Virus record (IMG/VR): IMGVR_UViG_3300028008_001597
Coordinates: 1-31,882 of that record
Length of the DNA: 31,882 nucleotides
Origin: a virus
Reading direction: 5' to 3' (one strand)
Shown here: piece by piece, positions 1 to 31,882 of the stretch
Numbering within the stretch: the first letter of the stretch is position 1
How the letters are laid out: each line of letters starts with the position of its first letter
Translations under genes and position numbers: made by a program
Notes under the pieces: generated by a model
What the model saw: the letters and a program-made list of their open reading frames with translations, nothing else
The model's database searches: none
Told to the model about the DNA's origin: nothing

Positions 1-1
1 T

Positions 2-529
2 TCGAAGGCTGCAACACCTATTGAAGATGTAAAAGAACTTAACAATGCAGATGTAGTAGTACTAGGGCAAACATATGTAACACATCAACCTAAAGTTGAT
101 ACATCAGAAGTTAAAGGTATTAGAGCAACAGCACAAAAGAATGCACAAGCAATTGACACATTCTTACAAGGCACAAAGGGTCTAAGCAATCCTGCACAAA
201 TTATCTATACATATGTTAACCATATGACACGCACACAACAATTAAAGAACATTGAGTCAGGGTTTTTTGATTGGCTAAGTACTTCAAAAGTAAGTCAAGG
301 ACAGCAAGAAAAATTAGCAGCAATGAATGAAGCTAATCCAAAATCAATACCTGCTATATTTGGACTTGTAAAACAGATTATGGCTGCAAAAGATCATATC
401 ATAGATCAACTAGACGATGCTAATGCAGATGTTAAGGCAACAACAAAAGGTGAGAAGGGCGGTGAAGGTTACGTAGCTCTTGGATCAAAGACTAAACTAG
501 TACCACGTACTAGATGGCAACCAAACTAA
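2..529 (+). CDS. Conserved phage protein, 5'-truncated by window edge
   Basis: The reading frame that ends at 529 is open all the way back to base 2, so the ATG at 224 is probably internal and the gene begins outside the window. The visible 175 residues are mostly helical and polar, with a segment near the C-terminus reading RTQQLKNIESGFFDWL. I do not recognise a catalytic motif. It sits just upstream (9 bases) of the gene at 539 and on the same strand as head/virion-type genes, so a structural or head-associated role is an inference from position only. It resembles conserved unknown proteins of T4-like marine phages from memory, without a named function. Confidence 0.75.
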   Translation, partial: SKAATPIEDVKELNNADVVVLGQTYVTHQPKVDTSEVKGIRATAQKNAQAIDTFLQGTKGLSNPAQIIYTYVNHMTRTQQLKNIESGFFDWLSTSKVSQGQQEKLAAMNEANPKSIPAIFGLVKQIMAAKDHIIDQLDDANADVKATTKGEKGGEGYVALGSKTKLVPRTRWQPN

Positions 530-538
530 GGAAGTAAA

Positions 539-922
539 ATGAAAATTAAACAGATTACAGAAGCACACGAAGCTTCGGCACAAGAAAGACAATTAGCAGA
601 CCTAGGTCGTAGACTTATGGACATCAGTGCAAAGATGCCAATGAAAGGCGCAACTGATGATGAGATTGCAAAGTCAAACAAAATGTCAGCATTAGGTGAT
701 GCACTAACACGCTTTGGAACATTATTTGGTCCTAAGAATGTAAAAGACATTATTAAAATTACTGGACTTGAGTCAGGTGAGATAGCAGAACTATTAGCAC
801 TAGCAAAGAAAAGTGCTCCTGTTAAGCAAGACGCACCATCAGCAGACGATAAAGACGATGATGAATTTGCAGCACCAAGTGATGACGAAATAGCACGTCA
901 GGCAGACAGAGCAGCTAGATAA
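539..922 (+). CDS. Putative head-internal protein with capsid-targeting-like N-terminus
   Basis: 127 residues, preceded by GGAAGT as a weak Shine-Dalgarno. The N-terminus MKIKQITEA resembles the capsid-targeting sequence of T4 internal proteins and contains I-T-E-A, which fits the T4 gp21 prohead protease rule (I/L-x-E before A/G). The middle is helical; the last 35 residues are Asp/Glu-rich (DDKDDDEF). No enzyme motif is visible. It ends one base before the next ATG (TAATATG). Function is unknown; packaging inside the head is an inference from the N-terminus and the neighbours. Confidence 0.7.
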   Translation: MKIKQITEAHEASAQERQLADLGRRLMDISAKMPMKGATDDEIAKSNKMSALGDALTRFGTLFGPKNVKDIIKITGLESGEIAELLALAKKSAPVKQDAPSADDKDDDEFAAPSDDEIARQADRAAR

Positions 923-923
923 T

Positions 924-1865
924 ATGACTGACAAGTTTACAGCAGCACAATGGGCAGAAATAGAAGGTGGTCACGAAATGACTCCGGCTAAAGAAGAACC
1001 ATATTCCTTTTTAAAAGACATACATGAATCACGTATGACTAAGGACAACGGTAGCTCACAGAAGCTAACGTATACTGATTGCGGTGAACGAGCATATCTA
1101 ACATTACTAGCACTAGAAGCAATGCGTAACTATCCAGACTTCAAAGCATATGTGCAACGTTATGCAAAGAAGACAGCAGGCTTCGAACTATACAAAATGT
1201 ATCGCATAATGGGAACTGACCTTTACAACTTCATTTACTTCCTTGTAGGGGACGGCAAAGCACAAGATAAACTTAAAGATCCTGATAGTGCAAGACGTAT
1301 GCGAGCTAAAACAAAATTACCAACAGCAGCTATTAATAGATACATTAGATCATTAGCAGCAGGCACGACACCTACACAAGTTAACAGCATGTTTATGGCA
1401 ATTGAAAGTGCAATAAACGTATCAAACGCTGATTATAAAGCCGTACGTAGGAGTTTAGCTAACTTTGGACGTCTAACTAAAGCAGAAAAGCGTTTAGTGT
1501 CTACACGCTTAATATTTGCTGTTAGAGCTAAACTACGTAGTTCAGATATTATAGAAGACTTTGAAAAGTTTGCATCAGTTAAGAACTTAGAAAAAGCAAG
1601 TGTAATTGATCCAGAACCAACAGTAAGCCGTCCTGACATTGCATCAAAGCCCGGCGACCTAGCACTATATAGATACCTAGTAGGCGACAAAAATTTAGCT
1701 CTTACTAAGAAGTTCTTAGAAGCAGCTAAAGATGGAAAAGCAGCAAGTGGTATGATGGTGCAAGCGTATTTGCCAGCTATTGAAATGATAGATGATATTG
1801 TACAAGGCGGCCCTGCAATGGTACAACAGCTAAGAGCCCTACATAAGAGAGCTAAAAGAAGCTGA
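924..1865 (+). CDS. Conserved hypothetical protein, likely virion-associated
   Basis: 313 residues, starting two bases after the previous stop, so probably translated by coupling. The protein is helical and basic overall, ends in HKRAKRS, and has no signal peptide, membrane segment or recognised catalytic motif. Residues around 40-110 (YTDCGERAYLTLLALEAM...) are the most aromatic part. It is the last gene before a GATAAATA late-type promoter at 1891. I do not recognise the family; position in the left-hand block suggests a structural or assembly role. Confidence 0.7.
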   Translation: MTDKFTAAQWAEIEGGHEMTPAKEEPYSFLKDIHESRMTKDNGSSQKLTYTDCGERAYLTLLALEAMRNYPDFKAYVQRYAKKTAGFELYKMYRIMGTDLYNFIYFLVGDGKAQDKLKDPDSARRMRAKTKLPTAAINRYIRSLAAGTTPTQVNSMFMAIESAINVSNADYKAVRRSLANFGRLTKAEKRLVSTRLIFAVRAKLRSSDIIEDFEKFASVKNLEKASVIDPEPTVSRPDIASKPGDLALYRYLVGDKNLALTKKFLEAAKDGKAASGMMVQAYLPAIEMIDDIVQGGPAMVQQLRALHKRAKRS

Positions 1866-1890
1866 TTAAACCTAATTTTAATCGTAAAAT

Positions 1891-1898
1891 GATAAATA
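1891..1898 (+). promoter_or_regulatory. T4-late-type promoter (GATAAATA)
   Basis: GATAAATA matches the T4 late promoter core TATAAATA at seven of eight bases and lies 55 bases before the start at 1954, between the stop of the upstream gene and a 5'-leader hairpin. No TTGACA is found at -35, as expected for late promoters. Confidence 0.6.
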
Positions 1899-1905
1899 CT
1901 TTATA

Positions 1906-1928
1906 CAAGTTAGAAGAGGTCTAACTTG
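1906..1928 (+). other. 5'-leader hairpin of the virion gene at 1954
   Basis: CAAGTTAGA and TCTAACTTG form a perfect 9-bp stem with a 5-base AGAGG loop, beginning within a few bases of the expected late transcription start. It lies well upstream of the AGGAG ribosome site and does not hide it. A 5'-stabilising hairpin is the simplest reading. Confidence 0.6.
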
Positions 1929-1953
1929 CCATTAGAACATAGGAGAATATAAA

Positions 1954-2268
1954 ATGGCTTCAGTAACAAAAACAAACGGCGTAAATGTAGTAGAAGGTAA
2001 CGGACTAGGTCCAGTAACACGCATTATTTCGCTATCAAAAGCAAACATCACAACAGCAGCAATTGCAGATCTTAACTCAGTAGTAGAAGCAATGACAGCT
2101 GGCGGTGTAAAAGGCACTGACGATGCAGTAAGCATTGCAGGTGTTGATCACACAGCAACAGGCGTTGCTCACGTTGCAGTACAAGGCACAGGCGTATTAA
2201 CACCTGGCGCAGACTACCGCGGTGTAACAGGCGTAACAGCAGCACTAGTTGCAACGTTTGAAGACTAA
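1954..2268 (+). CDS. Small virion structural protein (putative)
   Basis: 104 residues with a good AGGAG ribosome site. The sequence is rich in Ala, Thr, Val and Gly, has no charged clusters, and contains alternating short hydrophobic stretches suggesting beta structure. It has its own late-type promoter, a leader hairpin and a strong terminator at 2318-2350, so it forms a single-gene transcription unit. That arrangement fits an abundant virion protein. No homologous family is named with certainty; T4-like marine phages carry similar Ala/Thr-rich structural proteins. Confidence 0.65.
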   Translation: MASVTKTNGVNVVEGNGLGPVTRIISLSKANITTAAIADLNSVVEAMTAGGVKGTDDAVSIAGVDHTATGVAHVAVQGTGVLTPGADYRGVTGVTAALVATFED

Positions 2269-2317
2269 ATTCTAACTACCTTAGAATCGTGATTATGGCC
2301 GTAAGGCAGGCGTCACA

Positions 2318-2350
2318 CAAAGGGCTCACTTTTTAAGTGGGCCTTTTTTT
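2318..2350 (+). terminator. Rho-independent terminator
   Basis: An arm AAGGGCTCACTT pairs with AAGTGGGCCTT (one bulged G) and is followed directly by a run of seven T. It closes the transcription unit of the gene ending at 2268. Confidence 0.85.
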
Positions 2351-2355
2351 ATGAC

Positions 2356-2363
2356 TATAAGTA
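2356..2363 (+). promoter_or_regulatory. Late-type promoter variant abutting a start codon
   Basis: TATAAGTA differs from the T4 late consensus TATAAATA at one base and ends four bases before the ATG at 2368. No Shine-Dalgarno is visible between them, so a transcript from here would be nearly leaderless. Confidence 0.4.
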
Positions 2364-2367
2364 CAGT

Positions 2368-2763
2368 ATGCGTTTTAAATTACATACACTTGTAGACATA
2401 ACAGAAACTAATACTCGTAGAGGCGAAGACCCTATTGGGTATCGACAGCAACAAAACTATCTTACAGTTATGCAAACAATTGGTATGAGAGTTAATCCAA
2501 CATATATTAAAGCACCAAGTATAACAAACGAAGTACCTAGCAAACTAGGACTAGGATCAATGTTCAATACTAAACAAAAGGTATGGACATATGAATTTGA
2601 TATTGATTACGAAGGTGCTATAGATTTGTCTACACTAGTAAATGACTTTGATTTAATACCAATTATCACAAAGTTAAATGAAACAGCAAAGTTTGATAAT
2701 CCGCAATTTCTCACCAAAAACCTTGAGAAATCCAACATTATTTTCATGTTAATGGATAAATAA
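2368..2763 (+). CDS. Conserved T4-like marine phage protein, function unknown
   Basis: 131 residues beginning MRFKLHTLVDITETNTRRGEDP. From memory this matches a conserved small protein of T4-like cyanophages and pelagiphages that also carries a histidine/threonine-rich start and a QQQNYLTVMQTIGMR segment. No catalytic residues or membrane segments are evident. It follows the terminator at 2318-2350 and has no clear ribosome site, but a late-type -10 element lies immediately upstream. Role unknown; conservation in T4-like phages suggests assembly or baseplate use, which is an inference. Confidence 0.75.
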   Translation: MRFKLHTLVDITETNTRRGEDPIGYRQQQNYLTVMQTIGMRVNPTYIKAPSITNEVPSKLGLGSMFNTKQKVWTYEFDIDYEGAIDLSTLVNDFDLIPIITKLNETAKFDNPQFLTKNLEKSNIIFMLMDK

Positions 2764-2847
2764 TAATGTAGCGATAATAAAGCTACCAGGCACACTAAAT
2801 CAGAATACCAAGGCTAACTACGAGTTTACTTACAACGGAGAATAAGT

Positions 2848-3087
2848 GTGTCATCAAACGTAACAAAATTAGAAAGAGAATCATTAGAAGCGCATGTTGA
2901 TCTATGTGCTATACGCTACGAGCAACTAGACGAGCGTTTGTCTACAGTAGAAACAAAAATTGATACTCTACATACAGCAATACAATCCGGACAACAAAGC
3001 ATGACTAAAGTCATTGTTGGTGCCGCAGGCACAGTAGTAGCAGGTTTACTTTCAACCATTGTCGTTATATTAATGAAAGCCATCTAA
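2848..3087 (+). CDS. Coiled-coil plus C-terminal membrane segment protein
   Basis: 79 residues from a GTG start with ACGGAG seven bases upstream. Residues about 5-50 form an amphipathic helix or coiled coil (LDERLSTVETKIDTLHTAI), and residues about 57-78 form one hydrophobic membrane helix ending in MKAI. This shape is common among small phage membrane proteins, including some holin-like and haemolysin-XhlA-like proteins. A holin role is possible but no lysin is adjacent; the SleB-like enzyme lies 21 kb away. Confidence 0.65.
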   Translation: MSSNVTKLERESLEAHVDLCAIRYEQLDERLSTVETKIDTLHTAIQSGQQSMTKVIVGAAGTVVAGLLSTIVVILMKAI

Positions 3088-3092
3088 CTTAC

Positions 3093-3100
3093 GATAAATA
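3093..3100 (+). promoter_or_regulatory. Late-type promoter (GATAAATA) abutting a start codon
   Basis: GATAAATA ends five bases before the ATG at 3106, with no Shine-Dalgarno in the gap. The expected start of transcription would fall on or beside the ATG. Confidence 0.5.
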
Positions 3101-3105
3101 ACTAT

Positions 3106-3399
3106 ATGTTATTACGTGAGTTTTTTATTGACCCCATTGAAGAAGAATTAGACGAAGGACAAACTTGGGCCCGTTCAGGCAAAAAGGTTGTCCGCAAATA
3201 TCGTTGTTCCTCCGGTCCCCGAAAGAATCGAATTGTCGCTAAAATGCAACAATGTTTTGCCGCTCCTGATGTTAAGAAGCGTATGCAATTCAAAAAAGTT
3301 AAAGCACGTCTTGGTGGTCGAATGGCTCGCAAGGCAAAAAGAACTAAACGTATAAATCCAGCAAGTCGTAGAGTGCAAGCTCTAAACCGTAAGAGATAG
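3106..3399 (+). CDS. Very basic head protein candidate, paralogue A
   Basis: 97 residues. After an acidic N-terminus (MLLREFFIDPIEEELDEGQT) the protein turns strongly basic, with about a third Lys/Arg and a C-terminus of RRVQALNRKR. The N-terminus holds L-D-E-G, which matches the T4 prohead protease cleavage rule; cleavage there would leave an almost purely basic product. The core KKVVRKYRC...GPRKNRIVAKMQQC is shared with the next gene, including two cysteines separated by 15 residues and a TKR-NP-S motif near the end. DNA binding or packaging with the genome is the likely role (inference). No SD; see the promoter at 3093. Confidence 0.7.
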   Translation: MLLREFFIDPIEEELDEGQTWARSGKKVVRKYRCSSGPRKNRIVAKMQQCFAAPDVKKRMQFKKVKARLGGRMARKAKRTKRINPASRRVQALNRKR

Positions 3400-3403
3400 C
3401 ACC

Positions 3404-3769
3404 ATGTTATTGCGTGAGATGATCACAGAATGGGTATGTGGAGACTGCTATGCTGAACCATGTACATGTAGTGTCGAAGAAGGTGTAACAACTATCTTTG
3501 GTAAAAGTGGTAACAAAACTGTACGTAAGTATCGTTGCACAAGTGGTACACGTAAAGGACGTATTGTTGCAAAGCCAGCAACATGTAATGCTCCTAAGAA
3601 TGTAAAAGCGTCAAACACTCTCAAAAAGACTAGACGCTCTAAAGGCAAGACGATAAGTATTAAGAGTACACGTACAAAACGTACTAACCCAACAAGTAAG
3701 AGATTAACCAAGTTAAACATTGGCAGAAGAAGAATTAAGCCAAGAAATCGTAGAGGTGCAAGAATATGA
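3404..3769 (+). CDS. Very basic head protein candidate, paralogue B
   Basis: 121 residues, starting four bases after paralogue A. It begins MLLREMITE, close to the T4 capsid-targeting motif (QEFIAE in T4 internal proteins). Residues 12-22 contain a cysteine cluster CGDCYAEPCTC that could bind zinc. The core KTVRKYRC...GTRKGRIVAKPATC is homologous to paralogue A with the same cysteine spacing, and the last 50 residues are extremely rich in Lys and Arg. Tandem duplication is evident. The next gene overlaps its stop (ATGA-type overlap at 3766). Likely DNA-binding virion protein; not proven. Confidence 0.7.
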   Translation: MLLREMITEWVCGDCYAEPCTCSVEEGVTTIFGKSGNKTVRKYRCTSGTRKGRIVAKPATCNAPKNVKASNTLKKTRRSKGKTISIKSTRTKRTNPTSKRLTKLNIGRRRIKPRNRRGARI

Positions 3770-4005
3770 AAATGAACGAAATATTGTCTGAACAGGACGC
3801 AGTCCTACAAATTCAACAAGATGACGACAAAGAAACTGTCCTTATTGATCCAAAGACTAAGATTAAAACTACGGTTCCTAAAGACCCTAGCAAACCAGGC
3901 GCTATTGCAAAAGACGAGCGCGGCAACCTAACACTAGATACAAAAACAAAAGGTACAGTTGATCGTGGCATCAAGCCAGGCGACAACGTAACTGTAAAAA
4001 TTTAA
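3766..4005 (+). CDS. Small acidic protein with capsid-targeting-like start
   Basis: 79 residues, beginning MKMNEILSEQDA; L-S-E-Q partly fits the prohead protease rule. It overlaps the stop of paralogue B by four bases. The rest is polar with a repeated Lys/Asp/Thr pattern (DPKTKIKTTVPKDPSKPG) and ends in a beta-like GIKPGDNVTVKI. No recognised family. It belongs to the same compact cluster of small head-type genes. Confidence 0.65.
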   Translation: MKMNEILSEQDAVLQIQQDDDKETVLIDPKTKIKTTVPKDPSKPGAIAKDERGNLTLDTKTKGTVDRGIKPGDNVTVKI

Positions 4006-4203
4006 ATGAATATAAATGAGGTAGTCAAAAAAATATATATGACCAATGAAGAGAAGACTCTCTTGGATCAGTCTGACTTACCTCGCCCGCTCGGATCATT
4101 CCCAGAGCGAGAACAAACCATTATCAATAATCTAATTCGTAAAAGTATAATAAGTAAAGTACAGCACAATGGAACGATAATGGTGAAACGGAATGACGAC
4201 TGA
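4006..4203 (+). CDS. Small hypothetical protein
   Basis: 65 residues, starting directly after the preceding TAA with no separate ribosome site, so translational re-initiation is likely. Residues 20-60 look like a small helix-turn-helix-sized helical fold (LGSFPEREQTIINNLIRKSIISKV), but I cannot assign DNA binding. It overlaps the next gene by 11 bases. Confidence 0.6.
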   Translation: MNINEVVKKIYMTNEEKTLLDQSDLPRPLGSFPEREQTIINNLIRKSIISKVQHNGTIMVKRNDD

Positions 4204-4612
4204 CACTCTATTACATGACTTGGAAGAAATTGTTAACAAAGGACTTGAAGATAGTGCTATCCCTGTTGCACGAGGAAATAGCATACGAATCAAACATATT
4301 GTGGTTCGTAAGAGTCCTAAAGGCTATTTGATATACGATGCTAAAGAAAATAGGCAAATCGTAAGAACTGCATTCAAATCATCAGCAATTGCCATTGCAA
4401 AGAACCTAGCACAAGGTAACGACATTACTGATAAACTAATGGCATACGACGATGCTATGCTAAAACACTACAATGACGCAGTATTTTACAAACATTCTAT
4501 GAAAAAATCCAAAGATGAAGCGTCAAAACAGATTAGAGCAACACGTTTAGACGTATCTATGCAGGAATCATATAGATTACGCAGTCAGTTAGACCGTTTT
4601 ATTTTTTGTTAG
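4193..4612 (+). CDS. Conserved hypothetical phage protein
   Basis: 139 residues with an N-terminal helix (LLHDLEEIVNKGLEDSAIPV), a beta-rich middle (SIRIKHIVVRKSPKGYLIYDAKENRQIV) and a long C-terminal helix. No catalytic motif, signal or membrane segment is seen. It overlaps the gene before it and is followed by a GATAAATA late promoter at 4614. From memory, similar proteins occur in T4-like marine phages without a function. Confidence 0.65.
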   Translation: MTTDTLLHDLEEIVNKGLEDSAIPVARGNSIRIKHIVVRKSPKGYLIYDAKENRQIVRTAFKSSAIAIAKNLAQGNDITDKLMAYDDAMLKHYNDAVFYKHSMKKSKDEASKQIRATRLDVSMQESYRLRSQLDRFIFC

Positions 4613-4613
4613 T

Positions 4614-4621
4614 GATAAATA
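4614..4621 (+). promoter_or_regulatory. T4-late-type promoter (GATAAATA)
   Basis: GATAAATA lies 32 bases before the ATG at 4654, which has an AGGAAG ribosome site. The spacing suits a normal short leader. Confidence 0.6.
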
Positions 4622-4653
4622 TATTATAGAACACCTATCAACAGGAAGATACA

Positions 4654-5415
4654 ATGCAAATTAGAGAATTTTCAAAGCCGCTAACGGCAGCAAAACTAAA
4701 TGAAAGCCTAGCAAAACGCTTTGGCTCAAAAATAAACATCGATGAGTTTACAACTGAACAACTTCAAGATGTCCGTAACAAGTTACGCACTAAAGTATTC
4801 AATGTTGAAACAAACGAAGCATTTGATGCAGTTCAAAACAATGATCACAGCAAAAACAAATTGTTTTTAGATGTAGTAAACGCTGCACTAGATGAGCGTG
4901 ATGATGTAAGTGTTGCAATTGATGAAGCAATTGAATCGCTAAACGAAGGCGAAGAAGACAAAGCAGAGCTAGTAATGGCAGCTAAGGACATGGTTGATCG
5001 TGTTACTGGTTGGATGGAAGACACTGCTGAAATGCAAACTGAGTCAATGCTAGAACTTGCAGATGCTATCCGTGACGAAATGGGCAGTGAGCAAGCCGAA
5101 GCATTTACTGCAAGTGTTAAGCCTGCACTAGAAGCAATGTATGGTGTAATGGAAACAACACGCCAAACACTAACACAAGGTGTTGGTATGCTAACAGGCG
5201 AAGCTGAGCCAATGGATACAATGGGTGCAGAAGATCCAGGCATGGAAGATCCAGCAATGGAACCAACTGATGATATGGATGCAGCAGCTGAAGTACCAGT
5301 AGATGGTGAAGTAGAAGATGACTTTGGTGCAGCAGACGCAGCAGCCGGCGGTGAAGAACTAGGCGGACGTGAAAAGCGTGAAAGCAGAGATAATTCAAAA
5401 AAAAAGCTCAAATAA
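4654..5415 (+). CDS. Head-core-like acidic protein, frame-0 product of a slippery gene
   Basis: 253 residues. It begins MQIREFSKPLTAAKLNESLA, has a helical body (AELVMAAKDMVDRVTGWMED), then a low-complexity Glu/Ala/Met/Pro acidic stretch (about 185-240) and a basic end. This is the shape of a prohead core or scaffold-like protein that is conserved in T4-like marine phages. The frame stops at 5415 just after a run of nine A. The frame one base back stays open for another 109 codons and reads as protein (see 5406-5732). Either the A run is a site of -1 ribosomal frameshifting, or it carries a one-base sequence error. Confidence 0.75.
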   Translation: MQIREFSKPLTAAKLNESLAKRFGSKINIDEFTTEQLQDVRNKLRTKVFNVETNEAFDAVQNNDHSKNKLFLDVVNAALDERDDVSVAIDEAIESLNEGEEDKAELVMAAKDMVDRVTGWMEDTAEMQTESMLELADAIRDEMGSEQAEAFTASVKPALEAMYGVMETTRQTLTQGVGMLTGEAEPMDTMGAEDPGMEDPAMEPTDDMDAAAEVPVDGEVEDDFGAADAAAGGEELGGREKRESRDNSKKKLK

Positions 5416-5447
5416 TTGAAGCAGTAGATAGCACAGCCATCTACGCT
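5397..5447 (+). promoter_or_regulatory. Putative -1 programmed frameshift site with downstream stem
   Basis: Nine A at 5397-5405 followed by G give the heptamer A-AAA-AAG in the reading frame of the upstream gene, the same sequence used by Escherichia coli dnaX. Thirteen bases later a stem forms: AGC plus GTAGAT pair with ATCTAC plus GCT (one bulged A, 9-base loop). After a -1 slip the ribosome would read GCT at 5406 and continue to 5732. A ten-A run would give the same fusion, so homopolymer error is the main alternative. Confidence 0.55.
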
Positions 5448-5732
5448 ATATTGAGACAACAGAAAGCAGCCGGAGTGGCTGCTTTATCTATTAAAAAACT
5501 AGACAAATACATGCGCAATCAAGGCGAAGGCAACTTTGACTATGATAGTTTTAAAGTAATGTATGATGGAGATCCTAAGATACAACAACTAGTTACTAAC
5601 TTTGACCAAAACAAGATTGAGTTTAAACAAAGTGAAGTTGACGATGTTAACGTAGCAGGAAAACCTGGTCCTGAAGGCGATGCAGTTGGTGACATGGCAA
5701 AGAATGCCACGGACCTAGGCGCAGAGTTATAG
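5406..5732 (+). CDS. C-terminal extension of the head-core-like protein, or separate small gene
   Basis: The frame is open from 5394 to 5732, but its first usual start codon is a TTG at 5451 with no ribosome site. The protein-like sequence begins well before that, at AQIIEAVDSTAIYAILRQQK, so a TTG start would cut into apparently conserved sequence. Fusion by a -1 slip at 5400-5406 therefore explains it better. The product has a helical segment (AGVAALSIKKLDKYMR), a NFDYDSFKVMYDGDP segment and a Gly/Asp-rich tail. The stop codon lies inside the inverted repeat at 5729-5761. Function unknown. Confidence 0.55.
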   Translation, partial: AQIIEAVDSTAIYAILRQQKAAGVAALSIKKLDKYMRNQGEGNFDYDSFKVMYDGDPKIQQLVTNFDQNKIEFKQSEVDDVNVAGKPGPEGDAVGDMAKNATDLGAEL

Positions 5733-5779
5733 ACGTAAAATAACGTAGAATTTACGTCTATCTTAATAATAGACGTAAA
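5729..5779 (+). repeat. Three copies of ATAGACGTAAA, two of them as an inverted pair
   Basis: ATAGACGTAAA at 5729-5739 is perfectly inverted at 5751-5761 (11-bp arms, 11-base loop), and a third copy occurs directly at 5769-5779. The pair could fold as a hairpin over the upstream stop codon, but there is no T run. The third copy stands seven bases before a TATAAT, which would suit an activator or repressor box. Confidence 0.7.
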
Positions 5780-5786
5780 TCTTAAA

Positions 5787-5792
5787 TATAAT
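5787..5792 (+). promoter_or_regulatory. TATAAT -10 element before iscU
   Basis: Consensus TATAAT, 17 bases before the ATG at 5810. No TTGACA stands at -35; instead the ATAGACGTAAA box ends at 5779. This layout resembles an activator-dependent (middle-type) promoter, which is an inference. Confidence 0.4.
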
Positions 5793-5809
5793 TACACATA
5801 AGAGAAAGA

Positions 5810-6229
5810 ATGGCATATTCAGCTAAAGTAGTTCAGCGTTTTGAAGACGTTCTGAACAACCCACAAAGTCACGGCGTAGGACGCTTTGACCCTAACGATC
5901 CCAATATAGCAACAGGAATGACAGGAGCACCAGCGTGTGGCGATGTTATGAAACTTGATTTAAAAGTTAATCCTGATACAGATGTTATAGAGGACGTAAA
6001 GTTTAAAACATATGGTTGCGGTAGTGCAATAGCAAGTTCAACTATGTTTGTTGAAATGCTAAAAGGACTTACTATGACACAAGCATTAGAAATCAAAGAC
6101 AAAGATATTGCTGATGCATTAGAATTACCCCCAATTAAATTACATTGTTCTGTACTAGCAGAGGATTCAATTAAGAAAGCTCTAAAACACTGGGACGAAA
6201 AGAAAGCACACCGACAACATAACGGTTGA
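5810..6229 (+). CDS. iscU: IscU iron-sulfur cluster scaffold
   Basis: 139 residues, close to the usual ~128. All key scaffold features are present: Cys43 with Asp45 (ACGDVMKL), Cys70 (YGCGSAIASS), His112-Cys113 (LHCSVLAEDS), and the LPPIK motif at 106-110 that binds the HscA chaperone in bacteria. IscU holds nascent [2Fe-2S] clusters made with IscS and passes them to targets. The intact ligands and chaperone motif suggest it can work with host Isc machinery. No iscS, hscA or ferredoxin gene is nearby. The next gene is a Nfu-type carrier, so the two form a cluster-building pair. Family identity is certain from sequence; benefit to the phage is inference. Confidence 0.95.
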   Translation: MAYSAKVVQRFEDVLNNPQSHGVGRFDPNDPNIATGMTGAPACGDVMKLDLKVNPDTDVIEDVKFKTYGCGSAIASSTMFVEMLKGLTMTQALEIKDKDIADALELPPIKLHCSVLAEDSIKKALKHWDEKKAHRQHNG

Positions 6230-6254
6230 CAAAACACTTATTTGGTGTTATTAT
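6226..6254 (+). promoter_or_regulatory. Sigma70-like promoter for the nfu-like gene
   Basis: TTGACA (6226-6231), 17-base spacer, TATTAT (6249-6254). The -35 overlaps the iscU stop codon. Downstream is AGGAGA and the ATG at 6275. Confidence 0.7.
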
Positions 6255-6274
6255 TAATACTAATAGGAGAACTT

Positions 6275-6634
6275 ATGACTGAAAGACCATACGAAGATAT
6301 TGTTAAAAACATTACAGAAGTAATGGAACAATACGTAACACCGTCAGTACAGCAACATGGCGGAGAAGTTAACTTTGTTAGCTTTGAAAACGGTTGTGTA
6401 ACTGTACAACTTAGCGGAGCATGTTCAGGTTGTGCAGGTAGTACAATGACACTAAAACACGGCATTGAACAAATGATGACTCAACTTATACCAGAAGTAC
6501 TAAGTGTTGACGGTATTGATGATCCTTTTTCTACAGTTGATCCTTATTACATGCACGACCCATTTGGTGACGCACAGTTAGAATCAATTAGAATGTTAGA
6601 GGAATTAGATGAGCCTAATAATAGAGAAGTATAA
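6275..6634 (+). CDS. Nfu-type (NifU C-terminal domain) iron-sulfur carrier
   Basis: 119 residues from the ATG at 6275, chosen for its AGGAGA ribosome site; an upstream in-frame TTG at 6242 falls inside the promoter. Residues 10-80 form the NifU C-terminal fold with the cluster-binding C50-x-x-C53 in GACSGCAGSTMTLK. Such proteins carry [4Fe-4S] clusters to apo-proteins. A 40-residue acidic tail (DDPFSTVDPYYMHDPFGDAQ...) is extra and not recognised. It overlaps the next gene by 26 bases. Together with IscU it forms an Fe-S module. Confidence 0.9.
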   Translation: MTERPYEDIVKNITEVMEQYVTPSVQQHGGEVNFVSFENGCVTVQLSGACSGCAGSTMTLKHGIEQMMTQLIPEVLSVDGIDDPFSTVDPYYMHDPFGDAQLESIRMLEELDEPNNREV

Positions 6635-7292
6635 TTACGAAAAACTAAAGCGGGTAGAAGTAGATGGCAAGCGTAGATACGCAGCGCCAGGACATCCACC
6701 AGTAGCAAGTGTAACAACTATTCTTAGTGGTACTAAGGATATGAGTCATCTTATTGCTTGGAAGAAGCGTGTAGGTGAAAAGAAAGCACAAGAGATTGTA
6801 ACTGAAGCAAGTGGCGTAGGCACAAGGATGCACAAGTATCTAGAAGACTATGTTGACAATGGTGTGTGGACAGAGTCAGCAGGCAGCAATCCTTATGCAC
6901 AGCAAGCATACAAAATGGCATGTGTCATACGTGACGAAGCAATGGGCGATGTAGATGAGATATGGGGCAGTGAAGTTCCGCTTTATGTTCCAGGTATCTT
7001 TGCAGGCACAACCGACTTGGTAGGACAGTATAAGGGACAGCCTTGTATTATGGACTTCAAGCAAACTAACAAACCTAAGAAGCCTGAGTGGGTAGAAGAT
7101 TATTATCTACAACTTACAGCATACGCCTTAGGACACAACGAAGTACACGGCACAGACATACGTGAAGGACACATCTTTATGTGTAGTCGTGCATTAGAAT
7201 ATCAGCAGTTTGATCTATGGCCAGATGAGTTTGCAGAATGGGAACAAGAATGGTGGAATAGATGCAGACAATACTATGAGAAACATGGATAA
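6609..7292 (+). CDS. RecB-like PD-(D/E)xK exonuclease
   Basis: 227 residues. The motifs appear in order: a helix with His75 in GTRMHKYLE, Glu122, Asp136 in GTTDLVG, the D149-x-K151 pair in CIMDFKQTNK, and Gln168 in YYLQLTAYA. This is the arrangement of RecB/Cas4-family nucleases, which need Mg2+ and cut DNA ends. T4-like marine phages carry a similar nuclease, presumably for host DNA breakdown or recombination. It overlaps the nfu-like gene and shares TAATG with the small membrane gene after it. No 4-cysteine Fe-S cluster motif of the Cas4/AddB type is seen. Confidence 0.85.
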   Translation: MSLIIEKYNYEKLKRVEVDGKRRYAAPGHPPVASVTTILSGTKDMSHLIAWKKRVGEKKAQEIVTEASGVGTRMHKYLEDYVDNGVWTESAGSNPYAQQAYKMACVIRDEAMGDVDEIWGSEVPLYVPGIFAGTTDLVGQYKGQPCIMDFKQTNKPKKPEWVEDYYLQLTAYALGHNEVHGTDIREGHIFMCSRALEYQQFDLWPDEFAEWEQEWWNRCRQYYEKHG

Positions 7293-7396
7293 TGTGGGAT
7301 AAAATAAATGAATGGAGCATCAAAGCTCTTATCATATCAGGTATAATGATCTGGACAATCATATTTGCAGTGGCGTTTGTAGAATTCGCTTTGTAA
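7292..7396 (+). CDS. 34-residue single-span membrane peptide
   Basis: An ATG overlaps the stop of the nuclease gene (TAATG), giving MWDKINEWSIKAL followed by a hydrophobic helix of about 20 residues and ending VEFAL. It is short enough to be missed by automatic callers. The overlap suggests coupled translation. Function unknown. Confidence 0.5.
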   Translation: MWDKINEWSIKALIISGIMIWTIIFAVAFVEFAL

Positions 7397-7398
7397 CG

Positions 7399-7406
7399 GC
7401 TAAATA
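7399..7406 (+). promoter_or_regulatory. Late-type promoter variant (GCTAAATA)
   Basis: Six of eight bases match the late consensus TATAAATA; it lies 27 bases before the tail-fibre gene, which has a clear AGGAG. Confidence 0.35.
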
Positions 7407-7433
7407 TTACTATAATGAAATAGGAGTTATAGT

Positions 7434-9044
7434 ATGGCCGTAGTATCCATCAGTCGAATTCAAGTTCGCAGAGGACAAAAGAACACAGGTAGTGGATTAC
7501 CACAATTAGCAAGTGGTGAATTTGGCTGGGCTGTTGACTCGCAGGAACTGTACATTGGTAACGGTAGTGTAGCAGAAGGTGCGCCATTTGTTGGCAATAC
7601 TAAAATGCTAACTGAAACTGATAACTTGTTTGAATTTGCAAATACATATGAGTACCAAAGTGGTACCAACATGCAAACAGGCAGTTCTCCTAATAATCCA
7701 GTACTACGCACACTACAAGATAGATTAGATGACAGAGTGAGCATCCGTTCTTTTGGAGCAATGGGTGATGGCACAGATCAAGCGATACCACTACAACGTG
7801 CAATTGATCAGTTATACCTAAATGCAAGTAACAAAGGAACATCAGCAGCTCGTGTAGAACTTATACTAGAGCCTGGACAATATAATATTACTAATGGTCT
7901 TAAGATTCCTCCATTTACTACAATACGTGGAGCAGGTGCTGAGAAAACTATTATTATTGCTGGTCCATTTACTGCATTTGAAACATGCAATGAAACAAGT
8001 ACACCGGGTGTATATGCAAGCGATGCAACTAGTACAACACTTAATCAAGCAAGAAATATTACTATATCAGATCTAACAATTAGTTCAGAGGGTGCAGCAG
8101 CACTAAGTCTTGTAAGTTGTAAAGACAGTACGTTTGAAAACATAGTACTGAAAGGTCCGTATGCTTTAGGCGATGCAACTAATACAACTGACAATGGTAT
8201 TAAGATGACAGCATTAAGTACCGCAGTTAACACATCTAATAACAAGTTTATTAATATTAAGATAGAAAACTTTATGACAGGTGTTAGATCAGACAACGAC
8301 ATCAAAGATAACATATGGACAAACTGTGAGTTTGATACAATGTATAAAGGATTTGCATTAGGTACTGAAACTATTTTAGGTACTAGTGGAATGTTAACAG
8401 GACCGATCAACAACACTATTACTAATTGTACCTTTAATGACATTTATCAACACAGTATTGAAATTGCAGCTGGTACAGATAATATTAGTAAAGATAATAA
8501 ATTTTACAGCGTAGGCAACGCTGGTGGCAACGCACTACTAAATGCTAGTTCAATTATTAAGTTTGTTGGCAAGCGAAACAAAAGTGAAGGTGATTGGTTC
8601 AAACGAAGCGAAGAACTAGGTTATAATGAAACATATAAGAACAACGTTTCGTACTCACCTGAAGTAGAAGGTCCTACGATTACAGACTTTAGTACAACAC
8701 ACCAAATAGCAATTAACCAATCAGGTGAATATACAAAACTATTTAGACTGCCAGCTGATACTACTAAAGCATATGAAATAGAATACATCTATAAAAGTAG
8801 TACAGTTCAAGCAACTAGAACAGGAACAATGACAGCAGTTGTTGATCCAGCAAACAATACTGTAGAGTTTGACGATGAGTACACATACACAGGTAATTCA
8901 ACGTTTTCACAGAACTTAAAATTCACAGCACAAAATTATGACGAAAATGGCGATTCTTTGGTTGACACAATAGCCATTATGATGTTAAACTTAACAAGTA
9001 GCGATAATGCTACTTTGTACTATAAGGTTAAAACTAAGTCATAA
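7434..9044 (+). CDS. Tail fibre/spike-like protein with beta-helix domain
   Basis: 536 residues. The N-terminus (VSISRIQVRRG...LASGEFGWAVDSQELYIGNG) matches the repeat domain found at the start of many phage tail fibres and in the major tropism determinant family. Residues about 98-125 (VSIRSFGAMGDGTDQAIPLQRAID) carry the signature of a pectate-lyase-like right-handed beta-helix, and the Asn/Ser/Thr-rich body to about 400 fits the helix coils (NNKFINIKIENF..., NNTITNCTFNDI). The last 130 residues are beta-sandwich-like. It is probably a receptor-binding or baseplate-edge protein. Catalytic residues for polysaccharide cleavage cannot be assigned by eye. SD AGGAG; late-type promoter variant upstream. 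Confidence 0.8.
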   Translation: MAVVSISRIQVRRGQKNTGSGLPQLASGEFGWAVDSQELYIGNGSVAEGAPFVGNTKMLTETDNLFEFANTYEYQSGTNMQTGSSPNNPVLRTLQDRLDDRVSIRSFGAMGDGTDQAIPLQRAIDQLYLNASNKGTSAARVELILEPGQYNITNGLKIPPFTTIRGAGAEKTIIIAGPFTAFETCNETSTPGVYASDATSTTLNQARNITISDLTISSEGAAALSLVSCKDSTFENIVLKGPYALGDATNTTDNGIKMTALSTAVNTSNNKFINIKIENFMTGVRSDNDIKDNIWTNCEFDTMYKGFALGTETILGTSGMLTGPINNTITNCTFNDIYQHSIEIAAGTDNISKDNKFYSVGNAGGNALLNASSIIKFVGKRNKSEGDWFKRSEELGYNETYKNNVSYSPEVEGPTITDFSTTHQIAINQSGEYTKLFRLPADTTKAYEIEYIYKSSTVQATRTGTMTAVVDPANNTVEFDDEYTYTGNSTFSQNLKFTAQNYDENGDSLVDTIAIMMLNLTSSDNATLYYKVKTKS

Positions 9045-9047
9045 TTA

Positions 9048-9470
9048 ATGTTTGATAAAACTTATGAACAGCGACTGGTACTCTGGCGCGAGTTTCGAGA
9101 CTCTTTAGAAACTGCTCAGGATCCAATTCAAGACACGATTGATTTTTATAATCAAGCGCCTGTTGAGATAATTGCCGCAGATCCATATACTCCATCAACC
9201 TGGCCAGACCCGTGGGAACTGCTAGAGGAAAATAATTATTGTGCCTTTGTTAAGATACTTGCAATTTGTTACACCTTGCAGTTAACTGATGTTTTATCCC
9301 ATGGTACCTATGAGATACATATTACACGAGACAATGAAAACTCAGAGACTTATTACCTATTATTTGTCGACGACATTGTGATCGGTTTCAATGGAGAGAA
9401 GTATGTTAAGAAGAACGAATTACCCACCACTTTACGTTCTGAATTACAGCACTCACCACAAGCACAATAA
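9048..9470 (+). CDS. Conserved T4-like marine phage protein
   Basis: 140 residues, three bases after the fibre gene. The N-terminus is helical and acidic (LVLWREFRDSLETAQDPIQDTIDFY), followed by TWPDPWELLEENNYCAFVKILAICYTLQL and a small beta region (TYEIHITRDNENSETYYLLFVDD). From memory the WPDPWELL segment is widely kept in T4-like marine phages. No known activity. Position suggests it helps tail-fibre assembly or is a co-transcribed late gene. Confidence 0.7.
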   Translation: MFDKTYEQRLVLWREFRDSLETAQDPIQDTIDFYNQAPVEIIAADPYTPSTWPDPWELLEENNYCAFVKILAICYTLQLTDVLSHGTYEIHITRDNENSETYYLLFVDDIVIGFNGEKYVKKNELPTTLRSELQHSPQAQ

Positions 9471-9476
9471 TAAATA
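9469..9476 (+). promoter_or_regulatory. Late-type promoter candidate (AATAAATA) before nrdA
   Basis: Seven of eight bases match the late consensus, 26 bases before the nrdA start. The surroundings are very AT-rich, so chance is possible. Confidence 0.4.
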
Positions 9477-9502
9477 TTAAACACTAATAGACAGAGGTAA
9501 AA

Positions 9503-11806
9503 ATGGCAAATGGAACAATGATCACCAAGCGTGATGGTACTAAAGAACACTTAAATATCGACAAAATACATAAAGTAGTAGAACATGCTTGTGAAGGCTT
9601 AGCCGGAGTCAGTAGTAGTCAAATTGAAATGAGTGCAAACATACAATTTTATGATGGCATGACTACAAATGAAATACAAGAAGTACTTGTACGCTCAGCA
9701 AATGATCTAATTTCATTAGACACACCCAATTATCAATATGCGGCAGCAAGGCTGCTAAGTTACAGTGTAAACAAAATGGTATTCGGCGAATACAATGCAA
9801 TTACACTACAGAAAAACATTGAACGTAATATTGAACGTAACGTATATGATTCAAGTATATTGGACGTATACACAGCAGACGAAATTGCTACATTAGATAG
9901 TTACATTAAACATAAACGTGATGAGAACTTTACTTACGCAGGACTACGTCAAGTAGTTGACAAATATCTTTGTCAGGATCGTTCTTCAGGTGAAATATTT
10001 GAGACTCCCCAATTCATGTATATGATGATTGCTGCCACTTTGTTTGCGCAGTATCCAGCAGAAACACGTATGCATTACGTAAGGAGATACTACGATGCAA
10101 CTTCGCTATTTAGAGTTAATATTCCAACGCCAGTTATGGCCGGAGTGCGTACACCAGTACGTCAATTTGCTAGTTGTGTACTCGTTGACAGTAATGACAC
10201 TCTTGACTCCATTTTTGCTAGTGATATGTCTATCGGACGATATACCGCGCAGAGAGCGGGAATTGGTATCAATGCTGGACGTATACGCGGCGTTAACAGC
10301 AGAATCAGAGGCGGTGAAGTAGCACATACAGGTATTGTCCCGTTTCTAAAGAAGTTTGAATCAACAGTGCGTTGTTGTACACAAAATGGTGTGCGTGGCG
10401 GTAGTGCTACTACACACTTCCCTTTTTGGCATCAAGAGATTGAAGACATCCTTGTACTAAAGAACAACAAAGGTACAGAAGACAATCGTGTACGTAAATT
10501 AGATTATTCAATTCAACTTAACAAAACAATGTATGAAAGACTATTGACTGGCGGCGATATAACTCTTTTCTCGCCACATGATGTGCCAGGTCTTTACGAT
10601 GCATACTTTGGTGAGCCAGAGGCGTTCCAAGAACTTTATGAAAAGTATGAACGTGCTACAAGCATCAAGAAAAAGTCTATCCCAGCAATGGAATTATTTT
10701 CTGCGTTGATCAAAGAACGTGCAGAAACAGGACGCATTTATATTATGAATGTTGATCACTGTAACACACACAGCTCATTCAAAGACACAGTATACATGAG
10801 TAACTTGTGTCAAGAGATTACATTACCAACAAAGCCATTGGAGCATATAGACGACGAAGAAGGCGAAATTGCGCTATGTATTTTGTCTGCTATTAATGTA
10901 GGCACCATTCGTTCGTTAGACGACTTAGAAGACCTCTGTGAGCTTGCAGTACGTGCGCTAGAAGAGATTATTGACTATCAGAAGTATCCAATTAAGGCAG
11001 CAGAGATTAGTACAAAAGCAAGACGTTCATTGGGCGTAGGCTACATTGGTTTAGCACACTACCTAGCAAAACAAAAAGTAAACTATGCAGACAAAGAAGC
11101 ATGGAAACTAGTACATGATCTTAGTGAAGCATTCCAATATTACTTGTTAAAGGCCAGCAACAAATTAGCGCAGGAGAGAGGTGCTTGTGAGTACTTTAAC
11201 CGTACTAAATATAGTGATGGCATTCTGCCTATTGATACATACAAAACAGATGTTGACAGCATTGTGGAGAATAAATTAAACTATGATTGGGATAGTTTAC
11301 GATCTGACATTAAGGAACACGGACTTAGGCACAGCACATTGTCCGCACAAATGCCTTCGGAGAGCAGTTCCGTTGTGTCGAACGCAACAAATGGAATCGA
11401 ACCGCCTAGAGGTTACTTGTCCATTAAGAAAAGCAAAAAAGGGCCTCTTAAGCAGATTGTTCCACAGTATACTACACTAAAAAACAACTATACATTGCTT
11501 TGGGATATGCCAAGCAACGAAGGTTATATCAATGTAGTAGCAGTAATGCAGAAGTTCTTTGATCAAGCCATCAGTGGTAACTGGAGTTACAACCCAACAC
11601 ACTTTGAGAACAACGAAGTTCCAATGAGTGTGATGATGCAAGACTTGTTAAATACTTACAAGTATGGTTGGAAGACTAGTTATTACCAAAACACTTATGA
11701 TTATAAAACTGATCCAAGTGAACTAGAAGATGAAAAACCAGAAGAAGCATTAGCATCTTCAGACCTAATAGGCGAAGAAGAAGATTGCGATGCATGTGCA
11801 ATTTAA
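9503..11806 (+). CDS. nrdA: Class Ia ribonucleoside-diphosphate reductase, large subunit
   Basis: 767 residues, full length for the family (E. coli 761). It reduces ribonucleoside diphosphates to the deoxy form. An ATP-cone is present at the N-terminus (ITKRDGTKEHLNIDKIHKVV). Catalytic residues can be placed by motif: Cys225 (ASCVLVDS), Asn434, Cys436 and Glu438 (SNLCQEITLP), Cys459 (ALCILSAINVG), the Tyr-Tyr radical relay (SYYQNTY) near 727, and the C-terminal Cys762/Cys765 redox pair (DCDACAI). The pair has two residues between cysteines rather than the four of E. coli. It precedes nrdB and a glutaredoxin. Confidence 0.98.
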   Translation: MANGTMITKRDGTKEHLNIDKIHKVVEHACEGLAGVSSSQIEMSANIQFYDGMTTNEIQEVLVRSANDLISLDTPNYQYAAARLLSYSVNKMVFGEYNAITLQKNIERNIERNVYDSSILDVYTADEIATLDSYIKHKRDENFTYAGLRQVVDKYLCQDRSSGEIFETPQFMYMMIAATLFAQYPAETRMHYVRRYYDATSLFRVNIPTPVMAGVRTPVRQFASCVLVDSNDTLDSIFASDMSIGRYTAQRAGIGINAGRIRGVNSRIRGGEVAHTGIVPFLKKFESTVRCCTQNGVRGGSATTHFPFWHQEIEDILVLKNNKGTEDNRVRKLDYSIQLNKTMYERLLTGGDITLFSPHDVPGLYDAYFGEPEAFQELYEKYERATSIKKKSIPAMELFSALIKERAETGRIYIMNVDHCNTHSSFKDTVYMSNLCQEITLPTKPLEHIDDEEGEIALCILSAINVGTIRSLDDLEDLCELAVRALEEIIDYQKYPIKAAEISTKARRSLGVGYIGLAHYLAKQKVNYADKEAWKLVHDLSEAFQYYLLKASNKLAQERGACEYFNRTKYSDGILPIDTYKTDVDSIVENKLNYDWDSLRSDIKEHGLRHSTLSAQMPSESSSVVSNATNGIEPPRGYLSIKKSKKGPLKQIVPQYTTLKNNYTLLWDMPSNEGYINVVAVMQKFFDQAISGNWSYNPTHFENNEVPMSVMMQDLLNTYKYGWKTSYYQNTYDYKTDPSELEDEKPEEALASSDLIGEEEDCDACAI

Positions 11807-11809
11807 TGG

Positions 11810-11838
11810 TTGACTAAGTAGCGTATTTGCGTTACTAT
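11810..11838 (+). promoter_or_regulatory. Sigma70-like promoter for nrdB
   Basis: TTGACT (11810-11815), 17-base spacer, TACTAT (11833-11838) in the 64-base gap between nrdA and nrdB. The nrdB ribosome site is AGGAAG. Confidence 0.65.
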
Positions 11839-11870
11839 TATATAAGAGACACACAGAGATAGGAAGTAAG

Positions 11871-12974
11871 ATGGCGAAGACCGTATTTAATAAAGAAAAA
11901 GTAGATTTTACAAAACAGAACATGTTCTTCGGAGCAGATCAAAACACACAGCGTTATGATGTATTTAAGTTCCCAGTGTTTGATAAACTAAATCAAACAA
12001 TGCTAGGATACTTTTGGCGCCCGGAGGAAGTAAGTCTACAAAAAGACAGAGCAGACTTTGCTAACTTCCGTCCAGAGCAGAAACATATCTTTACTGCTAA
12101 CCTAAAATATCAAACACTACTTGACAGTGTCCAAGGACGTGGTCCATGCCTAGCATTTTTGCCGCATGTTTCACTTCCTGAACTAGAGGGCTGTATTGTT
12201 ACTTGGGACTTCTTTGAAACAATTCACTCACGTAGCTACACACATATTATGAAGAACGTGTACGCTGACCCGTCAGAAGTGTTTGACACTATTTTAGATG
12301 ACGAAAAGATTATTGCTCGTGCAACAAGTGTTACCAAACATTATGACGAGTTTACTGAAGCCGCTGATGCATTTAATCATAGAGGTGAAGGTAGTTCATA
12401 TGAAGTTAAGAAGAAACTTTATATGGCAATGATGACTGTAAACATCCTAGAAGGTTTACGCTTCTACGTATCATTTGCATGTACATTTGGTTTCGGCGAA
12501 CTAAAATTAATGGAAGGGTCTGCAAAGATTATCTCATTAATTGCTCGTGACGAAGCACAGCATCTAGCACTAAGCACACACGTATTGAAGTTGTGGGCAA
12601 ACGGCAAAGACGATCCAGAGATGGCTAAGATTGCTAAAGAGTGCGAAGAAGATGTATACGAACTGTGGCGCGAGTGTGTTCTAGAAGAAAAGGACTGGGC
12701 TGACTATCTATTTAAAGATGGATCAATGATTGGACTTAATGCTGCTCTGCTTAATCAATATGTAGAATATATTGCAAACCGCAGACTTAAAGCACTTGGC
12801 TTTAACGCAATCTTTGATCAGCCAGTAAACACTAACCCATTACCGTGGACACAACATTGGTTAAGTAGCTCAGGGCTACAAGTTGCTCCACAGGAAACAG
12901 AAGTTGAAAGTTATATCGTTGGCGGTATTAAACAAGATGTAACAACAGACTCTATTAAAGGATTCAGTCTATGA
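11871..12974 (+). CDS. nrdB: Class Ia ribonucleotide reductase, small (radical) subunit
   Basis: 367 residues, typical length. It makes the di-iron tyrosyl radical that drives NrdA. Ligands are visible: Asp85 (LLDSV), Glu116 and His119 with radical Tyr123 in FETIHSRSYTHI, Glu in NILEGLRFY (about 195) and the IARDEAQHL pair (Glu/His, about 230). The tyrosine is retained, so this is the classical tyrosyl-radical type. The C-terminal end (TDSIKGFSL) should dock NrdA. It overlaps the glutaredoxin gene by four bases. Confidence 0.98.
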   Translation: MAKTVFNKEKVDFTKQNMFFGADQNTQRYDVFKFPVFDKLNQTMLGYFWRPEEVSLQKDRADFANFRPEQKHIFTANLKYQTLLDSVQGRGPCLAFLPHVSLPELEGCIVTWDFFETIHSRSYTHIMKNVYADPSEVFDTILDDEKIIARATSVTKHYDEFTEAADAFNHRGEGSSYEVKKKLYMAMMTVNILEGLRFYVSFACTFGFGELKLMEGSAKIISLIARDEAQHLALSTHVLKLWANGKDDPEMAKIAKECEEDVYELWRECVLEEKDWADYLFKDGSMIGLNAALLNQYVEYIANRRLKALGFNAIFDQPVNTNPLPWTQHWLSSSGLQVAPQETEVESYIVGGIKQDVTTDSIKGFSL

Positions 12975-13225
12975 TAACAATCTATGGCAAACCGGCTTGT
13001 CCAAGTTGTACAAAGGCAAAAGCATTTGTAGAAACACGAGGATATCAGTTTGAATACAAAGAACTAAACAAAGACTTTACAAGAGAAGAACTATTTGAAA
13101 CATTCCCAACAGCTAGAACCTTTCCACAAATTATCGTTGGATTTGAAAAGGTAGGCGGCTATGAACAAATGATGGAATACATTGATAATACAGGATACAA
13201 CGGAACAGGACATTCAATATCATGA
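12971..13225 (+). CDS. Glutaredoxin
   Basis: 84 residues with active-site C10-P-S-C13 (KPACPSCTKAKAF) and the cis-proline segment TFPQIIVG, followed by GGYEQM, as in bacterial GrxC/NrdC proteins. It reduces the C-terminal cysteines of NrdA. ATGA overlap with nrdB implies coupled translation. CPSC differs from the common CPYC, a small change that alters redox potential in other family members. Confidence 0.92.
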   Translation: MITIYGKPACPSCTKAKAFVETRGYQFEYKELNKDFTREELFETFPTARTFPQIIVGFEKVGGYEQMMEYIDNTGYNGTGHSIS

Positions 13226-13512
13226 TGATTGAAACACCATATAAAGTAGGAGACACTGTGTCTCTAAAACTAAGTTCAGGCGAAGAAATCGTAGGACGCC
13301 TAGATGATGAATCTACAACAAAATTTACCCTAAAGAAGCCTATGGTATTAATTATGGGTGCTGAAGGACTTGGTCTAGCACCGTACATGTACAGTGTATC
13401 ACCAGATGCAAAGTTTCAATTATTGGCAGCAACAGTAAGTTGTATTGCTAAAACTGAAACAGATATTGCAAAACAATACGTTTCGACAACCAGTAGTATA
13501 CAAATGGTCTAA
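13222..13512 (+). CDS. Sm-like fold protein (putative)
   Basis: 96 residues overlapping the glutaredoxin stop by four bases. Residues 8-40 (YKVGDTVSLKLSSGEEIVGRLDDESTTKFTLKKP) fit the Sm1 strand pattern, in which a G-x-E-x-x-G-x-L core turns, and the middle reads LIMGAEGLGLAPYMYSV. The C-terminus is short and polar. T4-like marine phages carry similar proteins. RNA binding is possible but only inferred. Confidence 0.6.
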   Translation: MMIETPYKVGDTVSLKLSSGEEIVGRLDDESTTKFTLKKPMVLIMGAEGLGLAPYMYSVSPDAKFQLLAATVSCIAKTETDIAKQYVSTTSSIQMV

Positions 13513-13519
13513 AAACACT

Positions 13520-13527
13520 GATAAATA
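13520..13527 (+). promoter_or_regulatory. T4-late-type promoter (GATAAATA)
   Basis: GATAAATA lies 24 bases before the ATG at 13552, which has GGAG as ribosome site. It heads the M15 peptidase operon. Confidence 0.6.
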
Positions 13528-13551
13528 TATTGTAACAACAGGAGTACATGA

Positions 13552-14634
13552 ATGTCCATAGCTGGTGCAAATATATTTGAAGAGTCAACAGTTGAAGGCA
13601 CAGGCCAAACAACAGTAAACCATCCGGATGTAGATACGGATCCAGGCAGTTCGCCACCCGATCATGTACACATTGATCATGACTTATCGCATCAAGCATG
13701 TTTAGCTGAAATAGCAAGTTTGTTTGAAGATATACAAGCAGACCTACGCATTATCACAGATAGAGGCGAGGATAGATCAAAAGGTATATACGAACGACAA
13801 GCAGACACAGTAGCAAACAATCCTGCAAATATTGCGCAGGCTGCTGCCATGGTAGTTAATCTACAACAATCTGATTTACTTAATATGGTAAACGCTGAAG
13901 TAGGTAATCCAACTGACTTAGGTAATACAAGTTCAACCAACTATAATGCTATAAGAAATTCAAATACAAACGCAGGTGGCTTTAGAGGCGGACAAGCAGA
14001 AACAGCACAAACACCCGGCTACGGAGGCGCAGGAGCATCAACTGCTATTGTAGGCGAGGACGGAACGACATACTACGAAGGCACTGTACCACTTGATCAA
14101 GTAGTAACTGAAAGTGGATCAGGTAACGGCAATGTAACATACGCATTAGGCGGAGTACGTAACTTACCAATACAAAAACAATTATTTGATCTACTTAGTG
14201 AAGCAGCAAAAGAAGCAGGAGTTGATGTTGTTGTTACAAGTGGAGGACAAGTTCCTACAAGTGAAGGTGGCATCAAAGGCAAAAATAGAACTGGCTCTAA
14301 TAGACATGACAAAGGTTATGCCGCAGATGTTAGAGTATTAGATGGCGATGGCACAAGACTATTCACAAACAATCCTGCACAACTTCCTATCATAACAAAA
14401 TTTATACAAGCATGTCAAGCTAGAGGCGCAACAGGAGTAGGTTGTGGTAATGGCTATATGTCAAACGGAAACATACATGTTGATATTGCTTGGGCAGGCC
14501 AACAGCAAGGCGCAATTCAAGGAATATTATCAAATAGATATTGGGGAGGCGGTGCATCCGCAGGCCTTTCAACTAGAACAGCTAATGCTCCGCAGTATTT
14601 AAAAGACTTAATGACACCAAGGGATAACGCATAA
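13552..14634 (+). CDS. Virion-associated M15-family zinc peptidase (first of two)
   Basis: 360 residues. The N-terminal 115 residues are helical and acidic and have no known fold; 130-190 is Gly/Ser/Thr/Asn-rich linker. Residues 205-315 form a D-Ala-D-Ala carboxypeptidase-like domain: VVVTSGGQVPTSEGG, then R251-H252-x-x-G-x-A-x-D259 (SNRHDKGYAADV) and H309-x-D311 (IHVDIA), which supply the Zn ligands of M15 peptidases. It would cut peptidoglycan cross-links. No signal peptide, so a tail or baseplate enzyme used at entry is more likely than a lysis enzyme. Late promoter at 13520. Coupled to the next gene by TAATG. Confidence 0.8.
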   Translation: MSIAGANIFEESTVEGTGQTTVNHPDVDTDPGSSPPDHVHIDHDLSHQACLAEIASLFEDIQADLRIITDRGEDRSKGIYERQADTVANNPANIAQAAAMVVNLQQSDLLNMVNAEVGNPTDLGNTSSTNYNAIRNSNTNAGGFRGGQAETAQTPGYGGAGASTAIVGEDGTTYYEGTVPLDQVVTESGSGNGNVTYALGGVRNLPIQKQLFDLLSEAAKEAGVDVVVTSGGQVPTSEGGIKGKNRTGSNRHDKGYAADVRVLDGDGTRLFTNNPAQLPIITKFIQACQARGATGVGCGNGYMSNGNIHVDIAWAGQQQGAIQGILSNRYWGGGASAGLSTRTANAPQYLKDLMTPRDNA

Positions 14635-15374
14635 TGCCAGCACCGTATCAACATTTAGATATGACTCCGGAATACAATCGGATTATTACAGCACTTACAG
14701 GTATACGTGATGACATTAGATTATTGCGCAGACTACAAGAAGATCCAGAGTCTGGAATAGCAACAAGTAATGTACTCAACGACTTCCAACGAGCCCTTTT
14801 AACAGTGTCAATGAGTTCTGCAGGGTCAAACGCAGCCGGAGCAGTTGCCGCAATGATAGACAGTGGACAAACGACTAACGGCGGTGGCATAGCAGCACCT
14901 ACTGGAGATAGTAATGCAGACTTGAGTACAGAAAGAACAACAATACTTGCCGCACTAGGAGTTACAGAAGATCCAGAAGATATGAAAATATTGATAAGAG
15001 TAAGTGGACAATACTATTGGGAAGCAGCAGGAGTAGCAGGACCAGACGATGGCCTTAGAGGACCGGCAACAGTAGTAACACCATTTGCACTAGGCGAGCA
15101 ACTAGGTTACGATAATGAATCAACTGGAGCAATTACGCCAGGAGCACCGTCAGGACCACCAGATGGAATACCTAATGCTTCATCACCAAAGAAACGTTGG
15201 CCATTTGCAAGACCAGAAGGCCAAACAGCACAGCAAAATGCTAATCCAAATGCAGATTTAGTTGATCCAGCAACTGGTCAAGTAGTTGCAAGATCAGTGG
15301 ATGAACAGCGAGCAGCTGACCGTTCAGGAACAACATCACCTCCTGCTACAGATTATAGTCCAGGGGCGCAATAA
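14634..15374 (+). CDS. Virion-type protein linking two peptidase genes
   Basis: 246 residues. The N-terminal helix (NRIITALTGIRDDIRLLRRLQEDPESGI) resembles the segment at about 55-79 of the preceding peptidase (LFEDIQADLRIITDRGEDRSKGI), so the two share a domain. The rest is Gly/Pro/Ser/Asn-rich and probably disordered or repetitive, apart from ILIRVSGQYYWEAAGVAG. No catalytic motif. TAATG junctions on both sides imply a fixed stoichiometry with both peptidases. Role likely structural. Confidence 0.65.
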   Translation: MPAPYQHLDMTPEYNRIITALTGIRDDIRLLRRLQEDPESGIATSNVLNDFQRALLTVSMSSAGSNAAGAVAAMIDSGQTTNGGGIAAPTGDSNADLSTERTTILAALGVTEDPEDMKILIRVSGQYYWEAAGVAGPDDGLRGPATVVTPFALGEQLGYDNESTGAITPGAPSGPPDGIPNASSPKKRWPFARPEGQTAQQNANPNADLVDPATGQVVARSVDEQRAADRSGTTSPPATDYSPGAQ

Positions 15375-16126
15375 TGGCAAAAGTACATAGAGTAGGCGAT
15401 ACAGATACAGGAGGAGATTCAGCTGTTGGCGGATCAGAAAATGTATTTGTTAATGGAGGCCCAACACTAGGCGGAGCAGTTGCAGATGCATTAGGAGTTG
15501 AAGATACTCAAGGCATCAGTGATGATGAAGCAAGAGCAATACTAAGTGGCAGAGCAGCAGAAGTAGCAGCTGGCGAGAATCCAGATACATTAGAAGCTCT
15601 TGAACAGTATGGAGGAGGATCACCAGGCGGTTCAAGTCCTATTAATGGTAGAGATGGCGCAGTACCAGCACCAGGAAGTGATACATCTACAGGAGCAGAC
15701 GGATCAGTTGACAGTACGATAGCAAGGCCTACATCACAATGGATTGTAGTACAAGCACATGTTAATCCAAGAGTATTAGAAGAAGTATGGTCTAAAGCAG
15801 AAAAATTTGCAGAATCACTAGGACGTCCTATTACATTAAACAGTGCATATAGAACACCAGAGTATAATGCTAGTGTTGGAGGTGCAAAACAGAGTATGCA
15901 TACACAACGCAAAGCAATTGATATACAATGGGGAACATCTAGTGTACAAGGGCGTGTTGACTTTATACAAAAAGCAATTGATGCTGGATTTACTGGTATA
16001 GGTTGCTATAATGGTTTTTGTCATGTAGATATTGGCGGCAAGCGTCAATGGGGGCCAAACGGCAGTAGAACAGGTCAATTTGCCCAATATAAGGCTGTAT
16101 TGCAGTCAAATGGCTATTCAATGTAA
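15374..16126 (+). CDS. Virion-associated M15-family zinc peptidase (second of two)
   Basis: 250 residues. The first 115 are Gly/Asp/Ser-rich and look disordered. The C-terminal domain (about 120-250) matches Peptidase_M15_3: S157-A-Y-R160, S-x-H176 then D183 (SMHTQRKAIDIQW), and H217-x-D219 (FCHVDIG). All Zn ligands are present. It is more divergent from the first peptidase than a recent duplicate would be, so the two may cut different bonds. TAATG start coupling. No signal peptide. Confidence 0.82.
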   Translation: MAKVHRVGDTDTGGDSAVGGSENVFVNGGPTLGGAVADALGVEDTQGISDDEARAILSGRAAEVAAGENPDTLEALEQYGGGSPGGSSPINGRDGAVPAPGSDTSTGADGSVDSTIARPTSQWIVVQAHVNPRVLEEVWSKAEKFAESLGRPITLNSAYRTPEYNASVGGAKQSMHTQRKAIDIQWGTSSVQGRVDFIQKAIDAGFTGIGCYNGFCHVDIGGKRQWGPNGSRTGQFAQYKAVLQSNGYSM

Positions 16127-16134
16127 TTAAATGG

Positions 16135-16163
16135 TTGACAAAGCCTCTTTTGTATGCTATATT
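16135..16163 (+). promoter_or_regulatory. Sigma70-like promoter for the HAD gene
   Basis: TTGACA (16135-16140), 17-base spacer, TATATT (16158-16163). The spacer contains the left arm of an inverted repeat whose right arm covers the ribosome site (see 16143-16198). Confidence 0.75.
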
Positions 16164-16198
16164 AGTAACATAATATAAATCAGGCACAAAAAAGAGGC
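16143..16198 (+). promoter_or_regulatory. Inverted repeat hiding the ribosome site, promoter between arms
   Basis: GCCTCTTTT at 16143-16151 is complementary to AAAAGAGGC at 16190-16198, which holds the AGAGG ribosome site of the gene at 16202. The -10 element lies between the arms, so transcripts from this promoter lack the left arm while read-through transcripts contain both. No T run follows, so it is not a terminator. Confidence 0.6.
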
Positions 16199-16201
16199 AA
16201 T

Positions 16202-16807
16202 ATGAAATACAATAAAAAAGTAATACTAACAGACGCAGACGGTGTACTCCTTAACTGGGAATACGCATTTAGTTGTTGGATGCAACAGCATGGACACACA
16301 GAAGTTGAAAATGCTAATTGGATATATGATATTAGTGAGCGATTTGGCTTAGAATCTAATAACATTGGGCATAAGCTGATTAGGCAGTTTAACGAAAGTG
16401 CTGCAATTGGGTTTCTACCAGCATTACGTGATGCAATGTATTATGTAAAGAGATTACATGAAGAACACGGATATGTATTCCGTTGTATTACATCTTTATC
16501 TACAGATAAAAATGCGTACAAACTTCGTAAAATGAATTTAGAGAAGCTGTTCGGCGAAACAGCATTTGAAGAATTAGTTTGTTTAGGTACAGGAGCAGAA
16601 AAAGATGAAGCTCTTGAACAATACAGAGATTCAGGCTTGTACTGGATTGAAGACAAACTATCTAACGCAGTATGTGGACTTGAATTAGGTTTGACACCCA
16701 TACTGATTGAGCATGGGTTTAACATGCACGATGACATCCCCGAAGGTATGACTAAAGTAGTTAACTGGAAGGAAATTTATAATCATATAACAGGAGAAAA
16801 TGTATGA
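16202..16807 (+). CDS. HAD-superfamily phosphatase
   Basis: 201 residues. Motif I is D11-A-D13-G-V-L-L-N-W, motif II is the T-S in CITSLST (about 98), motif III the Lys in GAEKDEAL (about 137), and motif IV the Glu-Asp in YWIEDKLSNA (about 151). The nucleophile and general acid are both present, so it should be an active phosphatase, possibly a 5'(3')-nucleotidase type used to recycle nucleotides. Substrate not determined from sequence. It overlaps the next gene by four bases (ATGA). Confidence 0.85.
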   Translation: MKYNKKVILTDADGVLLNWEYAFSCWMQQHGHTEVENANWIYDISERFGLESNNIGHKLIRQFNESAAIGFLPALRDAMYYVKRLHEEHGYVFRCITSLSTDKNAYKLRKMNLEKLFGETAFEELVCLGTGAEKDEALEQYRDSGLYWIEDKLSNAVCGLELGLTPILIEHGFNMHDDIPEGMTKVVNWKEIYNHITGENV

Positions 16808-16980
16808 CAGAACATGAGAAAATTGTAGAAGCATTTAATGCTTATTTAGTGGAACACGAAGCGTGGGAAACTAAAAACGTAAAAGCAGCGGCAACCCGCG
16901 CACGTTCAGCACTCGGAGACCTCGGCAAGTTAACAAAAGGCCGAAGAAAGGAAATCCAAGAACGTAAGAACGCAATGTAA
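16804..16980 (+). CDS. Small basic Hc1/histone-like protein
   Basis: 58 residues, starting with ATGA overlap. The first part is an acidic helix (MTEHEKIVEAFNAYLVEHEA), then KAAATRARSALGDLGKLTKG and RRKEIQERKN. This pattern resembles the short proteins annotated as Hc1/histone-H1-like in T4-like marine phages and other bacteria. DNA compaction or modulation of host chromatin is possible. Identification rests on memory of the motif, not a search. Confidence 0.6.
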   Translation: MTEHEKIVEAFNAYLVEHEAWETKNVKAAATRARSALGDLGKLTKGRRKEIQERKNAM

Positions 16981-17150
16981 TGTGGATTGTCTGGGCTAAA
17001 GCCTTAGGGAGTAAGGCCTTCGACGAAGATAAAAAGGCTGACAAGGTTGCATTAATTAGAACTTTTATAGTTTTATTTGAAGTACTTGTTGGTCTTTTTA
17101 TCATCTTAAATGCAATGGCAAACCACGGATGGGGACTGATAGGACTATGA
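16980..17150 (+). CDS. 56-residue single-span membrane protein
   Basis: TAATG overlap with the preceding stop. The product is MWIVWAKALGSKAFDEDKKA, then a hydrophobic helix (about 27-47; TFIVLFEVLVGLFIILNAM) and a short end HGWGLIGL. One membrane span. Function unknown; part of a run of coupled small genes. Confidence 0.55.
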   Translation: MWIVWAKALGSKAFDEDKKADKVALIRTFIVLFEVLVGLFIILNAMANHGWGLIGL

Positions 17151-17314
17151 ATCCAACACCAAGAAAAACTGACGATGAAACAAAAAGATTAATGGACGAA
17201 TTTTTAAAGAACGGCGGAAAGATCACACAATGCGAGCCGTTTGCTAGAACAGAAGATATTCAAATTAAAGGCGGCTTTTATGGTCGTAAGAAAAAGAAGA
17301 AAGAAACAGAATGA
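17147..17314 (+). CDS. Small basic hypothetical protein
   Basis: 55 residues from the ATG at 17147, chosen because it overlaps the upstream stop as ATGA; an in-frame ATG at 17129 lies inside the previous gene. Reads MNPTPRKTDDETKRLMDEFLKNGGKITQC then a basic tail with GRKKKKKE. Similar small proteins occur in T4-like marine phages. Function unknown. Confidence 0.6.
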   Translation: MNPTPRKTDDETKRLMDEFLKNGGKITQCEPFARTEDIQIKGGFYGRKKKKKETE

Positions 17315-17610
17315 AGTGTGAAGCAGGTGATGTTGCAAAAATATTATTTTCAGTTAATCCTGCTAACATTGGTAGGATTGTACGGGTAGTTGAATACATT
17401 GGCGAGTTTACAGAACGTGAAAAGTTTCAATATAATGGAATGCCGTGTATGGCTCCAATCTCAGACAACTACTGGTGGATTGAAGCAGAAGACTTAACAA
17501 TACAACTAGGACCAAGTCCTCGTGCTTATATTGCTGACACATGGTTAGAGCCAATTAAGCCTGAAAAAGAATTTACTAGATCAAAAGCAGAGATTGAAAT
17601 AACAGTATGA
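17311..17610 (+). CDS. Conserved hypothetical protein
   Basis: 99 residues, beta-rich, with an SH3-like feel at the start (CEAGDVAKILFSVNPANIGRIVRVVEYIG) and a Trp/Tyr-rich segment (SDNYWWIEAEDL). Overlaps both neighbours by four bases (ATGA on each side). Precedes the halogenase. No catalytic motif; function unknown. Confidence 0.65.
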   Translation: MKCEAGDVAKILFSVNPANIGRIVRVVEYIGEFTEREKFQYNGMPCMAPISDNYWWIEAEDLTIQLGPSPRAYIADTWLEPIKPEKEFTRSKAEIEITV

Positions 17611-18983
17611 GCAAGTTGAACAGTGTTTGTATCTTTGGTGGAGGCAGTGCAGGCTGGTTAACAGCTCTTGCTTTGCGCACCTACTTACCTGAAGTACATA
17701 TTACAATTGCTATATCCAGCAAACACACAAACATAGGTGTTGGCGAAAGTACACAGCCAGACTTACTAGACCTATTAGCACATTGTAACATAGACATACA
17801 AGACTTTTGTAAGCAAGTTAGTGCTACACAAAAGAAAGGTATATATTACGCTAATTGGAATACTATTGGTACATACTTTTGGCATCCGTTTACTTCATTA
17901 ACAGAGACAGGTACTTACACAAGAGCGCATCACTATAATGTAATGCACAAGCGTGATCCAAACAACTATCCGCTTGAAGACTATTACAAGCGAGTGCATC
18001 CTGAGTACAAGGATTACGCACTACACATTGATGCAGACAAAATGGCACTATACTTGCGGAACGTTTTATCTAACTCTGTAGAGATAATTGACTTTGATGA
18101 TTATGTATTGCACGAAAGTAACAACAAAATAGATTGCATCACTGTAGACGGTAAAGATATTAAAAGTGACCTGTATGTAGACTGCACAGGATTTAGTAGA
18201 GTACTTGCAGATGCAATAGGTAATATTGAGACAGATGAATATGTAGGTAATGTCAATGCCGCATTGTTTGCACGTATACCTTATGGCAAAACTAAACCTA
18301 TACCTTATACTAAAGCAGACGCTTGGGGCAAAGGTTGGTGTTGGACTATTCCGTTAGAATCAAGGATAGGCAGTGGTTGTGTTTATAACACAGACTTTTG
18401 TAAGAAAGAAGAAGCAATAGATCATTTTATTGACTACTGGCAAGGTGCAATAACTAAAAAAGATATAAGGTCTGTTGAGTTTGAATCAGATAGTTTATTA
18501 GAGCCTTGGAAGTCAAATGTAGTAACAATAGGATTAAGTGCAGGATTTGTCGAACCATTAGAAGCTACAGGTATAAGTTGGTTTGTATTGTCAGCACAAA
18601 TGCTAGGATTAACATTGCGGAACAGATACTTTGATAGTGGTGTTAGAATGTCCTACAACGGATCCATGCGCGGCTTCATAGAAGATGTACAAGACTTTAT
18701 TGATGTACATTACGCACTAAGTCATCGTAACGATACAGAGTTTTGGAGATACCAAACTATACGAAAGAGACATCCTAGACTAGAAAAACGTTTAGAGATA
18801 TACAAACAACAGATGCCAAACAAGAATAATAGGCAAGGAAATATACCTTGGGCATTTAATGATGTGTCATGGATAGATATATTAACAGGTTACCACTTTG
18901 ACTTTGATGATCAATCTATACCAGATCATTTAATAAAAGAAATGGAAACAGAATTGCAAGAGGTAGCAAATGATCTTCTTTAA
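17607..18983 (+). CDS. Flavin-dependent tryptophan-halogenase-type enzyme
   Basis: 458 residues, slightly shorter than the bacterial ~510-540. FAD-binding GGGSAGW at 11-17, catalytic-lysine segment KKGIYYANW with Lys77 at the place of PrnA Lys79, the GWCWTIP motif at 244-250 (halogenase WxWxIP) and FVEPLEATG at 315-323 with the glutamate that assists lysine. All key residues look intact, so it should chlorinate or brominate a substrate using FADH2. The substrate is unknown. T4-like marine phages commonly carry halogenase homologues. It overlaps the next gene by 14 bases; the two are probably partners. Confidence 0.88.
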   Translation: MSKLNSVCIFGGGSAGWLTALALRTYLPEVHITIAISSKHTNIGVGESTQPDLLDLLAHCNIDIQDFCKQVSATQKKGIYYANWNTIGTYFWHPFTSLTETGTYTRAHHYNVMHKRDPNNYPLEDYYKRVHPEYKDYALHIDADKMALYLRNVLSNSVEIIDFDDYVLHESNNKIDCITVDGKDIKSDLYVDCTGFSRVLADAIGNIETDEYVGNVNAALFARIPYGKTKPIPYTKADAWGKGWCWTIPLESRIGSGCVYNTDFCKKEEAIDHFIDYWQGAITKKDIRSVEFESDSLLEPWKSNVVTIGLSAGFVEPLEATGISWFVLSAQMLGLTLRNRYFDSGVRMSYNGSMRGFIEDVQDFIDVHYALSHRNDTEFWRYQTIRKRHPRLEKRLEIYKQQMPNKNNRQGNIPWAFNDVSWIDILTGYHFDFDDQSIPDHLIKEMETELQEVANDLL

Positions 18984-19707
18984 CAAACGATCTAAGATAA
19001 CAGTTGATTGTTTCACATACGATGAAATGATTGCAAGAACTACACCAATTGCTCCTGCAATGAAATTTTATCCTAAATGGATAAAAGAGTTACATAATGT
19101 TGTTTCAGAGCCTAAGTACAATGGTAATACTAATGAAACACATTCGATACCATCAGGTACTGTAAAAGGTTGTCCTGGTATAACAGATTATTTCAAAACA
19201 GGATTCATTGCACCCCTTTGGGTAGATGCAAGTGTAATTGTTAATCCGGACGGAAGATACTCGTTTCATAGTGCCGATCAACCTTTTAGTATTGAATCAC
19301 ACTTTCCAGGACAGTATGCAGGCTTCCAAGGTTATACACATATGAAGTTTGTACTACCTTGGCATGTAGAAGAATCAACAGGTGTAAAGTTTTTATTACA
19401 GCGTCCTATGTGGACTGAAAATGCTAATCCGTTATATATAAACAAGTTTACAAGTGCTGGAGGAGTAATTGATTTTAACTCACAACACTCTTTACATTTG
19501 CATACATTCTTAGAAATACCAAATGAAAAGCAAGAATTTATAATGCCACTTGGATTACCGATGTTGCATATAATTCCGCTAACAGATAAAGATATAACAA
19601 TTAAGACTCATGTTTTATCACAAGATGAATGGGACAAACGAACAATACAATCAACAGGCGCCAAAACATATTTGAAGCCGACCCGCACTAGAAAAATAAT
19701 GGAATAA
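18970..19707 (+). CDS. Halogenase-associated conserved protein
   Basis: 245 residues. Overlaps the halogenase end. It contains YPKWIKELHN, GCPGITDYFKTGFIAPLWVD and FNSQHSLHLHTFLEIP; the His- and Trp-rich segments hint at a beta-barrel or cupin-like fold, but no metal site can be confirmed. The linked pair recurs in marine phages from memory. It might deliver substrate to the halogenase or act on the product, which is an inference from linkage. Confidence 0.7.
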   Translation: MIFFNKRSKITVDCFTYDEMIARTTPIAPAMKFYPKWIKELHNVVSEPKYNGNTNETHSIPSGTVKGCPGITDYFKTGFIAPLWVDASVIVNPDGRYSFHSADQPFSIESHFPGQYAGFQGYTHMKFVLPWHVEESTGVKFLLQRPMWTENANPLYINKFTSAGGVIDFNSQHSLHLHTFLEIPNEKQEFIMPLGLPMLHIIPLTDKDITIKTHVLSQDEWDKRTIQSTGAKTYLKPTRTRKIME

Positions 19708-19743
19708 AACCCGCTGATGTTAGCGCATCACATACCGCTCTGA

Positions 19744-19751
19744 AGTAAATA
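19744..19751 (+). promoter_or_regulatory. Weak late-type promoter variant (AGTAAATA)
   Basis: Six of eight bases match the late consensus; it stands 30 bases before the ATG at 19782, which has GAGGAG. Confidence 0.3.
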
Positions 19752-19781
19752 CACTTATAACAAAACAGAGGAGAAGCCACT

Positions 19782-20009
19782 ATGTGTTCACCGTATGTAC
19801 GTAAAGAAGCTAATAGATACTTCTGGATCGTTAAAGGGCATCTCATTCCAAAATCAGAACCAGACTACGTAATCGAAGGATATTTTGACAGCTATTTTAA
19901 AAGGCTGTGGAATAATGAATCTCAATGTTTAGATTTATATGAACAAGGATTCGAACAAGCATATACATTAGCAGAAAAGGAAAGACTAAAATGTTATCAA
20001 AAGGACTAG
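19782..20009 (+). CDS. Small hypothetical protein
   Basis: 75 residues with a strong GAGGAG ribosome site. Rich in aromatic residues (RYFWIVKGHLIPKSEPDYVIEGYFDSYFKRLW) followed by a helix (LYEQGFEQAYTLAEKERLK). Two cysteines at residues 2 and 46 are not in a metal-site pattern. Overlaps the next gene by 19 bases. Function unknown. Confidence 0.6.
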   Translation: MCSPYVRKEANRYFWIVKGHLIPKSEPDYVIEGYFDSYFKRLWNNESQCLDLYEQGFEQAYTLAEKERLKCYQKD

Positions 20010-20206
20010 AGGGACTGAGTAGTGAAGACTTACATTACTTAGAAAAATTAATTGGTGATGAGTTTGCTAAGGCATGTGAATACGTAAAGACATTTGATAG
20101 AAAAAATGGTTGGCAATCAGATGCTAAAACACAAAAATTATTTAGAATTATGAATGCATTACGCCAACAACAAGCTAATGTAAGAATTAAATCACAAAAA
20201 TGGTAG
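19991..20206 (+). CDS. Small helical hypothetical protein
   Basis: 71 residues, all helix by composition (LSSEDLHYLEKLIGDEFAKACEYVKTF and KLFRIMNALRQQQANVRIKSQKW). Starts inside the previous gene, preceded by GGAAAG. Basic end suggests nucleic-acid contact, but no motif is recognised. Confidence 0.6.
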   Translation: MLSKGLEGLSSEDLHYLEKLIGDEFAKACEYVKTFDRKNGWQSDAKTQKLFRIMNALRQQQANVRIKSQKW

Positions 20207-20243
20207 ACAAAATCTGTAACCTATGTTATGTTATAACATAACA
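20204..20243 (+). promoter_or_regulatory. Sigma70-like promoter with overlapping perfect palindrome
   Basis: TAGACA (20204-20209), 17-base spacer, TATGTT (20227-20232). The 20-bp palindrome TGTTATGTTATAACATAACA at 20224-20243 covers the -10 and the likely start of transcription, as an operator would. Confidence 0.55.
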
Positions 20244-20258
20244 AAAAGGAAGATAGAT

Positions 20259-20327
20259 ATGACTACATTTGAAAAGATTGAATTTGTTGTTGGTTTATCG
20301 TGTTTAGGACTTCTCCTACACATATAA
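20259..20327 (+). CDS. 22-residue membrane peptide, possibly the first part of a split gene
   Basis: ATG with AAGGAAG upstream encodes MTTFEKIEFVVGLSCLGLLLHI and stops. The frame one base ahead stays open from 20308 to 20451 and reads as a second membrane segment (RILTNVILLLYFWCIEENPE) with a charged tail (KKKGEQTSIIEIEVDI), but has no good start or ribosome site. A +1 shift or a one-base error near 20315-20330 would join them into a 63-residue two-span protein. The tail overlaps the -35 of the tmRNA promoter. Confidence 0.45.
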   Translation: MTTFEKIEFVVGLSCLGLLLHI

Positions 20328-20440
20328 ACGCATACTCACAAATGTAATACTTCTTTTGTACTTTTGGTGTATAGAAGAAAATCCAGAAATGGTCAGACTA
20401 AAAAAGAAAGGTGAACAAACTTCTATTATTGAAATAGAGG

Positions 20441-20471
20441 TTGACATCTAGTATTACTTGTGTTATAAATA
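20441..20471 (+). promoter_or_regulatory. Combined sigma70 and T4-late-type promoter for tmRNA
   Basis: TTGACA (20441-20446), 17-base spacer, TATAAA (20464-20469); extended to TATAAATA (20464-20471), it is also the exact T4 late consensus. It therefore could fire both early and late in infection. Confidence 0.7.
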
Positions 20472-20477
20472 GTATTG

Positions 20478-20750
20478 TAACGTTGAAGCAATTCAAACGA
20501 CGAGCTGGACTCGGGGGCGGTACCCGACAGCTCCACCATAAACACATTCTGGAAGATCAGGTTGTCCGACAGGTTGAAGGGTGTGTTTATGATGGGGCTG
20601 AACTAGGATCGACAGGCGGATTAGTAGAAGAGTGGAGTTGCCCGGATGTAAGCTCGGTTAACGCGAACAAACTTAATAATTGCAAACGCAAATTATTCAT
20701 TAGCAGCCTAGGCTGTTACGAGGTAGTTAGGCCTTGTTACCAAACATAGC
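20478..20750 (+). ncRNA. ssrA: Circularly permuted (two-piece) tmRNA
   Basis: tmRNA rescues stalled ribosomes and adds a degradation tag. The acceptor end comes first: T-arm TCGGG/CCCGA with a 7-base loop, then CAGCTCC-A-CCA ending at 20538. The 5' end of the mature tRNA-like part comes second: GGGGCTG at 20594-20600, pairing with CAGCTCC (one G-U), followed by the tmRNA-typical AACTAGGATCGACAGG. Between them ATAAACACA (20538-20546) pairs with TGTGTTTAT (20582-20590), bringing the ends together for excision. The tag frame begins at the resume codon GCA 20682 and encodes ANANYSLAA followed by TAG (20709-20711); the LAA end is the ClpXP degron. This split layout is known for alphaproteobacteria and some cyanobacteria. 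Outer boundaries are approximate. Confidence 0.9.
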
Positions 20751-20751
20751 A

Positions 20752-20779
20752 GGAAAGCACCTTCGGGTGCTTTCTTTTT
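20752..20779 (+). terminator. Rho-independent terminator of tmRNA
   Basis: AAAGCACC, a TTCG tetraloop and GGTGCTTT form a perfect 8-bp stem followed by CTTTTT. Confidence 0.92.
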
Positions 20780-20796
20780 GACTGCTACTTTTTAGC

Positions 20797-20852
20797 GCAT
20801 GTTTTTTTGACAACTTTTACTTTATTTTGTTGACTTTCGATAAAAAACATGC
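20797..20852 (+). repeat. Inverted repeat around the pseudoazurin promoter
   Basis: GCATGTTTTTT (20797-20807) is perfectly inverted as AAAAAACATGC (20842-20852). The second arm fills the spacer of the promoter at 20830-20858. It may be a regulator site or a read-through hairpin; there is no T run after the right arm. Confidence 0.55.
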
Positions 20853-20858
20853 TATATA
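20830..20858 (+). promoter_or_regulatory. Sigma70-like promoter for the pseudoazurin gene
   Basis: TTGACT (20830-20835), 17-base spacer, TATATA (20853-20858). A second TTGACA at 20807-20812 has no -10 at the right distance. The leader is about 50 bases; ribosome site AAAGGA. Confidence 0.55.
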
Positions 20859-20916
20859 TAATACACGCTATAAAATCTTATGGCAGACTACACATATACA
20901 CATAAAGGAAATATAA

Positions 20917-21354
20917 ATGAAGAATTTATTATCGACAGTAGCCGTTATGGTTGCACTATCTACTCCTGCGTTTGCCGCAGACACTACAGTTGAAATGCTA
21001 AACAAGCGTGACGACGGAGCCAAAATGGTATACTCACAAGACATCACACGTATTGATGCAGGCGATACTGTTACTTGGACACCAAACTCCAAAGGACACA
21101 ATGTAGAATTTATTGCAGGTCCAGATGGTTGGAAAGCACCAAAGAAATCAAAACTTAGTAAAGAATATGCTTACACATTTGACACACCAGGCGTATACTT
21201 GTACCAGTGTACACCACACAAATCAATGGGTATGATTGCTATTGTAATTGTAGGTGAAGCAGATCCAAAAGTAGTAAAGGATCGATTAAAAGATGTCAAA
21301 GTAAAAGGCAAGTCAAAGAAAAAACTAAAAGCACTGTTGGCTGATCTAGGCTAA
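20917..21354 (+). CDS. Secreted pseudoazurin (type I copper protein)
   Basis: 145 residues with a clear signal peptide (MKNLLSTVAVMVALSTPAFA, cut before residue 21). The mature part is a cupredoxin: ligand His61 in KGHNVE, then C98-T-P-H101-K-S-M-G-M106, which is the pseudoazurin signature (CTPHYxMGM) rather than plastocyanin. It carries single electrons in the periplasm. A 30-residue Lys-rich tail (KVKGKSKKKLKALLADLG) extends it, as in pseudoazurins. Own promoter; three bases before a DoxX-like gene. Pseudoazurin in a phage is unusual. Confidence 0.93.
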   Translation: MKNLLSTVAVMVALSTPAFAADTTVEMLNKRDDGAKMVYSQDITRIDAGDTVTWTPNSKGHNVEFIAGPDGWKAPKKSKLSKEYAYTFDTPGVYLYQCTPHKSMGMIAIVIVGEADPKVVKDRLKDVKVKGKSKKKLKALLADLG

Positions 21355-21357
21355 TAT

Positions 21358-21765
21358 ATGTTTACAAAATTAGTTAACAAGATTCCAGAGTTTTGTATGA
21401 CTCATTGGTTGCTACGCTTGCCTCTCATTGTTGTGTTTACACAGCAAGGATTGAACAAGTGGCCAATTGATGTAAACGACTCGCCAGTAGAATTAACTCT
21501 ACTGGTGTGGTCAGTTGTTGTACTAGGCGAACTAGGTGCCGCATTAGGTTTAATAATTGGCGGTGTAATTGGACTGCAAAAGCGCATTAAAGAGTTTGGC
21601 GATATGATTACACGCTTCTCAGGGATAACTATTGCTAGTATTATGACTGGTGTCATATGGACTGGCGAGCCTGAGAGTTTTACAGATGTTATACTATATG
21701 ATCACTTCCACGTTTTATTGTGGGTAGGTGGTATGTATTTTGCACTTAGAGGAAATAGGACATAA
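21358..21765 (+). CDS. DoxX-like membrane protein
   Basis: 135 residues with four hydrophobic helices at about 17-30, 44-72 (with a break), 85-100 and 115-130. LLRLPLIVVFTQQGLNKWP and LGELGAALGLIIGG match the DoxX family pattern. Some DoxX/DoxD proteins belong to terminal oxidases or thiosulfate:quinone oxidoreductases; others have no known role. Three bases after the pseudoazurin, so a shared electron-transfer task is possible, but is an inference. Confidence 0.75.
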   Translation: MFTKLVNKIPEFCMTHWLLRLPLIVVFTQQGLNKWPIDVNDSPVELTLLVWSVVVLGELGAALGLIIGGVIGLQKRIKEFGDMITRFSGITIASIMTGVIWTGEPESFTDVILYDHFHVLLWVGGMYFALRGNRT

Positions 21766-21766
21766 G

Positions 21767-21874
21767 ATGCACGGCGATAGGGGTAATGTAAAAATAGTTT
21801 TTCTTATGTTAGCCCTATGCGTATTGCTACATGTTGTAGTAATACCTATATGGATGTGGAGCGTAGGATTATGA
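21767..21874 (+). CDS. 35-residue membrane peptide
   Basis: ATG one base after the DoxX stop. Encodes MHGDRGNVKIVFLMLALCVL followed by LHVVVIPIWMWSVGL: one hydrophobic span. Its stop overlaps the next ATG (ATGA). Too short for standard callers; the tight overlaps on both sides support it. Confidence 0.55.
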   Translation: MHGDRGNVKIVFLMLALCVLLHVVVIPIWMWSVGL

Positions 21875-22092
21875 AACCAAATAAAAACTTTGAATTGAAT
21901 ATAAGAGACATAGAAGTTATAGAATCAGCACTAAGAGCAAAAGCTGGACGCAGAGGTTTGGCTATTGCTCAAGGCGATACATCTGTTCAACTCCGCGAGG
22001 AGATGTCAGAGATACAAGAACTGCTAGGACGTATACATAATCAAAAGGTATGGTACAGTCCAAAGGACGGAAAATTCCAAGGCGGCGGATAG
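21871..22092 (+). CDS. Small helical hypothetical protein
   Basis: 73 residues from the ATG at 21871 (ATGA overlap; an in-frame ATG at 21817 falls inside the previous gene). One long helix pair (FELNIRDIEVIESALRAKAG and VQLREEMSEIQELLGRIHNQK), ending GKFQGGG. The pattern resembles short coiled-coil proteins seen in T4-like marine phages. Function unknown. Confidence 0.65.
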   Translation: MKPNKNFELNIRDIEVIESALRAKAGRRGLAIAQGDTSVQLREEMSEIQELLGRIHNQKVWYSPKDGKFQGGG

Positions 22093-22246
22093 TGTTGCAT
22101 ATATCACACAAATATACAATATATTGTGGTTTTTACGCCACATTATGGTCAAAAACTCTTATTAATTAGATAACTATTAATGTGAGCGACAATAAAAGCC
22201 CCCCTAGTTCACACAGACAATTTTTTATTATATAAGGACGTACAAA

Positions 22247-23035
22247 ATGCGTACATCAGTACTAGCAATCGTAGCCGTTATGGCTGCAAGTTCTGCAATG
22301 GCAGAAGACACAACAACAGCGGTAAATCCGTTAATGACAGGCGAACTATCTTTAAACTTCGCTGAAACAGCTGGCGACAAAATCGGCGGCACAATGGCAC
22401 TTGATTTAGATATCAATGCTGGCGGCATAGCAACAGTTGACTTAGGTTTAAAAGCAACAGACGGCAACGCAGTAACACTAGACACATGGACAGTAGGTAC
22501 AAGTGTTAATGGTGTAGCACTATCGTTTGGTGATGACCACGGTCTACTACCAGAAACAGCAGCAAGTGCGGCAGCAGACGGCACACTAGCAGTACCAACA
22601 ATGACTGAGTCATTACAACTTGGTGTTGCAGGAGCAACAGTTGCAGTAGGCTTAACAGACTGGACAGCAGACGTAACAGACATCAGTAATATCCAAGGTG
22701 CATATACATTAGGTAATGTTGCACTTTCTGGAGATTACAACATGGACAGTGACAACACTGTACTAGGTGCAAGTGTTGCAGGTATCGACTTAGGTTTGGT
22801 ATCAGCAGGTAGTGCATTAACTTATGATGTAGATGCAGAAACATTTGCATACGAAGGTTCAGTAGCAACTGGCGGTCTATCAGCATACCTTAACGGTACA
22901 GATGACAACAGACTACAAAACGTCGGTGGTGAGTACGAAGTAGATGTAAATGGTGCAACATTTACAGCAGGTGCAAACTATGATCTAGATGCAGAAGACC
23001 TAACACCAACAGCAGGTTTAGCGTTTAGTTTCTAA
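22247..23035 (+). CDS. Porin-like outer-membrane beta-barrel protein
   Basis: 262 residues. Signal peptide MRTSVLAIVAVMAASSAMA with likely cut before Glu20. The mature part has alternating hydrophobic residues (LSLNFAETAG, TMALDLDIN, VALSFGDDHG, GATVAVGLTDW, GAYTLGNVALSGDYN), acidic turns, and ends in AGLAFSF, the C-terminal Phe signature recognised by the BAM assembly machine. About 12-14 strands could fit. Single-gene unit with a terminator. It could replace a host porin, block receptors from other phages, or change uptake. It is not seen as a standard virion protein. Confidence 0.8.
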   Translation: MRTSVLAIVAVMAASSAMAEDTTTAVNPLMTGELSLNFAETAGDKIGGTMALDLDINAGGIATVDLGLKATDGNAVTLDTWTVGTSVNGVALSFGDDHGLLPETAASAAADGTLAVPTMTESLQLGVAGATVAVGLTDWTADVTDISNIQGAYTLGNVALSGDYNMDSDNTVLGASVAGIDLGLVSAGSALTYDVDAETFAYEGSVATGGLSAYLNGTDDNRLQNVGGEYEVDVNGATFTAGANYDLDAEDLTPTAGLAFSF

Positions 23036-23055
23036 GTTAAACACACAACAACTAA

Positions 23056-23082
23056 AAGGTCGCTTTATGCGGCCTTTTTTTA
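23056..23082 (+). terminator. Rho-independent terminator after porin gene
   Basis: AAAGGTCGC pairs with GCGGCCTTT (one T-G) around a TTTAT loop, followed by a T run. Confidence 0.88.
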
Positions 23083-23129
23083 TGGCTAAATCTAGGTAAA
23101 TAATGTTAGCATATAAAAGGCAGGCACGG

Positions 23130-23471
23130 ATGCGAGAAAAATTACGCAAATGGTTTAACATAGACAACATCATCGATGCTACCGTTGACTTGTTTTTAAT
23201 ATTGTTTGACGTATTGTCTTCGCCTATCCTAATTGTAATGAGATTAGCACGTTTTGTAATAGGTAATTATCTGTTAGGTGGCGTTAAAACTAAGATAAAA
23301 AAGGTAGCACATTGGACAGAAGGCAAACATCCATTACTACAAATTTGGGTATGGACAATGATAATATGCGTAGGAGTAGTAATTCTTACATTGATGTGGC
23401 TCTTTGGAACAGCGTTTGGAGAGTTCATAATGGAAGAATGGGGTGACCAAGCATTGGACTTGGATGAATAA
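23130..23471 (+). CDS. Membrane protein with two hydrophobic regions
   Basis: 113 residues from the ATG at 23130, which has AAAGGCAGG upstream; an in-frame ATG at 23103 exists but abuts a TAAATA late-type element at 23095-23102. Basic N-terminus (MREKLRKWFNIDN), hydrophobic region 16-50 (ATVDLFLILFDVLSSPILIV), a second span about 72-97 (IWVWTMIICVGVVILTLMWL), acidic end. Function unknown; near the lysis-type enzyme, so a holin/antiholin role is conceivable. Confidence 0.6.
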   Translation: MREKLRKWFNIDNIIDATVDLFLILFDVLSSPILIVMRLARFVIGNYLLGGVKTKIKKVAHWTEGKHPLLQIWVWTMIICVGVVILTLMWLFGTAFGEFIMEEWGDQALDLDE

Positions 23472-23482
23472 AGGAGAAAGCC

Positions 23483-23680
23483 ATGATTAAAAATTTAAAA
23501 GACTTAATAATACTAGCTTTAACAGTTGGAGTGTTAGCACTTCTAGGAGTAATTATAATTGGAGATTATTATGTTGCTCTACAAGAAAACAGACCAGTTG
23601 ACGAAAGTATAATCACGCTTATGAAAATGAGCTTAACAGGAATGATAGGCATCATTGCTGGTTACATAGGGGGCAAATAA
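23483..23680 (+). CDS. Small two-span membrane protein, holin-like
   Basis: 65 residues with AGGAG ribosome site. Two hydrophobic helices (about 9-27 and 47-63), the second with glycine spacing (MIGIIAGYIGG). Size and topology match class II-type holins, and it lies about 1 kb before the SleB-like hydrolase. No sequence motif defines holins, so this is shape-based. Confidence 0.55.
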   Translation: MIKNLKDLIILALTVGVLALLGVIIIGDYYVALQENRPVDESIITLMKMSLTGMIGIIAGYIGGK

Positions 23681-24163
23681 ATGTATGAATATAAAGCGCA
23701 TGTCGTTAAAGTAATTGACGGCGATACTGTAGATGTGGACATTGATTTAGGATTTGGTATTATAATGAAAGACGAACGTGTTCGTATTATGGGTATTGAT
23801 ACACCAGAGTCAAGAACACGCGACAAAGTTGAAAAGTTATTTGGCAAGGCTGCCTCAGCAAGAGTAAAAGAATTATTAGAAGAAGACATAATTCTTAAAA
23901 CACAAATTGCTCGCAATGGCGAAGATATGAAAGGCAAGTACGGACGTATCTTAGGAGACTTCATTGTTGAAAGATTTGAAGATGGCAAACAAGAAATGCT
24001 GACAGATATATTAGTTGAAGAAGGACATGCAGTAGCATACTTTGGTGGAAGCAAAGAAGAAATTGCTATGAAACACTTAGCTAATAGAGAGAAACTCCTG
24101 CGTGAAGAAGTTGTAAGTAGAAGTAGTTATGATGACGCAGTAGCGTTAATGGAGTCAAAATAA
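23681..24163 (+). CDS. Thermonuclease-like (SNase fold) nuclease
   Basis: 160 residues. VIDGDTVDVDIDLGF, RVRIMGIDTPESR and KYGRILGDF are the three conserved segments of staphylococcal nuclease-type proteins, with Ca-binding Asp residues and the catalytic Arg (in RIMGID) and Glu (in DTPESR) present. It cuts DNA or RNA. There is no signal peptide, so it probably acts in the cytoplasm on host nucleic acid. Starts directly after the preceding TAA. C-terminal 30 residues are helical. Confidence 0.85.
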   Translation: MYEYKAHVVKVIDGDTVDVDIDLGFGIIMKDERVRIMGIDTPESRTRDKVEKLFGKAASARVKELLEEDIILKTQIARNGEDMKGKYGRILGDFIVERFEDGKQEMLTDILVEEGHAVAYFGGSKEEIAMKHLANREKLLREEVVSRSSYDDAVALMESK

Positions 24164-24167
24164 CCGG

Positions 24168-24196
24168 TTGACACATAGCTAAACTCCTGCTATACT
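24168..24196 (+). promoter_or_regulatory. Sigma70-like promoter for the gene at 24230
   Basis: TTGACA (24168-24173), 17-base spacer, TATACT (24191-24196). It is nested in the inverted repeat at 24181-24226. Confidence 0.75.
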
Positions 24197-24229
24197 GTAT
24201 ATACAGTTTAACAATAGCAGGAGTTTTTT
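24181..24229 (+). terminator. Hairpin with T run that also contains a promoter and a ribosome site
   Basis: AAACTCCTGCTAT (24181-24193) is perfectly complementary to ATAGCAGGAGTTT (24214-24226), followed by T to 24229: six T in a row. Transcripts from upstream would form a 13-bp terminator stem that also hides AGGAG. The -10 lies at the left-arm edge, so transcripts from the promoter at 24168 begin in the loop and keep AGGAG free. The loop contains ACTGTATATACAGT, a perfect 14-bp palindrome. Confidence 0.7.
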
Positions 24230-24661
24230 ATGACAATGTCTATGGTAGGTCCAGGCCTAACAACAACATCATATAAGAAGCGCAAGCAAAGTAAGCGCAC
24301 TAAGAATCAACAACTAAAGTTCGAACAGCAACATCGCGAATACAACAAGAGCATGAAGCGTTTACACGCCCATGATCAAATGATGTCTCTGGAAGAATAT
24401 GATTTATATGTACGTGGTCTTTGGAAGCCAAAAACAAAAGCAAAAGCTAAGACACTACAACCATCCACATCATATCAACGCCCACAACAGCATTATCCAA
24501 GTGCTGGTAATGGCATTGGTATTGCACCTGTAAAAGAACAAATGGTGTATTCAGGAGAGCGGCAACTACTAGGCATTGCAACAATGCACAAATCAAACAT
24601 GGTTCCTATTTTCGCAGACAACAAAGAAGAAGCAGTAGAAATTGCTCGTATGCGTCGATAG
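24230..24661 (+). CDS. Conserved basic hypothetical protein
   Basis: 143 residues. Lys/Arg/Gln-rich N-terminal half (YKKRKQSKRTKNQQLKFEQQ), a linker of Pro/Gln/Ser (PSTSYQRPQQHYP), and a small folded C-terminus (GERQLLGIATMHKSNMVPIF...AVEIARMRR). The C-terminal pattern recurs in T4-like marine phages from memory. Own promoter within a hairpin. RNA or DNA binding is plausible from charge only. Confidence 0.65.
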   Translation: MTMSMVGPGLTTTSYKKRKQSKRTKNQQLKFEQQHREYNKSMKRLHAHDQMMSLEEYDLYVRGLWKPKTKAKAKTLQPSTSYQRPQQHYPSAGNGIGIAPVKEQMVYSGERQLLGIATMHKSNMVPIFADNKEEAVEIARMRR

Positions 24662-24686
24662 ATAAGATTAAACAAAAGAGGCAGTA

Positions 24687-25208
24687 ATGAAAACTTTAAT
24701 CACAGCAATTACAATGGTTCTTGCCGTTGTAACATCAGTTCAAGCAGCAGAAGCAAAAGGACTATTCACAACAGAAGAAAGACCAGAGATGTGGTGCCTA
24801 GCACAGAACATCTATTATGAAGCAAGAAGTAGTAACAGAGCAGACCGAATGGCTGTTGCTGACGTAGTAATGAATCGAGTAAAACATACTCACTACCCTA
24901 ATACAATTTGCGAAGTAGTACGACAAGGCAAACAAAAGCCTAGTTGGAAAGATCCTAATGTTATGGTAATGGTACGTCATAAGTGTCAATTCAGTTGGTA
25001 CTGTGACGGCAAAGCAGACGATCCACAAGATATGGATGCTTGGGTAGAAGCACAACAGATTGCATACAATATGCTTATTCACTTTGACGCTCGTGGCATT
25101 ACAGAAGGTTCAACTCATTATCATGCAAAATATGTATCACCCGAATGGGCAAGAGACTTTGCATTGGTTGGACGCATAGGAGAACACATTTTTTACCGGT
25201 GGGAATAA
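24687..25208 (+). CDS. SleB-type cell-wall hydrolase with signal peptide
   Basis: 173 residues; signal-like N-terminus (MKTLITAITMVLAVVTSVQA, cut before Ala21 or signal-anchor). The domain matches Hydrolase_2 (SleB/CwlJ): CLAQNIYYEARSSN with catalytic Glu45, then VADVVMNRV, TICEVVRQGKQ, CQFSWYCDG and STHYHAKYVSPEW. Likely the endolysin that degrades peptidoglycan for lysis, exported by the host Sec pathway. Holin-like genes lie upstream. Confidence 0.88.
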   Translation: MKTLITAITMVLAVVTSVQAAEAKGLFTTEERPEMWCLAQNIYYEARSSNRADRMAVADVVMNRVKHTHYPNTICEVVRQGKQKPSWKDPNVMVMVRHKCQFSWYCDGKADDPQDMDAWVEAQQIAYNMLIHFDARGITEGSTHYHAKYVSPEWARDFALVGRIGEHIFYRWE

Positions 25209-25250
25209 GGTTAGCACTTAATTCATCAGTCAAATCAGGTTAAATATATT

Positions 25251-27521
25251 ATGATCTTTGGAATACTAACATTAATCACAGCATTGTGTATCAGTGCTGT
25301 GGCAATATACTACTCTGTCGCAGGACTCGTAGCTATATTCGCAGCCGCCGCAGTACCTATTATGATAATGGGCGGCACATTAGAAATAGCAAAACTTGTA
25401 ACCGCGGTGTGGTTACATAAGTACTGGGACCGTGCAACATGGTGGCTAAGAAGTTATCTTAGTGTTGCAGTAGTTGTACTCATGTTTATTACAAGCATGG
25501 GTATTTTTGGTTTCTTATCAAAAGCACACATTGAACAAACAAGTGCTAGTGAAGAAAGCATTGCAAGAGTTGAAAGTATTACAAGCGAAATTGATAGACA
25601 GAACGCTATTGTTACTCGTGCTAACACACGTATAGGACAACTAGAGAATAGTGAAACTGGTGCAGACGCAACAATACAAGCACAAATTGACAAAGAGCAA
25701 GGACGTATAGACTTAGCGTTTGAACGCATACAGCCTGCTATACAACAACAAAACCAAACTATTGCTGACGCAAGAGCAACAGATAGTACTCGTACTAAGC
25801 CATACGAAGATCAGCTTGCAAACATACAAGCAGAGGTCTTACGTTTGGAGCAAAGTGCAAGAGAGTATGAAGAAAAGATTAGCACACTTGAACAAGACAC
25901 AAGTGCAGTACAACCTTTACTTGATCAAATAGCCGCACTAGAAGAAGAAATTATCCGTGTTACTAATCAACTACAATCTAGTGAGCAAGGACAAATTAGA
26001 GCAGGACAAGCAATCATTGGTGTTACTAGCGATGGACTGTTTGGAGGCAACACACGTACCGCACTAGCAAAGTGGGTAGCAGGACAAAGATCACGTATTA
26101 ATCAAATACAAGGTGAAATAAGTGTAGCCCGTGTTGAAGCAAAGAAAACTGTAGACATGGAGCGTTTCCGTTTAGGCAATGTAATTAAAGACATACGCAC
26201 AGTACAGATACCTGCACTCAAAGAACGTGAGCTTACAATGCTTGCTAAGATTGACGATGTGCGCCAAACAGAATCTCCTGTTATACAAACAGCAAGAGAC
26301 GAAATACAAAGATTGCGTACAAGTGCTGAGTCGCAAGTAGCACAATCGCAAATACTAATTGAAAGACTACGTAGCCAACTAGGCGATGTAGACAATGCAA
26401 ATGAGTTAGAAGCAGACATTGACGCACAACAAGATCGCATCAAGGATGCTAACACAGAAATTGACACACTTACAGAAGAAAAAATAGCTCTAGAAGCAGA
26501 ATATCGCAAACTAGAAGCAGAAGTAGGACCTATTAAATACATTGCTGAGTTCGTATATGGCGAACAGGCAGACAGTAACATGCTCGAAGAAGCTGTACGT
26601 TGGGTAATAATTATTATTATCTTTGTGTTTGATCCGCTTGCCGTCCTACTGTTAATAGCCGCACAGTATACCTTTGATTTCCGTAGAAAAGAACTCGAAG
26701 ATGACGACGGTGAACGTCTTCGGCGTGAAAGAGCCGATTACGAACGAGCAAGAGCCCAGCGTATAATTGACAACATTCCTTATACTAATGCTACTCCTGC
26801 GCCACCTGCGGAACAAAAGGAAGAAATAAATGACGACGGAGACAACACCGGATCACAATCAAAAGTTGAAGGACCTAATGGGGAACCTGCCATTGGAGCC
26901 GAACAACCTGGAGGAACCATTGCCAACGGAATGGCTGTGGCCAGAGAAGACGACACTGGACAAGTGGAGCCAACCAAAGGAGAAATAGATGCAAGAGTGG
27001 ATCAACCTACAGACAGCGATATACAAGATGGTGATGTGGAACATAATGAACGAGATAGAGAAACCGATGATGAGGAAAGTCTATCAAGACGGAGCGATGT
27101 GGAACCTGCAGAAGAACAAGTTCCTGACAGTAGCGAAACCCAAGAAGGAACTACTGCCGAGCAGGACACCGGAGGAAGTGTTGGAGAGATACCGCACACC
27201 AAAAACGCAATTTTCTACCCAGAAGAACTAGAAGAGCCTAAAAAAAAAGTAAAATTAAAGTCACAGGAAGAATTAAACCTAGACGCTGATTACGAAGCAA
27301 AAGAAAAAGATGATGCTTGGGTAACTGCTCGTGCTATATGGGAAGCAAACAATCCAGACCAAGATAGAGATGCTTGGAAAAATGCATATTCAAAAAGTGA
27401 AATAGAATCATTACCGTGGGAACTATCTAATGAAGAAGATAACTACAATAGCAGTGAAGGTTATCAACAGAATGCAGAACAAAGCGAAAATACACTTTTC
27501 AATAAACTATCCAAAAAATAG
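25251..27521 (+). CDS. Large coiled-coil membrane protein, PG-binding-like insert, acidic tail
   Basis: 756 residues. Three hydrophobic spans at about 2-30, 32-50 and 66-88, then a long coiled coil (95-445) interrupted at about 251-275 by IIGVTSDGLFGGNTRTALAKW, which looks like a peptidoglycan-binding-1 repeat, a further span at about 450-473, and a 280-residue Glu/Asp/Ser/Pro-rich tail. Large coil-containing membrane proteins are known in T4-like marine phages; role unknown. A TAAATA element lies four bases before the ATG and no SD is visible. It could form a trans-envelope scaffold or modify the cell wall during infection (inference). Confidence 0.75.
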   Translation: MIFGILTLITALCISAVAIYYSVAGLVAIFAAAAVPIMIMGGTLEIAKLVTAVWLHKYWDRATWWLRSYLSVAVVVLMFITSMGIFGFLSKAHIEQTSASEESIARVESITSEIDRQNAIVTRANTRIGQLENSETGADATIQAQIDKEQGRIDLAFERIQPAIQQQNQTIADARATDSTRTKPYEDQLANIQAEVLRLEQSAREYEEKISTLEQDTSAVQPLLDQIAALEEEIIRVTNQLQSSEQGQIRAGQAIIGVTSDGLFGGNTRTALAKWVAGQRSRINQIQGEISVARVEAKKTVDMERFRLGNVIKDIRTVQIPALKERELTMLAKIDDVRQTESPVIQTARDEIQRLRTSAESQVAQSQILIERLRSQLGDVDNANELEADIDAQQDRIKDANTEIDTLTEEKIALEAEYRKLEAEVGPIKYIAEFVYGEQADSNMLEEAVRWVIIIIIFVFDPLAVLLLIAAQYTFDFRRKELEDDDGERLRRERADYERARAQRIIDNIPYTNATPAPPAEQKEEINDDGDNTGSQSKVEGPNGEPAIGAEQPGGTIANGMAVAREDDTGQVEPTKGEIDARVDQPTDSDIQDGDVEHNERDRETDDEESLSRRSDVEPAEEQVPDSSETQEGTTAEQDTGGSVGEIPHTKNAIFYPEELEEPKKKVKLKSQEELNLDADYEAKEKDDAWVTARAIWEANNPDQDRDAWKNAYSKSEIESLPWELSNEEDNYNSSEGYQQNAEQSENTLFNKLSKK

Positions 27522-27528
27522 GTGTTAA

Positions 27529-27936
27529 TTGAAGAAAATTAACATTATTACATCACCTGACGTATTACATAACGACAGTTTAAACATACTGACGGTGTAT
27601 CCAAGCAAACTGATACAAGACGAGCTACAAAACAACTTCTTAGCAACTACAGAAGCTGATGTTAACGTATATGTATACGATAAGCCTATTCAAGTCAAGG
27701 ACGAAGTTGACTGGCTGCTAACAGCATTTAGAACATGTGATGTAGCAATAATTGACGTAGATAACTCATCACCATGGACTAGAGACCTTTTAAGCTATAT
27801 GATAGCTAAAAACAAAACTTATTGGTTGACAAACAGCCAAGATTCAGTATATAATAGTTTAAGTAACAATAAAGTTTATAACTTAGACTTTTTATCTAAT
27901 ATAGGAGATAACTTTGAGAATGAGACGAAACAATAA
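27529..27936 (+). CDS. Conserved T4-like marine phage protein
   Basis: 135 residues from a TTG start, seven bases after the previous stop. Beta-alpha pattern (KINIITSPDVLHNDSLNILTVYP, ADVNVYVYD, CDVAIIDVDNSSPWTRDLLSYMIAKNKTYWLT) suggests a Rossmann-like fold without a nucleotide motif. Its last part hosts the bS21 promoter and it overlaps the bS21 gene by 23 bases. From memory it is widespread in T4-like marine phages. Function unknown. Confidence 0.65.
   Translation: MKKINIITSPDVLHNDSLNILTVYPSKLIQDELQNNFLATTEADVNVYVYDKPIQVKDEVDWLLTAFRTCDVAIIDVDNSSPWTRDLLSYMIAKNKTYWLTNSQDSVYNSLSNNKVYNLDFLSNIGDNFENETKQ
27826..27855 (+). promoter_or_regulatory. Consensus sigma70-like promoter inside a gene
   Basis: TTGACA (27826-27831), 18-base spacer, TATAAT (27850-27855), both perfect consensus, about 60 bases before the bS21 gene and inside the previous coding region. 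Confidence 0.7.
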
Positions 27937-28186
27937 CGACGACCAGTTCAAGCGAGGGTTGAGTGTAGAAGTACGTAATGGCGATTTTAATTTTGCATTG
28001 CGCAAATTTAAGAAGAAAGTTGCAGAGGACGGCATCTTACAAGAACTGCGTAACCGCGAATTTTTCGAGAAACCAAGTTTAAAACGTAAAAAAGCAAAAG
28101 CAGCCGGCAGAGCACGTTGGTTGAAAAAAATAGAAAAAATGAATGAAGGCATGCCAACAGGCAAACATAAAAATCCGAAAAGGTAA
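27914..28186 (+). CDS. rpsU: Ribosomal protein bS21
   Basis: 90 residues from a TTG six bases after AGGAG (an ATG six bases on is the alternative). VRNGDFNFALRKFKKKVAEDGILQELRNREFFEKPSLKRKKAKA is a full bS21 sequence, with the R-x-E-F-x-E-K-P signature intact, followed by a basic tail. bS21 sits on the 30S platform next to the anti-Shine-Dalgarno end of 16S rRNA and influences mRNA choice. Phage copies can replace the host protein; pelagiphages are known to carry bS21. Own consensus promoter upstream; guaC follows seven bases after its stop. Confidence 0.95.
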   Translation: MRMRRNNNDDQFKRGLSVEVRNGDFNFALRKFKKKVAEDGILQELRNREFFEKPSLKRKKAKAAGRARWLKKIEKMNEGMPTGKHKNPKR

Positions 28187-28192
28187 TACAAA

Positions 28193-29332
28193 ATGCGTAT
28201 CGAAGAAGATATTAAGTTAGACTACAAAGATGTTCTTATACGCCCAAAGCGTAGTACACTTAAATCACGTAAACAAGTAAAACTACATAGAAGCTTTACA
28301 TTTAGAAACTACGTTGCAGAATTTCCAGAGCAGGATGTTACTGAACATTACAACGGTGTACCTATTATGGCAAGTAATATGGATGGTGTTGGTACGTTTG
28401 AAATGGCTGATGCACTTGCTAGTCAAAACATCTTTACCTGTCTAGTTAAAACATATTCAGCAGATGAACTTATTGAGTTCTTTGATACTGACGACTATCT
28501 ACGTACTAATTATGTTGCAATGAGCATTGGCACTAGTGACGATGACTGGGGCAAATTGCAATCAGTAATGGCTATGGCAGATGGTAATTTAAAATTTGTT
28601 TGCATGGATATCGCTAACGGATATTCAGATCACTTTGCACAACATGTAAGAAAAGTACGTGAAGCATTTCCAAACTTAGTCATCATTGCAGGTAATGTTG
28701 TAACAAGAGAGATGACAGAGGAGTTGATATTAAGTGGAGCAGATATTGTTAAAGTTGGCATTGGGCCTGGTAGCGTTTGTACTACTCGTATTCAAACTGG
28801 TGTGGGATATCCGCAACTTAGCGCGGTCATCGAGTGCGCTGACGCCGCTCATGGTTTGGGTGGACACATTATTGCTGATGGTGGTTGTACTTGCCCTGGG
28901 GACGTGGCTAAAGCATTTGCAGGCGGAGCCGACTTTGTTATGCTTGGAGGCATGCTGGCTGGACATGATCAAGGCGGTGGTGAAATAATTGAAAAGTTTT
29001 ATGCAACAAATGAATTAGAATATGAAGTTGGCGAGCATTTAGACAATCGCAAACAAAAGGTAGAAAGAAAACAATTTGTGCAGTTCTACGGTATGAGTAG
29101 TGATGCTGCAAATACGAAACACTTTGGAGGATTGAAAGATTATCGATCTTCTGAAGGCAGGGAAGTTCTAGTACCATACAGGGGCTCTGTATCGGATACC
29201 GTGCAAGATTTACTCGGTGGTATTAGATCTACCTGCACTTATGCAGGCGCTAAGAAGTTAAAGCAACTTAGCAAATGCACAACATTTGTTCGTTGTACAC
29301 AACAATTTAATTCTGTGTACGCAAACAAGTGA
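28193..29332 (+). CDS. guaC: GMP reductase
   Basis: 379 residues (E. coli GuaC 347). GMP reductase turns GMP into IMP and ammonia with NADPH. The active-site loop [11 protein letters not shown] has Cys196 and Thr198, followed by [40 protein letters not shown] and the FYGMSS segment, which are GuaC-like rather than IMP dehydrogenase-like (no CBS domains, no RxxxG flap of GuaB). About 25 extra residues before FYGMSS (about 275-300) form a charged insertion. It follows bS21 in one unit. Lowering GMP relative to AMP would suit an AT-rich phage (inference). Confidence 0.93.
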
Positions 29333-29338
29333 TAAATA
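29331..29338 (+). promoter_or_regulatory. T4-late-type promoter (GATAAATA) for hsp20
   Basis: GATAAATA overlaps the guaC stop codon, 61 bases before the Hsp20 start. Confidence 0.55.
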
Positions 29339-29341
29339 ACT

Positions 29342-29363
29342 GTGTAACGCCGAAAGGGTTACA
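29342..29363 (+). other. GNRA-loop hairpin in the hsp20 leader
   Basis: TGTAAC with CC pairs with GG and GTTACA around a GAAA tetraloop (one bulged G). It lies at the start of the leader, about 25 bases from AAGGAG, so it does not hide the ribosome site. Confidence 0.5.
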
Positions 29364-29399
29364 TTAATATTAATCTTGCTTTTATAAAGGAGAAAAAAA

Positions 29400-29852
29400 A
29401 TGACAAGACTACAAACCCTCAACATTCCTAACCTACACAGAGCCAGTATCGGCTTTGATCAGATGTTTGACGAACTTGAAAGATCGTTCGCTAATACACC
29501 TAATAGTCAGGGATATCCCCCATACAACATAGCACAAATTAACGAAGACGAGTACATGATTAGTGTCGCCGTCGCTGGTTTTGGTATGGACAACTTAGAT
29601 ATTACTAAGGATGGGAAAATATTACGTATTGAAGGTACGTCACCTAAAGGAGATGAAGATGTTAATTACCTACACAAAGGGATTGGCGGACGCAACTTCC
29701 GTAGAGAGTTTACACTAGCAGATCACGTTGATGTAAAACAAGCAGGACTTGAACTAGGTATGCTTAATGTACATTTAGTGCGTGAACTACCAGAGGAACT
29801 ACAACCTAAGAAAATTGATATTACAGACCATTCATTAGTCGAAAATCAATAA
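29400..29852 (+). CDS. Small heat-shock protein Hsp20 (IbpA-like)
   Basis: 150 residues, strong AAGGAG. N-terminus with FDQMFDELERSF, alpha-crystallin domain about 40-135 (YNIAQINEDEYMISVAVAGFGMDNLDITKDGKILRIEGT..., GIGGRNFRREFTLADHV, AGLELGMLNVHLVRELPEE). The G-x-L motif appears as GMLNVHL. It holds unfolded proteins during infection or virion assembly; T4-like marine phages often carry one. The C-terminal I-x-I-like motif is KKIDITD. Confidence 0.93.
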   Translation: MTRLQTLNIPNLHRASIGFDQMFDELERSFANTPNSQGYPPYNIAQINEDEYMISVAVAGFGMDNLDITKDGKILRIEGTSPKGDEDVNYLHKGIGGRNFRREFTLADHVDVKQAGLELGMLNVHLVRELPEELQPKKIDITDHSLVENQ

Positions 29853-29857
29853 TAACA

Positions 29858-29883
29858 TTAGGGGAGTGAAATACCTCCCCTAA
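29858..29883 (+). other. Strong hairpin between hsp20 and clpS
   Basis: TTAGGGGAG pairs perfectly with CTCCCCTAA (8-base loop). Only ACTTTAA follows, so it is at most a weak terminator; it may be an mRNA end-protector or an attenuator. The clpS ribosome site AAGGAG follows after five bases. Confidence 0.65.
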
Positions 29884-29899
29884 CTTTAAGGAGAGTAAA

Positions 29900-30208
29900 A
29901 TGACAGTTGATGCAGAAGTTGTAATTGACGAAAAGATTAAACGCATTGTTAAAGAACCGCCTAAGTATAATGTTATTATGCTGAACGACGATGCTACTCC
30001 AATGGAGTGGGTTATGGGTGTATTGAAAGAAATATTTAAACATAGTGACACAGACGCTGAAGCACTTACAATGAAGATTCATAACGAAGGTTCTGCTGTA
30101 GTAGGTACATATAAGTACGAAGTAGCAGAACAAAAGAGTATTGAAGCCGTAACTGCAAGTCGTAATCATGGCTTCCCTCTTCAATTAAAAATAGAAGAAG
30201 CAGAATGA
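29900..30208 (+). CDS. clpS: ClpS adaptor protein
   Basis: 102 residues. KYNVIMLNDDATPMEWVMGVLKEIFKHS is the ClpS core with the N-D-D/T-P-M-E motif that lines the N-degron pocket, followed by MKIHNEGSAVVGTYKYEVAEQK. ClpS binds ClpA and steers it to N-degron substrates and away from SsrA-tagged proteins. The N-terminal arm (VIDEKIKRIVKEP) needed for ClpA contact is present. It overlaps heme oxygenase by four bases. Confidence 0.9.
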   Translation: MTVDAEVVIDEKIKRIVKEPPKYNVIMLNDDATPMEWVMGVLKEIFKHSDTDAEALTMKIHNEGSAVVGTYKYEVAEQKSIEAVTASRNHGFPLQLKIEEAE

Positions 30209-30762
30209 GCAATTTAAAAGAATTAACTTGGGAACATCATAAAAATGCAGAGCGTCAAACCTTTGTAAAAGAGATGTTTGCAAAAGAACCACAAATAAGT
30301 CACGAACGGTATGCAACATACCTATTTAATCAACACCCGCAATATAACATGTTAGAAATGCTTGCTATGATGCAAGGACTATTTGATGGTATGCCTGAAC
30401 TACGCAGAGCACCATCAATACATGAAGACTATCAAGAGATGTGGGGAGAAGCAAATCCTAACCAACCTCCACTAATGCCAGTAGTAAAAGAATACATGGA
30501 CCACCTAATGAGTATCAAAGACGATCCTGATAAACTTATGGCACATGTTTATGTAAGACACATGGGCGACCTAAGTGGTGGACAGATGATTGCTAAACGT
30601 GTACCAGGTCAAGGACGCATGTACAAGTTTGATAAAGGTCATGACGAGCTTAAAGAAATAGTACGTTCAAAACTAAATGACAATATGGCAGATGAAGCAA
30701 AATTGTGCTTCGACTTTGCAACTAAGATGTTTGTACAATTAGGAGAGGCAAAAGAATCGTGA
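30205..30762 (+). CDS. Heme oxygenase
   Basis: 185 residues. Proximal-helix motif with H12-K-N-A-E16 (TWEHHKNAER) and distal-helix motif VRHM-G121-D-L-S-G-G126-Q that lies over heme. It opens heme to biliverdin, CO and iron using an electron donor. ATGA overlap with clpS and GTGA overlap with the bilin reductase gene show one operon, so biliverdin is likely the direct substrate of the next enzyme. Confidence 0.92.
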   Translation: MSNLKELTWEHHKNAERQTFVKEMFAKEPQISHERYATYLFNQHPQYNMLEMLAMMQGLFDGMPELRRAPSIHEDYQEMWGEANPNQPPLMPVVKEYMDHLMSIKDDPDKLMAHVYVRHMGDLSGGQMIAKRVPGQGRMYKFDKGHDELKEIVRSKLNDNMADEAKLCFDFATKMFVQLGEAKES

Positions 30763-31445
30763 GTGTAATTTGGGATAGACTAATAGAGTGTAAAGATGAA
30801 ATTATTAACATATTTGACGCAAGTGCAACAGAGTATCAAGAACCAGGGCTTGACCATTTTAATAATGATCTCTGGGTTAATCGCGTTTGGCGCAATGATG
30901 ATGTTAGGCGGGCTCACATTGATGTTGTAGATGCACGTGACTCTAAAGGGTTATGGATGATGCATGTATGCGTGTTTCCTGTACTTAACAATGACGGTCC
31001 TATATACGGCTTTGATGTTATTGCAGGTAAAAACAAAATGACAGGTGCATTCCACGACTTCTCAGCAAGTAGTGATCCTAACCATCCTATGATTGAAGGA
31101 TACAAAGAAGCAGTTGCAGACTTTGTTCCTAAAAAACAACGACAGCTACCAGAGTGGGCAACTAACATCTTTACAGATAAAATGCTTGCCGCTGGCAATG
31201 TAAACACAATAGAAGAAGCAGTTTCTATTATTGAACTTGCACAAGATAATCTACGTGCATACTTTGACGAGATCGGCGAGTTTACTGGATACGGCGACCG
31301 CGACTTAGTAACAGCATCGCAAAACTATTACTGTCATAATCAGCAACAAAATCCACATACTCCACGTACTATGAAAAGTTTAGGTCTAAACGAAGCTGAT
31401 GTAGATAAGTTCTGCACAGATATGTTGTTTCCTAAAATAGTATAA
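30759..31445 (+). CDS. pcyX: Ferredoxin-dependent bilin reductase, PcyX/PcyA type
   Basis: 228 residues from a GTG that overlaps the heme oxygenase stop. The core (LWVNRVWRNDDVRRAHIDVVDARDS..., MHVCVFPVLNNDGPIYGFDVIAGKNKM) is that of PcyA-family enzymes. His53 and Asp86 align by eye with PcyA His88 and Asp105; the place of PcyA Glu76 (ENR) reads VNR here. That loss and the phage setting fit PcyX, a subfamily described from marine viral metagenomes that makes phycoerythrobilin, rather than PcyA. Reduces biliverdin using ferredoxin. Subtype is by memory and eye alignment. Confidence 0.85.
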   Translation: MSVIWDRLIECKDEIINIFDASATEYQEPGLDHFNNDLWVNRVWRNDDVRRAHIDVVDARDSKGLWMMHVCVFPVLNNDGPIYGFDVIAGKNKMTGAFHDFSASSDPNHPMIEGYKEAVADFVPKKQRQLPEWATNIFTDKMLAAGNVNTIEEAVSIIELAQDNLRAYFDEIGEFTGYGDRDLVTASQNYYCHNQQQNPHTPRTMKSLGLNEADVDKFCTDMLFPKIV

Positions 31446-31448
31446 ATA
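31441..31448 (+). promoter_or_regulatory. T4-late-type promoter (TATAAATA, exact consensus)
   Basis: TATAAATA overlaps the stop of the bilin reductase gene, 19 bases before the ATG at 31468 with AGGAG. Confidence 0.65.
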
Positions 31449-31467
31449 CTTTAACAGGAGTAATTAA

Positions 31468-31882
31468 ATGCGTTACAGTGATTTTAAAATGGTCGAAGCA
31501 CCAGGTGATGAAGTTCCCGCAGCACAAATGGGCGGCGTAGAAGTTGGAACAGATAGTGTTGATCCTGCTGAGGTAGACGATTTACAAAAACAAATTGCTG
31601 ACAGAGTAATGAAGGTAGCTGATCCTGCTATTTTACACAGAGTAGAAGCTATCTTACGTAAGGGCGGCATTACTAGAATATCAAACGCATACTTCAAAAG
31701 AGACAGTGACGCAGAGAAGTTTATTAATAGACTAGCAACAATGATCATTGAGCTAGAAATACCTACAGCAGATAAAATGGCTTTCCTAAAAGAGTTTGCT
31801 ACAACAAATATGATCATTCCTGAAAAGATATTTGATAACTCAGGAACAGCACAATCAATGGACAGTTGGTTTCAAGGTAGCA
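31468..31882 (+). CDS. Head-type protein with capsid-targeting-like N-terminus, 3'-truncated
   Basis: Frame is open to the window end, at least 138 residues. It starts MRYSDFKMVEAPGDEVPAAQ, close to the T4 internal-protein start (YQEFIAEA), with M-V-E-A as a candidate cleavage site. The next part is helical (VDDLQKQIADRVMKVADPAI, AEKFINRLATMIIELEIPT). No catalytic motif. Has AGGAG and an exact late promoter. Function unknown beyond the likely head association. Confidence 0.75.
   Translation, partial: MRYSDFKMVEAPGDEVPAAQMGGVEVGTDSVDPAEVDDLQKQIADRVMKVADPAILHRVEAILRKGGITRISNAYFKRDSDAEKFINRLATMIIELEIPTADKMAFLKEFATTNMIIPEKIFDNSGTAQSMDSWFQGS

Follow-up and report, generated by a model that had tools for sequence, protein, structure and literature searches.

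A two-piece tmRNA gene of a putatively T4-like marine phage, and small genes that probably moved into the spacer of its relatives

Does a T4-like phage carry its own two-piece tmRNA, and what would such an RNA do during infection? The question is raised by a virus record of 31,882 bases in IMG/VR (the whole stretch is referred to here as the window). A sequence-only reading of this DNA had proposed a phage-encoded permuted tmRNA with the tag ANANYSLAA, made up of an acceptor end, an excisable hairpin, a GGGGCTG start, and a tag frame ending in LAA, with its own promoter and terminator. We read the gene base by base, scanned it with Rfam covariance models and ARAGORN, and folded it. All of these parts were located in the window, and the coordinates first given for the gene were correct within a few bases.

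The proposed identity is borne out by two covariance models. RF04321 (tmRNA_permuted) matches positions 20477-20711 with 101.9 bits (E 5e-19) and RF01849 (alpha_tmRNA) matches 20425-20764 with 85.8 bits, both far above the respective curated cut-offs of 47 and 50 bits. ARAGORN, the other check suggested at the outset, found no tmRNA in the window. This negative result says little and does not refute the gene, because the program also missed relatives with the same tag (L072, L074, and L094); surveys based on ARAGORN undercount the two-piece tmRNAs of phages. A chance origin of the match is excluded by the covariance-model scores together with covariation in related genes. A 102-residue ORF over 20441-20749 was rejected as a chance frame running through the RNA gene.

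The gene order is permuted, i.e., the acceptor piece with its CCA lies 5' of the piece that starts with GGGG and carries the tag, and a spacer separates the two. The gene, its promoter, and its terminator are on the plus strand, as are the two small genes (19782-20009 and 17129-17314) and the ClpS gene described below. The acceptor (tRNA-like 3') piece, at 20477-20538, is defined by the alignments to both models and by covariation of the acceptor stem and helix in relatives. It begins with the helix strand GTAAC (20477-20481), contains the T arm (20511-20527, with the loop GGCGGTA at 20516-20522), and ends with the acceptor 3' strand CAGCTCC (20528-20534), an A (20535), and an encoded CCA (20536-20538). 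The intervening segment, predicted to be excised, comprises 55 nt (20539-20593) that read and fold as a hairpin without an ORF; together with the flanking acceptor strands it folds into a single extended hairpin (-32.2 kcal/mol, z -4.9). The coding (mRNA-like 5') piece has a predicted extent of 20594-20752. Its first seven bases, GGGGCTG (20594-20600), pair with CAGCTCC in a 7-bp acceptor stem that includes G3-U70, the pair by which alanyl-tRNA synthetase recognizes its substrates. Downstream are GTTGC (20637-20641), which pairs with GTAAC to form the helix between the two pieces, and the tag frame (20682-20711), which begins at a GCA resume codon, encodes ANANYSLAA with its LAA degron, and stops at TAG. 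The T-loop had been described as a departure from the standard loop, but it is the alpha_tmRNA consensus in the RF01849 alignment, and GGCGGTA or GGCAGTA is the loop in 171 of 175 collected viral permuted tmRNAs. Both this loop and the body of the RNA, which is of the alpha type in the same alignment, are features of the alphaproteobacterial subtype.

These relatives were collected from viral contigs, some of which may be prophage or host DNA, and comprise at least 175 distinct genes for permuted tmRNAs; the sample is non-random, most virus records are fragments, and the counts are lower bounds. G3-U70 is present in all 175. Acceptor pairs 4, 5, and 6 each occur as two to five base-pair types that changed in a paired manner; perfect pairing of the stem is partly selected, because extraction required at least six of the seven acceptor pairs, and the variety of pair types is unaffected by this requirement. 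The helix between the pieces shows compensatory changes as well: GTAAC/GTTGC in the window is replaced by GTAAC/GTTAC, GCAAC/GTTGT, TAAAC/GTTTA, or AGAAC/GTTCT, all fully paired. The coding piece also contains a small hairpin whose strands are CCG/CGG in 68 cases and the reverse, CGG/CCG, in 14. Among 109 related intervening segments of at least 40 nt, 101 have a closing stem of at least seven pairs, as compared to 3.7% of shuffled sequences. Many contigs preserve an intact tag frame, including its LAA end and its stop, in spite of synonymous changes; this set was itself collected by the tag.

The promoter, TTGACA-N17-TATAAATA at 20441-20471, is an exact match, as had been noted from the sequence. 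It is kept with its 17-nt spacing in 20 of 20 ANANYSLAA genes listed (19 relatives tested), and of 120 related genes, 101 retain the full octamer TATAAATA, accompanied in 93 of them by a TTGAC-type -35 element. TATAAATA has the sequence of the T4-type late promoter, which is used by gp55/gp33/gp45, and the promoter here is possibly read by both the host sigma-70-type and the T4-type late machinery. Late transcription of this tmRNA remains a guess, as the window shows no enrichment of TATAAATA (two occurrences versus 3.3 expected by chance); a constitutive or early host-type promoter would be enough. The gene ends in an intrinsic terminator, GAAAGCACC-TTCG-GGTGCTTTC-TTTTT (20753-20779), that folds as a hairpin with a T tract, though it is absent from the list of a simple terminator scan, and relatives retain the hairpin despite altered sequence.

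Whose gene is it? When 84,980 bacterial and archaeal genomes were searched with a degenerate pattern for the tag ANANYSLAA, none contained it, so that it differs from every sampled cellular tag; the pattern did match at least 29 viral contigs, which stem from many metagenomes. Of the 29 contigs listed, 22 have the full gene with the GGCGGTA T arm, six have the same gene with another T arm, and one is interrupted at the contig end. Judged by this distribution, the tmRNA in the window is a phage gene. The lack of cellular matches also defeated an attempt to identify the host through the tag. The record is filed as a virus, and its NrdA is nearest to that of marine cyanophages; a 253-residue ORF at 4654-5415 had no phage match in a protein search.

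We also searched for cellular counterparts. The matches listed for a pattern of the RNA body were two contigs of metagenome-assembled genomes (MAGs), L146 and L147, both with genes of this phage group, and they were rejected as cellular counterparts. They are filed as Neomarinimicrobiota and Rickettsiales and carry phage-type genes together with a permuted tmRNA; judging from this gene content, both are probably mis-binned phage DNA. Among the phage-type genes on the related stretch of the MAG G021 (L147) are those for NrdB, a nuclease, and a cell-wall hydrolase, in a style like that of the window. When the window gene was compared by blastn with 385 genomes of the class to which G021 belongs, bacterial tmRNAs were matched mostly via a short T-arm stretch, and the sole strong match was contig C8 of G021 itself. 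Phages are able to capture host ssrA fragments, and the gene could in principle be a non-functional copy or a decayed host gene captured by chance. Such an origin is extremely improbable in view of the compensatory changes, the intact acceptor, CCA, tag, promoter, and terminator in many contigs, and the lack of this sequence in any sampled host, barring the mis-binned phage contig.

The carriage of a permuted tmRNA by a phage, as first proposed, thus stands, but it is not new in kind: such an RNA had been regarded as established for alphaproteobacteria, and phage-borne two-piece tmRNAs have already been published. One paper reports 53 of them, found by ARAGORN in 18,146 phage genomes, 50 being marine or aquatic, and Melnitz is the phage studied among the carriers (PMC9004378). 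A 2025 database holds 79 phage tmRNAs of all forms (PMC11915505). The window copy alone is one more example of these known genes.

We put the probability at roughly nine in ten that the window holds a complete, functional permuted tmRNA gene of a putatively T4-like marine phage. This assessment draws on the covariance-model matches, the covariation in 175 relatives, the shared viral tag, the conserved promoter and terminator, the closing hairpin of the spacer, the same layout in Melnitz, and the finding of no SmpB gene in 20 viral records, mostly fragments of genomes in which SmpB or further partners may lie elsewhere. The sequences show a gene that has the parts of a working two-piece tmRNA and is maintained by selection; the course from precursor to tagged protein, and its benefit, is inferred. 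A single precursor would be made from the tmRNA's own strong promoter. Host RNase P would cleave at 20593/20594, and a host nuclease for 3' processing would act just after the CCA at 20538, so that the 55-nt hairpin is removed and two mature pieces that remain paired are left. Host AlaRS would then charge the acceptor via G3-U70, and with host SmpB the RNA would enter stalled ribosomes and add Ala and ANANYSLAA, the LAA end marking the tagged protein for ClpXP/ClpAP. During infection, this process would keep ribosomes free while mRNA is degraded. The phage may in this way control ribosome rescue and the choice of tag. Because the tag is phage-specific in the collections searched, mass spectrometry of samples from infections or from the environment could separate the proteins tagged by the phage and by the host.

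An alternative that we consider unlikely is that the processed RNA binds SmpB and ribosomes mainly as a competitor, diverting or blunting host trans-translation and protecting phage proteins, with a phage ClpS steering ClpAP off tagged proteins; in a decoy form, the phage tmRNA could titrate SmpB. A phage RNA consisting of only a tmRNA-like domain (mycobacteriophage DS6A) does inhibit tmRNA (PMC4131195, PMC11915505), and the phage tag is unlike all sampled cellular tags. The window also encodes a ClpS adaptor homologue (29900-30208; PF02617, E 1.8e-27), and of 19 other viral records that carry this tmRNA and were searched, five have ClpS as well. In E. coli, ClpS reduces the breakdown of SsrA-tagged substrates by ClpAP (PMC12493166), which is why we regard the phage ClpS as a lead: by analogy, it may modulate or steer the fate of tagged proteins. 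A pure decoy would need no intact tag, and the retention of the tag frame, LAA end, and stop with synonymous changes argues against it; this evidence is only partly independent, because the set was collected by tag.

The window contains several other genes with recognizable domains. Directly downstream of the tmRNA, at 20917-21354, is a plastocyanin/azurin-family copper protein with a signal-like N-terminus. A homologue of ribosomal protein bS21 (27914-28186; PF01165) is a second translation-related phage gene. A heme oxygenase (PF01126) is followed by a ferredoxin-dependent bilin reductase (PF05996) at 30205-31445, and this pair is like the hemO-pcyA/X cassettes known in aquatic phages (PMC11480375). 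A tryptophan-halogenase-family protein (PF04820) is encoded at 17607-18983, and adjacent proteins with NifU N-terminal and NifU C-terminal domains at 5810-6634, which suggests iron-sulphur cluster scaffold genes.

Comparison of the viral relatives revealed a mosaic structure. Spacers range from 5 to 266 nt; one tag occurs with different acceptor stems and spacers, and one spacer with different tags. For example, a 150-nt spacer family has the tag ANENFALAA in L069 and ANANYSLAA in L080, a 205-nt family has ANANYSLAA in L127 and L130 and ANDNYAPEMALAA in L211 and L247, and a 105-nt structured family has three tags (L063, L141, and L260). L132 and L135 contain an ANANYSLAA tmRNA with the ordinary T-loop TTCGAAT and the acceptor GGGGTAG/CTACTCC in an otherwise typical gene; their acceptor piece appears to have been exchanged as a module. 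Since tags, spacers, and acceptor stems occur in such differing combinations, the gene evidently recombines in modules, namely the tag piece, the spacer, and the acceptor piece.

What, then, do the longer spacers contain? In 25 of 35 distinct spacers of at least 110 nt, one complete ATG-initiated ORF fills at least 74% of the length. In 23 of these 25 the ORF is unexpected from shuffled sequences (p <=0.02), and 24 have a ribosome-site-like motif under a permissive test. All 25 ORF-filled spacers keep the seven acceptor pairs. About a dozen unrelated families can be distinguished among the ORFs, and no significant match to an endonuclease was obtained for any of them. One family exceeds its Pfam cut-off (DUF6356 in L035 and L079; PF19883, E 5e-12), and this pair differs by eight synonymous and no non-synonymous changes. 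Estimates of dN/dS are approximately 0.07 for L069/L080, 0.10 for L011/L036, and 0.08-0.14 in the L005 group; in the WHILL family they are 0.1-0.5 for most pairs and 0.6 for one very close pair. Purifying selection is thus visible at the sequence level in several families.

Might these be chance open frames in AT-rich spacer DNA? The spacers are short, and certain long ones (e.g., L014, L102, and L250) have no ORF. Chance is nevertheless quite improbable as an explanation for the fill, shuffle, and ribosome-site counts above, for the selection seen in the DUF6356 pair and in several other pairs with dN/dS of 0.07-0.2, and for a family over the Pfam cut-off. It would also have to account for eight families with homologues outside the spacer, two of them weak.

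Three of the families lie either directly upstream of the tmRNA or inside the spacer, 14-24 nt past the CCA. The WHILL family is upstream in Melnitz (70% identical) and L099 and nested in seven contigs, and the L147 family is upstream in L193 and nested in L147. The third is represented in the window by a small free-standing gene of 75 residues (19782-20009), whose relatives are upstream of the tmRNA in many contigs and nested in L097, L206, L217, and L271 (BLASTP 41% over 54 residues, E 1e-9 in one comparison; tblastn 2e-5); the spacer ORF of L097 had no match in the phage collection. Another free-standing gene in the window, of 61 residues (17129-17314), is a weak relative of the L197 spacer ORF (tblastn 42% over 31 residues, E 6e-4; blastp 3e-7 in a small set).

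These patterns point to a spacer that in this clade tolerates insertions and appears to have taken up small phage genes from its neighborhood. We consider it likely that it serves as a modular cargo slot: nested small genes with their own ribosome sites, several related to upstream neighbors, would be expressed from the tmRNA promoter and released at maturation, with tag, acceptor, and spacer exchanged independently, and the window would represent the ORF-less form. Either RNA, the precursor or the spacer once it is released, could serve for translation. Translation of the nested ORF and tmRNA maturation may be coupled, such that one transcript yields a ribosome-rescue RNA and a small protein. 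Two recurring spacer families of 103-107 nt are structured and ORF-poor (L042/L093/L122/L132 and L063/L141/L260) and occur with differing tags; the three checked (L093, L122, and L141) had no Rfam match. In the open-licence full-text literature, we came across no previous description of protein genes in a two-piece tmRNA spacer. Having conserved small genes within the discarded spacer of a structural RNA would be a new way of arranging genes, one that relies on RNA processing rather than splicing and raises the testable question of how nested translation and tmRNA maturation coexist.

Among known systems, the alphaproteobacterial two-piece tmRNA (RF01849/RF04321) shares with the window gene the permuted order, the GGCGGTA T-loop, G3-U70, the encoded CCA, the LAA tag end, and the excised spacer, whereas the window gene is phage-borne and has a 9-residue tag absent from the sampled cellular genomes. 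In 22 alphaproteobacterial genes compared, spacers are 7-58 nt long, apart from two of 103 and 165 nt, and no spacer ORF was recognized by eye in this small control.

Closer is ssrA of the Methylophilales phage Melnitz, which is filed under Kyanoviridae. It is likewise a permuted tmRNA of a T4-like marine phage (PMC9004378), with TTGACA-N17-TATAAATA and a spacer of its own, and its layout is the same as in the window. It differs in its tag, ANDNYVPVDYALAA, and in its acceptor sequence. Most of an ORF, MFKWLSKTRLVVITRDYFRERNRKADAKIPKYLSGTR..., lies in its 142-nt spacer, from which the frame continues into the tag piece, whereas the spacer in the window is a 55-nt hairpin without an ORF. At this locus (L273:373-1030), the ORF is present in the published Melnitz isolates, is unannotated, has a GGAG ribosome site, and is not mentioned in the tmRNA passages of that paper. 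The gene directly upstream of the Melnitz tmRNA is a homologue of the ORF nested in the L127 spacer. For a glutamine riboswitch like that of Melnitz, nothing passed the Rfam cut-offs within or around the window gene, nor at nine related loci.

Cargo within tmRNA genes has precedents. Permuted tmRNAs whose intervening sequence includes a tRNA-Ala or a repeat element resemble the phage clade in carrying cargo at this place, but are single cases for which no protein gene was reported (PMC11915505). The 2025 survey lists one tRNA and one repeat element in spacers, and endonuclease genes solely in group I introns (PMC11915505). A tmRNA with a group I intron and a homing endonuclease gene is similar in that a protein gene is nested in a tmRNA gene; that intron is self-splicing and encodes a LAGLIDADG endonuclease (PMC11915505), whereas the phage clade appears to use a processing spacer that holds diverse small phage proteins.

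Follow-up and report, generated by a model that had tools for sequence, protein, structure and literature searches.

Heme oxygenase and PcyX-type bilin reductase genes in a predicted marine jumbo phage related to PA5oct

Introduction

Why phages of bacteria that lack phycobilisomes should encode enzymes of phycobilin synthesis has been called enigmatic in the field (PMC11480375), and this question is raised by a locus in which a heme oxygenase gene (hemO) and the gene of a PcyX-type ferredoxin-dependent bilin reductase (FDBR), pcyX, lie next to each other at the end of a viral DNA stretch. This stretch, here called the window, is the entire sequence of 31,882 nucleotides analysed from the IMG/VR record IMGVR_UViG_3300028008_001597. 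Since the HemO-PcyX pair of phages, its product phycoerythrobilin (PEB), its link to alphaproteobacteria and pelagiphages and the AlaS cassette have already been published (PMC11480375, and references 6 and 16 therein), the core of the finding is known. What is new is the carrier, a separate and much larger lineage of jumbo phages unlike the pelagiphages, and a search of the openly licensed literature turned up no paper that connects PcyX with jumbo phages.

Results

The hemO-pcyX gene pair

The last two complete genes of the window form an operon-like pair:

30205-30762, + strand: hemO, heme oxygenase of 185 aa (PF01126, 1e-19; PDB heme oxygenases, 1.6e-11)
30759-31445, + strand: pcyX, ferredoxin-dependent bilin reductase of 228 aa with a GTG start (PF05996, 1.2e-13; 5OWG, 5e-78)

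Two overlapping genes had been proposed here in an earlier note on this DNA, and the open reading frames, the PF01126 and PF05996 matches, the similarity to 5OWG and the omega values bear this out. The genes share 4 bases (GTGA) on the plus strand, both profile matches exceed the curated cut-offs, and with matches far past chance hemO and pcyX are real genes. Median omega across relatives was 0.137 for pcyX and 0.295 for hemO; purifying selection acts on both genes, and the constraint on PcyX is at least as strong as that on HemO. By profile, His, Asp and motif alike HemO belongs to the HO-1 family, with the proximal His12 and the distal Asp122 unvarying across 76 sequences and the GDLSGG motif present. 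Among solved structures the top relative of the pcyX product is PcyX_EBK42635 (5OWG, E=5e-78; 52% identity), with cyanobacterial PcyA far lower, a ranking that was repeated by a profile search.

Alignment of the window's PcyX to the PcyA of Synechocystis and of P-SSM4 pairs His53 with His74, Asp55 with Glu76, His69 with His88 and Asp86 with Asp105. The earlier note had read a Val at the Glu76 place, a reading that we dropped because the alignment puts Asp55 there; it had also named His53 and Asp86 as the PcyA catalytic residues, of which Asp86 stands as the counterpart of Asp105, while His53 corresponds to His74 and the catalytic His is His69. The catalytic pair of PcyX is thus His69/Asp86. 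Asp55, His69 and Asp86 are unvarying across 82 PcyX sequences, and Asp55, which is replaced by Glu in the PcyA rows, is a PcyX signature that the window's protein carries.

An FDBR tree places the window's protein within the PcyX clade (UFBoot 93), as the note had anticipated in calling it PcyX-type. The tree was built without PebS, as a PebS-rooted version had low support and an odd placement of one sequence. Alphaproteobacterial PcyA is the sister of the PcyX clade (UFBoot 98), and an AX clade uniting alphaproteobacterial PcyA and phage PcyX has been described (PMC10151467). The PcyX of phage Mosig and 5OWG pair up (UFBoot 100; 84.5% identical), apart from the subclade of the window.

A bacterial origin of pcyX was considered and rejected: the 8 matches to pcyX in bacterial genome contigs comprise 4 alphaproteobacterial PcyA and 4 true PcyX, and all of the latter sit in the same phage neighbourhood as in the window. 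One of the contigs with a true PcyX, PBPT01000016.1 (L226-L242), is a 335-kb jumbo phage contig binned as a contamination in a Neomarinimicrobiota MAG, a binning that would make pcyX look bacterial.

A near-fixed gene neighbourhood

Upstream of the pair lies a block of genes on the same strand, and downstream another protein begins:

24687-25208, + strand: cell-wall hydrolase/endolysin (PF07486, 2.6e-21)
25251-27521, + strand: probable membrane protein of 756 aa, with a conserved place upstream of this gene block (Mosig and other phages, most of them large, have partial homologues)
28193-29332, + strand: GuaB/GMP-reductase family protein (PF00478, 1.2e-68)
29400-29852, + strand: Hsp20 small heat-shock protein (PF00011, 2.2e-13; homologues in PA5oct and Phosso)
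29900-30208, + strand: ClpS, Clp protease adaptor (PF02617, 1.8e-27)
31468-31881, + strand: beginning of a protein gene that follows pcyX and is truncated by the window end (open reading frame only)

The 3' end of clpS runs into the start of hemO (ATGA overlap), and the 756-aa protein is 66% identical to its copy in a collinear 237-kb contig. IMG/VR contained 266 pattern-matching stretches encoding relatives, of which the best 80 were kept as loci. Among these best 80 of 266, loci with more than 2.5 kb of upstream sequence had hemO in 76/80, clpS in 75/80 and hsp20 in 75/80, and those with more than 4.5 kb had guaB in 69/74; hsp20 was present in 70/74 relatives. Of 78 loci in the same set, 73 have clpS adjoining hemO and 66 have hemO adjoining pcyX. 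The order GuaB-Hsp20-ClpS-HemO-PcyX is therefore near-fixed in the lineage.

In several loci a further gene separates hemO from pcyX and codes for a hydrolase resembling nitrilases, an enzyme resembling tryptophan halogenases or a 2OG-Fe oxygenase, and the gap between the two genes in relatives is an insertion hot spot. Nitrilase-like hydrolase or 2OG-Fe oxygenase genes lie there in L001 (6560-7357), L066 (9205-9999) and L060 (4914-5534), and halogenase-like genes in L061 (7537-9105) and L074 (8484-10004); the window has an enzyme of the latter family at a distance from the pair:

17607-18983, + strand: tryptophan-halogenase-family enzyme

Close to the 3' side of pcyX, 44 of 78 loci carry the curli secretion gene csgG (PF03783; e.g., L084 5214-6188). 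On two contigs of 14-33 kb (L009 and L019, both 10001-10693) a pcyX 82-87% identical to that of the window lies elsewhere, near a DNA polymerase gene and with no hemO found on these contigs, and seems to have relocated on its own.

The carrier is predicted to be a PA5oct-related jumbo phage

Two long contigs are collinear with the window, one of 236,751 bases from IMG/VR (36 of 49 predicted genes) and one of 335,231 bases (39 of 49). Both have the T4-type core genes TerL, sheath and DNA polymerase, with portal and capsid found also in the larger one, and their TerLs are 82% identical. The TerL of the 335-kb contig is nearest to that of PA5oct (57%), followed by those of Sinorhizobium phage Phosso and Agrobacterium phage Atu_ph07. 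As the window itself is without TerL, it joins the PA5oct-like phages by way of these contigs, which exceed 200 kb and whose TerL and backbone are nearest to PA5oct. Part of this backbone is encoded in the window:

6609-12974, + strand: exonuclease, two further ORFs, RNR alpha and RNR beta (profile and tblastn matches to PA5oct, in the same order)

The PA5oct backbone order of exonuclease, RNR alpha and RNR beta and, further on, Hsp20 and ClpS matches that of the window, and where a named phage has a ClpS matching that of the window, it is almost always a jumbo phage. Because of the contig collinearity, the TerL, the gene order of PA5oct and the ClpS matches, the window is predicted to be a stretch of roughly 32 kb from the genome of a T4-like marine jumbo phage akin to PA5oct. 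The long genomic context that the earlier note had valued in this window thus proved useful in revealing a jumbo-phage backbone that the note had missed.

Marine hemO-pcyX contigs were placed with pelagiphages by gp13 phylogeny, and the window might accordingly be thought to stem from another Mosig-like pelagimyophage, as was proposed for such contigs (PMC11480375). Mosig EXVC030M (MT647606), isolated on HTCC1062, likewise has hemO and pcyX with a short overlap, an alpha-type tmRNA, Hsp20 and RNR, and csgG near the cassette is a feature reported in pelagimyophages and Melnitz (PMC9004378). However, few genes are common to both overall, and Mosig differs in its gene neighbours, its cassette lying next to genes for 2OG oxygenases and the neck, as well as in genome size (141 kb versus more than 235 kb in the contigs) and in possessing its own 2Fe-2S ferredoxin. 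Its PcyX and HemO are 53% and 44% identical to those of the window, and TerL and MCP of the collinear 335-kb contig share only 32% and 33% identity with Mosig, compared with the 57% of TerL to PA5oct. By TerL, MCP and scant gene sharing a Mosig-like pelagiphage was ruled out for the lineage, and we consider it very unlikely for the window.

The host

Two features of the window bear on the host:

20425-20764, + strand: two-piece (permuted) tmRNA of the alphaproteobacterial type (RF01849, alpha_tmRNA, 85.8 bits; RF04321, 101.9 bits)
20917-21354, + strand: pseudoazurin-like blue copper protein (PDB pseudoazurin, 7e-25; PF00127, 1.3e-16)

Both had been named in the earlier note, and the Rfam model alpha_tmRNA and the top PDB matches agree with it. 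The tag of the tmRNA, as read off the sequence, is predicted to be ANANYSLAA; ARAGORN gave no tmRNA for the window, although the two Rfam models match. For comparison we used 28 phage records with HemO/PcyX, the window and Mosig among them. Five of the records were found via HemO, with pcyX checked in one of these five; all five enter the counts of tmRNA, psbA, ferredoxin, PHY/GAF, phycobiliprotein, NifU_N and 5-ALA synthase. The alpha_tmRNA model scored over its cut-off in 20 of the 28 records and in only one of 14 controls, Caulobacter, with cyanophage P-SSM2 below the cut-off; conversely, the psbA family was found in none of the 28 records, and P-SSM2 was positive. A BLAST search with the tmRNA for a possible host, confined to the order to which one MAG belongs, yielded no more than short matches to the tmRNA core in genomes other than the phage contig.

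The host is thus most likely an alphaproteobacterium, as far as the sequence can tell. Some alphaproteobacteria are anoxygenic phototrophs. Accordingly, the non-photosynthetic host supposed in the earlier note holds in that the host is probably no oxygenic phototroph, given the tmRNA and psbA counts, while it may still be an anoxygenic one. The tmRNA is good but not final evidence, because a tmRNA borne by a phage can persist after the phage has changed host, as in phage Melnitz (PMC9004378).

A cyanobacterial host, in which PEB would keep up the phycobilisomes, appears extremely improbable. Gene content is partly P-SSM2-like (RNR, halogenase, NifU, a blue copper protein and SNase), and the RNR is 70-71% identical to those of cyanophages. 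However, the tmRNA is of the alpha type, the window has pseudoazurin where P-SSM2 has plastocyanin, and the TerL of the lineage is nearest to PA5oct and not to cyanophages; the lack of psbA in the 28 records together with the alpha tmRNA led us to rule out a cyanophage.

Pathway, product and linked metabolism

HemO would open heme to yield Fe2+, CO and biliverdin IXalpha, and PcyX, with a ferredoxin as electron donor, would carry out a four-electron reduction of biliverdin, most likely to PEB, as judged from the characterised sister PcyX. With the predicted enzyme only 52% identical to that PcyX, the product could also be PCB or a mixture; the PcyA/X of freshwater CB_2 makes PCB, and Asp55 is missing there (PMC11480375). 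Selection constrains pcyX more tightly than hemO, which suggests that the pathway exists for the reduced bilin; PEB is likely its end product and not a by-product. Taken together, the enzyme pathway, the jumbo carrier and the host class can be put forward with good confidence.

A 5-ALA synthase gene was present in 10 of the 28 records, including both long contigs, where it lies 35 and 41 kb from pcyX. It was not found in the 32-kb window and, by collinearity, would be expected about 8-12 kb past the left edge. Since heme precursor supply and heme breakdown are thereby united in one phage, a net gain of iron is unlikely. A 2Fe-2S ferredoxin was found in none of 20 IMG/VR contigs and, among the phages searched, in Mosig only. 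The window further encodes an adjacent pair of genes for a phage Fe-S scaffold/carrier:

5810-6634, + strand: NifU_N (IscU-like) and NifU C-domain genes (PF01592, 1.2e-39; PF01106, 3.4e-24)

Of 27 related records, 7 carry NifU_N. None of the phage contigs showed a PHY, GAF or phycobiliprotein domain, though bilin-binding globins could elude these models; as most contigs are fragments, such absences weigh little.

Discussion

For the physiological role we tentatively favour a turnover of PEB and heme within a stress or redox module of the infected cell, and place it ahead of both the supply of a photoreceptor chromophore and the supply of iron, with part of the probability left to none of the three. 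In PA5oct the gene directly after ClpS, EST35_0261 (172979-173527; L249 9336-9884), annotated as hypothetical, encodes an Fe/Mn superoxide dismutase (PF02777, 1.2e-21), and in Vibrio jumbo phage 2.275.O an annotated Mn/Fe-SOD lies three genes past ClpS, which lends plausibility to a stress/redox locus but is no proof of it. This argument draws on where the SOD gene lies in two distant phages; four others, Phosso, Atu_ph07, BF and SCTP-2, have genes other than SOD in the slot after ClpS. More specifically, widespread marine PA5oct-like jumbo phages of alphaproteobacteria may have fixed the PEB pathway, fed by a phage 5-ALA synthase, at the Hsp20-ClpS locus of protein and oxidative stress, where relatives keep SOD, and PEB may serve redox protection or signalling; taken as a whole, this detailed version is doubtful.

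Somewhat less probable than the stress or redox role is that PEB or biliverdin loads a bacteriophytochrome or a bilin-binding globin of the host and shifts its light-dependent behaviour. PEB is not known to photoswitch in classical phytochromes, which speaks against this role, as does the lack of PHY, GAF or phycobiliprotein domains in the phage contigs. On the other hand, alphaproteobacterial PcyA and phage PcyX share one clade in our tree and in earlier work (PMC10151467), an island of Bradyrhizobium ORS278 ties hemO-pcyA-alaS to a phytochrome, and the PcyA of a phage from freshwater provides a phytochrome with its chromophore (PMC11480375). It is more unlikely still that HemO frees iron from host heme for phage RNR, IscU/NifU and 2OG oxygenases, with PcyX merely clearing biliverdin. 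An iron role has been discussed (PMC11480375) and would fit the Fe-S scaffold pair and RNR of the window, the NifU_N of related records and the several 2OG-Fe oxygenases next to the Mosig cassette. However, the 5-ALA synthase would rebuild heme, leaving no net iron, pcyX is more constrained than hemO, and some contigs have pcyX and no detectable hemO, these being fragments, some with their edge just upstream.

The cassette of marine phages (PcyX EBK42635; 5OWG) was reportedly described by Ledermann et al. in 2016 and 2018. It shares with the window the gene pair and its order, the PcyX clade, Asp55/His69/Asp86 and the alphaproteobacterial host inference; the window differs in a PcyX of a sister subclade, with a predicted product, and in its jumbo carrier. 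In the vAlaS cassette phages and CB_2 5-ALA synthase, HemO and PcyA/X share one genome, as a "broken cassette" (PMC11480375), and relatives of the window differ from the three-gene cassette in that 35-41 kb separate AlaS from the pair. PA5oct (Arenbergviridae), the Pseudomonas jumbo phage with the same backbone order and the top TerL match of the lineage, has superoxide dismutase after ClpS and no HemO-PcyX there, and its host is a gammaproteobacterium. HO/PebS of P-SSM2 and PcyA of P-SSM4 are likewise phage heme-to-bilin enzymes, but PebS is distant within the FDBRs, and P-SSM2 has psbA and further photosynthesis genes that are absent from the phages studied here.

The hemO-pcyX pair is therefore more than pelagiphage cargo, being near-fixed in a separate jumbo-phage lineage from many marine samples. 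The identified slot and the linked 5-ALA synthase narrow the hypotheses on its function towards product-directed synthesis and a stress or redox role. If the pair does occupy a stress locus, PEB would serve these phages in redox protection or signalling and not in light harvesting.
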